The translations under genes and the position numbers were made by a program. A stretch of DNA of 42,200 nucleotides from Sandaracinaceae bacterium (GTDB taxonomy: Bacteria > Myxococcota_A > Polyangia > Polyangiales > Sandaracinaceae): positions 1 to 42,200 of the forward strand of contig JAVJQK010000068.1 of the NCBI GenBank assembly GCA_040218145.1, written 5' to 3'. Under the pieces are notes generated by a model that searched no databases, had not been told where the DNA came from, and worked only from the letters and a program-made list of their open reading frames with translations. Positions 1-42,200 of this stretch are shown here, piece by piece (the stretch's first letter is position 1; each line of letters opens with the position of its first letter).

Positions 1-63
1 CGGAGCTGCAATCTCCGGCCCTCACCCTATGCGCGACGACGATCGTCTCCCGGCCCGTCGCGC

Positions 64-2343
64 GTGGCCCACTTTCCGGACGGAGCCCGGGCACCGGTGA
101 CGTCGGTGGGAATGGTCTCCATCGAGGCCGGTGGGGACACCGAGAAGCGCGCCAACAACCCGAGCTACTACTCCGACGCGGGCGCGTTCTTCGTGCCGCC
201 GGAAGCTCGCTGGCCGCACCTTCGCGACGAGGTCCACCACAACGTCGGCGACGGGATGAACAAGGCTCTCGCGGCCCTGGAAGAGACGAACACGAGCCTC
301 GAAGGCGTGCTCGCTCACATCGACTTCAACCGGAAGGTCGGCCAGTCGAAGATCCCCGACAAGCGCCTCCGCGACCTCATCAAGCACTTCTCGGAACATC
401 GGCTGCGGAACGAGGACTTCGAGTACCCCGACCTACTCGGCGCGGCTTACGAGTACCTCATCCGGGACTTCGCCGACTCGGCCGGGAAGAAGGGCGGCGA
501 GTTCTACACGCCGCGGTCCGTGGTCCGGATGATGGTGCGTATCGCCGAGCCGAAGGAGGGGATGAAGATCTACGACCCCTGCTCGGGGTCGGGCGGGATG
601 CTCGTGCTGTCCAAGGAGTACCTCGACGAGCATCGGCTGAACTCACGGAACCTCGGCTTATACGGCCAGGAGTCGAACGGCAGCGTCTGGTCCATCAGCA
701 AGATGAACATGCTGCTCCACGGCATCCCGGACGCCGACATGCGCAACGGGGACACCCTGGCGGAGCCGCTGCACGCCGACGGCGGGGAGCTGATGCGCTT
801 CGACCGCGTCCTCACGAACCCGCCGTTCAGCCAGAACTACACGAAGGACGCAATCCCGTTCCCGGAGCGATTCCGGTTCGGCTTCTGCCCCGAGGGCGGG
901 AAGAAAGCCGACCTGATGTTCGTGCAGCACATGGTGTCGGTCCTGCGGCCCGGCGGGATGTGCCTGACCGTCATGCCCCACGGCGTGCTCTTCCGCGGCG
1001 GCGCCGAGAGAGACATCCGTACCGGCCTCCTCGACGAGGACCTCCTCGACGCAGTCATCGGGCTCGGCGCGAACCTCTTCTACGGCACCGGCATCCCCGC
1101 GTGCCTTCTCGTCCTCCGCGCGCCGGGCGCCAAGCCCAAGGAGCGAAAGGGCAAGGTGCTCTTCATCAACGCGGACCGCGAGTACTACGAGGGCCGGGCG
1201 CAGAACTACCTCTACCCCGAGCACATCGAGAAGATCGTCAGCGCATGGCGCGCGTTTGACGACATCGACGGGTTTGCCCGCGTCGTCACGCGCGAAGAGC
1301 TGCGCGACAACGACGACAATCTGAACATCCGTCGGTACGCCGACAACGCGCCGCCGCCCGAGCCGCACGACGTGCGAGCCCACCTCTTCGGAGGCATCCC
1401 CAAGGCCGAGGTCGAGGAACGGCGCCGTCTCTTCCATGCGCACGGCCTCGATCCGCGGCGCCTGCTTACCGAGAAGGACGAGCGCTGCCTCGACTTCGTC
1501 GACGGCCTCGACGACAAGGCAGACCTCAAGAAGCGCATCGAGGCCGACGAGGGCGTGACGGCGAAGGAGCAGGCACTTACCCACGCCGTGGAGGCGTGGT
1601 GGACGGCGAACCGCGACGGCATCGCCGCGCTGCCAAACAGCAACCAGTTGATGACGCTCCGCGAGCAGCTCCTCTCGAGCTTCGAGGAGTCACTGCGGCC
1701 CGTGGGTCTGCTCAACCGCTTCCAGGTCTCTGGAGTAATCGCGACCTGGTGGGGCGACGTGCAGAACGACCTCAAGACCATCGCGGCCCGCGGCTTCCTC
1801 GGCCTCATCGAGGCGTGGGAGGTCAGCATCCTCACCGCGATGGAGGACAAGAAGAGCAAAGAGAACGCCTTCGACCATCGCCTCGTGCGGCTTCTGCTTC
1901 CCGAGTACCTCGCCGACATCTCCGAGCTGGAGGCGAAGAAGGCCGAGCTGGACGCGGCCATCAAGGACGCGAAGGCGTCCGAGGATGACGAAGACGCCGA
2001 GGTCGAGGAGCAGCTCTCCGAGGCCGGGGTGAAGGCGCTCAAGATGGAGCTGAGCGCGGTGAAGAAGAAGCTCAAGACTAAGGAGGGCACCTTCACCAAG
2101 CGGCTCGAGGAGGCCCGTGTGGCGCTCGGCGAGGACGCGGCGACGGATCTCACCCTCGACGTCCTCCGAGCTGACCTGGACGCCATCCTCGGGCGCTACG
2201 TCGCCGACCATCGGCAGCAGCTCGTCGCCGCCTTCGAGGGCTGGTGGGATAAATACCGGGTCACGCTCACCAGCATCGAGGGGGAGCGCGACGCCGCGGC
2301 GGGCAAGCTGCGCGGGTTTCTCGGGAGCCTCGGGTATGCCTAG
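64..2343 (+). CDS. hsdM: Type I restriction-modification DNA methyltransferase subunit HsdM (5' end uncertain)
   Basis: Adenine-N6 methyltransferase subunit that works with HsdS and HsdR. The HsdM family block covers about residues 36-165, with FFVPPEARW, FEYPDLLGAAYEYL and GGEFYTPR. SAM-binding motif I, DPCSGSGG, is at about 171-178 and the catalytic NPPF motif at about 252-255. A Lys/Glu-rich probable coiled coil lies near 619-705, making the C-terminus longer than in simple HsdM proteins. The GTG at 64 is only nominal, because the frame is open to the left edge; an ATG at 112 is an alternative. The helical N-terminal domain that homologues carry just before this block is not recognisable in any frame, so the gene either starts off the window or has lost its 5' end. 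The 3' end overlaps hsdS by 8 nt. Confidence 0.9.
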   Translation: MAHFPDGARAPVTSVGMVSIEAGGDTEKRANNPSYYSDAGAFFVPPEARWPHLRDEVHHNVGDGMNKALAALEETNTSLEGVLAHIDFNRKVGQSKIPDKRLRDLIKHFSEHRLRNEDFEYPDLLGAAYEYLIRDFADSAGKKGGEFYTPRSVVRMMVRIAEPKEGMKIYDPCSGSGGMLVLSKEYLDEHRLNSRNLGLYGQESNGSVWSISKMNMLLHGIPDADMRNGDTLAEPLHADGGELMRFDRVLTNPPFSQNYTKDAIPFPERFRFGFCPEGGKKADLMFVQHMVSVLRPGGMCLTVMPHGVLFRGGAERDIRTGLLDEDLLDAVIGLGANLFYGTGIPACLLVLRAPGAKPKERKGKVLFINADREYYEGRAQNYLYPEHIEKIVSAWRAFDDIDGFARVVTREELRDNDDNLNIRRYADNAPPPEPHDVRAHLFGGIPKAEVEERRRLFHAHGLDPRRLLTEKDERCLDFVDGLDDKADLKKRIEADEGVTAKEQALTHAVEAWWTANRDGIAALPNSNQLMTLREQLLSSFEESLRPVGLLNRFQVSGVIATWWGDVQNDLKTIAARGFLGLIEAWEVSILTAMEDKKSKENAFDHRLVRLLLPEYLADISELEAKKAELDAAIKDAKASEDDEDAEVEEQLSEAGVKALKMELSAVKKKLKTKEGTFTKRLEEARVALGEDAATDLTLDVLRADLDAILGRYVADHRQQLVAAFEGWWDKYRVTLTSIEGERDAAAGKLRGFLGSLGYA

Positions 2344-3625
2344 GCACGAGGGCTGGAAGGAATGGTCGCTCAGGGACATTGGCGAGTGGCGCAGCGGAGG
2401 CACGCCATCCAAAGGACGGCCCGACTACTGGAACGGGAGCGTTCCGTGGGTGAGCCCTAAGGACATGAAGGTGTTCGCGCTTCGCGACACCCTGGACCAC
2501 ATCTCCGAACGAGCGCTGTCCGACGGGGCACGTCACGTTCCGGCCGGCAGCATTTTCATCGTCGTGCGGGGCATGATCCTCGCGCATACATTCCCGGTGT
2601 GTCTCGCTGAACAACCGATGGCGTTCAACCAGGACGTGAAGGCCATCGTGACCAACTCGTCGGTCGATGGACGCTTCCTCGCGCACTGGCTACACGGGCG
2701 CTCCGACGCGCTGTTGCGACTGGTCACAGAAGCTACCCACGGCACCAAGCGGATCGACCTCCGGGACCTCCTGGCGCATTCCATCACCCTCCCGCCCCTC
2801 CCCGAGCAGCGGCGGATCGCGGAGATCCTCGACACGGTCGATGAGGCGATTCGGAAGACCGAGGAGATCATCACCAAGCTGAAGCAGGTGAAGCAGGGCC
2901 TGCTCCACGACCTCCTCACCCGCGGCATCGACGACAACGGCGAGCTACGCGACCCGGACCGCCACCCCGAACAGTTCAAGGACTCCCCCCTCGGGAGGAT
3001 TCCGAAAGCGTGGGAGCCCGTCGAGCTAGGGGACCTGGTTAGCGCATCTAGGCCCATCGTCTACGGCATCCTCATGCCGGGCCAGGGGCATCCCGGCGGC
3101 GTGCCGGTGGTCAAGGTGAAGGACATTAAGAACGGGGTCGTCGCCGCGCACGGGCTGCTGCTAACCAGCCCCGCGATCGACTACCAGTACCGTCGCTCAC
3201 GTCTCGCCGAGGGCGACCTGCTCTTCACCATCCGAGGAACCGTCGGTCGAACGGCCTTCGTCCCCTCTCGTCTTCATGACGCCAACATCACCCAGGACAC
3301 AGCGCGCATTGGGCTCGTTCGCGGCAACCCCGACTTCGTGCGCGAGTACTTGTCCATGCCCCGGCCCCGAGGATTCATCGAGACGCACACCATCGGAGTT
3401 GCAGTGAAGGGTATCAACCTCCGCGATGTGCGACGCATCCCATTGGCGCTCCCCGCACAGGCAGAGGCTGACGGGATCGCATCTCGCCTGCTCGGGATCC
3501 GCCGACGGGTCGCGATGGAAAGAGCCCAGGCCTCGAAACTCCGACTCCTCAAGCATGGCCTGATGGAAGACCTCCTCAGCGGCAGCATCCGGGTCACGGC
3601 GTTATTGGAGGAGCCGGCGGAATGA
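2336..3625 (+). CDS. hsdS: Type I restriction-modification specificity subunit HsdS
   Basis: DNA-recognition subunit of the type I complex, 429 aa. The ATG lies inside the last codons of hsdM (8-nt overlap), and MPRHEGWKEWSL is a typical HsdS opening. Two target-recognition domains can be placed: residues about 1-150, and about 222-395 starting at IPKAWEPVELGDL. They are separated by the conserved helical spacer beginning LPPLPEQRRIAEIL (about 152-165) and continuing to about 210. A second, weaker spacer helix closes the protein (KLRLLKHGLMEDLLSG). The two-domain length is normal for HsdS. Its TGA overlaps the ATG of a truncated hsdR-like start at 3622, not the real hsdR, which lies 0.9 kb further on. 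Confidence 0.93.
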   Translation: MPRHEGWKEWSLRDIGEWRSGGTPSKGRPDYWNGSVPWVSPKDMKVFALRDTLDHISERALSDGARHVPAGSIFIVVRGMILAHTFPVCLAEQPMAFNQDVKAIVTNSSVDGRFLAHWLHGRSDALLRLVTEATHGTKRIDLRDLLAHSITLPPLPEQRRIAEILDTVDEAIRKTEEIITKLKQVKQGLLHDLLTRGIDDNGELRDPDRHPEQFKDSPLGRIPKAWEPVELGDLVSASRPIVYGILMPGQGHPGGVPVVKVKDIKNGVVAAHGLLLTSPAIDYQYRRSRLAEGDLLFTIRGTVGRTAFVPSRLHDANITQDTARIGLVRGNPDFVREYLSMPRPRGFIETHTIGVAVKGINLRDVRRIPLALPAQAEADGIASRLLGIRRRVAMERAQASKLRLLKHGLMEDLLSGSIRVTALLEEPAE

Positions 3626-3789
3626 ACGGCGGTTCCGAGTGGGGCGAGGTCGAGGGCCCCGCCCTCGACCAGCTCTCGTCGATGGATGTGGTCATGGACC
3701 TAGACGAGCCCTCCGCAGCCGGGGGCGGGTGGTTTCACCTGGCCGTGGCCCGCACCCTGCTGACCCCTTCAAGCGAGCATGTCGAATGA
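3622..3789 (+). pseudogene. Truncated duplicate of the hsdR 5' end (55-codon mini-ORF)
   Basis: A 55-aa frame that starts ATGA-overlapped with the hsdS stop. Its first ~20 codons (MNGGSEWGEVEGPALDQLSS) closely match the start of the genuine HsdR at 4544 (MNGGPEWAEVEEPFLDQLAS). A second matching stretch, DEPSAAG versus DDPSATG, follows after a short gap. After about 35 codons the match ends and the frame runs to a TGA that overlaps the ATG of the next gene at 3786. It is therefore a remnant or duplicate of the hsdR start that still forms a stop-start bridge between hsdS and the inserted gene. Whether the peptide has any function cannot be told from sequence. Confidence 0.8.
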
Positions 3790-4547
3790 CCACGGAGCAT
3801 TTCTTTTCCGAGGCGGAGCGGCGTCTCATCGAGGAGTGGCCCGACGTGCTGGGGCGAATCGCGATCGTGTCTCGGCAGAAGCCAACGCCGTTCTTTCGCG
3901 CCCTTCGTGCCAAGGACCTTGCGACGATGAAGCGCTGGGTACATCCGGATGACGATCCGTTCCCAGCCGGCGTGTGGCTTCGAGACAGTGAAGGCAGATC
4001 GCTCTCGTCCAATCCCATCGACTGCATCCGTGAGTGCGTGCTGGATACCTTCCGGCTGAGAATGAACAGCGGCGACATGACCCGGCACCGCGGCAAGGCC
4101 GAGACCGCAACCTACATCCTCGTCTATCTGTGTCGCCGCCGAGCGCTCGCATGGAACCTGCTGAGGATCTTCGTGCCGCTCCTTCGCCCTGGGGCCCTCG
4201 ATGAGCAGACCCAGGGCCAGCTCGAGTTCATGTTCATCGAACATGCATGGCCCGCGGTGTTCGATTTCGACGATCTGGCCGAGCCCAGGGCTGCCGAGTT
4301 TGTGAGTGCGCCGTCGGAACCGTTCGACTGGCCAGACAGCCTGAACTCGTTGGGTGATGGGGAGCGCGCAACGATGCTGGAGTACGCCGGGCTCGCTCCG
4401 CTTGCCGACCCGGCACGTCCGGCGATCGCCCCGTGGAACGAGCGTTGGTTCAACCTCGAATGGCTCTGGACCGAATCAGCGGAGCGCCCGCCCGCTCACG
4501 CGCTCCGAACCCTCATGGAATCTATGGGTCGTAGGGGCAGGGAATGA
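3786..4547 (+). CDS. Unknown 253-aa cargo protein inserted between hsdS and hsdR
   Basis: No family recognised. The ATG (MTTEHFFSEAERRL) overlaps the stop of the 55-codon hsdR remnant, and the TGA overlaps the hsdR start (GGAATGAACGG), so it appears translationally coupled on both sides. The protein is soluble with no signal peptide. It looks mainly helical, with an Arg-rich segment around residues 95-130 (GDMTRHRGKAET, LCRRRALAWNLL) and a Trp-rich C-terminus (APWNERWFNLEWLWTES). No nuclease, NTPase or HEPN signature was found by eye. The location matches that of the anticodon nuclease gene prrC in other type I loci, so a toxin or accessory anti-phage role is possible. That is inferred from position only. 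Confidence 0.75.
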   Translation: MTTEHFFSEAERRLIEEWPDVLGRIAIVSRQKPTPFFRALRAKDLATMKRWVHPDDDPFPAGVWLRDSEGRSLSSNPIDCIRECVLDTFRLRMNSGDMTRHRGKAETATYILVYLCRRRALAWNLLRIFVPLLRPGALDEQTQGQLEFMFIEHAWPAVFDFDDLAEPRAAEFVSAPSEPFDWPDSLNSLGDGERATMLEYAGLAPLADPARPAIAPWNERWFNLEWLWTESAERPPAHALRTLMESMGRRGRE

Positions 4548-7500
4548 ACGGCGGTCCCGAATGGGCCGAAGTCGAGGAGCCCTTCCTGGACCAGCTCGCT
4601 TCGATGGGATGGAAGATCGTCACCGGGAACGTGGACGACCCATCGGCGACGGGACGGGAGTCGTTTCGTGAGGCCCTCATGAAGCAGGACCTCCGCAAGG
4701 CTATCGCGCGGATCAATCTCCGTGACGGTGAGCCGTGGCTCGACGACGCTCGGCTCTCCCAGGCGGTCAGCGAACTCGACCGCATCGGCCACCAGAAGCT
4801 GATCGAGGCCAACCAAGAAGCGACCCGCTTGCTCCTCGAGGGCGTCCAGGTCGCGGGCCTCGAAGGCTGGGATGGCGGTCGCGACAGGACGATCCACTTC
4901 ATCGATTGGGACCGCCCCGAGAACAACACCTTCATCGCCATCAACCAGTTCAAGGTGGACTGCCCCGGGGGGCAGGCGAAGGGCTCCATCCGGCCTGACA
5001 TCACGCTCTTCATCAACGGCATCCCGGTCGTCGTCGTGGAAGCCAAGAGCCCTGGCATCTCAGAGCCGATTCCCGCCGCAGTAGACCAGCTCCGCCGCTA
5101 CCACAACGCACGGACGACCGCGGGAGAGGTGGAGGACGCGGAGGGCAACGAGCGACTCTTCCATACGAACCAGTTCCTCATCGCGACCAGCTACGACGAG
5201 GCGCGAGTCGGGACCATCGGCGCCGACGCCCGCTACTACCTGGAGTGGAAGGACACCGCGCCGATTCCGCTCGCCGAAGTACAGGTCGAGCTGGGCAAGG
5301 AGCAGCTCTCCAGCCAGAACAAGCTCATCGCTGGGATGCTCCGCCCCGCGCACCTGCTCGACATCATCCGGCACTTCACGCTCTACCAGCAGGTCAGCGG
5401 GAAGACGGTCAAGATCGTCTGCCGCTACCAGCAGTTCCGCGCTGTGCAGCTCGCGGTCGAAAAGCTTCTCCACGGCAAGACGAAGAGGGAGGACGGCGAG
5501 CACGACCGGCGCGGCGGGATCATCTGGCACACGCAGGGGTCCGGTAAGAGCCTCACGATGGTCTTCCTCGTGAAGAAGATGCGCTCCATCCCGGAGCTGC
5601 GGCGATTCAAGATCGTCGTCGTCACCGACCGCAAGGATCTGGAGCGTCAGCTCTCCGCGACCGCGGCGCTGACGGGGGAGACCGTCGAGCGCGCCCGCCG
5701 CGTGCGCCAGGTGAAGTCACTGCTGAAGCGGAAAGGGCCGGGCATCGTCTTCGCGATGATCCAGAAGTACCAGGACCGCGACCTCGACGCGCTACGCCCC
5801 GGTGACGAGGTCGGTGATCTCGGCTTGCTAAATGACGACGAGTCGATCCTCGTGATGGTCGACGAGGCCCACCGGAGCCAGAGCAGCGCGCTCCACGCGA
5901 ACCTCCTGCAAGCGCTGCCGAACAGCGCGCGCATCGGCTTCACGGGAACGCCGATCATCATGGGCGACAAGAAGCGCACCCACGACATCTTCGGCGAGTT
6001 CATCGACCGCTACACGATCAAGGAGGCCGAAGAGGACGGCGCCACGGTGCCAATCCTCTACGAGGGCCGCACCGCCGAAGGCGCCGTGTCCGAGGGGCGC
6101 GACCTCGACCAGCTCTTCGAGGACCTCTTCGCCGACCGGACCGAGGACGAGCGCGAGGCCATCAAGCGCAAGTACGGCACCAAGGGCTCCATCTTCGAGG
6201 CCGAGCAGCTCATCGACGCCAAGGCCGCCGACATGCTCCGGCACTACGTCGAGCACATCCTCCCGAACGGCCTCAAGGCGCAGGTCGTGGCCTACAGCCG
6301 CCGCGCCTGCGTCCGCTACCAGGCTGCGTTCGAGCATGCCCGAACCGAGCTCGTCGCTGCAGCAGAGGGACTGGACGAGGCGACCCGTCGTCTCGATGAG
6401 CTCGAGCTCGCGAGCAAGCCGCGAACGGTCCGGGCGGCCGCGCACGCTTGGCGCTCCCTCGACGCCCTCCGAGCGCTCGAGTTCTCAGCCATCATCTCCC
6501 CCGACAACAACGACCCTCCCGAGTGGCGGGAGTGGAGCGAGCCCGGGAAGATCGAGAGCCGCATCGCCCGCTTCAAGAAGCCCATGCCCGACCGCGACTC
6601 GAGCGATGAGGACGCCGGCGGCGACCCGCTCGCGTTCCTCATCGTGAAGTCGATGCTGCTCACCGGGTTCGACGCACCCATCGAGGGCGTCATGTACCTC
6701 GACCGGCCCATCCGCGAGGCCGAGCTGCTGCAGGCCATCGCCCGCGTGAACCGCACCGGGCACGGCAAGACGGCGGGCATCCTCGTCGACTACTACGGCG
6801 TCGCCCGACACCTGAAGGACGCTCTGTCCGCCTACAGCACCGAGGACATCGAAGGCGCCCTCCAGAGCCTGGCCGACGAGATCCCGAAGCTCCGGGACCG
6901 CCATGCCCGCGTCATCGGCATCTTTCAGAGCCGCGACGTCGATCCCATCGACGACAAGGACACAGCGATCGAGCTGCTCCGCGACGAGCGTCTGCGCGCC
7001 GAGTTCTCGGTCAAGCTCAAGCAGTTCCTCGCCACCCTCGACCTCGTCCTCCCGCGCCCCGAGGCGCTGCCGTACGTGAACGACGCCGAGGTCCTGGGTG
7101 AGATCTACACCCGCGCCCGAAACCGCTACCGCCAAGGCCTGCCTGAGCTCAGCAAGTCCATCGGACGCAAGGTCCAGCATCTGATCGACGAGCACGTGAT
7201 CTCCCTCGGCATCGACCCGAAGATCCCCCCTATCGCGATCACCGACGCCAAGTTCGCGGCCCACGTCAGCCGCGAGGTCTCCGACCGCGCCAAGGCGTCC
7301 GAGATGGAGCACGCCGTCCGGAGCCACATCAAGAAGAAGCTCGACGAAGACCCCGTCCACTACCAGGGCCTCTCGGACCGGCTCGAGGAGATCCTGGAGA
7401 AGTTCGGCAGCGACTGGGAGCAGCTCGTGATGGCCCTGTCGGAGTTCGTCGAGGAGGTGAAGAAGGGCCGCAAGAAGGACGACGACCTCGGCCTCGACCC

Positions 7501-7804
7501 TGACCTCCACGCCCCCTTCTTCGACCTACTCAAGCAGGAGCGTGAGAAGGAAGCGCCCGTTCGGGGTGCAGACGTGAAGTGGCTCGCCGAGCTCGCCGTC
7601 CAGCTCGTCGAGCGCGTCGTCCGCCCCACCGTGAACGTCGTCGGGTTCTGGAAGAACGCGCCGCGCCAGGAAGAGCTACGCGGACAGATCTTCATGTTCC
7701 TCGACGAGAGCGAGGTCGTCGACTTCGACCGCGCCGATGCGGTGGCGGACCGGCTCATGGAGCTGGCCAAGGCCAACGATCACAAGCTCACGAGGGGTTC
7801 GTAG
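4544..7804 (+). CDS. hsdR: Type I restriction enzyme motor/endonuclease subunit HsdR
   Basis: DNA translocase and endonuclease subunit, 1086 aa. The N-terminal PD-(D/E)xK nuclease is clear: PD at about residues 151-152 followed by the EAK motif at about 166-168 (RPDITLF, VVVVEAKSPG). The SF2 motor follows: Walker A HTQGSGKS near 328-335, DEAH near 439-442 (MVDEAHRSQ), and motif III TGTP near 466. The second RecA domain contains LLTGFDAP and an arginine-rich motif VI region (LQAIARVNRTG). The C-terminal helical region binds the methylase in this family. Length and motif order look intact. The start overlaps the cargo gene by 4 nt. The TAG overlaps the next gene's GTG by one base. Confidence 0.96.
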   Translation: MNGGPEWAEVEEPFLDQLASMGWKIVTGNVDDPSATGRESFREALMKQDLRKAIARINLRDGEPWLDDARLSQAVSELDRIGHQKLIEANQEATRLLLEGVQVAGLEGWDGGRDRTIHFIDWDRPENNTFIAINQFKVDCPGGQAKGSIRPDITLFINGIPVVVVEAKSPGISEPIPAAVDQLRRYHNARTTAGEVEDAEGNERLFHTNQFLIATSYDEARVGTIGADARYYLEWKDTAPIPLAEVQVELGKEQLSSQNKLIAGMLRPAHLLDIIRHFTLYQQVSGKTVKIVCRYQQFRAVQLAVEKLLHGKTKREDGEHDRRGGIIWHTQGSGKSLTMVFLVKKMRSIPELRRFKIVVVTDRKDLERQLSATAALTGETVERARRVRQVKSLLKRKGPGIVFAMIQKYQDRDLDALRPGDEVGDLGLLNDDESILVMVDEAHRSQSSALHANLLQALPNSARIGFTGTPIIMGDKKRTHDIFGEFIDRYTIKEAEEDGATVPILYEGRTAEGAVSEGRDLDQLFEDLFADRTEDEREAIKRKYGTKGSIFEAEQLIDAKAADMLRHYVEHILPNGLKAQVVAYSRRACVRYQAAFEHARTELVAAAEGLDEATRRLDELELASKPRTVRAAAHAWRSLDALRALEFSAIISPDNNDPPEWREWSEPGKIESRIARFKKPMPDRDSSDEDAGGDPLAFLIVKSMLLTGFDAPIEGVMYLDRPIREAELLQAIARVNRTGHGKTAGILVDYYGVARHLKDALSAYSTEDIEGALQSLADEIPKLRDRHARVIGIFQSRDVDPIDDKDTAIELLRDERLRAEFSVKLKQFLATLDLVLPRPEALPYVNDAEVLGEIYTRARNRYRQGLPELSKSIGRKVQHLIDEHVISLGIDPKIPPIAITDAKFAAHVSREVSDRAKASEMEHAVRSHIKKKLDEDPVHYQGLSDRLEEILEKFGSDWEQLVMALSEFVEEVKKGRKKDDDLGLDPDLHAPFFDLLKQEREKEAPVRGADVKWLAELAVQLVERVVRPTVNVVGFWKNAPRQEELRGQIFMFLDESEVVDFDRADAVADRLMELAKANDHKLTRGS

Positions 7805-8667
7805 TGCCCATTCCATCAGGCTTTAAAGAGAAGGAGTATGAGGGGCTCCTCTACCCAGCGCTCTCAGCCTCGCCCTTGGTCTGGACTCCAGACCAAGTGC
7901 TAGAGGAGCACGTTGGGATCGATGCCGCCCTGACCTGCGTCACGGCGTATTGGCAGGTGGTCCATCGGCCCCCGGCCCCTGGCCTGGTGCTCGCCCATTT
8001 CGGGCTGTTCCCGATACTGCCGAAGGCCCAGCAGAAGGAGACGCTCCCCGACTTCAGCACCAACCTCTTCGTCCAAGCCAAGAGGACGTGGGAGTACAAG
8101 AGGCGCCCTCCCGAGGCTGTCACCGATGAGATCGGTCCACCATGCCGATACTTCGACATCGACGAAGATCAGCGCGACAAGCTCTGCGAACTCGCCGCCC
8201 ATCTTGGTGCGGCGGCGGAGGTTACATACGCCTGCGCAAACCTCATGACGAAGCAGGACCTCTTCAAGCACGCGAAGGCAGGAGACCTCGTGCAGAAGAG
8301 CACGTTTCCAACCGCATACAGCCTTGCGGGTCACGGTCGATGGCTTTTCGACTCCCCAGGAGCGAAGGGCACGGGGCTTTCAGAACCGGAACGAATCGAG
8401 CTGCCGCCACTGCTGGAGCGTCTAGAGCGTCTCGCTTCATACGAGCGTCAAGTCGATGGAAACCCGGACCTTGAACGCCAACTCAGCGTCATCTGGCATG
8501 GACTGCTCGCGACCTGGGGGGAAGCTCATTCGTACCGTTGGGTCTTCGATCTCGCCGGGGAGATACAGACGGGAGGCCTAGCGGGGCTGGCCGCCCAGAT
8601 TCGGGTTGTGCTTGAAGTGCTCGGAATCGGCTGGTTGGTCGTCGGCCGGATGGTGACTTCTCCATGA
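7804..8667 (+). CDS. Unknown 287-aa protein of the type I RM operon, possible nuclease fold
   Basis: The start is a GTG sharing one base with the hsdR stop (TAGTG). The end overlaps the next gene by ATGA, so it belongs to the operon. No family name can be given. Residues about 30-95 contain the pattern EEHVGIDAAL followed about 50 residues later by LFVQAKRTW. The acidic residue, GxD and Q-A-K arrangement resembles the core of restriction-endonuclease-like (PD-(D/E)xK) domains, but the spacing is long and the match is tentative. A second half (about 115-160) has FDIDEDQRDKLCELAAHLG and TYACANLM, and the C-terminus is hydrophobic and probably helical. No signal peptide is evident. Role in restriction or in another defence function is unknown. 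Confidence 0.75.
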   Translation: MPIPSGFKEKEYEGLLYPALSASPLVWTPDQVLEEHVGIDAALTCVTAYWQVVHRPPAPGLVLAHFGLFPILPKAQQKETLPDFSTNLFVQAKRTWEYKRRPPEAVTDEIGPPCRYFDIDEDQRDKLCELAAHLGAAAEVTYACANLMTKQDLFKHAKAGDLVQKSTFPTAYSLAGHGRWLFDSPGAKGTGLSEPERIELPPLLERLERLASYERQVDGNPDLERQLSVIWHGLLATWGEAHSYRWVFDLAGEIQTGGLAGLAAQIRVVLEVLGIGWLVVGRMVTSP

Positions 8668-9365
8668 CGCTGGAGACCCTCACCGTCGGCGACTTGGAGT
8701 TCGAGCTGCGCCGCAGTGCGCGGCGACGCTCGGTCCAGGTGACCGTCGATCGAGGCGGCGAGCTGATCCTCTCCGCGCCCAACGAGTGCTCCGTCGCGAC
8801 GATGGAGGACTTCGTAAAGGCGAAGCGGTTCTGGATCTACACGAAGCTGGCGGAGAAGGAGGCCCTCCACCCGCAGGTGAGCCGCAAGCAGTACGTCAGC
8901 GGCGAGGGCTTTCCCTACCTCGGGCGTAGCTACCGCCTCCTCCTGGTGAACGACCAGAACGTGCCTTTGAAGCTGGAGCGCGGCCGCTTCAAGATGCGCC
9001 GGGCCGATGCGACCCAGGGGCGCGAGCACATGGTCGCGTGGTACCAGGCTCACGCGGCAGCCTGGCTATCCAAGCCCGTAGAACGCCTCAAGGCCCGCGT
9101 CGGTGTCGACCCCAGGGGCGTCGTCGTCCAGGACCTCGGCTACCGCTGGGGCTCCTGCGGCAAGGGCCGCAAGCTCTACTTCCACTGGCGCTCGATCCTG
9201 CTCCCGCCGAGAATCGTCGAGTACATCGTCGTTCACGAGCTGGTCCACCTGCGCGAACCGCACCACACGGCTGAATTCTGGACGCGGGTGGAGCGCGCGA
9301 TGCCCGATTTCGGGCAGCGGAAGCAATGGCTAGCTGAGCACGCCGGAGAGCTCGTTACCGTATGA
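8664..9365 (+). CDS. YgjP-type (DUF45/M48-like) zinc metallopeptidase
   Basis: A 233-aa protein of the YgjP/DUF45 family (SprT-like zinc metallopeptidases). The zinc site is HELVH at residues 191-195 followed by the family-specific downstream HxxxFW element (HHTAEFW). The family motif YRWGSCG lies about 30 residues before it. The N-terminal half (SARRRSVQVTV, LILSAPN) matches the usual beta-rich opening. Start ATG overlaps the previous stop by 4 nt. YgjP genes commonly accompany type I RM operons, but their role there is not established; turnover of an RM component is a guess. The catalytic residues look intact. Confidence 0.92.
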   Translation: MTLETLTVGDLEFELRRSARRRSVQVTVDRGGELILSAPNECSVATMEDFVKAKRFWIYTKLAEKEALHPQVSRKQYVSGEGFPYLGRSYRLLLVNDQNVPLKLERGRFKMRRADATQGREHMVAWYQAHAAAWLSKPVERLKARVGVDPRGVVVQDLGYRWGSCGKGRKLYFHWRSILLPPRIVEYIVVHELVHLREPHHTAEFWTRVERAMPDFGQRKQWLAEHAGELVTV

Positions 9366-9431
9366 GCCGCGTGCCTGAGACTCATGGGGCCTATCAGAAC
9401 CGTCTCGCGAGTCGGCAGGAGCCGTAGAGCG

Positions 9432-10844
9432 ATGCCGACCATCTTCTACTCTTGGCAGACCGACGCCCCCAACAATGTGAATCGCTCGTTCATCGAACAA
9501 GCACTTGAACGAGCCGTCCGAGAGCTCAACGCCGAGATCGTCGAGGCTGAGCGTGACGAGGTCGAATTGACCCAAGACACGCAGGGGGTCCCTGGGACAC
9601 CAGACATCGCGGCGTCGATCCTCGCCAAGATCGAGTCCTGTGCTGTCTTCGTGTGCGACGTGTCGCTGGCGCTGAAGGGTGAGAGGGCGAGAGGAGGGAC
9701 GAGGCTGTGCCCGAACCCGAACGTCATGCTGGAGCTGGGCTACGCCATGAAGACGCGGGGGCAGCATCGGATCCTAATGGTGTGCAACACCGCGTTCGGC
9801 CGCATCGAGGACCTCCCGTTCGACCTACGCGGCAAGCGCCCGGTCCCCTATACCGCCGATGCAACAACGGACCTCCCGGAAAGCAGAAGAGCCCTTGCGA
9901 GGGTCCTGACAAGGCGGATTCAGGAGATCTTCAGTATCGAGGAGCCGGGCGCTCCCGCCTTGAGCCCCGTGGATCTCGCACTCGAGGCGATCGCGTCGCA
10001 GGCGACGAACCGCAAGGCGCTTGTCAGAACGGCGATGGTGGACCTACTTGCTCGTCTGGACGCGCTCAACCTGTCACCCGACAGCACACAAGCCAGCGAG
10101 GACGAACTATATCGGGTCTTGGAGTCATCAAAGGATGTACACGAGCAGTTCTTCGAGCTCGCCCTCCGGATTGAGGAGTACGAGGATCACCAGGCTCTCG
10201 ATGGTGTGATTCAGGGCTTTCAGGAGTTGGCGCAACGCTTCAACGTTCGAAATGGCCACAAGGGCGTGAACCCCGTCGCATGGTTCGAACTCTACTACGC
10301 AACCGGACGGATCTGGCTGCTTCTCGCGACGACCGCTATCTACCGGCGTCAGTCGTGGAGTCTGCTGTCGAGGCTCTTCGGCGCGAGGATTCAGGTTGCC
10401 AACCCGCGTCGCCATCACGCTCCAGGCTGGCACTCAATAATGTACCTAAATGTGCGCAGCGACTATCTCAGCAGGCTTGGACGAGCCCGGGGCCGGACCT
10501 CGCTCTTTGCCGACCTGTTGAAGGCTTGGGCAGATGAGAAGGGGGCCTCACTGCCGTCGATCGGGGAGCTGATCGACACCGACCTGGTCCTCGCGCTATC
10601 GCACCGCGGCGAGTGGATCCGCTGGTGGCCCGAGACCGTTGTCTATGCTGCCCACGCGGACCCACTTCTCGTGCACGCGCTTCAAGACGGCGCGTTCGTG
10701 GCCGAGCTCGTCCAGGCGATGGGGATCAGCGTGGAACAGCTGCGCGCGCACATGAGAGAGCTGAAGGAGCGCATCGCGCGATGGCTTCAGTACGACCCCT
10801 CTGCGCCTCTTCACGCTTTCGATCCGGACCAGATCGGTCGCTGA
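9432..10844 (+). CDS. TIR-like / nucleotide-binding-type defence protein with unknown C-terminus
   Basis: A 470-aa protein. Residues 1-160 match a family common in bacterial defence islands: MPTIFYSWQTDAPNN, NRSFIEQALERAV, GVPGTPDIAASILAKI, FVCDVS and NPNVMLELGYAMK. The hydrophobic strand, SWQ loop and NPNVxxELGYA helix with Glu101 recall the TIR/SEFIR-type flavodoxin-like fold and predicted NAD- or nucleotide-hydrolysing effectors. Residues about 175-470 are mostly helical with no motif recognised. The ATG was chosen because homologous sequence begins there; GGAG lies about 12 nt upstream. The gap to the metallopeptidase gene is 66 nt, so the gene may be transcribed with the RM operon but is not overlapped. 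Effector activity is inferred. Confidence 0.78.
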   Translation: MPTIFYSWQTDAPNNVNRSFIEQALERAVRELNAEIVEAERDEVELTQDTQGVPGTPDIAASILAKIESCAVFVCDVSLALKGERARGGTRLCPNPNVMLELGYAMKTRGQHRILMVCNTAFGRIEDLPFDLRGKRPVPYTADATTDLPESRRALARVLTRRIQEIFSIEEPGAPALSPVDLALEAIASQATNRKALVRTAMVDLLARLDALNLSPDSTQASEDELYRVLESSKDVHEQFFELALRIEEYEDHQALDGVIQGFQELAQRFNVRNGHKGVNPVAWFELYYATGRIWLLLATTAIYRRQSWSLLSRLFGARIQVANPRRHHAPGWHSIMYLNVRSDYLSRLGRARGRTSLFADLLKAWADEKGASLPSIGELIDTDLVLALSHRGEWIRWWPETVVYAAHADPLLVHALQDGAFVAELVQAMGISVEQLRAHMRELKERIARWLQYDPSAPLHAFDPDQIGR

Positions 10845-10859
10845 ACCAGAAGGCTCCCA

Positions 10860-11834
10860 ATGCCCGTCAGGAAGTCCAAATCGAACAACTCGCGCAAGCG
10901 CCAGCCTCGACGGATCACCCACCCTCCGAGGCTCGAAGAACTCCTCGAGGCCGAGCGCCAACTGCTGCGGGCCCGCTTCGGAGCGGCGCGTGCCGCGCTC
11001 TCCAGTCATTCGGGAGAACTCGGGGCAAGCCTGGAATATGAGGCGCTGAGTTTCCTGCGAACATTTCTGCCCCGTGAGTATGGGCTCGGCAGGGGGTTCA
11101 TCGTGTGGCGCGAGAAGTGCCGTGCGGAAGACGCAACCTGGGAATTCGATGAGGAGCCCTACCGCGTGGCCGTGAGCCCCCAGCTCGACATCATCATCTA
11201 CGATGCGGTGCGCGGCGGCTCCGTGGCGGACCTCGGTTCTTCGCAGGTTTTCCCAATTGAGCACGTATTTGGGTACGTGGAGGTGAAAGCCGTCTTTCAG
11301 GATGAACTGGCCCACACCCTCGAAGTATCCCGCCTGCTTCGTGAGCCTAACGTGGGCTTCTACTCCGCGCGACCCGAGGCATTCCGGCCTCTCATGACCC
11401 AGTCGTATTGGGCAGTCGTGGACGCCGATCTCCGGCATGGGCCGCATCGAGCGAACACGATTGTCACGGCTCCGATCGACCGGCCCCGGATCGGGTGCTG
11501 GTTCATCGGCTTCGAGTACGAACGAACACCACCCAAGCGAGGGCGCCGAATGGCCGAGATCAGGAAGTCCTTCGAGTCGTCCTGGAAGCGGGTCAGCTTC
11601 CCTGCGCACCTTCACGGCGTGCTCATCGCCGACGTCCAGACGGAAGCCGGCATGAGTGAGGCCGTTTTCCTCAAGTCGCTACCGGACCATGCCGGGGTGA
11701 GACCGTTCACCAGTGATGTCAACTCGGAAGGCGCAATCGGACGTTTCAAGCGCGATATGCTAACGGACCTTGTCGTATTTCAGCGGGTCCCGGCCGACAT
11801 CGCCGTCAACTACGAAGGCTACTGGGCGAAGTGA
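10860..11834 (+). CDS. DUF6602-type protein with a PD-(D/E)xK-like core
   Basis: A 324-aa protein beginning 15 nt after the TIR-like gene, probably co-transcribed with it. Residues 50-82 (HSGELGASLEYEALSFLRTF, LPREYGLGRGFIV) and SPQLDIIIYD at about 106-115 fit the DUF6602 family. Asp110 in QLDIIIYD and the E-V-K triad in YVEVKAVF (residues 141-143) are arranged like the active site of restriction-endonuclease-like nucleases, with hydrophobic strands on both sides. The N-terminus is very basic (RKSKSNNSRKRQPRR), suiting nucleic-acid binding. It is likely an accessory nuclease of the defence island. The family function is not established and this copy has not been tested. Confidence 0.75.
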   Translation: MPVRKSKSNNSRKRQPRRITHPPRLEELLEAERQLLRARFGAARAALSSHSGELGASLEYEALSFLRTFLPREYGLGRGFIVWREKCRAEDATWEFDEEPYRVAVSPQLDIIIYDAVRGGSVADLGSSQVFPIEHVFGYVEVKAVFQDELAHTLEVSRLLREPNVGFYSARPEAFRPLMTQSYWAVVDADLRHGPHRANTIVTAPIDRPRIGCWFIGFEYERTPPKRGRRMAEIRKSFESSWKRVSFPAHLHGVLIADVQTEAGMSEAVFLKSLPDHAGVRPFTSDVNSEGAIGRFKRDMLTDLVVFQRVPADIAVNYEGYWAK

Positions 11835-12131
11835 GGTAAACGCAAAGGTCGATCCGTCGTCCTTGACCTGCTCGGTCGAGCCGTCCGAGTCCTACCGACC
11901 AACAAGGGGCACAGATGGAGCGAGGTGCGGTACGCGCCCGCCTCGCTGCTCGTGACCGGCGGCCAGCTCTCCAGAATCTCTCCATCCTGGCGGGACACTT
12001 CGGGACGACACGCACCGCCCTGAGACGCTAGAGCGAAGATCAACAAGCATTCTGGGGATGTACAGCTCGCAACCATTTTCCCCCGCGGAGCGTCATTCGC
12101 TCGAGCCGCCCGCTTGCCATGGCCAACGGAC
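11835..12131. other. Intergenic stretch between convergent genes, right edge of the defence island
   Basis: About 300 bp with no convincing gene on either strand. No tRNA-like cloverleaf, attachment-site repeat or transposase remnant was recognised. Short open frames here lack ribosome binding sites and family features. This is where the defence island meets the opposite-strand gene. Confidence 0.5.
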
Positions 12132-12165
12132 GCAGGCCCCACCCAGATCACTGGGCGGGGCCTGC
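12132..12165 (-). terminator. GC-rich terminator-like hairpin after the 268-aa gene
   Basis: Arms 12132-12146 and 12151-12165 (starting GCAGGCCCC and ending GGGGCCTGC) pair over 15 bp with one A-C mismatch and an ATCA tetraloop. It sits 22 bp beyond the stop codon of the - strand gene and between convergent genes, so it could end transcription from both sides. There is no T-run on either strand, so it is not a classic intrinsic terminator. Confidence 0.55.
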
Positions 12166-12187
12166 AGGGGCTCTCTCGGAGAAGAGG

Positions 12188-12994
12188 TCAGCCCTCGACG
12201 GGCACCGGCGCGGGCTCGTCGACGACGGGGGTCGGGGTGTCGACTTCGGGCAGGGGGTTCTCGATGTCGGTCTCGGGCTCGGGCTCATCGCCCGTTCCGT
12301 GGCGGCGGGAGAGGGCCTCGCGGAACGCGTCGATGGGGGCGACGGCGCGGCGGAAGCGGTCCTCGCTCGCCTCGTCGCCGCGGACGAGCTCGCCGGCGAG
12401 GACGCGGGCGTAGTCGGCGATGGCGAGGCTGAGGTCGTCGATGGTCTCGCGCAGGGCGTCGGACTCGGGGTCGTCGGTCGCGTCGTGGCCGATGCCGAGG
12501 GCGCGGCCGTAGGCGTCGTGCGCCTCGCGGAGGAAGGTGAGGAACTCGGGCCGGAGGACGGTCTCGATCTCGGCGGCGTGGCCGTCGCGGTCGATGCGCT
12601 GGAGCAGCACTTCGGTCCGGCCCCACTGCTCGTGAGCGGGGAGGCGAAGGAACTGGGTGCCGTCGGGGAAGAGGATCGGGAGGAGAGCGGCGGCGCGACT
12701 CGCGAGCTCGCTCGGCGTGAGACGGGCGGTGGCCTCGAGCCCGTCGCGGATGGCGATCAGGCCCGTGTCCTCACGGACGTCGGACTCGCGGATCCCCGAC
12801 GGGGTCTCGAGGCTGCGCGCCATGAGGGTGAGGCGAATGTGCTCGGCGCGCTCTCTCACGGAGGCCGCGGCGCGAAGCAGGGCGGGGCTGGCGTCTTCCG
12901 GGGTGATCTCGAGCAGAGCGCGAGCGAGGAAGACGCCCGAGAAGCCGCTGAGGCGGACGGGGCGAAGGTACGGGGACAGGTCTCGGCGATCCAT
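12188..12994 (-). CDS. Unknown 268-aa helical protein with acidic Pro-rich tail
   Basis: No family recognised. The ATG at 12994 (MDRRDLSPYL) is preferred over an upstream ATG at 13123, because AGAAAGGG lies 6 nt before it (13001-13008). The protein is soluble and mostly helical to about residue 235 (ALLRAAASVRERAEHIRLTL, LADYARVLAGEL-type amphipathic segments). It then ends in a Pro/Glu/Asp/Val tail with repeated PxPxV, such as PTPVVDEPAPVPVEG. No signal peptide or membrane segment is present. The 41-bp palindromic array lies just upstream and could control this gene. A role in chromosome organisation, sensing or structure cannot be chosen from sequence alone. Confidence 0.72.
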   Translation of the reverse strand: MDRRDLSPYLRPVRLSGFSGVFLARALLEITPEDASPALLRAAASVRERAEHIRLTLMARSLETPSGIRESDVREDTGLIAIRDGLEATARLTPSELASRAAALLPILFPDGTQFLRLPAHEQWGRTEVLLQRIDRDGHAAEIETVLRPEFLTFLREAHDAYGRALGIGHDATDDPESDALRETIDDLSLAIADYARVLAGELVRGDEASEDRFRRAVAPIDAFREALSRRHGTGDEPEPETDIENPLPEVDTPTPVVDEPAPVPVEG

Positions 12995-13229
12995 GACGGA
13001 CCCTTTCTCTCGGAGGGATCCGACTCGAGCACCGCGCCCGGGGTGGCCCCCCCACAACGCGCTCTCCATCGCGGCGACACACCGCAGGTTTCGTGCTGCG
13101 ACGACTTTTTTCGCCTTGTCCACGTCCGGAGACGCGCGCCGACCGTCTCGGTGGGACTACAGAGTCCGAACCGTCTTCACGGCGCCTCGGACTGGCCGCA
13201 CTGAGCTCGAAGCGAGATCGCAAGCTTCC

Positions 13230-13534
13230 AACTGGGAATTCTCAGCGAGATCGAGAAGGCGAATCAACTGGACTGGGCCCACCCAGTTCAGTTGATTGTG
13301 GTTCTCGAACTGACTGGGAATTCCCAGTCCAGGTGAGAACGTGAATCAAACTGACTGGGATTTCCCAGTCCAGTCGATTTCGATTCTCAGAACGACTGGG
13401 AATTCCCAACCAACTCGAGAACACGAATCAAACTGACTGGGATTTCCCAGCCCAGTCGAGAACGCATATCAATCTGACTGGGCGCAGCCAGTTGCGAGGC
13501 TTCCGATCTCGGTTCGGCTGAGATTTCCCAGTTG
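13230..13534. repeat. Array of about eight 41-bp tandem repeats each centred on an 18-bp palindrome
   Basis: The core GACTGGG or its variant begins at 13230 (variant), 13271, 13312, 13353, 13394, 13435 and 13476, exactly 41 bp apart, with a degenerate eighth unit near 13516. The most perfect unit is GACTGGGAATTCCCAGTC at 13312-13329; others have a TT centre (13353-13370) or decayed right arms (13394, 13435). The stretches between palindromes are also conserved (TCGAGAAC and GAATCAAACT recur), so this is a tandem repeat and not repeat plus unique spacers. It lies between the deacetylase stop and the 268-aa gene. A 41-bp period is close to four helical turns, so all palindromes would face the same side of the DNA. 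Possible roles: operator array, nucleoid-protein site, or structured RNA. Confidence 0.9.
13262..13297. other. Fully paired 16-bp hairpin in unit 2 of the 41-bp array
   Basis: Left arm AATCAACTGGACTGGG pairs with 13282-13297 through 16 bp, including one G-T wobble, around a CCCA loop. It extends the 18-bp palindrome core into the neighbouring repeat sequence. The other units keep a similar outer ACT/AGT pairing interrupted by a bulged C. Confidence 0.8.
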
Positions 13535-13564
13535 TGATGACGTCGGGCACGGATTTGAGAGACC

Positions 13565-14467
13565 TCAACAGCGACTCGTGGAGCGGAGAGCCCCTCCGAG
13601 GGCGCGCGGGAGCGAGAGTGGTTCGTCTCCGACGCGCGCGAGGCCCGGCTCGAGGGTGACGCCGATGGCGTAGCCGGCCGCACGAACCTGCCGAACGAGC
13701 GCGGGATTCCAGCGACCGTCCGGGTACGCGAAGGAGCGCGCATCGACACCGAGCGAGGCGAGCGCGGCGCGAGAGTCGCGAAGCTCATCGGCGACGGCGG
13801 GCTCGGAGAGCAGGGGCAGGAACGGGTGCGAACGGGTGTGGCTGCCGATCGCCCAGCCCGAAGCAACCAGTCGCGCGAGCGCCTCTGGAGTCAGGTACAG
13901 CTGCGCCGACGTGGGTTCGCACGGCGCTCCCACCGCCTCAACGAGCTCTCGCAGCAGGGGCTCGCGCTCGGCTGGGGCTGCCGCGAGGAACGCGCGCCTC
14001 TCGGGCCCGTCGACCAGGCGTGCGTAGTCGCTCGGGACGTCGAGGTCGAATGCCCACGCGCGCGCGCCCGACCCCAGAGCTCCGCGCCGTCGCGTCGCCG
14101 CGTTCAGCACCGCGTACCAGCGATCCGCCGGAAGGACGGCGCCATCGAGGACGTCGGTCGCGATGAACGCCGTGGCCGGGACGCCCAGCTCGGCGAGGAT
14201 CGGCGCCGCGTGCTCGAGCACGTCCATGTAACCGTCGTCGAACGTGAGCCAGCAGGCAGGACGTGCGAACGTGCGCTGACCCGCGAGCCAGGCGATCACA
14301 TCGCCCTCGCCGACCAGGTCGAACTGCGCCGCGAGCGACATCACCTCCGCGCGGAAGCTCACGGTCGAGACGGCAGTACCGCGAACGAAGTACGGACGCC
14401 CGTCGCCGGCGCGCGCCGACTCGGGGAGCACGCGGTGGTAGCAGAGGATGGTGAGCTCGGCGCTCAC
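13565..14467 (-). CDS. Polysaccharide deacetylase (NodB-type, carbohydrate esterase 4)
   Basis: A 300-aa deacetylase expected to remove N- or O-acetyl groups from a glycan. The start is a GTG overlapping the stop of the upstream gene by 4 nt (GTGA), giving [12 protein letters not shown], the usual NodB-domain opening. Motif 1, TFDDGYMD, carries the catalytic Asp and metal-binding Asp. Motif 2, SHTRSHPFL, supplies the two metal-binding His residues. SFAYPDGRW matches motif 3. No signal peptide is evident, so it may act in the cytoplasm on lipid-linked or nucleotide-linked sugars. It is the last gene of an operon with a glycosyltransferase-kinase-methyltransferase fusion and a LOG/SLOG protein, which points to a shared glycan pathway. 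The frame could extend upstream to 14512, but the coupled start is favoured. Confidence 0.9.
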
Positions 14468-15012
14468 GGGAACGTCCGCGCCGGCTTCCGCGGTGCGAGC
14501 ACCAGCTCGCATGCAAGCGCCACCGCCTCGAGCGGATCATGCGGTCCATGCACCCGGTCCTCTCGTCGGTCATCGATCGCCTCGCCCGCGAGACGACGAC
14601 CCCAACCGGCCCCGCTGCCGACGGCGATCACAGGCTTCCCGAGCTGCCAGGCGAGCGCGATCTCGCTCAGGGTGCCGGCGCGGCCGCCCACCACGAACAC
14701 GAGTTCCGCGGTCGCGACGACGACGAGGTTCCGGCCGTGGTTCAGGCCCGTGCAGATCGGGATGTCGACGAACTCGTTCGCGCAGCTCGCGTCGTAGGTC
14801 GGAAGCACGCCGATGACGTCGCCGCTCCGATAGCGTGACGAGCTGCGGGCGCCGCGGGATGCGGCGCGCATCACGCCGCCGAGACCACCGGTCACGATAC
14901 GAAAACCGCTCGTGACGGCCGCCTCGCCCAACGCCGCCGCTACCGCGTCCTCCTCCTCTGTCGCGCGAACGCTTCCGATGATCGCTGCGATACGCCGCGT
15001 ACGCTCCGTCAT
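14464..15012 (-). CDS. LOG/SLOG-fold nucleotide-binding protein (TIGR00725-like)
   Basis: A 182-aa Rossmann-like protein of the LOG/DprA (SLOG) superfamily. It starts [16 protein letters not shown]. The motif [15 protein letters not shown] corresponds to the GGG.GLMG phosphate-binding region of LOG proteins, and [23 protein letters not shown] to the PGG.GT..E motif with its catalytic-type Glu. LOG enzymes cleave nucleoside monophosphates to base and ribose 5-phosphate, whereas other SLOG proteins only bind nucleotides; which applies here is unknown. The ATG overlaps the large fusion gene's stop and the TGA overlaps the deacetylase GTG, so the three genes are tightly coupled. A nucleotide-related ligand in a glycan operon is unusual. 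Confidence 0.85.
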
Positions 15013-18000
15013 GGCCCCTCCGCTCGGCACCTGAAGATCATGAAGTCGGACGCGGGCTCCATGGTGTCGACGTTCACGCCCGGCGTCTCGTCGATCGACT
15101 CTACGCGCAGCGCCGCCGCACGGAACATCTCCTCGTAGTGCCGCATCGGCCGATGAACCTCGTGGCGCAGGCGCCCGCTCGATCGAACGAGCTTGGTGTA
15201 GGCGAATGACTCCTCGGGTTCCCAGGCCGAGGGGAGGACGCGGTGCTGTAGGGCGGTGTGACAGCCCACGTGACGGGGGTTGCAGACGACCAGGATGGCG
15301 CTGCCGCCCCGGTGGAGCAGGGCTCGCACGTCGTCCAGCACCGAGCGGGCGTCTTCGTCGCCGAGCGTGCAGAGCACGAGACAACACACGACCGCATCGA
15401 ACGCGCTCTGCTCGCGGGAGCGCAGGACCTCGACCTCGCCGCGGGTCAGGAAGCCGGGGCCTGTCGCATCGCGCCAGTGCTCAGCCAGGCTCGCGTCGGG
15501 ATCGTACGCCGTCACGGCGATGCCTTCCTGCGCGAGCCGCGCCGCGAGCCGACCGCGGCCACAACCGTAGTCGAGCAGACGCGCGGGCCGGATCTCGCGC
15601 ACTGCCTGGACGAGCCGGTCGTCGACCAGCGTCTCCTTGCTCGGCGGGTGGAAGGCCGACCAGAACTGAACGAAGCCGGCCAACTCGGGGAGGGCCTCGT
15701 CGTCGATCGACCGACGCATGAGCGTCTTGAGCTCCGGGTTCGCCGAGTGATGCGCGGTCAGGAAGGCGCGGCGCGCCATGCGGCGAAAACCGCGGTCATC
15801 GTACGGCCTGACGTCCGAGCCGTAGTCGACGAGCTTCACGTGGGGGCCCACGACCACGAGGTTGTCGGGATGGATATTCGTGCAGACGACGCCCGCCCGC
15901 CGGCAGTCGTGCAAGAGCGTCAGGAGCCCCGACGCGTAGCCTCCGCGGTAGGGCACAGACGGCTCGTAGTCGTAGGTGAGCACGACGCGCGCGCGGTCCG
16001 CCCGCACTTCTCGCAACGGATAGAGGCTCGTCGCGCCTTCGAACCGTCCCACGAGCGAGTGCAGGAAGGCGAGGCGCTCCTCGTGGTCACGCCCCTTCCA
16101 GTAGTCGATGTACTTGTAGACGGTCCTACCGTCGGTCAGGACGACCGCCTCGGAACCGGTCCCGAGAAGCCTGAGCGCATCGCGGTGTGCGAACGCGCGG
16201 CCGAGCCATGCGCGGGCGTTCTCGATGCGCTGCTCGTCGATCCACGTCACGGGTCCGCTGCGCGTCGCGGATCGCCGCGCCGCGAGCTCTCCCTCGAGCT
16301 CCGCGAGGTACTCCCGGACGACATCGTCGCTGACCACGTTCACGCGCCGTCGAAACTCCGCCAGGCGCTTCACGTCATACTCCGCGCGAAGCACCGCGAG
16401 GAACTCACGCGCAGACGTGACTGCGGCCGCGCACTCGGCGTCGCCAAGCCACCAGTAGCGGTCGGCTCGACTCGGCTCGAAGTAGCCCGAGAGGGCGTGT
16501 GCGAGGCCGGCGGCTCGGTGGAAGCTGAGGGCGAAAGCCGCGGTCCGCTCACGAAGGAACTTGCGGAACTTGCGGATCGTGTAGGTCACATCGCGTTCCG
16601 CGAAGCGAGAGAGATCCGGCACGCCGCCCGCCCCAGCCGCGCGGTGGACCTCGAGCTTCTCGAGGCACAGCGCCTCGAGCGCCGAGTAGAGCGCGAAACC
16701 CTGGATGTCCCGACAGAGCTTGCCGAGGTCGAGACCACCGACGGGCCCGCGGCGGCGATCCTGTCGCACCGCGAAGGGAATCCTGACGACCGTCCGGCCG
16801 GCGACGTAGCGGTTGAGCAGACTCCAGACCATGTCCGAGCGGCGCGTGCTCTGCCCTTCGACCTCCGGCACCGCGTTCGGGAAGTCCCGAAGCGCCTCGG
16901 GGTCGAAGACGAACGCGTTCCCTCCGCGATGCACCGACGGCTTTGCCATGGCAACCGGGTCGACCGCACCGTCGACCAGGAGCGGCCGGAACACCTGCTC
17001 GCCGGCGAGGATGCGCGGAAGCCGGAGCATCGTCGAGATGAAGGCATCCCGCGCCGTCGCCGAGCCGGTCGACGGGGTGATCCAGAACGGCGACTCCAGG
17101 TGGTCGGTCTCGCGCCGCGACAGGTCGTAGTAGTAGTCCTCGCACCGCGCGCGCAGCGCCATGTTCTCGGCGCTTCGGTCGGGGAGCTCGTGGCTGGGCT
17201 CGAGGGCCGCGAGCCATTCGAGGTTGTGGTACGCGTCCACGAGCTGGGTGCGGACGCACGACGCGAACGGCAGGGGCGGCGCGTCGGTGACGGTGCCGAT
17301 CGCGACGTCGACGCGCTGCTCGCGCAGCCGGTCGAGCACGTCGACGACCGCGAGCGGTTCGCTCGCAACGCCACGGCCAGCCCGCCACGCGAGGGTCTCG
17401 AGCTGCATGTCTTCGTCGAGGATCCACACGACGGCCCCCGGCCGCCGCTTCGCGAGGTCGTGGAGATACGCCTGAAGCATCGTCCGAGCGGTGGCGATGC
17501 TCGCGCGCCCGAGGCCGCGGTCGAAAGGCCGACCGAAGTGACCGGCCGCGGCGTCGAACGTCTGCTGCTCGAGCGGCAAGAAGAAGCAGCCGATCCCCGC
17601 GCGTCGCGCGTCTGCAACGACGTCCTCCAGACCGGACGCGGGCGGGCGCGGCCCGTTCTCGAGGAGGACGAGGTCGAGGTTCGCGAGGCGGCGGTCGGTC
17701 GTGAGCCCGGCGAGCTCCTTCGCCAGGGACGCGACCTGCGCCGCGTTCGCCGCCGACGCGATGACACCGACGACCAGGGCAACCCGCGCTGCCGGATCGG
17801 GGGCCACCCACTGTGGGGGCTCGGCCAACGTCGAGCGCTCCAGACCTGGCTCGGACCAACCGAAGAGCCGTTCGGCGCGGTCGGCGAACGCTCGACGCTC
17901 GGCCTCGGTCATCCGGCCCATGTACTTGCGCCAGAACGCCGTGAGCCCAGCGAGCTTCGCGGCGGATCCCTTGGACGACAGGCGAGCGCGCCCGGGCTCG

Positions 18001-18668
18001 GCGTGGTGGTGGACCAAGGCGCGCGCCAGTCGCGCGTAGCGCGTATCCGCAAGATCTGCGATGCGGATGCAGACGTCGCGATCCGTCGTGCTCGGGAGCG
18101 ACTCATCGAAGGTCCCGGCCGCGAGCAGGGTCGAGAGCCGTACGAACAGGTTCGAGCCCTGGATATGCGGATTCCCGACGAGGAAGCTGCGCGTGTCGAG
18201 CTCCTCGGGCGCGCGGCACGTCACCGCGCTTCCAGCGGACTCGTGCCGCACGATGTCGGCGGCGATCATATCGAGCCCACCCGCACTCGCAGCCCCGAGG
18301 CACTCCTCCAGGTAAGTCGAATCCCAAGCATCGTCGTCATCGAGGATCGCGACGAAGAGCGTGCTGGGGTCCTCGACCTCACGCGTCAGCCAGTCGAGCC
18401 CGACGTTCCAGCCACCGCTCGCGCCCCGCGTCCGGTCGTTCTCGAGGTACTTGATGCGGGTGCGCGGGAGCGCCGCGTGCGAGACGATGCGCCGGTTGTC
18501 GTCGCGATGGCGGCGATCAGAGTCGTCGACGACGACCAGGAAGTCTGGCGCCCAGGTCTGTGTCGCGACGGCCCGAAGCGACCGGTTCGCGAGCTCGCTC
18601 GCGCGATTCCGCGTCGCGACGAGGACCGCGACCGAGGGCAGCGACTCCCGGTCGGCCTGTTCGGACAC
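15009..18668 (-). CDS. Giant fusion: GT2 glycosyltransferase, second GT-like domain, kinase-like domain, SAM methyltransferase
   Basis: A 1219-aa cytoplasmic protein. Residues 12-220 are a GT2 domain ([26 protein letters not shown] with the metal-binding DxD). Residues 296-640 form a second GT-A-like domain ([20 protein letters not shown]). Residues 832-960 are a kinase/phosphotransferase fold: [11 protein letters not shown], Lys852 in [10 protein letters not shown], catalytic NIHPDNLV (Asp935, Asn936) and LVDYGSD as the DFG equivalent. Residues 1028-1130 are a class I methyltransferase ([24 protein letters not shown]). All catalytic residues look present. The GTG at 18668 gives [21 protein letters not shown], with GGAG upstream; the frame continues upstream to 19610 only as antisense-like sequence inside the next gene. 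It is coupled to the LOG-like gene by ATGA and lies 44 bp after the Cys-repeat lipoprotein gene. The substrate is unknown. Confidence 0.9.
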
Positions 18669-18712
18669 CGTCTCCGATGCTCCTGCTGTGGGCCGCAGGG
18701 GGCCGTGCGCCG

Positions 18713-20887
18713 TCACGGATGAGGCTGCCACTCGTACGCGGCCGTGCTCCAGGAGGCGCGGACTCCGCTCACCTCGTCCACCGTCTCCATGCCGGCGCCC
18801 TCGTTCATGTGGAAGCGGAGGACGTCGTTCGGGTGGGTGTACTCGACGGCGGGCGTGAAGGCTCCGCCGCGGACGGCGGCGTTCATGAGGTGGACCTCGT
18901 CCACGGCCCCGATGAAGTGATCCCCCGCGACGTAGAAGGGGGTCCCTGCGACGGGGGGCACGTAGGTCGCGGCGCCCTGGTCGACGAGCATGCCGTCGAC
19001 ATAGAAGCGCAGGGTCGAGCCGTCGTACCCACACGAGTAGTGGTGCCAGGCGCCCGAGGTCAGGACGGACATGGGCGCGCCGAAGCGCTGGAAGCCACTG
19101 CCGGTCCCAACCGTGCACTGGATGTTGCCGCGATACAGCTCGATGAACATGCACCTGTGCCCGGCCGAGCACGCGTTCGCGAGCTTCTGGGCGGGGTCGG
19201 AGTACGTGACGCTGTCGATCCTCGCCCACAGCTCGAGCGTGAAGGTGGGGGAGTAGGTGATCGGGTCCACCGAGCGGAGGTTGTCCCCGCTCACCGCGGT
19301 GCGTCGGATGGCGAAGTCCGAAGGGACGCAAGCTCCGGCGTCGCACCGCTCCTCCGATGCGCACGGCACGTCCACGTAGCCGAGCCCGCCGGGCTCGCAC
19401 GTCCGGGTGGTGCTGGCGTCGAGGCAGGTCGCGCTGCCCGGGCTGCACAGCCAGGGGACGCACGCGCCCGCCCTGCACGTCGACATGCTCGCGCAAGGGC
19501 TGAGCGTGGAGCCGAGCCCGTCCGCGTTGCAGACCCGGCGGGTCATCGCGTCGCTGCAGTCCACCGCGCCCGGCACGCAGGTTCGGGGGACACAGCTCGC
19601 GCTCGAGCACGACTCATCGGAGGCGCAGGCGCCGACGACCCAGCCGAGGCCATCGGGCTGGCAGGTGAGCGTGGAGTCGATGCCCCCGCACGCCGTGGAT
19701 CCAGGCGCGCACGTCTGGGGGACGCAGGCTCCAGCGAGACACGTCTCCATCGCGCCGCACGTGGCCGACGACCACCCGAGACCGTCGGCGTCGCACACAC
19801 GCCGCTCGGCCGCGGAGGTGCACTCGACCGCGCCGGGGGTGCAGACATGCGGGGTGCAGTCGCCTCCCGCGCACGACTCGCCCGCGCCGCACGGCGTGCT
19901 CGTCCAGCCGAGGCCGTCGGCGTCGCAGGCGAGCCGCGTGTCCGTGCCGCCGCAGGACGTCGCCCCGGGCGTGCAGCGATGAGGCACGCACGCGCCGCTC
20001 AGACACGTCTCCGTCGCGCCGCAGGCGGTGCTGCTCCAGCCGAGCCCGTCGGCCTGGCAGAGGCGCCGCGTCGCGGCGTCCACGCACTCCGCGGTGCCCG
20101 GGGCACAGGCGTGCGCGACGCACGCGCCCCCGCTGCACGACTCTCCCGCGGCGCAGGCTTCGGTGCCCCACCCCAGTCCGTCGTCGCCGCAGACGATCCG
20201 GGTGCCCGCTCCACCGCACATCGCCTCGCCGGGCGTGCAGGCGTGAGGAACGCAAGCCCCAGCGACGCAGGTCTCGCTCGCCTCGCAAGCCGCGCTCGTC
20301 CACTCCAGGCCATCGGGGGCGCACGCGCGACGCGTGCCGGCGTCGACGCACTCGACCGCTCCGGGGTCGCAGACCCGAGCCTCACAGCTCCCCGCGCGGC
20401 ACGACTCCTCGCTCGCGCACGACTCGACGCTCCACCCCGTGCCGTCGTCCAGGCAGACCGCGCGCTGGTCGGCGGACGTGCAGGCCGCGTCGCCTGGCTC
20501 GCACGACCGCGGGATGCACGCCCCGGCCACGCACGACTCGCCGGTCGCGCAGTCGGTCGTCTCGAAGCCGAGACCGTCCGCGCGGCACCGAGAGCGAGTG
20601 TCGTCATCGTCACACGCCGCCTCGCCGGGCGCGCAGATCCACTCGACGCACGCGCCGTCGCGACACGACTCTTCCGGAGCGCACGAGGAGAGGTCGTAGC
20701 CCGTGCCGTCGCCGCGACACACCTGCCGGACCGACAGCCCCTCGCACATCACCGCGCCCGGCGTGCACACGCTGGCCGCGTCGCCCGCGCTCGCGTCCTC
20801 CGGACCCGGGACATCACCGTCACAGCCGATCGACGCCACGCCGAGCGCCACGCCGAGGACCATCCAGCGCCACTTGTCATGCTCCAT
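18713..20887 (-). CDS. Cys-rich 11-repeat lipoprotein with LamG/ConA-like lectin domain
   Basis: A 724-aa surface lipoprotein. The ATG at 20887 has GGGGAGAAGCG just upstream. The signal peptide ends at a lipobox (VASIGC, Cys22), followed by an Asp/Ala/Gly linker. Residues 40-523 are eleven 44-aa repeats, each with six Cys in the same spacing. A typical unit contains CTPGA, TRRVC, DGLGW and ETCLAGACVP, resembling myxobacterial Cys-rich surface modules that are probably disulphide-bonded. Residues about 530-724 are a LamG/concanavalin-like jelly roll (FTLELWARID, WHHYSCGYDG, LRFYVDGMLV), often carbohydrate-binding. Its stop is 44 bp before the GT-kinase-methyltransferase fusion on the same strand, so it may head that operon. 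It may bind or carry the glycan made there. Confidence 0.88.
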   Translation of the reverse strand: MEHDKWRWMVLGVALGVASIGCDGDVPGPEDASAGDAASVCTPGAVMCEGLSVRQVCRGDGTGYDLSSCAPEESCRDGACVEWICAPGEAACDDDDTRSRCRADGLGFETTDCATGESCVAGACIPRSCEPGDAACTSADQRAVCLDDGTGWSVESCASEESCRAGSCEARVCDPGAVECVDAGTRRACAPDGLEWTSAACEASETCVAGACVPHACTPGEAMCGGAGTRIVCGDDGLGWGTEACAAGESCSGGACVAHACAPGTAECVDAATRRLCQADGLGWSSTACGATETCLSGACVPHRCTPGATSCGGTDTRLACDADGLGWTSTPCGAGESCAGGDCTPHVCTPGAVECTSAAERRVCDADGLGWSSATCGAMETCLAGACVPQTCAPGSTACGGIDSTLTCQPDGLGWVVGACASDESCSSASCVPRTCVPGAVDCSDAMTRRVCNADGLGSTLSPCASMSTCRAGACVPWLCSPGSATCLDASTTRTCEPGGLGYVDVPCASEERCDAGACVPSDFAIRRTAVSGDNLRSVDPITYSPTFTLELWARIDSVTYSDPAQKLANACSAGHRCMFIELYRGNIQCTVGTGSGFQRFGAPMSVLTSGAWHHYSCGYDGSTLRFYVDGMLVDQGAATYVPPVAGTPFYVAGDHFIGAVDEVHLMNAAVRGGAFTPAVEYTHPNDVLRFHMNEGAGMETVDEVSGVRASWSTAAYEWQPHP
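19319..20770 (-). repeat. Eleven 132-bp in-frame tandem repeats inside the Cys-rich gene
   Basis: These encode the 44-aa six-cysteine units. All eleven keep the same length and the six Cys positions, but their amino acids differ, with units 6-8 most alike. This points to old amplification under structural constraint, possibly with local gene conversion. Confidence 0.85.
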
Positions 20888-20988
20888 CGCTTCTCCCCAC
20901 GCGCCAAGAACGAACAGCCCGCTGTCGAGCGGAAGAGCGAGCGCCAGGCACGCTCCACGCACTGCAACGTAACGGGCGAGCGCGGCTC

Positions 20989-21122
20989 CTGTCTACAGAC
21001 AGCCATCACGACATCACCGACTGTCGGCTACCGGGCCAACCGATTGAAATTCCAGACAATACGGGATCGACTAGAGCATCTTTGCTCTAGCGGAGCTGCC
21101 CACCCATAGAGCAACAATGCTC
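20989..21122. promoter_or_regulatory. Cluster of four small palindromes between divergent genes
   Basis: Inside the 350-bp gap between divergent starts at 20887 and 21238 are CTGTCTACAGACAG (20989-21002), CCGACTGTCGG (21017-21027), the perfect hairpin CTAGAGCATCTTTGCTCTAG (21071-21090), and a related GAGCAACAATGCTC (21109-21122). The last two share AGAGCA and TGCTC arms. The segment 21035-21120 is the most AT-rich of the surroundings. It could be operator/promoter DNA or a small RNA. No protein gene is seen in the gap. Confidence 0.55.
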
Positions 21123-21224
21123 GATACTGATCGCGCGCCCGCGTCGTGATTCGCCTATGTGAGGAGGGGCCGGGATACCGCGGCGGTCCCGAGGCTGGGC
21201 GCAGCCCCGAGCCTTCGACCGACG

Positions 21225-21230
21225 TAGACT
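21225..21230 (+). promoter_or_regulatory. Putative -10 element TAGACT before the 92-aa gene
   Basis: TAGACT lies 7 nt before the GTG start at 21238, so the transcript would begin at or next to the start codon. No good -35 element is visible. Confidence 0.4.
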
Positions 21231-21237
21231 CGCCGCG

Positions 21238-21516
21238 GTGGACGTTTGGCGCGTCGAGCGAGTGGAGACCCGGGAGCTGGACTGCAGCTTCTCCGAGCCG
21301 GCGAGCGCGACCGTCACGCAGCTCGTGGCCGACGGCGAGATCCTCGCGGACGCGCTCGAGTACACCCCAGTCCTTCTGCGAGAGGCCGCCGAAGGACAAG
21401 CGCCGATCGGGCTCTTCCTCGATCTACCCGGTCACCCCCAGTGGTCGCCGTTGGTCCGGGTCGCCGAGCGCGTGGAGCTCGCCCTCGGCGACCTCGTGGT
21501 CAGCCGCTGGTCGTGA
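21238..21516 (+). CDS. Hypothetical 92-aa protein
   Basis: No family recognised. The GTG start gives VDVWRVERVETRELDCSFSE, with no Shine-Dalgarno sequence but a -10-like TAGACT 7 nt upstream, suggesting a leaderless mRNA. The protein is acidic and soluble with alternating strand-like segments (IGLFLDLPGHPQW, VELALGDLVVSRW). It has no Cys pattern, signal peptide or membrane segment. Codon use resembles that of the neighbours. It stands alone, 112 bp before the next small gene on the same strand. Confidence 0.6.
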   Translation: MDVWRVERVETRELDCSFSEPASATVTQLVADGEILADALEYTPVLLREAAEGQAPIGLFLDLPGHPQWSPLVRVAERVELALGDLVVSRWS

Positions 21517-21616
21517 TCAGCCCATACAGTCCGGGTGTATCGGCTCGCTCCGGCGCCGCCGTCCCATGAAACCCGAGGCGCCCTGACCCTCCGTCGACGG
21601 CTATCTCCCGAGGCAA

Positions 21617-21622
21617 TAGCCT
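21617..21622 (+). promoter_or_regulatory. Putative -10 element TAGCCT before the 87-aa gene
   Basis: TAGCCT is 6 nt before the ATG at 21629, the same leaderless-type arrangement seen before several other genes in the window. It sits inside a small GAGGC...GCCTC inverted repeat. Confidence 0.4.
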
Positions 21623-21628
21623 CCAAGT

Positions 21629-21892
21629 ATGAGCATCGACCTCCAGCGGCTGGCCGTCGCGATTCAGTGCCGGATGCCGGACTGGGTCCTGGACGTGAAC
21701 GTGGGGGAGAAGTTCGACGCGGATGGGGAGCCTGCGCTGCGCATCACGCTGATCGTCGAGGCCAAGCCGGAGCTGTTCGGGGACGGACCGCGGCTCGAGA
21801 GCGCCGTGGACGCCGTCCACGCGGTGGTCGAGCAGATGGGAGTCGATCGCTGGCCATACACCAACTTCGTGAGTGTCGACGACGCCGCGTGA
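21629..21892 (+). CDS. Hypothetical 87-aa protein
   Basis: No family recognised. MSIDLQRLAVAIQCRMPDWV opens an acidic soluble protein with a predicted helix-strand pattern (DGEPALRITLIVEAKPELFG, ESAVDAVHAVVEQMG), a plausible compact alpha/beta fold. There is no signal peptide. The start is supported by the TAGCCT hexamer 6 nt upstream instead of a ribosome site. A 144-bp gap then separates it from a convergent gene; nothing is seen there. Confidence 0.6.
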   Translation: MSIDLQRLAVAIQCRMPDWVLDVNVGEKFDADGEPALRITLIVEAKPELFGDGPRLESAVDAVHAVVEQMGVDRWPYTNFVSVDDAA

Positions 21893-22036
21893 CCGACGGA
21901 CGATGTCGCGGGGGTGGGCAATGTCGATGTCGTTCTTCGGCGTCTACCTGCGTGACGGCGAAGGGGTGACCTGGACGACGTGACGCCGCTCGGCCGCTGC
22001 GCGCTCGCGATCGTCGACAGAGTTCTCCGGAGTGCC

Positions 22037-22843
22037 CTAACCCCGTAGGGATCGGGGCCAGCGGCGCGCCTCCTCGGTCGGAGGCACCATCTCGAACCGG
22101 TGGCCGGTGAGGTCCGCGACCTCCCGCGGCTCCGAGTCTTCGCGGCGCCATCGATAGAGGCGGCCTTCGCGGCCGAAGACGAGCGATCCATCGCGCGCGA
22201 GGTCGGCCCACGTGAGCTCGCCGAGGTCTCGCGAGCCGAGCCGGTACACCGCCGGGCGGCCCTTCGTGCCGTCGCGGATCAGTCGATCGGCCCCGCGCGG
22301 CGCGGCCTTGCTCCAGCTCCGACCCCGCTCGTGTCGCGTCCACCCATGATGCGCCTCGGGCGCCTTCAAGACGGCCTCTCCCAGCGTCAACGACGATCGG
22401 CCGTTGCCCTGCCAGGCGAAGTAGCTCCACAACTCCGAGACCTCGAGCACCTCCGGCAGACCGCCGTCGTGAGGCTCACCCGTCACGCCGAGCACCACAT
22501 GTCGGTCGGACGGGAAGAACCCCCCACCCGTCCACGGCAGCTGCTCCTCCCAGTAGGCGAGCGGGGTGAAGAACGGGGGGCGGCTGATCGCGGTGAACCG
22601 CACGCCCCGCTTGCGCGCGGCGTAGACGAACAGCTCGCCGCGCGGGGACACGCCGCTGGCGCCCAGCTCGACCACCCCCACGAGCCACTGGCCCGCCTCG
22701 ACGCGGTCGGTGGAGAGGTCCCAGCGCAGCAGCTGAGCGTGCTTCGAAGGCCCGCGGCGGAGCACCACCACCATGTCAGCGTCGCGCGCGACGATCCCGT
22801 AGGAGGACGTCTTGGGTGACGTGCGGTCGGTTCCGTCCGACAT
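22037..22843 (-). CDS. Hypothetical 268-aa protein with propeller-like strand repeats
   Basis: A soluble protein with no signal peptide and no recognised family. Short repeated strand motifs such as MVVVLRRGPSKHAQLLRWDL, GELFVYAARKRGVRF, DRHVVLGVTGEP, GSLVFGREGRLYRWRR suggest blades of a beta-propeller or similar all-beta fold reporting 'rendered' values. The catalytic motifs of known enzymes are absent. The ATG at 22843 is chosen because TAGCCT lies 8 nt upstream (22852-22857 on the - strand) and no Shine-Dalgarno sequence is present. Confidence 0.65.
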   Translation of the reverse strand: MSDGTDRTSPKTSSYGIVARDADMVVVLRRGPSKHAQLLRWDLSTDRVEAGQWLVGVVELGASGVSPRGELFVYAARKRGVRFTAISRPPFFTPLAYWEEQLPWTGGGFFPSDRHVVLGVTGEPHDGGLPEVLEVSELWSYFAWQGNGRSSLTLGEAVLKAPEAHHGWTRHERGRSWSKAAPRGADRLIRDGTKGRPAVYRLGSRDLGELTWADLARDGSLVFGREGRLYRWRREDSEPREVADLTGHRFEMVPPTEEARRWPRSLRG

Positions 22844-22851
22844 GGAACCAG

Positions 22852-22857
22852 AGGCTA
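22852..22857 (-). promoter_or_regulatory. Putative -10 element TAGCCT before the 268-aa propeller-like gene
   Basis: Read on the - strand, TAGCCT is followed by 8 nt and the ATG at 22843. A second TAGCCT occurs about 20 bp further upstream. No -35 element is evident. Confidence 0.35.
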
Positions 22858-22986
22858 CTCGTTCCGCGCCCCGAGGCTAGAGACGAGCCATTGGGGCCCA
22901 ACGACTCGACGCTGCCGCGCCGGGAACCCCGCGGGGGCGTCCAATCGCTGCCCGGCTCACACGTTCGCAACGACGATGTCCACGCA

Positions 22987-24534
22987 TCATCGGCCCGACG
23001 ACTCCCGCGCTCGCGCCGCGACCAGCACCAGCCCGAGCGCCAACGAGGACAGAGCCAGATCGCCCAGCTGGAGCCCGCTTACCAGGCTCGGGAGCGGCTC
23101 GGACGCCGCCGGCTGGGCAGCCGACGCCGGCGTCGGTGCGATGATCACCTCGAGTTGCGGATCGAGCGAAGCGATGGCGAGCGTCGGTCGACGCGCGATC
23201 TCGATGTGGCGTGTCGGCCGAAGGGATCCGTCGGCGCCACGGACCTCCCGTGCGCCGTTCATCTCACCGATCGCGATCGGCACGGCGCGCATCCGGACGC
23301 TCGCCGAGTCCAGGAGCGCGGAGCGGCGCCGAGCGTAGGCGGCGCCCGCTGGAACGGCGACCTCGCACAGCGAAGCCCACCCGCCGGCGCGCCCGGAGCG
23401 CTCGAGCGCCTCGGTGACGAACGAGAGCGGTGCGCCGGGCGGGAGTCGATAACAGACCTCCGTGGGATCGTAGGGAACGGGGATCGGCGCCCCGGCCGGG
23501 AACGAACGGGAGCGCCCGTCGAGCACGACACCGCGTCCGTCACTCTGTAACAGGACGTGTGGCCCATGCGGCAACCGTGAGGTGATGGGTCGGCGCGACA
23601 AAGCGCCGGTCGCGCGGGAGTCCTGGGTGTTCGCCTCCACGGCCGCAGCGCGCGCACGAGCAAACATGCAGCGGTGATCGGTGACATCGACGGCCGCGAC
23701 CAGCGCCACTAGCGAGATCACGAGGACGCGGGCGTGGAGCTCGGAGGCGCCCGCCGCAGCAGACCGTGGTCGACACCGAAAGACGTACAGCGCGAGCGCG
23801 ACAGCCGCGGCGACCAGCCCGAGGTCCAGGGCGCCCAGGCCGAGCGAGAGGTCTGCCCAGGGGAGCTCAGCCTGCGGGTTCGCCTCGAGCTGCCCGGCCA
23901 CCGTTCGCTCGATCCCGCGAACCCCCGCCTGGTGGAGCAAGACCCCAGCCGCCATCGCCGACAGCGCGGCGTCGGGCAGCGCGGCCCGCGAGCGAGCCGC
24001 CGCGACGAAGGCCGACGCGGCGACGAGGAGGCCGCCCAGCATCCATGCGCTGGTCCCCCTCACGACCGCTGCACAGTCGTCGACCGAACCGCCTGCCGAC
24101 TCCGGTGGCCACCCGTTCGGCGCGTGCGCCACGGCCAAGAGCGCGACCGCGCCACCGCTCACGGCGAACGCGCCCGCGTCACGATGCCGCCAGGCCCGCA
24201 GGAAGCTGAAGCACGCAACTGCACCTGCGACGGCCGGCGCCCAGCCAGCAGGGACGAGGAGCGCGGTCGCGCCCGCCGCCGCGCCGACGATGGCGCGGAC
24301 GACACGTGAGGCGGAGGACCCGATGGCGGCGACGCCCAGCACCACGGCCACGAACGCGGCGAGTCCGCGTTCGTGCCAGAGCGCGAGCAAAGTCACCAGC
24401 CCGTCGAACCACTCCATCGACGGGCTTCCAGTCGCCGCGCTGGCCCACGCGGTGTCGAGGGCCACCGTCAGCATGAGGGCAGCCAAGAGTGCCCCCAGCC
24501 CACCGCCGCGTTCACGTACGTCAACCGAGCTCAT
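22987..24534 (-). CDS. Polytopic membrane protein with C-terminal extracytoplasmic region (515 aa)
   Basis: No family recognised. Residues 12-285 contain about seven hydrophobic stretches (ALLAALMLTVAL, LAAFVAVVLGVAAIG, ALLVPAGWAPAVAGAVACF, FAVSGGAVALLAVAH, MLGGLLVAASAFVAAA, LGLVAAAVALALYVF, VLVISLVALVAAVDV). A soluble block of about 200 residues follows, with ExxVCYRLPPG and RRSALLDSASVRMRAVPI, resembling a biopolymer-transport/TonB-associated-type periplasmic segment. A final hydrophobic helix closes the protein (LALSSLALGLVLVAA). It starts only 31 bp from a divergent peptidase-like gene, so the two may share control. Confidence 0.75.
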   Translation of the reverse strand: MSSVDVRERGGGLGALLAALMLTVALDTAWASAATGSPSMEWFDGLVTLLALWHERGLAAFVAVVLGVAAIGSSASRVVRAIVGAAAGATALLVPAGWAPAVAGAVACFSFLRAWRHRDAGAFAVSGGAVALLAVAHAPNGWPPESAGGSVDDCAAVVRGTSAWMLGGLLVAASAFVAAARSRAALPDAALSAMAAGVLLHQAGVRGIERTVAGQLEANPQAELPWADLSLGLGALDLGLVAAAVALALYVFRCRPRSAAAGASELHARVLVISLVALVAAVDVTDHRCMFARARAAAVEANTQDSRATGALSRRPITSRLPHGPHVLLQSDGRGVVLDGRSRSFPAGAPIPVPYDPTEVCYRLPPGAPLSFVTEALERSGRAGGWASLCEVAVPAGAAYARRRSALLDSASVRMRAVPIAIGEMNGAREVRGADGSLRPTRHIEIARRPTLAIASLDPQLEVIIAPTPASAAQPAASEPLPSLVSGLQLGDLALSSLALGLVLVAARARESSGR

Positions 24535-24565
24535 CTCGCGCGAAGGCTCCGCTGAGTGGTTGACG

Positions 24566-25237
24566 ATGTCATTTGCGACGGGGCAGTGTATCGAGGACGG
24601 AGGTTACTTGGCAGGGGTTTGGGCACATCGCGTCGGGGCGTGGACATCCAGCGGTCCAGGATATCAACATGTATTCCCGATCCGCGGACTGGATGACCTG
24701 CTGCATAGGTTGAAGCTGAGCCCGGGATTGCGCGGGCAGGTCGACCGCCTCGGAATCGTGGCGCACGGAGACCGTGACGGAGTCGTCAGGCTGGAGCCGA
24801 CGATACTCAACGCCTTCACAGTCTCACGCCGGCTCACGGAGCACTTCGAGAAGCTGCGGATCTATCTCACGCCCCGAGCATTCATGTCTTTCGAGTCGTG
24901 CATCGCGGGCGCTGGGGCCGACGGGTCCGCCCTGCTGACGGCCGTGAGTCGTCAGCTGCCGGGACGGACTATCGTCGGGTACGAGGTCTTCGGACTCATC
25001 GGCAGGGAGGGGCTGCCGAATACTCCAGGACGCGTTCAGGAACGCACCAACGCGCTCGTCGACGGCGGGCGCCGCGCCTTCCTGACCCCGAGCAGCATCT
25101 TCGCGAAATGGGCCCGGGACGGGAACGTCATCCGGTGGGCGATGTACGGTCGCGATGGCTCGAACCACTGCGGCGCACCAGGGTGTCCGGGGCACGCCGA
25201 GGCGATTCACCACTGCCCACCCCCGCCAGCGCCATAG
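24566..25237 (+). CDS. Clan-CD peptidase-like (caspase/CHAT-type) protein, 223 aa
   Basis: Two motifs typical of clan CD cysteine peptidases are visible: a hydrophobic strand ending in His-Gly (DRLGIVAHGDRDG, His67) and a second ending in Cys (AFMSFESCIAGAGADG, Cys112) about 45 residues later. Between them lies LTEHFEKLRIYLT, and after them TIVGYEVFGLIG, as in CHAT and DUF4347-like folds. The C-terminus has a Cys/His cluster (NHCGAPGCPGH, HHC) that could bind zinc. The ATG at 24566 is 31 bp from the divergent start of the membrane protein; no strong ribosome site is visible. No signal peptide is present. Proteolytic activity and target are unknown. Confidence 0.68.
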   Translation: MSFATGQCIEDGGYLAGVWAHRVGAWTSSGPGYQHVFPIRGLDDLLHRLKLSPGLRGQVDRLGIVAHGDRDGVVRLEPTILNAFTVSRRLTEHFEKLRIYLTPRAFMSFESCIAGAGADGSALLTAVSRQLPGRTIVGYEVFGLIGREGLPNTPGRVQERTNALVDGGRRAFLTPSSIFAKWARDGNVIRWAMYGRDGSNHCGAPGCPGHAEAIHHCPPPPAP

Positions 25238-25485
25238 GACGGCCGGCCGACCCGCAGGTCGACGTGTCGGGCTGGTCATGAACCACATGCGCCCTCGGGG
25301 GGTCGAGCGCCCGGAGAGCTGCCTCTGATTGCGACGGCCTCGGGCTGGCCGCGCGCGCGCGTCACGCGCCCCCGAACCGATCCGCCGCGCCCCGATGTGC
25401 GAACCTCCGGCGGGGCCTACGTGCCCCCGTGACGGGCGGGCTGACCTGGGCTCGCGGCGCGCACATCCCGGGGCGAGGTGAGCAC
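25238..25485. other. Intergenic stretch before the zinc peptidase
   Basis: About 250 bp, very GC-rich, with an alternating CGCGCGCG tract near 25350. No convincing gene, terminator or promoter was seen except GAGGTG just before the next start codon. Confidence 0.4.
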
Positions 25486-26394
25486 ATGGACATCGGCGGA
25501 CATCGGCGGTCGGAGAACTTCGAGGATCGCGGCGCGGGCCGCAGGGGACGGGGAGGCGCCGGGATCGGCGGGTTCCTGTTCTCGTTCGTGCTCCGCAAGT
25601 TCGGGCTGCCCGGGCTGCTCGTGCTCGGCCTGGTCGGCGTCGGGGTCTACTTCCTGGCCCCCGACTCGGTGCGACAGCTCCTGGGCAGCTCGGGCGGCGA
25701 GGTGCAGACCTCGGGGGCCAGCGTCTGCGAGGCGTCCGAGGGGTACGCCGCGGCCTGCGACTTCTCGCGCGTGGTCCTCGCCTCGACCGAGGACGTGTGG
25801 GCGGCGCAGTTCTCCCAGGGGCGCCTCCCCAGCTACGGCGGCGGCGGCGCGCCCTCGAGCTACCGCGCCCCCACCCTCGTCGTCTTCTCGGGCGCGGTGT
25901 CCACCGGCGGGTGCGGCAACGCGACCAGCGACGTCGGCCCGTTCTACTGCCCGGGCGACGGCAAGCTCTACATCGACCCGGACTTCTACCGGGTGATGGA
26001 GCAGCGCCTCCGCGCGCCGGGCGACTTCGCGCAGGCCTACGTCATCGCGCACGAGGTCGGCCACCACGTGCAGAACCTCATCGGCTCCACCCGCCTCGGC
26101 GTGCGCGGCGAGAGCGAAGCGCAGGTCTCCGTGCGCGTGGAGCTCCAGGCCGACTGCCTCGCCGGCGTCTGGGGCCACTTCGCGCGCTCGTCCCTCTCCA
26201 TCACCGACGAGGACCTCTCGGAGGCCACCCAGGCCGCCCACTCCATCGGCGACGACGCGCTCGGCCACAGCGACGAGGCCACGTTCACGCACGGCTCGAG
26301 CGAGCAGCGCATCCGCTGGTTCCGCCGCGGCTTCGACACCGGCGACGCCCGCCAGTGCGACACGTTCGCGGTCCAGAATCACGCCCAGCTCTGA
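25486..26394 (+). CDS. Neutral zinc metallopeptidase, YpfJ/KPN_00183-type
   Basis: A 302-aa membrane-anchored protease of the Zn_peptidase (PF04228) family. After a basic Gly/Arg N-terminus, one transmembrane helix (LPGLLVLGLVGVGVYFLA, about 42-59) anchors the domain outside the cytoplasm. Family landmarks are in order: YRAPTLVVFSG, GPFYCPGDGKLYID, the zinc site HEVGHH (AYVIAHEVGHHVQNL), and VELQADCLAGVW carrying the third ligand. The end GSSEQRIRWFRRGFDTGD matches the family C-terminus. ATG preceded by GAGGTG. Substrate unknown. Confidence 0.95.
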   Translation: MDIGGHRRSENFEDRGAGRRGRGGAGIGGFLFSFVLRKFGLPGLLVLGLVGVGVYFLAPDSVRQLLGSSGGEVQTSGASVCEASEGYAAACDFSRVVLASTEDVWAAQFSQGRLPSYGGGGAPSSYRAPTLVVFSGAVSTGGCGNATSDVGPFYCPGDGKLYIDPDFYRVMEQRLRAPGDFAQAYVIAHEVGHHVQNLIGSTRLGVRGESEAQVSVRVELQADCLAGVWGHFARSSLSITDEDLSEATQAAHSIGDDALGHSDEATFTHGSSEQRIRWFRRGFDTGDARQCDTFAVQNHAQL

Positions 26395-26492
26395 TCGCCG
26401 GCCGCGCAGTCCACTCGCCCGCACCACGTCTCGACAGCTTGGGTTCACCCATGCCAACCTGGAACGCTCATGTCGAGGCGAGGAGCTGCGGA

Positions 26493-27416
26493 GTGATCTC
26501 GGAGCGCGCGAGCAGGGCCGCAGTCGCGCACGAGCGCTGGTGCCAGGTCGTCGCTCTCGCGACCGCGCTCGCGCTCGCGGGATGCGCCGGTCCGCCGCCG
26601 AGAGAAGAGCTCGGAGTGGATGTCCGTCTCACACCGCGCGACTTCCGGACCGACTTCGCCGCCGGAGGCGAGGACGCGAACGGGCCGCCCGAGTGGAGGG
26701 GGACGCTCGCGGTCGTGTGGTCGGGGAGCTTGGGCTCGGACCGGGAGCTGATGCGCGAGGCGACCCGGATGATCGGGGACGGCCTGTACCTGGTCGAGCT
26801 GGCGAGCGGCGAGCCGGTCGCGGGAGACGTCGTGGACGGCGTCGTTCGCGTCGACGGTGAGGTCGTCGAGGGCTACCCCGACGGCGGATCGCTGGCGTTG
26901 GGCGCGGTCAGCTTCGTGCCGGCCGCGCCGCTGCCGGAGGGCTGGTACGTGCTCGTCGCCGATCTCCGCGCGTGGTCGCGGAGCGGGGTCCCCACGACGC
27001 CCGCCGCGACTGAGAGCCGGGTCGAAGACGAGATGATGTTCGCTCGCTTTCGCATCGGCTCCGCGCCCGTCTGGTACGCGAGCGGCGCAGACTGCGGGCA
27101 GCGGCCCACGGATGAGGCCCCCTGGTGCAGGGCATGGGTGGGTCTCAGCGAGCCGGTCGATACGCTCGGAGCATCGCCATTCGAGCTGCGGGTGAACGGA
27201 GAGGTGGACCCGGGCTGCGCGGGTGGGGACGCGGCGGTGTGGGACTGCCCGTTCTACCCCGAGGGCACGGAGCTCGAGCTCGAGCTCCTCGGTGAGGGCG
27301 AGGTGCGTCCGCTGGATGGGGTCACCGTCCAGACCCTCATCGGCGGCGGGTCCGCGAGCCCACGGGAGCTCGTGGCGCCCAGATTCGGCGTCGACGTGGC
27401 CCGGGCCGCGCGGTAG
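26493..27416 (+). CDS. Hypothetical lipoprotein, 307 aa
   Basis: The signal peptide MISERASRAAVAHERWCQVV... ends at lipobox LALAGC, so the protein is lipid-anchored. The GTG at 26493 follows GAGGCGAGGAGC; an ATG at 26451 would add 14 residues before the signal peptide and is less likely. The mature part looks all-beta (LAVVWSGSLG, VYLVELASGEPVAGDVVDG, GWYVLVADLRAW) with one disulphide-like Cys set (DCGQRP, WCRAW, PGCAGG, WDCPFYPEG). It resembles the Ig-like surface lipoproteins common in Polyangia. No enzymatic motif is visible. Confidence 0.72.
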   Translation: MISERASRAAVAHERWCQVVALATALALAGCAGPPPREELGVDVRLTPRDFRTDFAAGGEDANGPPEWRGTLAVVWSGSLGSDRELMREATRMIGDGLYLVELASGEPVAGDVVDGVVRVDGEVVEGYPDGGSLALGAVSFVPAAPLPEGWYVLVADLRAWSRSGVPTTPAATESRVEDEMMFARFRIGSAPVWYASGADCGQRPTDEAPWCRAWVGLSEPVDTLGASPFELRVNGEVDPGCAGGDAAVWDCPFYPEGTELELELLGEGEVRPLDGVTVQTLIGGGSASPRELVAPRFGVDVARAAR

Positions 27417-27521
27417 CCAATCGAGTCCATCGCTCACTCCAGGTGGACGAGCGGCGGCCCGCGCTGCCTGTAGAGCGGTTTGTCTGGCACACTCTCGGCG
27501 GTGTTCACTCGACCCTCTCCC

Positions 27522-28007
27522 ATGGGACTCCTGCCTCGGCGGGCCGCCGCGCTCGCGGTGTGCGTCGCCGCCGTGGCGCTCGGCTGCGGGTACCGGGGCC
27601 CCGTGCCGGACGCGCCGAACCTGACGCAGCGCCTGTATGGCGAGCTGCTGAGCTACGCGACGGAGCACCTGGAGTGTCCGCGCGAGTCGATCACGCACGC
27701 GTACCAGGACACCGGCGCGCATCAGATGTCCGGCTGCGGTCGTCGCGTGGACTACTTCCTCGCGTGCACGAGCACGTGTGAGTGGCTGCCCGCGCCGCTC
27801 GAGGCGGCCGCGTTCACGCTCGGCTGCTCGGTCGATCAGATCGCGTTGCGGCAGCTGAGCGACGACCGACTGGGCGCGACGGGCTGCGGCGGGCGGATCA
27901 CCTACCTCGCCATCTGTGACATGGCGACGTGCAGCTGGGTCCAGGAGGGCTCGACGGCGGCGACGGAGTCACGCCGCGCGGCGGAACAGCAGCGACAGCT
28001 CTACTGA
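27522..28007 (+). CDS. Lipoprotein with two copies of a small Cys-motif domain, 161 aa
   Basis: Signal peptide MGLLPRRAAALAVCVAAV with lipobox VALGC. The mature protein has two matching modules of about 50 residues: LECPRESITHAYQD...SGCGRRVDYFLACTSTCEW and LGCSVDQIALRQLSD...TGCGGRITYLAICDMATCSW. Each has C-x-x-x-x-I, then GCG, then Y-x-x-x-C-x4-C-x-W. Related sequence occurs in the protein at 33326 and in the broken piece at 29828-29950, so this is a local family. Function unknown, probably outer-surface. ATG at 27522 is chosen for the signal peptide. It is convergent with the DUF4272 gene, only 13 bp away. Confidence 0.78.
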   Translation: MGLLPRRAAALAVCVAAVALGCGYRGPVPDAPNLTQRLYGELLSYATEHLECPRESITHAYQDTGAHQMSGCGRRVDYFLACTSTCEWLPAPLEAAAFTLGCSVDQIALRQLSDDRLGATGCGGRITYLAICDMATCSWVQEGSTAATESRRAAEQQRQLY

Positions 28008-28020
28008 CGGCCCGGCGAGC

Positions 28021-28788
28021 TCAGGTGTCGGTTCGGACGTAGTCCCATTCGGCGTCGTCGAGGGCGATGAGCCAGTTGATCGCGTGGTGCCACTCGATGA
28101 CCACGTCAGTGTCGAGTCCAGCGGGAGCGGGCCGACCCTGGATCCGAGCGTCGACGCACGCCCAGGCGTATCGGTAGATGAGATCGGCGGCGTCGAGGAT
28201 CGCGGCGCGGCTGCGGAGCTGGGCACCCTCGCGCAGGTCCTCGACGGTTCGGGGACGGACGACGCGCGCGATCTCGACGCCGTCCATGGGCGCGATCGGC
28301 TTGGGCAGGTCGTCGATGTAGCCCAGCGCCCAGAGCAGGACGCGGAGCGCCTCGAAGCGCCAGCTCAACGCCGTGCCCTGGGCCGTCTCCGCGGGGCCGC
28401 TCATGTACGCGCGCTCGACCGGGGTGTAGAGGCGCGTCGCGTCATAACGGGCCTCCATCTCCGCGACGTAGTCCGCCGGGTCGCGTGCGCCGCGGCTCGC
28501 CACCACGAAGAGCGCGACGGCGCGGTCGACGATCTCGTCCCGGGTGCGAAAGCGCAGCTCGGCTTCGCGCTCGACGACCGGGAGGTGCGCGATGTAGGGC
28601 ACGCCCTCTTCATGGAGCCGCGCGAACGATCGGTGGCGGCGCTCCAGCTGCTCGACGCTCGGTTCGTCGGAGGCGACCCGTGGCGCCTCAACGGGAGCGG
28701 GCCTCGGCTCCTCCCGGCGAGAGTCGCCCACCGGGGTCTGCGCAGGCGAGCAAGACGTGATGAGCAAGAGCGCGAGCCAGCGTTTCAT
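28021..28788 (-). CDS. DUF4272 lipoprotein, 255 aa
   Basis: Signal peptide MKRWLALLLITSC with a C at 13, then a Pro/Glu linker and a DUF4272 domain (about 55-255). Family marks are RLHEEGVPYIAHLP, a strongly conserved WRFEALRVLLWALGYIDDLP block, LRSRAAILDAADLIYRYAWACVDA, and the closing LDTDVVIEWHHAINWLIAL with DAEWDYVRTDT. DUF4272 has no established biochemical role. Most relatives are cytoplasmic, so the lipoprotein signal is notable. The ATG at 28788 is preferred over one at 28815 because it begins the signal peptide. Confidence 0.88.
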   Translation of the reverse strand: MKRWLALLLITSCSPAQTPVGDSRREEPRPAPVEAPRVASDEPSVEQLERRHRSFARLHEEGVPYIAHLPVVEREAELRFRTRDEIVDRAVALFVVASRGARDPADYVAEMEARYDATRLYTPVERAYMSGPAETAQGTALSWRFEALRVLLWALGYIDDLPKPIAPMDGVEIARVVRPRTVEDLREGAQLRSRAAILDAADLIYRYAWACVDARIQGRPAPAGLDTDVVIEWHHAINWLIALDDAEWDYVRTDT

Positions 28789-28888
28789 GAGCCGAGGATT
28801 CCACGTTGCGCGCAAGGGGGCACGGAGAGAGTGGCCTCGCTGGCACGGGGCGGCACGGTCCGGGGGCAGGTTCGCCGCGCCTGAGGGC

Positions 28889-28904
28889 TGGCACGCGGCA
28901 TGTA
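28889..28904 (+). promoter_or_regulatory. Weak sigma-54-like site before the 141-aa lipoprotein
   Basis: TGGCACGCGGCATGTA has the GG of a -24 element, but GT instead of GC at the -12 position. It shares GAGGGCTGGCACGC with the better site at 39116, and lies 11 bp before the GTG at 28916, so it could serve only a very short leader. Confidence 0.22.
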
Positions 28905-28915
28905 CGGGCGGAGGC

Positions 28916-29341
28916 GTGGTTCATCTCGTCTCGCTCACGCTCGCGCTCCTGGTCGCCGGGGGATGCACTTGCCGCTCACCCGCGAGCGGCGTGGACCGGG
29001 ACGCGGGGGCGGCGGCGGCGGGGGACGGGGCGGCGCGCATGGGATGCCGGGACGCGCAGGTCGCCGTGGATGGGGCGGCGTTCGAGGTGGAGGAGACGCT
29101 CGGGGGGTGCGCGTCCGACGCGGACTGCGTCGCGGCGGCGTGGCTGGTGGAGTGCCCGGACGGGCAGTTCCGGCGCTGCGACTTCGCCTACGCGGACGCG
29201 CGGCGCGAGGAGGCGCTGGAGCGCATGGACGAGGAGACGGCGAGGATCTGCGCGGCGCTCGACGGGCCGTGCGTGGCCGACGACCTGGACTGCCCGAGGG
29301 CGCACGCGCGGTGCGTCGACGGCTGGTGTCGGCCCGAGTGA
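28916..29341 (+). CDS. Cys-rich small lipoprotein, 141 aa (parent of a broken copy at 34390)
   Basis: GTG at 28916, with GGGCGGAG immediately before, gives VVHLVSLTLALLVAGGC, a signal peptide and lipobox. The mature protein contains VDGAAFEVEETLGGCASDADC, VAAAWLVECPDGQFRRCDFAYADARREEALERMDEE-type helix, and DLDCPRAHARCVDGWCRPE, a Cys-rich fold with about eight mature Cys. Function unknown. A near-identical but frameshifted and signal-less copy occurs at 34390-34682, in both cases upstream of the same threonine-aldolase-start sequence, so this region was duplicated. Confidence 0.75.
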   Translation: MVHLVSLTLALLVAGGCTCRSPASGVDRDAGAAAAGDGAARMGCRDAQVAVDGAAFEVEETLGGCASDADCVAAAWLVECPDGQFRRCDFAYADARREEALERMDEETARICAALDGPCVADDLDCPRAHARCVDGWCRPE

Positions 29342-29439
29342 GGCGCGACTCGGCGCCGGTAGGCGACGGCTCGCCGTGACTTCGTGGGCACGCGGCCGAG
29401 ATCGCTTGCTGGAGGACGCGGTGGGGCGCACGACCGATC

Positions 29440-29778
29440 ATGCGCGCGCGAGCCATGGCCGCCGTCGGTTGGATGGTCGCGGGCGGAGCGGGGCTCTTGC
29501 TCTGCCCGCCGCTGTGGGCGTGGCTCACCGCGCAGCCGACGAGCTCCTGCTACGGGCTGGGCGACGGCGTCTCGAGCGCGCGCCTGGTGCTCTTCCCGCT
29601 CGAGATGCTCGCGAGGGACGCGTCGAGCTGGCCGTGCGTGGTGCCCGCGCTCGCGCCGCCGCTCGCGGGGCTCGGGCTCGTGCTCCGCCGCCCGCGGGGT
29701 TGGGGCTGGCTGGTGGTGGCGGGCGGCTGGCTCGGCTACGCCGTGATGGCCGTGCTGCTGGCGGGGGTCGGGTGCTGA
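29440..29778 (+). CDS. Small membrane protein, 112 aa
   Basis: ATG at 29440 (MRARAMAAVGWMVAG). Three hydrophobic segments: about 5-30, 58-80 (VVPALAPPLAGLGLVL) and 88-110 (GWLVVAGGWLGYAVMAVLLAG), with a Cys-Tyr loop (TSSCYGLGDG) between. No family recognised. It lies between the intact lipoprotein gene at 28916 and the duplicated fragments at 29787, so it may have been inserted into the duplicated segment. Confidence 0.6.
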   Translation: MRARAMAAVGWMVAGGAGLLLCPPLWAWLTAQPTSSCYGLGDGVSSARLVLFPLEMLARDASSWPCVVPALAPPLAGLGLVLRRPRGWGWLVVAGGWLGYAVMAVLLAGVGC

Positions 29779-29786
29779 GCGTCGCG

Positions 29787-29950
29787 TGCGCGCCGTGAAC
29801 GCCGACGAACGACGAGCGCTGCGCGATGGACCGTCGGACCGGCTCGGCGCGACCCATCTGCGACTGGGGCGCATGCAGCTGGGTCCAGGAGGGCTCGGCC
29901 GCCGCGGTGGAGTCGGCGCGCCCGCCGGAGCGGCGGCGGCCGAGCCAGGT
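29787..29950 (+). pseudogene. Mosaic of two gene fragments: aldolase 5' end fused to a Cys-lipoprotein tail
   Basis: Bases 29787-29827 are identical for 41 nt to 34726-34766, the start of the threonine-aldolase-family gene (NADERRALRD). They run straight into 29828-29950, which encodes PICDWGACSWVQEGSAAAVESARPP, a degenerate copy of the tail of the lipoprotein at 27522 (AICDMATCSWVQEGSTAATESR). Neither part has its own start, signal peptide or full domain. These are shuffled remnants, not a gene. Confidence 0.8.
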
Positions 29951-29990
29951 GAGCGCACGGGTCGTGATCCACGCGATCAGAGATCGTGCG

Positions 29991-30485
29991 TCAGCTCGCG
30001 ATCCGAACCGGCTGCGTCTTGTCTTCGAGGCCCTCGACCAGGTCCGCGCGGGAGCCGTCCGCCTTCGTGACACCGACGAGGACGCCGTCCTCCTCGAGGA
30101 CCTCCTCGTACGCCTTGACCTCGTGCTCGGGGATCCCGAGCCCGACGAGGCCGCCGGTGAGGCCGCCCGCCGCGGCGCCTGCGCCGAGGCCAGCCAGCGC
30201 GGTCATGATGGGTCCGGCCGCGAGGAAACCGACGCCCGGGATCGCCACCCCGGCGACCGCCGCAGCGGTCGCGCCGATCGCGCCGAGCGCGCCGCCGACC
30301 GCGCCGCCGATGCCTGCGCCCTCCGTGGCCTTGGTGTTCTCGTCGAGGTCGAAGTGCGCGCCATGGGCTCGGTCGCTCATCAGCAGGCCGATGTCGTCCC
30401 GAGGGACGCCGTTCGCGACCAGATGGTCGACGGCCAGCGAGGCCTCGGCGGGGGTGCGGTACGCGATGACGTGAATGTCGCTCAT
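29991..30485 (-). CDS. Glycine/alanine-rich stress-type protein (general stress protein 17M/YflT-like), 164 aa
   Basis: MSDIHVIAYRTPAEASLAVDHLVANGVPRDDIGLL opens an N-terminal alpha/beta segment typical of the YflT/GSP17M-like family. A long Gly/Ala hydrophobic stretch follows (about 55-115, AGIGGAVGGALGAIGATAAA, VAIPGVGFLAAGPIMTALAG), able to form a membrane hairpin. A closing helix EVKAYEEVLEEDGVLVGV ends the protein. GAAGGAG lies 5 nt before the ATG. Relatives are often induced by stress; the function is not defined. Confidence 0.82.
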   Translation of the reverse strand: MSDIHVIAYRTPAEASLAVDHLVANGVPRDDIGLLMSDRAHGAHFDLDENTKATEGAGIGGAVGGALGAIGATAAAVAGVAIPGVGFLAAGPIMTALAGLGAGAAAGGLTGGLVGLGIPEHEVKAYEEVLEEDGVLVGVTKADGSRADLVEGLEDKTQPVRIAS

Positions 30486-30854
30486 GGGGGCTCCTTCTTC
30501 GGAAATCCGAGGTTGTGGGAGCCACGTGAACACGCAGAGGTCGTGCCAGCCGAGCGCCACCGCGCCCGGACTCGTGACTCGCGCGGCGAGCCGCCTCGAC
30601 CGTGGCGAGAGGTCACGAGACGAGCCTCGCGCTCCGCCCGCGCGCCGACCGTGAGCCGCGGCGCACCAGTCTCATGACGGCGGCATGACGGCGCTTCCTC
30701 GAGCGACCGCGACCGACTCGACGAAGCGGCCCGCGTGAAGCGGACCGAGCGTCGTCGCGGATGCTACGAGCCTCGGACGGCCGCTGGCGCTGCCGACCGG
30801 CTGGCAGCAGCAGAGCAGGGTTCGTGGTCGGACGTGTTGCGCTACGCTGTCCGC
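30486..30854. other. Intergenic stretch between divergent genes
   Basis: About 370 bp with no protein gene seen. Only the -10-like TACGCT before the next start was recognised. An upstream extension of the following gene's frame to 30735 lacks signal-peptide logic and was not used. Confidence 0.45.
30843..30848 (+). promoter_or_regulatory. Putative -10 element TACGCT before the 705-aa lipoprotein
   Basis: TACGCT is 6 nt before the GTG at 30855. A poor -35 candidate, TTCGTG, lies 16 bp upstream of it. Transcription would begin at or next to the start codon. Confidence 0.4.
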
Positions 30855-32972
30855 GTGCGCTCCCTCCTCGTGCCGTGCTGCGTCGCGCTCGTCTCGTTCA
30901 CCGCCTGCGGCTGCGGCGGTGGGGACGCGTCGATGGATGCAGCCGTGGATGCGGGGCCGTGTGTGCCCACCACCTGCGAGGCCGCGGCCGCAGAGTGCGG
31001 CTCGCTCGACGACGGGTGCGGGGGCGTGCTCGCGTGCGGCGACTGCGCGCTCGGCGAGGCGTGTGGGTTCGCGCAGCCCCATCGATGCGGCGGCGAGTGT
31101 TCCTCGGACGCCGACTGCGACCGGGGCGAGGTGTGCGATCTCGGTGGCGCTCGGTGCACCACGGGGTGCCGGACCGGGCCGTTCCTCGCGGTGGACCTGC
31201 CGCATCACCCCGTGACGGTCGAGATCACCCTCGACGGCGAACCGCTGCCTGCGACGGTCGAGGGAGCGACGCCGGCTCTGCGAATCGTCCCGACGGCGAC
31301 GGCTGGAGATCGAAGCTCGGGGTACGAGCTGCATCCGTACGAGCGCGCCGACGGCTCCACGACGCGCCGCGAGCGCCTCGAGATCAACCTCCCGCCGGGT
31401 GACTACGAGGTCTGGTACTTCCTGGTCAGCGGGGATCCGGCCGCTCCCTTTCCGTGGGCCGAACACACCCGGTTGACCGAACTTCGAGTCGAGCCCGACG
31501 ACGCGATCGTGACCCTCGACATCCCGGTAGCGCACGTCACGCTCCGGCCCCGGCTGTCTTCGGCGCCACTACCGGAGGCCGGCGCCGGCGGGTCGAACCC
31601 GCCGCGACTGCATATCGGCCACTCGACGTTCGTCTCCCTCTACGACGAGGCCGGGTCTCCGCGCCCGGCGATCACGGTGCCCGTGGTGGCGGGCGCTCCC
31701 TTCACGGTGCGCTACTACGGAAGCGTCGACGACGCCTTCGCGGACTTCCCGAGGAACACATTCTCCCCACTGCACGAATCGGTCGCGGTCGAAGGCAGCG
31801 TCATCGATCTCGACATCGACGCGGTGCGCGTCGCGCTGGAGTTGCGCTTCGACGGGTCGCCAGCCGAACCGGGGACGCATCACCTCCACCTCTCGCGCGA
31901 CGGCGAGCGGGGCATGCTCGTGGAGCTCACCGACCCCGCCTCGACGGAGGTCACGCTGCGCCCCGGCACCTACGGGCTGGACTACCGCGGGTTCGGCGGC
32001 GGCATCCGCGGCCAGGAGCTGGTGGCGACGACGGATGGCCGGCAGGTTCTGGACTTCCCGACGACGCTGGCCACGTTCCGGGTGACCACGGGCGACGGGC
32101 CGCACCCGAGCTGCCCGGGCTCCGCGTTCATCTGGGTCGGCGGCACCCGCATCGACCTGGGTCCGAGCGATGAGGAGACGTTGGTCACCGCGCGCGTCCT
32201 CGAGGGTGAGCACGTGCCCCGCTTCGAACCGGGTGTCCCCTGCGACGAAGGAGAGAGCGGCTGGCCGATGGACGCTGCGGAGCTCCCGGCGGTGCAGATC
32301 CGCGGAGAGGCGCCGGTCGTCTCGCTGTTCGTGCCGCGTCACTCGCTGACGCTCGCCGTGACGCTCGACGGCGACCCCCCGCCGGCCTTGGCGGCCGCCA
32401 GCGGCGGCCTGCCGTACATTCGGGTGAGACCCAGCGTCCCTGACACGGCGATCGGGCACGTCTACGTGCCGCTCTACCGCGAGGCGGGTGACGCCTTGGT
32501 CCCGGTCACGGCACGCACCCTCTGGCTGCACGGCCGCGACTACGACCTCTTGTATCAGGGCGCCAGGGGCGACTACGAGACGGCCTGGCCGGTCGGCGCG
32601 CGCCGTCTCGTGACGGCGCTGCACCCCGCGACCCGGCCCACCGCCTACGTCGACGTCCCCCGCGTTCGGAGTCGACTCGCGGTGACGATGGGTGGCCGCC
32701 GGCTCCCTGCGTTGCGCGCCCCCGACGCGTGGTTCCGGACGGGACCCACCATTCGCCTGACGGCCTCCGAAGCCGAGGCGTCCCAGCTGGGGTTCTTCTC
32801 TAGCGACGGCGTCCCGCACGCGCCTCGCGATCGGTGGCACCTCCCGGGACGGTACCGGCTGACGTTCGACTACCACTACTCCGAGAACGGCTTCTTCGGG
32901 CGCACGACGCTGTACGCGCGCTCGGGGCTGCCGCCTCTCGGCATCCCGCTAGGATGCTGGGAAGCGCGCTGA
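30855..32972 (+). CDS. Large surface lipoprotein with Cys-rich N-terminus and repeated beta-sandwich modules, 705 aa
   Basis: Signal peptide VRSLLVPCCVALVSFTACGC. A Cys-rich module follows (CVPTTCEAAAAECGSLDDGC, LACGDCALGEACG, CSSDADCDRGEVCDLGG). The rest is at least five modules of about 100-120 residues beginning with strand signatures such as VTVEITLDGEPLPA, VTLRPRLSSAPLPE, VALELRFDGSPAEP, LTLAVTLDGDPPPA and RLAVTMGGRRLPA, each followed by an inserted variable loop and a [L/P]PGxY-[E/R/G]-[V/L]-type end. They resemble carboxypeptidase-regulatory-like Ig folds used in surface adhesins. GTG start chosen for the signal peptide and the -10-like hexamer 6 nt upstream. No catalytic residues are visible. 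Confidence 0.75.
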   Translation: MRSLLVPCCVALVSFTACGCGGGDASMDAAVDAGPCVPTTCEAAAAECGSLDDGCGGVLACGDCALGEACGFAQPHRCGGECSSDADCDRGEVCDLGGARCTTGCRTGPFLAVDLPHHPVTVEITLDGEPLPATVEGATPALRIVPTATAGDRSSGYELHPYERADGSTTRRERLEINLPPGDYEVWYFLVSGDPAAPFPWAEHTRLTELRVEPDDAIVTLDIPVAHVTLRPRLSSAPLPEAGAGGSNPPRLHIGHSTFVSLYDEAGSPRPAITVPVVAGAPFTVRYYGSVDDAFADFPRNTFSPLHESVAVEGSVIDLDIDAVRVALELRFDGSPAEPGTHHLHLSRDGERGMLVELTDPASTEVTLRPGTYGLDYRGFGGGIRGQELVATTDGRQVLDFPTTLATFRVTTGDGPHPSCPGSAFIWVGGTRIDLGPSDEETLVTARVLEGEHVPRFEPGVPCDEGESGWPMDAAELPAVQIRGEAPVVSLFVPRHSLTLAVTLDGDPPPALAAASGGLPYIRVRPSVPDTAIGHVYVPLYREAGDALVPVTARTLWLHGRDYDLLYQGARGDYETAWPVGARRLVTALHPATRPTAYVDVPRVRSRLAVTMGGRRLPALRAPDAWFRTGPTIRLTASEAEASQLGFFSSDGVPHAPRDRWHLPGRYRLTFDYHYSENGFFGRTTLYARSGLPPLGIPLGCWEAR

Positions 32973-33289
32973 CGTCGTGGCGGAGACCGTCGAGAAGCTC
33001 CCCAGCGCGCGCGCACCCCATGAGTTCGCCCCCACGTGAGGGCCAGCTGCCCTAGAGGGCGCCGCTCGTCCGTGGGCCGAGCTCACGCTCTCTGCGCACT
33101 GCTGGCTGGGGCGTGTGGTCCCACCCGGTGGGAGCGACGACGGCCGGCGGCTCGCCTGTGGCTGCACTTCGGCGGCCCCCCCCAACCGCGACGCGCTCTC
33201 GCCGAGACAGGAGCGGGCTGGCCCCACGAAGTGAGCGCTCGTACCAGATATCGAGACTGCTCTCTCTGCGGTTGAGACCGCGTGGCGAC
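32973..33289. other. Intergenic stretch between two lipoprotein genes
   Basis: About 320 bp with no supported gene. It contains a perfect odd palindrome TCCCACCCGGTGGGA at 33119-33133, possibly an operator or weak terminator, and several short inverted GC runs. The promoter for the next gene begins at its right edge. Confidence 0.45.
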
Positions 33290-33317
33290 TTGACCCCCGG
33301 CGAGGCCCTGGTAGAGC
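33290..33317 (+). promoter_or_regulatory. Sigma-70-type promoter for the 250-aa lipoprotein
   Basis: TTGACC (33290-33295), a 16-bp spacer, and TAGAGC (33312-33317), followed 8 nt later by the ATG at 33326. This is the best two-element promoter in the window and implies a leader of only a base or two. Confidence 0.6.
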
Positions 33318-33325
33318 GCCGTACG

Positions 33326-34078
33326 ATGCGGTACCTGGCAAGATACATGGTAGTCGCGCTGGCGGTCGGATCCGCAGGCTGCGCACCCAATCTGGGCAAC
33401 CTCGCCAACCTGTCGGCGGGCCGGATCGGGTGCGCAGCGCGCGACATCACCGTGACGGAGGCGGAGCGCCAGGACGGGTGGAACAGATCCACTTATCTCT
33501 GGCGCGCCGAGTGCTCGGGCGCGTTCTATCGGTGCACTCACGAGGCGACACAAGTATCGGAAGAGACCTCCTGCGTCGTAGAGCGGACGTCGGGTGGGAG
33601 TGTCGCCGCCACGCCCACGGACGCACCGGCCGTCACCGCAGCGCCCCGGATCGCGGAGGATCCTGCGCCCGAGGTCCAGCGATCCGTGGACAACTCCGGG
33701 CGTGTCCGCCTCGACGTGACGCTGCCCTCGGCCGATGCGAGCGTCGAGATCGGTGGAGATCCCCTGAGCGAGTCGGGAGAGATGTCACTGGCGGTCACGG
33801 GGCTCCCCGTCGCCGGCAACGAGGAGTGTCCCATCCAGCTGATGGTCGACGGCGAACTCCAGCCGGTCTCGCCGACCCGCTTCGAGCGGACGGAGACGGC
33901 GCACCGTTGGACCGCCCTCGTGGACATCGACGTGCTGCGGCGAGTCGCGAACGGCGTCCGCGTCTTCGGGCGTGTCTGTTCCGCCGAGCTCCGCTTTGAC
34001 GAGTCATCTCGGCATGCGATCGCCGAGCTCGTCGCACGGTACGACGAGGAGCGGGCCTTCGCGGCGGGAGTGCAGTAG
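33326..34078 (+). CDS. Lipoprotein with one Polyangia-type Cys-motif domain, 250 aa
   Basis: Signal peptide MRYLARYMVVALAVGSAGC. Residues about 30-85 (IGCAARDITVTEAER, STYLWRAECSGAFYRC, TSCVVE) carry the same pattern of C-x4-I, W-x-A-x-C-x-G, Y-x-C, and Cys as the two domains at 27522. Linker PAVTAAPRIAEDPAPEV follows. The rest is a beta-rich domain (VRLDVTLPSADASVEIGGDPL, CPIQLMVDGELQPV, VRVFGRVCSAELRF) of unknown role. A sigma-70-like promoter overlaps the upstream region, with the start almost at the transcription start. Confidence 0.78.
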   Translation: MRYLARYMVVALAVGSAGCAPNLGNLANLSAGRIGCAARDITVTEAERQDGWNRSTYLWRAECSGAFYRCTHEATQVSEETSCVVERTSGGSVAATPTDAPAVTAAPRIAEDPAPEVQRSVDNSGRVRLDVTLPSADASVEIGGDPLSESGEMSLAVTGLPVAGNEECPIQLMVDGELQPVSPTRFERTETAHRWTALVDIDVLRRVANGVRVFGRVCSAELRFDESSRHAIAELVARYDEERAFAAGVQ

Positions 34079-34191
34079 TTCCGGCCCGCGCACGCCTCAC
34101 AGCGTACTCGACGTGCCGAACCGGGGTCGGGGACACGCGTCGAGCCGAACCGAGCCGTGAGCTTGCTGTCTGGCCGTAGCAGGGGCTGAGC

Positions 34192-34345
34192 TCAGACGGC
34201 CAGGCGGGAGCGCAGCTCACGCTCGAGCTCGACGAGCTCGGGGTCGCGGCCGGCGGCCTCGTCGGGGGCGCCGGCCGTGCGAGAGGTCGCGCCGTCATCC
34301 GCGAGACGCATGACGGCGCGCTGCGCCGCTGCTCGCCAAGGTCGA
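34192..34345 (-). pseudogene. Fragment of an unknown protein's C-terminus
   Basis: Read on the - strand, AAQRAVMRLADDGATSRTAG leads to a charged helix and the ending PELVELERELRSRLAV followed by TGA at 34192-34194. It has the codon bias and amphipathic character of a genuine C-terminus but no start or upstream domain. Just right of it, the + strand reads LAKVEEPRREWDPIRRAQ, also gene-like and broken. Both lie in the duplicated, decayed zone before 34390. Weakly supported. Confidence 0.35.
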
Positions 34346-34389
34346 GGAGCCGCGTCGGGAGTGGGACCCGATCCGGCGCGCGCAGATGG

Positions 34390-34682
34390 ATGCAGGCAGC
34401 GGTGGACGGCGCGGCGTTCGAGGCGGAGGAGTCACTGAGGGAGTGCGAGTCCGACGCCGACTGCGTGGCCGCGGAGTGGCTCGTGGAGTGTCCGCGGGGG
34501 CAGTTCAGGCGCTGCGACTTCGCCTACGCGGACGCGCGTCGCGAGGAGGCCGAGGCGCGCTTCGACGAGGCCGCGGCGGACATGTGTGCCGCCCTCGAGG
34601 GGCCCTGCGACTCGGCGACCTGGACTGCCCGACGCGCCGCGCCGGGTGTGTGGACGGGTGGTGCCGCCCCGTCGTCGAGTGA
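34390..34682 (+). pseudogene. Frameshifted, signal-less copy of the 141-aa Cys-rich lipoprotein
   Basis: VDGAAFEAEESLRECESDADC, AAEWLVECPRGQFRRCDFAY and ADARREEAEARFDEAAADMC closely match the gene at 28916. The frame then breaks after GPCDS: DLDCPTRRAGCVDGWCRPVV continues only in another frame. A single-nt loss near 34613-34619 explains this. The signal peptide and lipobox are missing. The copy lies directly before the aldolase gene, as the fragment at 29787 once did. Confidence 0.85.
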
Positions 34683-34720
34683 AGGCCGCCCGCCCGCGCT
34701 CGGATGACTCGGATGGATGA

Positions 34721-34726
34721 TAGGTT
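34721..34726 (+). promoter_or_regulatory. Putative -10 element TAGGTT before the aldolase-family gene
   Basis: TAGGTT is 7 nt before the GTG at 34734. The identical 41-nt block shared with 29787 starts at the final T of this hexamer, so only the last base of the element is shared with the duplicate. Confidence 0.38.
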
Positions 34727-34733
34727 GCGCGCC

Positions 34734-35825
34734 GTGAACGCCGACGAACGACGAGCGCTGCGCGATCGCTGTCGCTGGGTGCACGGGCCCGGGCCCCGCA
34801 CGCCGGGGCAGGAGCTGGCGCGGGTGGCGGCCTGGTGCGACGCGAACCAGGTGTCCTTCGACGCGTACGGAGAGGGCGCGCTCGTGCAGGACTTCGAGGC
34901 GCAGGTGGCGGAGCGGCTCGGGGCCGAGGCCGCGCGCTTCATGCCGAGCGGCACGATGGCGCAGCAGATCGCGCTGCGGGTCTGGTGCGAGCACGCCGGG
35001 AAGCGGCACTTCGGGATGCACCCGACGTCGCACGTGGAGCTGCACGAGCAGCGGGGGTACGCGCGCCTGCACGGGCTCGAGGCCACGCTCGTCGGGCCGG
35101 CCGGCTCGCCGCTGCTCGCGGAGCACTTCGAGGGGGTGGCCGAGCCGCTCGCGGCGCTGCTGGTCGAGCTGCCGATCCGTGAGGCGGGAGGGCAGCTGCC
35201 GAGCTGGGAGCAGCTCGAAGCGCTGAAGACGTCGGTGGGTGAATCGCACACCAAGCTGCACCTCGACGGAGCGCGGCTCTGGGAGTGCGCGCCGTTCTAC
35301 GGGCGCTCGTACGAGGCGATCTGCGCGGGCTTCGACTCGGTCTACGTGTCGTTCTACAAGGGCATCGGCGCGCTCGCGGGCGCGATGCTGCTCGGCCCGC
35401 GCGACTTCATCGAAGAGGCGAAGCGCTGGCAGCGCCGCTGCGGGGGCAACCTCGTGACGCTCACGCCCAGCGTGGCGTCGGCCGCGATGCAGCTCGAGGA
35501 GCGGATCGCGGGCATGTCCCGGCTGCACGCGCGCGCGCTCTCGATGGCGGAGGCGCTCTCGGGGGTCGAGGGCGTCTCTGTGCTGCCCGACCCGCCGCAC
35601 ACGAACATGATGCACGTGTTCCTCCGCTGCGACGCGGAGGCGGCCCAGGACGCGCGCGACCGCTTCGCCGAGGCGCGCGGGGTGTGGCTGTTCGGCGGCG
35701 CCCGGCCGGCCGACGCGCCGGGCACGTGCCGGATCGAGCTCTACGTCGGCGAGGCCGCGCTCGAGGTGAAGGACGAGGAGATCGTCGAGGGCTTCCGCGC
35801 GGTGCTGTCTGCGCCTCAGGCGTAG
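34734..35825 (+). CDS. Threonine aldolase / beta-eliminating lyase family PLP enzyme
   Basis: A 363-aa fold type I PLP enzyme of the beta-eliminating-lyase/threonine-aldolase family (PF01212). It shows MPSGTMAQQIALRVWCEH (the cofactor-pocket SGTMA motif), KLHLDGARLWECAPF (the PLP-pyridine Asp), and SVYVSFYKGIGALAGAMLLG with the Schiff-base Lys. VEHHIR-type substrate loops follow. The family cleaves L-threonine/allo-threonine to glycine plus acetaldehyde, but homologues vary and the N-terminal segment is longer than in compact aldolases. Start GTG follows a TAGGTT hexamer by 7 nt; an ATG at 34704 would add ten residues. It converges with the Kelch-like gene, overlapping it by 10 bp. Confidence 0.88.
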   Translation: MNADERRALRDRCRWVHGPGPRTPGQELARVAAWCDANQVSFDAYGEGALVQDFEAQVAERLGAEAARFMPSGTMAQQIALRVWCEHAGKRHFGMHPTSHVELHEQRGYARLHGLEATLVGPAGSPLLAEHFEGVAEPLAALLVELPIREAGGQLPSWEQLEALKTSVGESHTKLHLDGARLWECAPFYGRSYEAICAGFDSVYVSFYKGIGALAGAMLLGPRDFIEEAKRWQRRCGGNLVTLTPSVASAAMQLEERIAGMSRLHARALSMAEALSGVEGVSVLPDPPHTNMMHVFLRCDAEAAQDARDRFAEARGVWLFGGARPADAPGTCRIELYVGEAALEVKDEEIVEGFRAVLSAPQA

Positions 35826-37311
35826 CGGAAGACCCACACGCCGCGGTTGCGCGCGTTGGCCACGACGAAGAGGTTGTGGATCGGGTCGTAGTAGCCGAAG
35901 GGGTTGCCGTACGGCGGCGGCGGGAACGCGTCTCCCTCGACGACGATCGCCTCCCACTCGCCGGTCTCGAGCGAGAGGCGTGGACGCGGTCGGGCGCGCG
36001 CTCGTCATGGAGCAAGAATACGTCGTTGCGGCTGTCGTAGACGAAGACGGTGCGCGCGTCGTGGGCGTCGATGCGCTCGTCGCTCGTCAGGTGGGTCCAC
36101 TCGTTCGCGTCGAGGTCGTAGGCGTAGGCCTCGGTCTCGAGCACGGCGACCAGCGTGCGCGAGACGGGGCTGTAGGCCATCTGCGCCTCGGAGCTCGGCG
36201 CGACGCCGTGCTCGACCACGAGCTGGCGGATGGAGGCGCCGTCGTTGGGGCGGAGATCCGTCCAGACGTCGGTCGCGACGTCGTGGCTCCACATCTCGAA
36301 CACGGGCGGGGTCACGTTCTGCGCCGCCGCGTAGTGCACGACGGCGCAGAGGTCCGGGACGTAGGTGGCCGAGGCGCCCATGCCCCGCAGCGAGGCGCGC
36401 GGGGTCTCGCCGTCGTGGCGGTACCACTCCCAGCGCGCGGTGGCCGGGTCGAAGGTCCACATGGGCGTGGTCCGGGTGTCGAGCGCCGCCTGCACCTCCG
36501 CCTCGTCGAGCTCGAGGATGTAGGCGATGGCCGCGGCCGAGAACGCGCTGTGCGCGCCGCTGCGCCAGACCATGCGCCCCAGGCGCGGCTCGTAGGTCAG
36601 CCCGTCCCACTGGTGCGAGGGCATGATGGGCCCGCCCATGTGCGTGGTGTACTGGCCGTCGCGGAATTCGGTGTGCTCGCGCGCCCAGCCGACGAACGCG
36701 TCGATCCGCTCCATGGTCTCGGCGTCCGGGGTGTCGCCGCCGTCGCGCCAGCGCCGGACCGCGAAGTGGCCGGCCTTGTAGGGGCCGACGTTGCCGCCGA
36801 CGGGGTAGAAGAGCATCTGCCAGGTGTTGGAGGCGAGGTGGTACTCCCAGACGTCGTTCGCGCGGTAGGTGCCGTGGCTGCCGCCTGCGTAGAGCGCGGT
36901 GTGGCGCTCGGGGGCGAAGACCATCGCGTTCGAGAAGTCGCGGCCGGGCGGCCCCTTCTGGCTGTCGTACCCGGTGAAGCCCATGTTGTTCACCGTGGTC
37001 TCGGGCATGCGCATGGCGGTCCGCGCCGGGATGGCCGCGAGGCGCGCGACGAGCTCCGGGTCGTCCGGGTAGACGCCCTCCGCCGCGGGCGCCGGGGCGC
37101 AGGACCCGGGCTCGAAGCCGCCGTCGACGGCCGGGGCTTCGGCGTCGGCCACCGACGCGTCCGGCGCCGGGGCGCGGGCGTCGGTCGCGGGCGAGCTCGC
37201 GTCCTCGGAGACGGCCGTCGCGTCGCAGGCGGCGAGCCCCGTCGCGGCGAGCCAGGTCGCGGCGAGGGCGGCCACGAGGCGAGCGGCGGGCGCGGAGGTC
37301 AGACGGGTCAT
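35816..37311 (-). CDS. Kelch-like propeller lipoprotein with an apparent 1-nt frameshift near 35978
   Basis: Signal peptide MTRLTSAPAARLVAALAATW...LAAC, an Asp/Ala/Pro linker, then propeller-like sequence: NAMVFAPERHTALYAGGSHG, NDVWEYHLASNTWQML, GYTTHMGG-type loops, MWTFDPATARWEWYRHDG, VFEMWSHDVATDVWTDLRP and EAYAYDLDANEWTHLTSDERI. The frame breaks after HDERAPDRVH near 35978. The natural ending LSLETGEWEAIVVEGDAFPP through NRGVWVFRYA, with TGA at 35816, lies in a neighbouring frame. One missing base near 35978 would restore a 498-aa protein. This may be a sequencing or assembly error or a real pseudogene mutation. Its last 10 bp overlap the convergent aldolase gene. Confidence 0.8.
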
Positions 37312-37370
37312 GAGACGAGCCTGGCCTCGCTCGCCCCCCGACGCGATTACCCAGGCTGCGCGAGTCGAGT

Positions 37371-38960
37371 TCAGCGCCAGTGATGCGGGGCGAAGTCGCC
37401 GGCGAGGTAGTGCCAGTAGATCTCGCGCCAGGTGTAGAGACGCTCCGCGGTCGGGGTCCCGCCCTGGTAGCCGCGCCGGTCGTAGCTGCCGCCCGTGTGC
37501 GCGCGGTTGTCGAAGGTCAGGCCGTCGATGGTGAAGAACATCGGCTGCTCGGACGCGTCCGCGATGCCGTGCTCGGCCGCGAAGTCGTCGGCGACGTGAT
37601 CGTCGTTCGCGTCCACGGGGCGCTCGGCGGACGCGAGCGGCGGGAGCGTTCCGTCGAACACGCCGGTGACGCCGACGCGGTCGAGGTACTCCTGCACGAA
37701 GCGCGCGTCGACCGGGTCGCGGGCCCACGGGAAGGCGCCGAGGTGGGGGAGCATCTCGTCGAGGCTCGCGGCGGGCGCGATGAGGTCGCCCCGCAGATCC
37801 GTCTCCTCGTAGGGCGCGTCGCGGAGGAACTCGTCGAGGTTGGCCTGCTCGACCTGTCCCTCGGGAAAGAGGTTGTCGGAGAGGTAGACGTGACCCTCCG
37901 ACGGCGTGCCCCCGCCGAGGCTCTCGCCGCGGAGGAAGCCGCTCGCGTACGGCGCCTCCTGCTCGGTGCTCAGCGTCCAGACGTTGCCGCTCGCGCGCAC
38001 GATGCCGCCGAGGGCCACGCTCATCGCGCCGCGCGCGTTGTGCACGATGTTGTTGAGGCTCTCGAACTGCTGCGAGCCGTCCGGGATGTCGTCGGGGTAG
38101 TTCGCGAGCGGGTTGCGCTCGTTGTTCGAGACCCAGAGGTTCCGATAGAAGGTCGCGCTGTGGGCGCCCTTGTAGAGAAGTGAGCCGCGCGTGGACTCGC
38201 CCAGGATCGACGCCTGCACCGTGAAGTCGTGCGCCACCTCGTCCGGGTGGCCGCTCGCGCTGTGGGCGTCGCCCGAGAACGAGATGTTCATCTCGCTCTC
38301 GTCCGGAGGGGAGCTGGGCCAGGCGAAGGAGCAGTGGTCGACGATGACGTTCGTCAGCTCGCGCTCGCGGCGCCGCGCGATGATCCGCAGGTTCGAGACG
38401 ACCGCGCTGCCGCGGAAGCGCATGTGCCGCCAGACGCCCTCCCCGGCCCGGCTCTCGATGCCGCCCGTGTCGCTGAAGACGGCGACGCCCTGCCCCGGCG
38501 CGGTCTGCCCGAGCACCGTGTAGTGGTCGTCGCGGATGTAGATGGTCTCGCCGAAGTCGATGTTGCCCGCGACCTCGAACACGATGACGCGCGGGCCGCT
38601 GGCCGTGAGCGCCGCGCGGAGCGAGCCGGGGCCGTCGGCGTTCGTGTTGGTGACGGCGATGACGTCGCCGCCGCGGCCGCCGACCGTGTAGCGCGCGTAC
38701 CCGTGCGCGGTCGGGAACGCCTTGCGCTCGCCGAGCACGATGGCGTCCTCCATCCCGCCGTCGGCCGCCGCGTCCGGGGCCACCTGCGCGTCGTCCGGGG
38801 CGGCGTCGGCGCGCGCGGCGTCGGGCGCGGAGCCGTCGAGTCCGCCGCCGTCGCTCGGCTCGGGGCCGCCGTCGCAGTGGACGCACAGCAGCAGCGCCGA
38901 CGAGAGCGCCGCGGTTCGAGCCAGATGGGAGAGGTGGCGTGAGGTGTGGGTCGAGGGCAC
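37371..38960 (-). CDS. Pectate-lyase-like (right-handed beta-helix) lipoprotein, 529 aa
   Basis: GTG start (MPSTHTSRHLSH), a signal sequence ending LLLCVHC and a long Asp/Ala/Gly/Pro linker (GGGLDGSAPDAARADAAPDD). The domain opens KAFPTAHGYARYTVGGRGGD, VIAVTNTNADGPGSLRAAL and FEVAGNI, typical of pectate lyase / PL1-like enzymes. VIVDHCSFAWPSSPPDE and NLWVSNNERNPL resemble the stacked helix turns, with VIVDHCSFAW at the position of the family's calcium/active-site region. The C-terminus (TPTAERLYTWREIYWHYLAG) may be appended. Likely secreted to the surface to degrade polyuronate or bind polysaccharide. Next to the Kelch-like lipoprotein and separated by 59 bp. Confidence 0.9.
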   Translation of the reverse strand: MPSTHTSRHLSHLARTAALSSALLLCVHCDGGPEPSDGGGLDGSAPDAARADAAPDDAQVAPDAAADGGMEDAIVLGERKAFPTAHGYARYTVGGRGGDVIAVTNTNADGPGSLRAALTASGPRVIVFEVAGNIDFGETIYIRDDHYTVLGQTAPGQGVAVFSDTGGIESRAGEGVWRHMRFRGSAVVSNLRIIARRRERELTNVIVDHCSFAWPSSPPDESEMNISFSGDAHSASGHPDEVAHDFTVQASILGESTRGSLLYKGAHSATFYRNLWVSNNERNPLANYPDDIPDGSQQFESLNNIVHNARGAMSVALGGIVRASGNVWTLSTEQEAPYASGFLRGESLGGGTPSEGHVYLSDNLFPEGQVEQANLDEFLRDAPYEETDLRGDLIAPAASLDEMLPHLGAFPWARDPVDARFVQEYLDRVGVTGVFDGTLPPLASAERPVDANDDHVADDFAAEHGIADASEQPMFFTIDGLTFDNRAHTGGSYDRRGYQGGTPTAERLYTWREIYWHYLAGDFAPHHWR

Positions 38961-39028
38961 GCCACAGCATGCCGGACGCGTCGGCGCGGCTCCGCTTCGC
39001 GAATCGTACGGTGTGCAGCCCCGCGTCC

Positions 39029-39075
39029 GGGGGCGTCCCGCCCCCTGCCCGGGCCGGTGGGGGAGTTTTGCCCCC
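39029..39075. repeat. Two G/C-block hairpins between divergent genes
   Basis: GGGGGCG/CGCCCCC with a TCC loop (39029-39045) is followed by GGGGG-AGTTTTG-CCCCC (39059-39075). They sit in the 221-bp gap between the lyase and Pal-type genes. They may be part of a dispersed repeat of the genome, a terminator-like insulator, or regulatory RNA structure. Confidence 0.5.
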
Positions 39076-39115
39076 GTTCTGGGCTCGCCGAAGCCCCGTC
39101 CCGGGCGTCGAGGGC

Positions 39116-39131
39116 TGGCACGCAGCGTGCT
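39116..39131 (+). promoter_or_regulatory. Sigma-54-like promoter upstream of the Pal-type lipoprotein
   Basis: TGGCACGCAGCGTGCT has GG and GC separated by 10 nt, as required for -24/-12 elements, and TGGCACG matches the consensus -24 half. It lies about 50 bp before the ATG at 39182. Sigma-54 promoters are abundant in myxobacteria. No enhancer-binding-protein site was identified. Confidence 0.42.
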
Positions 39132-39181
39132 CTAGAGGACTCCGAGAAAGACGCCGGGCCGGAGCCTGGCTGGAGAAGAAG

Positions 39182-39682
39182 ATGACCCGCACTCGTTTCG
39201 CTTCGACGCTCGCCCTCGGCACCTTCCTCCTCGTCGGCTGCGGCTCCAGCGCCCAGAACCTCGAGGCGCAGAACGGCGGCGACGGGCTCACCGGCAGCGA
39301 CCAGCGCGGTCGGCGCGCGAGCGCCGGCAACGACGGCGACCTCGCCTCCCGCGGCGGAGACTGCCGCACCGAGGCCGTCTACTTCGCCTACGACTCGAGC
39401 GAGCTCGACGCGCGCGCCCGCTCCGCCATCGAGAGCAACGCGAACTGCGTGCAGCGCCGCACCGGGCAGGCCGCCGTCACCGGCATGACCGACCCGCGCG
39501 GCACCGAAGAGTACAACCTGGCGCTCGGCGACCGCCGCGCCCGCACCGTGACCCAGTACATGGGCAACCTCGGCGTCGAGGGCAGCCGCATGCAGGTCCA
39601 CTCGGTGGGCGAGGAGTACGCCTCCGGCGAGGAGGAGTCCGGCTGGAGCCGTGACCGCCGCGCCGACATCGAGCTCCGCTGA
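39182..39682 (+). CDS. OmpA/Pal-type peptidoglycan-associated lipoprotein, 166 aa
   Basis: Signal peptide MTRTRFASTLALGTFLLVGC with lipobox LVGC. Residues about 60-166 form an OmpA-like domain: EAVYFAYDSSELDARARSAI (the FxFDS motif), NCVQRR, VTGMTDPRGTEEYNLALGDRRARTV (the TD.RG..YN..LG..RA motif that binds peptidoglycan diaminopimelate), and SVGEEY ending RRADIELR. It probably tethers outer membrane to cell wall. GGAGAAGAAG precedes the ATG. The Cys pair (DCRTEA and NCVQ) is uncommon in Pal proteins. A strong hairpin follows the gene. Confidence 0.9.
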   Translation: MTRTRFASTLALGTFLLVGCGSSAQNLEAQNGGDGLTGSDQRGRRASAGNDGDLASRGGDCRTEAVYFAYDSSELDARARSAIESNANCVQRRTGQAAVTGMTDPRGTEEYNLALGDRRARTVTQYMGNLGVEGSRMQVHSVGEEYASGEEESGWSRDRRADIELR

Positions 39683-39734
39683 CCTCCCACTCCCTGGTTC
39701 TTCGTTCTCTCCCAACTCCAACAACCATCACCCA

Positions 39735-39776
39735 CCCCGGGTGCTCGCTTCGCCCGCGAGCACCCGGGGCTCTCTT
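39735..39776 (+). terminator. Strong hairpin terminator after the Pal-type gene
   Basis: Perfect 14-bp stem: CCCCGGGTGCTCGC (39735-39748) pairs with GCGAGCACCCGGGG (39756-39769) around a 7-nt loop, then a moderately T-rich CTCTCTT. It ends 24 bp before the next start codon and separates the Pal-type gene from the hydrolase gene. Confidence 0.8.
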
Positions 39777-39781
39777 GCGTC

Positions 39782-39787
39782 TACCCT
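39782..39787 (+). promoter_or_regulatory. Putative -10 element TACCCT before the hydrolase gene
   Basis: TACCCT lies 6 nt before the ATG at 39794. The expected -35 position falls inside the terminator hairpin and has no match to consensus, so support is limited. Confidence 0.35.
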
Positions 39788-39793
39788 CGCCCC

Positions 39794-41161
39794 ATGTGGT
39801 CGCCCTTCGTTGCCAGCGCGTCGGTCGCCGCGACGCTCCTCCTCGCCGCCGGCTGCGGCGCGCCCGCGACCGAGGTGCGCTGGCCCGCTTCGCCCGAGGG
39901 CGTGAGCATGGCCGGTGAGCTGAGCGCGACCGCCCGCACCCAGGGCGGCGCGACGCCGCTCGCCCCGACCGGCTTGCCCCTCGACGGGGAAGACCTCCCC
40001 CCGGACGCGCCCGGCATCCACGCGCGCTCGTTCGTGTTCGACGGGATGTGGGTGGCGGAGGTGGTGCTGGGCGACGCGCCGCCCGACGCCGAGCTGCCGC
40101 TGGTCGTGATGTTCCACGGCCGCGGCGACCGCCCGCGCATCCCCGGCGGCCCCTTCGGCCGCGTGCCCACCCCCATCCGCGTGCTGATCCCTCGCGGACC
40201 GCTCGCGCTGGGCAGCGGCTACGCGTGGGCCCGCTTCAGCGTGACCCAGAACCGACACGACGAGCTGGCGGCGGACCTCGTCGCCATCGCGCGCCGAATG
40301 GCCCGCCTCATTCGCCACGTGGAGCGCACGAGGCCCACCGCGGGCACCCCGATCGTGACCGGCTTCTCGCAGGGCGCGATGGTCAGCTGGACGCTCTCCG
40401 TGCGACACCCCGACGTGGCGGGCCTGGTGATCCCGATGGCCGGCTGGGTGCCGCCCGCCGCGCGCCCGAGCCCGCTCCCCGCGCAGCCCCCCGTGCGTGC
40501 GATGCACGGGACGGCGGACCCCATCGTCCGGATCGATCCCACGCGCGAGTGGGTCCAGCAGCAGCGCGACGCGGGCGTCGACCTGACCTGGCTCGAGCTC
40601 GAGGGGGTGGCGCACGTCGTGACCCCCGAGATGAACGCGCAGTTCGAGGCGTGGCTCGAGGAGGCCTGCCATCAGCGCGCGCCCGGGCTCACCGGCGGGC
40701 TGGGGGAGCCGGGCGCGGACCCGGAGCCGCTCGAGCCCTACGAGCCGCCCATCGAGGTGCTCGAAGAGGAGGCCGTGCCCGCTCCGCTGCCCGAAGAGGC
40801 GGAGGAGGTCGCCGAGGAGCCGGTGGTTTCAGAAGAGGCCGACCCGCTCGAGGCGGCCGAAGACGGCGGCGCGCAGAGCGAAGCCGACGCGCGCGAGGAC
40901 GCCTCGAGCGACGACGGAACGGATGGCGAGACGAGCGGAGACGACACTGGCGAGGGCGACGACCACGCAGGCGACGACCGTGCGGGCCACGAACACGCAA
41001 GCGACGACCGTGCGGGCCACGAACACGCAGGCCACGAACACGCAGGCGACGACCACGCAGGCGACGACCACGCGGGCGACGACCATGCGGGCGACGACCG
41101 CGCCGACGACGGCGACCAAGCAGGCGACGGAGCCACGACCGACGGGGCGGCGACGGACTGA
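39794..41161 (+). CDS. Alpha/beta-hydrolase (phospholipase/carboxylesterase-type) lipoprotein with His/Asp repeat tail, 455 aa
   Basis: Signal peptide MWSPFVASASVAATLLLAAGC. The hydrolase domain (about 80-300) has the oxyanion-loop-type VVMFHGRGD, nucleophile elbow TGFSQGAMVSW, catalytic Asp in HGTADPIV, and catalytic His in GVAHVVTPEM. It resembles phospholipase/carboxylesterase-type enzymes. The last ~150 residues are acidic (EEEAVPAPLPEEAEEVAEE) and end in ten pentapeptides of the GDDHA/GHEHA/GDDRA type. The enzyme may be exported to the surface, with the tail binding metal ions or cell-surface polymer. The start is set by the signal peptide. Confidence 0.87.
   Translation: MWSPFVASASVAATLLLAAGCGAPATEVRWPASPEGVSMAGELSATARTQGGATPLAPTGLPLDGEDLPPDAPGIHARSFVFDGMWVAEVVLGDAPPDAELPLVVMFHGRGDRPRIPGGPFGRVPTPIRVLIPRGPLALGSGYAWARFSVTQNRHDELAADLVAIARRMARLIRHVERTRPTAGTPIVTGFSQGAMVSWTLSVRHPDVAGLVIPMAGWVPPAARPSPLPAQPPVRAMHGTADPIVRIDPTREWVQQQRDAGVDLTWLELEGVAHVVTPEMNAQFEAWLEEACHQRAPGLTGGLGEPGADPEPLEPYEPPIEVLEEEAVPAPLPEEAEEVAEEPVVSEEADPLEAAEDGGAQSEADAREDASSDDGTDGETSGDDTGEGDDHAGDDRAGHEHASDDRAGHEHAGHEHAGDDHAGDDHAGDDHAGDDRADDGDQAGDGATTDGAATD
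40955..41104 (+). repeat. Ten 15-bp tandem repeats encoding GDDHA/GHEHA/GDDRA pentapeptides
   Basis: Ten uninterrupted 15-nt units in frame. In order they encode GDDHA, GDDRA, GHEHA, SDDRA, GHEHA, GHEHA, GDDHA three times, then GDDRA. DNA of like units is nearly identical, so copy number may vary by slippage. The dense Asp/His/Glu content suggests a low-affinity metal-binding tail. Confidence 0.9.
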
Positions 41162-41172
41162 CCGCTCCGGGC

Positions 41173-41955
41173 TCAGTACAGCGAAGCGGTGATGCTCGAC
41201 TCGCAGGCCGTCCCGCCAGAGTCGCAGCTCGTGCTCGTGGGTGAGAAGTCCGCGACCCGCGGATCCGCGTGCATGAACGTCAGCCAGTATCGCCCCGGCG
41301 AGACGCGGCAGCTGCCGGCGGCGCCCGTGTTGAAGGTGATGCTGCTCTCGTAGAGGCTGCCGCGGCAGGCCCGCGCGTAGACGTCGGCCGCCTCCGGATC
41401 GAGCGGGCGCACGTCTCCCGGGCACGGGCTCAAGCTCACGAAGACGTTGCCCCGGCGCGGCATCCCGTAGCCGATCGACGACGCGGGGACGGCCCCGGTG
41501 GCCAGGATGTTCAGCGAGCGGTCGGCCGGGAGGTCGATCGGGATCGTGATGTACATGCCCGCCGACTGCGGCGACGCGTAGTCCCGCGAGATCGTCCACG
41601 CGCCGACCGGCATCCCGAAAGACGGCGTGTCGGGGAACGCGCGCCCGTCGAAGACCTCCGCCCAGCTCCGCTCGTACTCGGTGAAGCCGCTGGGCTGGAT
41701 CCGCGGATCGGGGCCGAGCGGGCAGCCCACGCCTGCGTCCGCCAGCCCCGCGTCGTCGTCGGCCGCCGCGTCGCCGCTCGCCGCGTCGGTGTCCGCGTCG
41801 CGCGCCGCCGCATCGGTGCCCGCGTCGCGTGACGCGTCCAGTGCCGCCCCCCCATCCCTCGGAAGAGCGGCGTCCAACCGCGGCTCCGCGGCGTCACACC
41901 CGCCGGCGAGCGCCACCAGGAGCCAGCACCCCGCCCACCCTCGCCGTCCGTTCAT
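41173..41955 (-). CDS. Hypothetical lipoprotein with Asp/Ala linker, 260 aa
   Basis: The signal peptide MNGRRGWAGCWLLVALAGGC ends in lipobox LAGGC, followed by a linker of Asp/Ala/Gly repeats (SRDAGTDAAARDADTDAASG). GGGAGGG lies before the ATG; an upstream ATG at 41970 would add five residues. Residues about 75-260 form an all-beta domain (GAWTISRDYASPQSAGMYITI, LNILATGAVPASSIGYGMPR, NVFVSLSPCPGD) with a closing Cys cluster (GSCRVSPGRYW, SCDSGGTACESS). It resembles other Polyangia surface lipoproteins; no enzymatic motif. Convergent with the hydrolase gene, 11 bp apart. Confidence 0.78.
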   Translation of the reverse strand: MNGRRGWAGCWLLVALAGGCDAAEPRLDAALPRDGGAALDASRDAGTDAAARDADTDAASGDAAADDDAGLADAGVGCPLGPDPRIQPSGFTEYERSWAEVFDGRAFPDTPSFGMPVGAWTISRDYASPQSAGMYITIPIDLPADRSLNILATGAVPASSIGYGMPRRGNVFVSLSPCPGDVRPLDPEAADVYARACRGSLYESSITFNTGAAGSCRVSPGRYWLTFMHADPRVADFSPTSTSCDSGGTACESSITASLY

Positions 41956-42003
41956 GGCCAACCCTCCCACGGCCTCGACCCGCGCGCCCGTCCGGTCGAC
42001 CTA

Positions 42004-42078
42004 CTTTGCGCCTTTGCGCCTTTGCGCGAGTCCCTTCCGAGAACCGGAGAGCTCGCGCAAAGACGCGGAGGCGCCAAG
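42004..42078. repeat. Inverted-repeat element made of CTTTGCGCC units
   Basis: Arms 42004-42030 and 42052-42078 are inverted copies of 27 nt, pairing at about 23 positions around a 21-nt loop. The left arm is a direct repeat of CTTTGCGCC-type octamers. Its mirror has the GCGCAAAGACGCGGAGGCGC form. Nothing coding is present. It resembles a class of short dispersed palindromic repeats with G-C-G-C-A-A-A-G character seen in many bacterial genomes. Confidence 0.8.
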
Positions 42079-42180
42079 TGCCCGCAGGGTCAGCGGCCGA
42101 CCATGCGGAGCACGACGCGGCCGCGGCGGCCGGGGCGTCCGCCGTGCCGGCGGCAGACCGCCCGCACCACATCGTACTTA
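42079..42180. other. GC-rich spacer between two copies of the inverted-repeat element
   Basis: About 100 bp. On the - strand it reads VRAVCRRHGGRPGRRGRVVLRMVGR before a stop at 42090, possibly the end of a gene off the window or chance. No firm feature. Confidence 0.3.
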
Positions 42181-42200
42181 CTTTGCGCCTTTGCGCCTTT
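42181..42200. repeat. Second copy of the CTTTGCGCC repeat, cut by the window edge
   Basis: CTTTGCGCCTTTGCGCCTTT repeats the start of the left arm at 42004 and is also preceded by a TA-C-T motif (TTACTTT versus CTACTTT). It continues beyond the right edge. Confidence 0.75.

Follow-up and report, generated by a model that had tools for sequence, protein, structure and literature searches.

Tandem palindrome arrays of near-constant period recur beside a multicopy protein family of Myxococcota

BIME clusters of REP units are tandem, extragenic arrangements of alternating palindromic units. Plasmid centromere arrays (parS/parC) consist of helically phased, type-specific sites on either side of the gene for the binding protein. 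In REP/REPIN–RAYT systems (REPtrons), as portrayed in parts of two articles, palindromic extragenic repeats lie beside a dedicated gene, which has its own repeat class with copies elsewhere (PMC3116915, PMC3733652). To the extent that these excerpts describe it, the REPIN–RAYT pair is the nearest known system to the locus studied here, where the repeats also lie beside a gene, the repeat class is specific to that gene and further genomic copies exist. However, its transposase is absent: the HUH motif was sought in 49 proteins of the partner family (family A) and not found, and no transposase match was obtained. The array of the window, which alone was scanned for tags, contains no GTAG, CTAC, CGTC or GACG (13229–13534). 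The arrays described here also differ from REPtrons in their period of about 42 bp, and few dispersed copies were found.

The window array resembles a BIME in being alternating, tandem and extragenic, but the arrays studied here are unrelated in sequence between loci, have a near-constant 42-bp period and possess a partner gene. As in parS/parC, they are helically spaced, gene-specific and located upstream or downstream of the gene; unlike parS/parC, they are chromosomal and multicopy, with no recurrent ATPase or other partner gene, and the protein matches no known family. We found no description of such gene-plus-array elements in the open-access literature searched; the excerpted text of the Sandaracinus amylolyticus DSM 53668 genome paper mentions repeats for CRISPR finding only (PMC5010890). 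In this study, we show that the gene and the array form a recurrent cassette with a near-constant period and a gene-specific array sequence. Judged by sequence association, the element would be categorically new, given that its protein matches no known family and the transposase that defines the nearest system was not found. We put at close to an even chance that the array is one half of a two-part cassette whose protein, of about 250 aa and apparently all-helical, would recognize it.

The window array and its partner gene

The window is an entire contig (C68) of 42,200 bases in an 11.06-Mb genome. The preliminary description of this DNA had claimed a 41-bp periodicity, and the array (13229–13534, no strand assigned; detected by TRF and self-complementarity) indeed has it: [A/G]ACTGGG begins at 13230, 13271, 13312, 13353, 13394, 13435 and 13476, in steps of exactly 41 bp, and the eighth unit, one step further on at 13517, is degenerate. 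The perfect 18-bp palindrome claimed for the best unit was likewise located, at 13312–13329 (GACTGGGAATTCCCAGTC). That description did not contain the alternation of the spacers, which flip orientation from unit to unit and give an 82-bp super-period; because of this alternation, TRF scored period 82 (256) above period 41 (178). The array ends are mutually inverted (13229–13256 vs. 13507–13534, 82%). Compared with shuffles, the array folded with z scores of −12.5 and −12.6 on the two strands, and z was still −4.1 after column permutation within the unit, which keeps tandemness and composition. A CRISPR array, already dismissed in the preliminary description, was rejected because it requires unique spacers and the spacers here are repeated, in alternating orientation. 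Between the arrays of the window and C71 on the one hand and those of C80 and C7 on the other, two stem positions are altered on both sides (A-T to C-G and G-C to T-A). Another tandem repeat in the window, at 40950–41129, has 15-bp units (called at 30 and 45 bp too) and is possibly coding.

The array lies upstream of a gene for a 268-aa protein (12188–12994, minus strand), and both are present in a near-identical MAG, Sandaracinaceae bacterium MED-G138. Between them is a promoter-like motif, GAAAC-N16-CGAT (13068–13092, minus strand), and a terminator-like hairpin lies 3′ of the gene (12132–12165, minus strand). The general form of the motif, G[ACGT]AAC-N16-CGA[TC], which we take to resemble ECF sigma promoters, was found upstream of 25 of 48 family A genes vs. 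12 of 556 control windows, one of the 49 genes being left out with less than 200 bp upstream; with spacers of 14, 15, 17 and 18, the same motif preceded 0, 0, 1 and 0 of the 48 genes. Nearby, the region 8664–11834 holds possible defense genes, which encode a YgjP-like metallopeptidase, a protein that weakly matches TIR effectors and a DUF6602 protein that has PD-DExK/NucC-like matches.

The 268-aa protein is unclassified. No Pfam entry, transposases included, matched it or any of 28 scanned family members above the cut-off, NCBIfam, PHROGs and PADLOC gave no match for the window protein, and profile searches of PDB yielded nothing credible. A weak match to DUF6261 (PF19775) over most of the model was rejected as noise (13.7 bits vs. 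a cut-off of 27; 15 bits genome-wide; 2 of 28 family members at E up to 0.1). A plasmid origin was rejected in that the protein has no plasmid match, and a viral one in that no relative was found among viral contigs. A single-sequence AlphaFold model of the protein is all helical, at low confidence (pLDDT 48.8). The protein ends in a Pro-rich, acidic tail, and across 49 family members the C-terminal 40 residues comprise 20% Pro and 19% Asp/Glu, vs. 5% and 14% in the body. The dN/dS ratio was 0.15–0.38 in five gene pairs; it was 0.70 between the window gene and its C80 paralog, a value also compatible with relaxed constraint, and about 1 for the L098/L107 pair, in which one gene match is partial.

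Arrays beside two protein families

Family A is multicopy in Myxococcota. The window's genome gave 10 tblastn matches, two of them partial, and profile searches gave 13 matches in G000, 12 in G001 and 9 in G006; 20 of 56 relatives had matches, as did 29 of 282 genomes sampled across the phylum. The preliminary description had linked the array to the 268-aa gene and had proposed a search of related genomes, counting the absence of arrays near orthologs against the link. Arrays were found: when an array was defined by a period of 39–44 bp, or double or triple this length, a TRF score of at least 100 and a position within 700 bp of the gene, 34 of 49 family A genes had one (25 upstream, 10 downstream, one both). 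This census used 20 control stretches. In the complete genome G001, 10 of the 12 genes had an array. None was detected at 15 of the 49, two of which have less than 700 bp of upstream sequence. A fresh phylum-wide set, consisting of 23 of 30 loci (the other seven duplicated genes of the first set or lay in G000/G001), contained 42–43-bp arrays at 12 loci. At the other 11, among them 8 of the 10 remotest, no array was detected. Taken together, these results support the proposed link.

As a control in a single genome, 1.18 Mb of G001 was sampled regardless of family, using 59 of 60 stretches (L180, which overlaps a family locus, was dropped). This sample contained 18 arrays of period 39–44, or about one per 65 kb, 15 of which have a period of 41–43; periods 41 and 43 were the only ones indivisible by three seen more than once. 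One of the control arrays lies upstream of a gene for another multicopy, helical-looking, acidic-tailed protein, designated family C, which has seven copies in G001 and three in G006 (L231–L240) and none in five other genomes searched. An adjacent 42–43-bp array was present at 8 of the 10 copies, or at 6 of 8 without the seed L231 and its ortholog L232, which are not independent of the way in which the family was found. Profile comparison of families A and C gave a probability of 7.9% (E 0.0043), with an FP.G stretch in common. A third small family (L217, L228–L230; three copies in seven genomes searched) lies near short arrays that repeat every 21 bp, half the 42-bp spacing.

The period was 40–44 bp across 50 linked arrays, the sequences of which are alike almost only between close homologs. 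Array sequence was shared in eight of nine gene pairs more than 60% identical, in none of 12 pairs at 45–60% and in 2 of 540 below 45% (2 of 552 overall under 60%). The overall array–protein correlation was weak (Mantel rho 0.093, a value reached in 47 of 1000 permutations), as would be expected if array sequences soon saturate. Mean self-complementarity z was −2.8, −2.5 and −3.3 in three linked sets; in the control sample, it was −2.8 for arrays of 41–43 bp vs. +0.3 for those of other periods. Symmetry is not universal: in the linked sets, z fell below −2 for 18 of 30, 6 of 12 and 5 of 8 arrays, the 30 being those at family A genes that have a TRF row of period 39–44 itself. Ungapped palindrome scoring was poorer than folding at telling the classes apart: 41–43-bp arrays, linked and solo, had a mean z of 1.6 and the others one of 0.4. 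The arrays combine a period close to a multiple of 10.5 bp with symmetric sites, as in helically phased site arrays, a phasing that is a fit and not a proof. Two G001 control stretches (L134:18420–18593 and L171:8853–9123) contain arrays that are alike in spacer and arms and differ in palindrome cores.

Homology between paralogs tends to coincide with the cassette. In L115/L119, it runs from the outer edge of the array to the end of the gene, and in L127/L128 it starts shortly before the gene and reaches the outer edge of the array, with little beyond in either pair. The window and its C80 paralog have 12134–13316 in common; the C80 copy also has the terminator-like hairpin, at which the homology stops. 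Gene-less copies exist as well: the stretch 13113–13536 (no strand assigned), which consists of the array and 116 bp on the side of the gene and stops short of the promoter-like motif, has an 86% identical copy on C71, with looser relatives on C7 and C94, and additional relatives of the L090 and L094 arrays lie in G001. Among the 15 sampled G001 arrays of 41–43 bp, two lie at family C genes; of the rest, four have a relative among the linked arrays and nine have none. However, 2 of 17 arrays of other periods also passed this relatedness test.

Proposed recognition of the array and alternative explanations

We propose that the cassette pairs a tandem array of palindromes, repeating at about 42 bp, with one adjacent gene, the Pro-rich, acidic-tailed product of which would recognize its own array as DNA, with palindromes presented on one face at intervals of four helical turns. 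Array and protein, being tied by this recognition, would therefore diverge together after duplication, and gene-less arrays would be additional sites for the same protein. The protein–array complex may serve in chromosome organization, control of neighboring genes or array spreading. A broader reading, to which we give somewhat less than even odds, is that these cassettes constitute a new class of two-part bacterial element, in which a small helical protein and a private palindrome array at four-turn spacing are copied and diverge together, gene-less arrays supply extra sites, and at least two protein families without clear mutual relation use the architecture; genomes like G001 would therefore carry a dozen or more protein–array pairs. 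Should such self-recognition occur, each genome would contain many naturally diverged, probably non-interchangeable protein–DNA pairs of fixed geometry, in which the joint divergence of recognition and site after duplication could be followed directly. Two multicopy protein families for which the family libraries searched gave no credible match would then have a function, and a class of Myxococcota tandem repeats would have an explanation.

The preliminary description had offered two readings, a binding array for a protein or a structured RNA. In the latter case, the array would be transcribed as a string of hairpins and bound by the helical partner protein, which we consider unlikely. Folding is strong: of 54 arrays (35 from 34 family A genes, 11 of the 12 found in the phylum set and 8 at family C genes), 45 had z below −2. 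There was no strand preference relative to the gene, however, as the gene strand had the lower folding energy in 29 and the opposite strand in 25 (p 0.68), which favors DNA over RNA. Hairpins with 3-nt loops, as an RNA might form, occurred in 10 of 44 units vs. 2.3 expected (4.4-fold) and 4-nt loops were not in excess, while palindromes with no spacer occurred in 13 of the 44 vs. 3.1 expected (4.3-fold); six units, one from each closely related pair, had been dropped from these counts. Some stem positions of the window/C80 array family prefer G.T over A.C on the gene strand, which hints at RNA. A general asymmetry of this kind was rejected, however, since 35 arrays showed no overall signal: 22 G.T vs. 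12 A.C mismatches became 13 vs. 12 without the C80 array. Some arrays lie close behind the gene, also in line with an RNA, but upstream arrays would fall outside the transcript if the motif is a promoter, and a scan of 12900–13700 against Rfam 15 gave nothing above the gathering score. The evidence leans toward DNA as the more likely target. Recognition of the array by its own protein, probably as DNA, is what we infer. Of the two earlier readings, putative protein binding fits the spacing of about 42 bp and the strand-neutral palindromes, but the array is less likely to be just an operator of the gene because the promoter-like motif separates array and gene, some arrays are downstream and gene-less relatives occur elsewhere.

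It is similarly improbable, in our estimation, that the cassette is a REPtron-like mobile element, in which the protein, perhaps with a host nuclease, would spread the arrays, gene and array together being autonomous and gene-less arrays non-autonomous. Such an element would account for the duplication of array and gene as a unit, the scattered gene-less relatives, the C71 copy of the array plus 116 bp and the lineage-specific presence. Nevertheless, the 49 proteins lack the hallmark motif noted above, the 28 scanned have no transposase or other Pfam match above the cut-off, few copies were found per array family and no target-site duplication was established. Between G001 and G006, one cassette and one gene-less array differ in presence, but both comparisons revealed replaced sequence and not a clean empty site. 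Least probable, and quite doubtful, is that the arrays are passive repeats which slippage expands in non-coding DNA and which merely travel with the gene: they change faster between two strains (11 differences in 307 positions of the array vs. 2 in 234 of the spacer and 14 in 804 of the gene) and most sampled 41–43-bp arrays are not near family A, but the 40–44-bp period persists while sequences become unrecognizable, palindromes are maintained, unlike in arrays of other periods, and arrays recur beside a second family.

A separate repeat, of the GCGCAAAG type, occurs at the end of the contig (window positions 42004–42027 and 42181–42200), and sequence similar to it brackets the gene-less C7 array as an imperfect direct repeat (L006:1431 and 1870).

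Follow-up and report, generated by a model that had tools for sequence, protein, structure and literature searches.

A four-domain fusion protein with a GT75-like domain and a probable pseudokinase in a widely spread cassette: a possible route to nucleobase-linked glycosylation

Introduction

MtdL of the nucleoside antibiotic A201A is a Mn-dependent NDP-pyranose/furanose mutase of family GT75. Riboflavin-type NADAR proteins cleave the N-glycosidic bond of the compound that GTP cyclohydrolase II produces, and WbdD, which acts in O-antigen chain termination, carries kinase-fold and methyltransferase domains in one glycan protein. Bases are released from nucleotides by the known LOG enzymes (PMC9503650) and, in the blasticidin and mildiomycin pathways, by the N-glycosidases BlsM/MilB, which split cytosine or hydroxymethylcytosine off CMP or hmCMP (PMC4081090); BlsD/MilC couples free cytosine to UDP-glucuronate (PMC3715490). 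The catalytic set of MtdL consists of the DXD motif 109-111, Arg159 (the proposed nucleophile), Arg257, Asp260 (the proposed base) and the Mn ligand His287 (PMC9937993).

The window, i.e., the whole stretch of DNA analysed (42,200 nucleotides), makes up an entire single contig of the 11.06-Mb genome of a Sandaracinaceae bacterium. The initial annotation, made from the sequence alone, had described in it a fusion of two glycosyltransferases (GTs), an intact kinase and a methyltransferase, encoded together with a LOG/SLOG protein and a polysaccharide deacetylase, and had proposed that these proteins jointly build and edit one glycan or glycoconjugate. It knew of no described system with this exact set; we found none either in the open-access literature, a scope in which such an absence weighs little.

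Results

Operon structure and domain organization

The three-gene operon was confirmed with the coordinates and domains first given to it. All the genes lie on the minus strand and are joined by two 4-nt overlaps, exactly ATGA and GTGA. The genes, followed by the domains of the fusion, are listed below with the evidence for each.

15009-18668, minus strand: fusion protein, GTG start, 1219 aa (open reading frame, homologues in other genomes, domains, structure models)
14464-15012, minus strand: LOG/SLOG protein (LDcluster4), ATG start, 182 aa, predicted nucleotide N-glycosidase (TIGR00725 above cut-off; GRN...GGxxGTLSE motif)
13565-14467, minus strand: CE4 polysaccharide-deacetylase-type enzyme, GTG start, 300 aa (PF01522, motifs)
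17853-18653, minus strand: GT2-family glycosyltransferase domain (GT1), residues 6-272, LDDDD at 109-113 (PF00535, E 1.3e-12)
16413-17789, minus strand: GT75-like (MtdL/UAM-like) domain, residues 294-752 (AlphaFold2 and fold search, invariant residues, HHalign motif)
15660-16229, minus strand: protein-kinase-fold domain, residues 814-1003 (CK2/ROCK profile match, fold, residue counts)
15012-15635, minus strand: SAM-dependent methyltransferase domain, residues 1012-1219 (Pfam Methyltransf_11, E 4e-11)

The open frame of the fusion extends past the GTG start up to position 19610. The closest named relative, in a Sandaracinaceae metagenome-assembled genome, is 98% identical, and the 31 synonymous and 19 non-synonymous codon differences between the two suggest purifying selection on the fusion. 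The GT2 domain and the methyltransferase of the initial annotation were recovered by the Pfam scan of the fusion, in which neither the second GT region nor the kinase had a named match. The CE4 protein matched Pfam Polysacc_deac_1 (PF01522) with E 3e-21 and has both metal-site motifs, TFDDG and SHTxxH. By hydropathy, the fusion, LOG and CE4 showed neither a signal peptide nor a membrane segment, which argues that CE4 is probably cytosolic.

The gene for a LamG-domain protein of 749 aa with Cys-rich repeats (18713-20962, minus strand) ends 44 nt before the start of the fusion; this protein was not seen in the relatives and was excluded from the system. Beyond the downstream end of the operon, at a distance of about 6 kb, lies a gene for an HsdR-like type I restriction protein with HSDR_N and SWI2/SNF2 ATPase domains (4544-7804, plus strand). 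Positions 9384-11834 (plus strand) hold a gene with a weak, below-cut-off match to CAP12/Pycsar TIR and then one for a DUF6602 protein, and both may be defence genes. The GC content is 62-67% in positions 1-12000, where the restriction gene lies, vs. 68-75% in 12000-42200, a difference which suggests that the left part of the window was acquired horizontally.

The second domain of the fusion is GT75-like

AlphaFold2 models were built on alignments of relatives, with the two rows from a plasmid record left out, and were good for both the two-domain and the single-domain version (pLDDT 84.9 and 89.9, pTM 0.84 and 0.88). Besides the fold of residues 294-752, they placed a helical extension reaching about residue 805. 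In the fold search with residues ~294-805 the best match of the two-domain model was MtdL, with Z 20.1 over 298 residues; the single-domain model matched MtdL with Z 17.4 over 281 residues. The rice UDP-arabinopyranose mutase UAM2 gave Z 16.7 with 275 residues aligned, and in Foldseek MtdL took ranks 1-6. Generic GT-A enzymes reached Z 14-16 (16 with the single-domain model), though most of them aligned over fewer residues, so this modelled-fold evidence taken alone is good but not absolute.

The residues were compared as well. The DXD motif corresponds to D418/D420, and Arg609-x-x-Asp612 has the same spacing as Arg257/Asp260 of MtdL, a correspondence drawn from spacing and HHalign only. In the alignment of relatives, Asp418, Arg609 and Asp612 are invariant across all readable rows. 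Two positions differ from MtdL. That of the Mn ligand His287 is Gln636 in the window protein and its clade, with His in 26 of 33 readable rows. Arg473, equivalent by position to Arg159, is absent from eight rows, all belonging to variant III of the cassette (see below), where Ala, Ser, Gly or Leu stands instead (L097, L098, L052, L053, L099-L102); the activity of the mutase domain may differ in these proteins.

HHalign against a small GT75 profile picked the stretch GGN...RRSDM.W...H at a probability of only 2%, with a score that beat 150 of 150 block-shuffled profiles. The seed of that profile was an Arabidopsis RGP1 sequence, checked by its matches to rice UAM2 (E 1e-106) and to MtdL. PF03214 (RGP) matched neither the fusion nor any other protein of the genome, nor any of 113 Myxococcota genomes. 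The profile of the mutase domain retrieved only phosphodiesterase and P450 matches from the PDB sequences, taken as chance.

Altogether, these data argue for a GT75-like domain, as predicted from the models, which we do not file in GT75 because His287 is replaced by Gln636 in the window clade and Arg473 is replaced in eight relatives. The description of this region as a plain second GT was rejected: it has no Pfam match, and GT75 mutases top the fold search.

The kinase-fold domain has lost the catalytic Asp in most members

A profile of 16 relatives matched the CK2 and ROCK kinases (E 5e-5), and the fold search with the modelled domain gave Z of about 13. Lys852, HPDN (933-936) and DYG (948-950) are present where they had been placed. 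The core had been called intact, with Asp935 as the catalytic residue; profile alignment assigns the HRD catalytic position to Asn931, not Asp935. Of 25 relatives, 22 have Asn there, one has Ser and two have Asp, namely, L093 and the archaeal L016. The Gly-rich loop, Lys852 (the VAIK Lys), the Mg-binding Asn936 and Asp948 (the DFG Asp) are kept in all readable rows. Because these elements are kept and the HRD Asp is changed to Asn, binding of ATP/Mg is likely and ordinary phosphotransfer is unlikely in most members, so the domain is a probable pseudokinase; the members with Asp suggest that its ancestor was an active kinase. The residue counts thus rejected an intact kinase, and phosphorylation of the product, as had been proposed, is not supported.

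The LOG protein and its exchange for GCHII-NADAR

The LOG protein matched Pfam LDcluster4/SLOG (E 5e-32) and scored 118 bits with TIGR00725, vs. a cut-off of 106.9. Its closest solved relatives are TM1055 and then a molybdenum-cofactor (Moco) carrier protein, and its relation to the proven LOG enzymes is weak (E 6e-5). To our knowledge, no NMP hydrolase has been proven in the TIGR00725 group. The catalytic-type motif GRN...GGxxGTLSE is unbroken in the LOG copies of the cassettes.

LOG had been regarded as an unexpected member of such an operon. However, in 18 of 33 loci LOG is a neighbour of the mutase-like domain; with only one to four LDcluster4 genes per genome, this linkage is not chance. 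CE4 is found in 16 of the 33 loci. Of the losses that the initial annotation had named as refuting its reading, absence of a gene of the trio thus applies to most loci and loss of the kinase site is routine, but the LOG site is never lost. A fusion of GTP cyclohydrolase II and NADAR (GCHII-NADAR) occurs in eight loci, and none of the 33 has it together with LOG (Fisher p = 5e-4, the related loci not being independent). In the tree the GCHII-NADAR loci and one truncated locus make up a single well supported clade, and the LOG loci need several changes. The asparagine-synthase-like protein AsnB accompanies GCHII-NADAR in 8/8 loci, and one locus (L092) with LOG, AsnB and an arylamine-acetyltransferase-like protein (NAT) bridges the two types. 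In the GCHII-NADAR fusion both domains score as such, NADAR above the cut-off for the riboflavin-intermediate N-glycosidase.

We therefore regard LOG as a core part of the cassette and, judging from its motif, as more likely an N-glycosidase than a sensor. This changes the earlier idea that it may sense or supply a nucleotide.

Distribution and variants of the cassette

In profile searches the mutase-like domain was found in 16 of 379 Myxococcota genomes, 3 of 349 genomes from the phylum of the gammaproteobacterial relative, 2 of 296 from that of Ancylomarina and 5 of 145 from that of the Poseidoniales archaeon, each count including the centre genome. It was also found on a Pseudoalteromonas plasmid and on one viral contig, whose flanking integrase, anti-repressor and replication initiation genes mark it as a temperate phage. 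The cassette is rare but very widely spread (Myxococcota, Pseudomonadota, Bacteroidota, archaea, plasmid, phage). The repeated synteny across unrelated taxa that the initial annotation had named as support was thus found, and that the proteins act together is plain from other combinations in which the same modules are fused.

Variant I, which includes the window, combines GT, mutase-like, kinase-fold and methyltransferase domains with LOG and, in many cases, CE4. Three Myxococcota genomes encode all these domains, CE4 and two more GTs as ~2020-aa proteins with LOG adjoining, and in the phage a fusion of 1820 aa contains LOG itself (L064:6840-12302). A UDP-glucose dehydrogenase gene follows the phage cassette, and DNA methyltransferase genes are nearby. 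Variant II has GT, kinase-fold and mutase-like domains, GCHII-NADAR, and AsnB-like and NAT proteins. A four-gene cassette of this type stands alone on the mobilizable Pseudoalteromonas plasmid, directly after traC-like genes (L062:14986-21508). Variant III lacks the kinase domain and contains, in varying sets, the mutase-like domain, an M20 peptidase, a beta-propeller, a distant cytosylglucuronate-synthase relative, LOG and CE4. Three related cassettes without the mutase domain (L050, L051, L063) encode a radical SAM protein with kinase-fold and GT domains. In three fusions (L044, L045, L046) an extra N-terminal mutase-like fragment of ~120 aa precedes the kinase, and the full copy follows it. 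The GT4 counts in the module table cross-react with GT1 and were left out of use. No exporter, regulator or resistance gene showed a consistent link to the cassettes.

Discussion

The reading that we prefer, with a probability of roughly 40%, is an assembly line in the cytosol: an N-glycosidase would release the base of a nucleotide, the GT and the mutase-like domain would add sugars, and methylation and deacetylation would follow. We infer its reactions, their order and the product from the gene structure, predicted folds, residues, co-occurrence, fusions and the exclusion between LOG and GCHII-NADAR. LOG would convert a nucleoside 5'-monophosphate into a free base and ribose 5-phosphate, and in the sister cassettes GTP cyclohydrolase II and NADAR would perform an analogous base release from GTP. 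The GT75-like domain would interconvert NDP-pyranose and NDP-furanose or hold the sugar on an arginine. The GT2 domain would transfer sugars, in relatives together with the one to three further GTs that they carry. O- or N-methylation would fall to the methyltransferase and removal of an N-acetyl group to the cytosolic CE4, and the kinase-fold domain, with ATP/Mg bound, could be regulatory, structural or engaged in non-phosphoryl chemistry. Base release would come first, then sugar isomerisation or transfer, methylation and deacetylation, all presumably in the cytosol because the window proteins showed neither a signal peptide nor a membrane segment. The small glycosylated product would start from, or carry, a nucleobase.

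We favour a nucleobase mainly because LOG and GCHII-NADAR both relate to N-glycosidic bond cleavage; release of a base by cutting that bond appears to be their simplest common denominator. In five related cassettes there is a GT with cytosylglucuronate synthase as its sole NCBIfam match (E 1e-10 to 3e-17, below the cut-off); four of these cassettes also have LOG, and the window cassette lacks such a GT. The UDP-glucose dehydrogenase gene after the phage cassette likewise speaks for this reading. The closest fold, that of MtdL, comes from a nucleoside-antibiotic pathway. A wider generalization is possible, and we offer it tentatively: a class of cassettes, mobile in bacteria, archaea and phages, may make furanosylated nucleobase conjugates, swapping LOG and GCHII-NADAR in the base-supplying step and carrying the GT75-like domain, GTs and pseudokinase in chains of up to about 2000 aa.

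The same GTs, mutase, methyltransferase and deacetylase might instead build a furanose-containing oligosaccharide or glycolipid of the cell surface, with LOG or GCHII-NADAR only supplying ribose 5-phosphate or clearing nucleotide by-products. Glycan loci typically contain GT2, CE4 and NDP-sugar genes, a few of the loci found here have epimerase and UDP-sugar dehydrogenase genes at their flanks, and a few CE4 enzymes, e.g., NodB, are cytosolic. Nevertheless, we find this reading doubtful: the cassettes share no recurrent flippase, polymerase, ABC exporter or lipid-carrier transferase, the window CE4 has no signal peptide, the plasmid cassette consists of four genes only, and two dedicated enzymes to obtain ribose 5-phosphate from GTP would be wasteful.

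An unlikely alternative is a mobile conflict cassette, anti-phage or inter-bacterial, that is carried as cargo and produces either a nucleoside-like toxic compound or a signal in the form of a modified nucleotide. It would suit the rare and patchy occurrence across phyla, the four-gene unit adjoining tra genes on the Pseudoalteromonas plasmid, the superfusion in the temperate phage, and the type I restriction and weakly TIR-like genes beside the window operon. However, no effector-like domain was seen, and PADLOC has no model for the cassette, giving only generic or partial matches such as mad2 for the methyltransferase. The scan of 130 flanking ORFs, which had no control set, returned scattered restriction, BREX or CARF genes and no consistent partner; defence was thus set aside as the main reading and kept as a rival.

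That LOG is a nucleotide or cofactor sensor or carrier regulating the glycosylation enzymes, in the manner of its Moco carrier relatives, we consider improbable. The second-best solved relative is such a carrier, and a regulatory role would be conceivable for the pseudokinase of this operon too; against this, the GRN...GGxxGTLSE motif is strictly kept, and LOG is swapped for an enzyme pair rather than another binding protein. A chance neighbourhood or artefact, conceivable in that each family alone is common, has next to no probability and was refuted by synteny, since the linkage and fusions repeat across several phyla of bacteria, in one lineage of archaea, on a plasmid and in a phage, and two 4-nt overlaps join the genes.

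Under the preferred assembly line, the cassette points to a nucleoside-like or glycoconjugate product, which could be sought in named strains: those with the Pseudoalteromonas donghaensis plasmid, Ancylomarina and Corallococcus praedator. It would place the widespread TIGR00725/SLOG-4 proteins in a concrete biosynthetic setting, and it links families not known to work together (GT75-like mutase, pseudokinase, LOG or GCHII-NADAR, and CE4). If carriage on mobile elements proves adaptive, the cassette may also represent a new chemistry of conflict or signalling. Individually the enzyme families are known; their modular combination and the exchange of LOG and GCHII-NADAR appear to be new.

Among the known systems, WbdD also has kinase-fold and methyltransferase domains in one chain, whereas the fusion has them in the reverse order (kinase, then methyltransferase) and has lost the catalytic Asp. 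The domains of variant II are like those of the RibA-YbiA-type GTP cyclohydrolase II and N-glycosidase, but here they form one protein and go with AsnB, NAT and the GT/mutase proteins instead of riboflavin genes. With the LOG cytokinin riboside 5'-monophosphate phosphoribohydrolase and TIGR00725 (SLOG cluster 4) the cassette LOG shares the catalytic-type Arg and GGxxGTxxE; it differs from the proven enzymes in its distant relation and in having TM1055 and the Moco carrier as nearest solved structures. The GT75 mutases (MtdL of A201A, Hyg20 of hygromycin, plant UAM/RGP) have the overall fold, the DXD motif and the Arg-x-x-Asp spacing in common with the window domain. In contrast to them, the window domain is fused to GT, kinase and methyltransferase domains and is not recognised by PF03214, its clade has Gln for the Mn-ligand His, and variant III has lost the presumed nucleophile Arg473. 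The LOG protein belongs to another family than BlsM/MilB, and the window cassette has no cytosylglucuronate-synthase relative; what the cassettes share with the blasticidin S and mildiomycin pathways is a (predicted) NMP N-glycosidase adjoining GTs, a remote relative of that synthase in five sister cassettes and a radical SAM gene in some variants.
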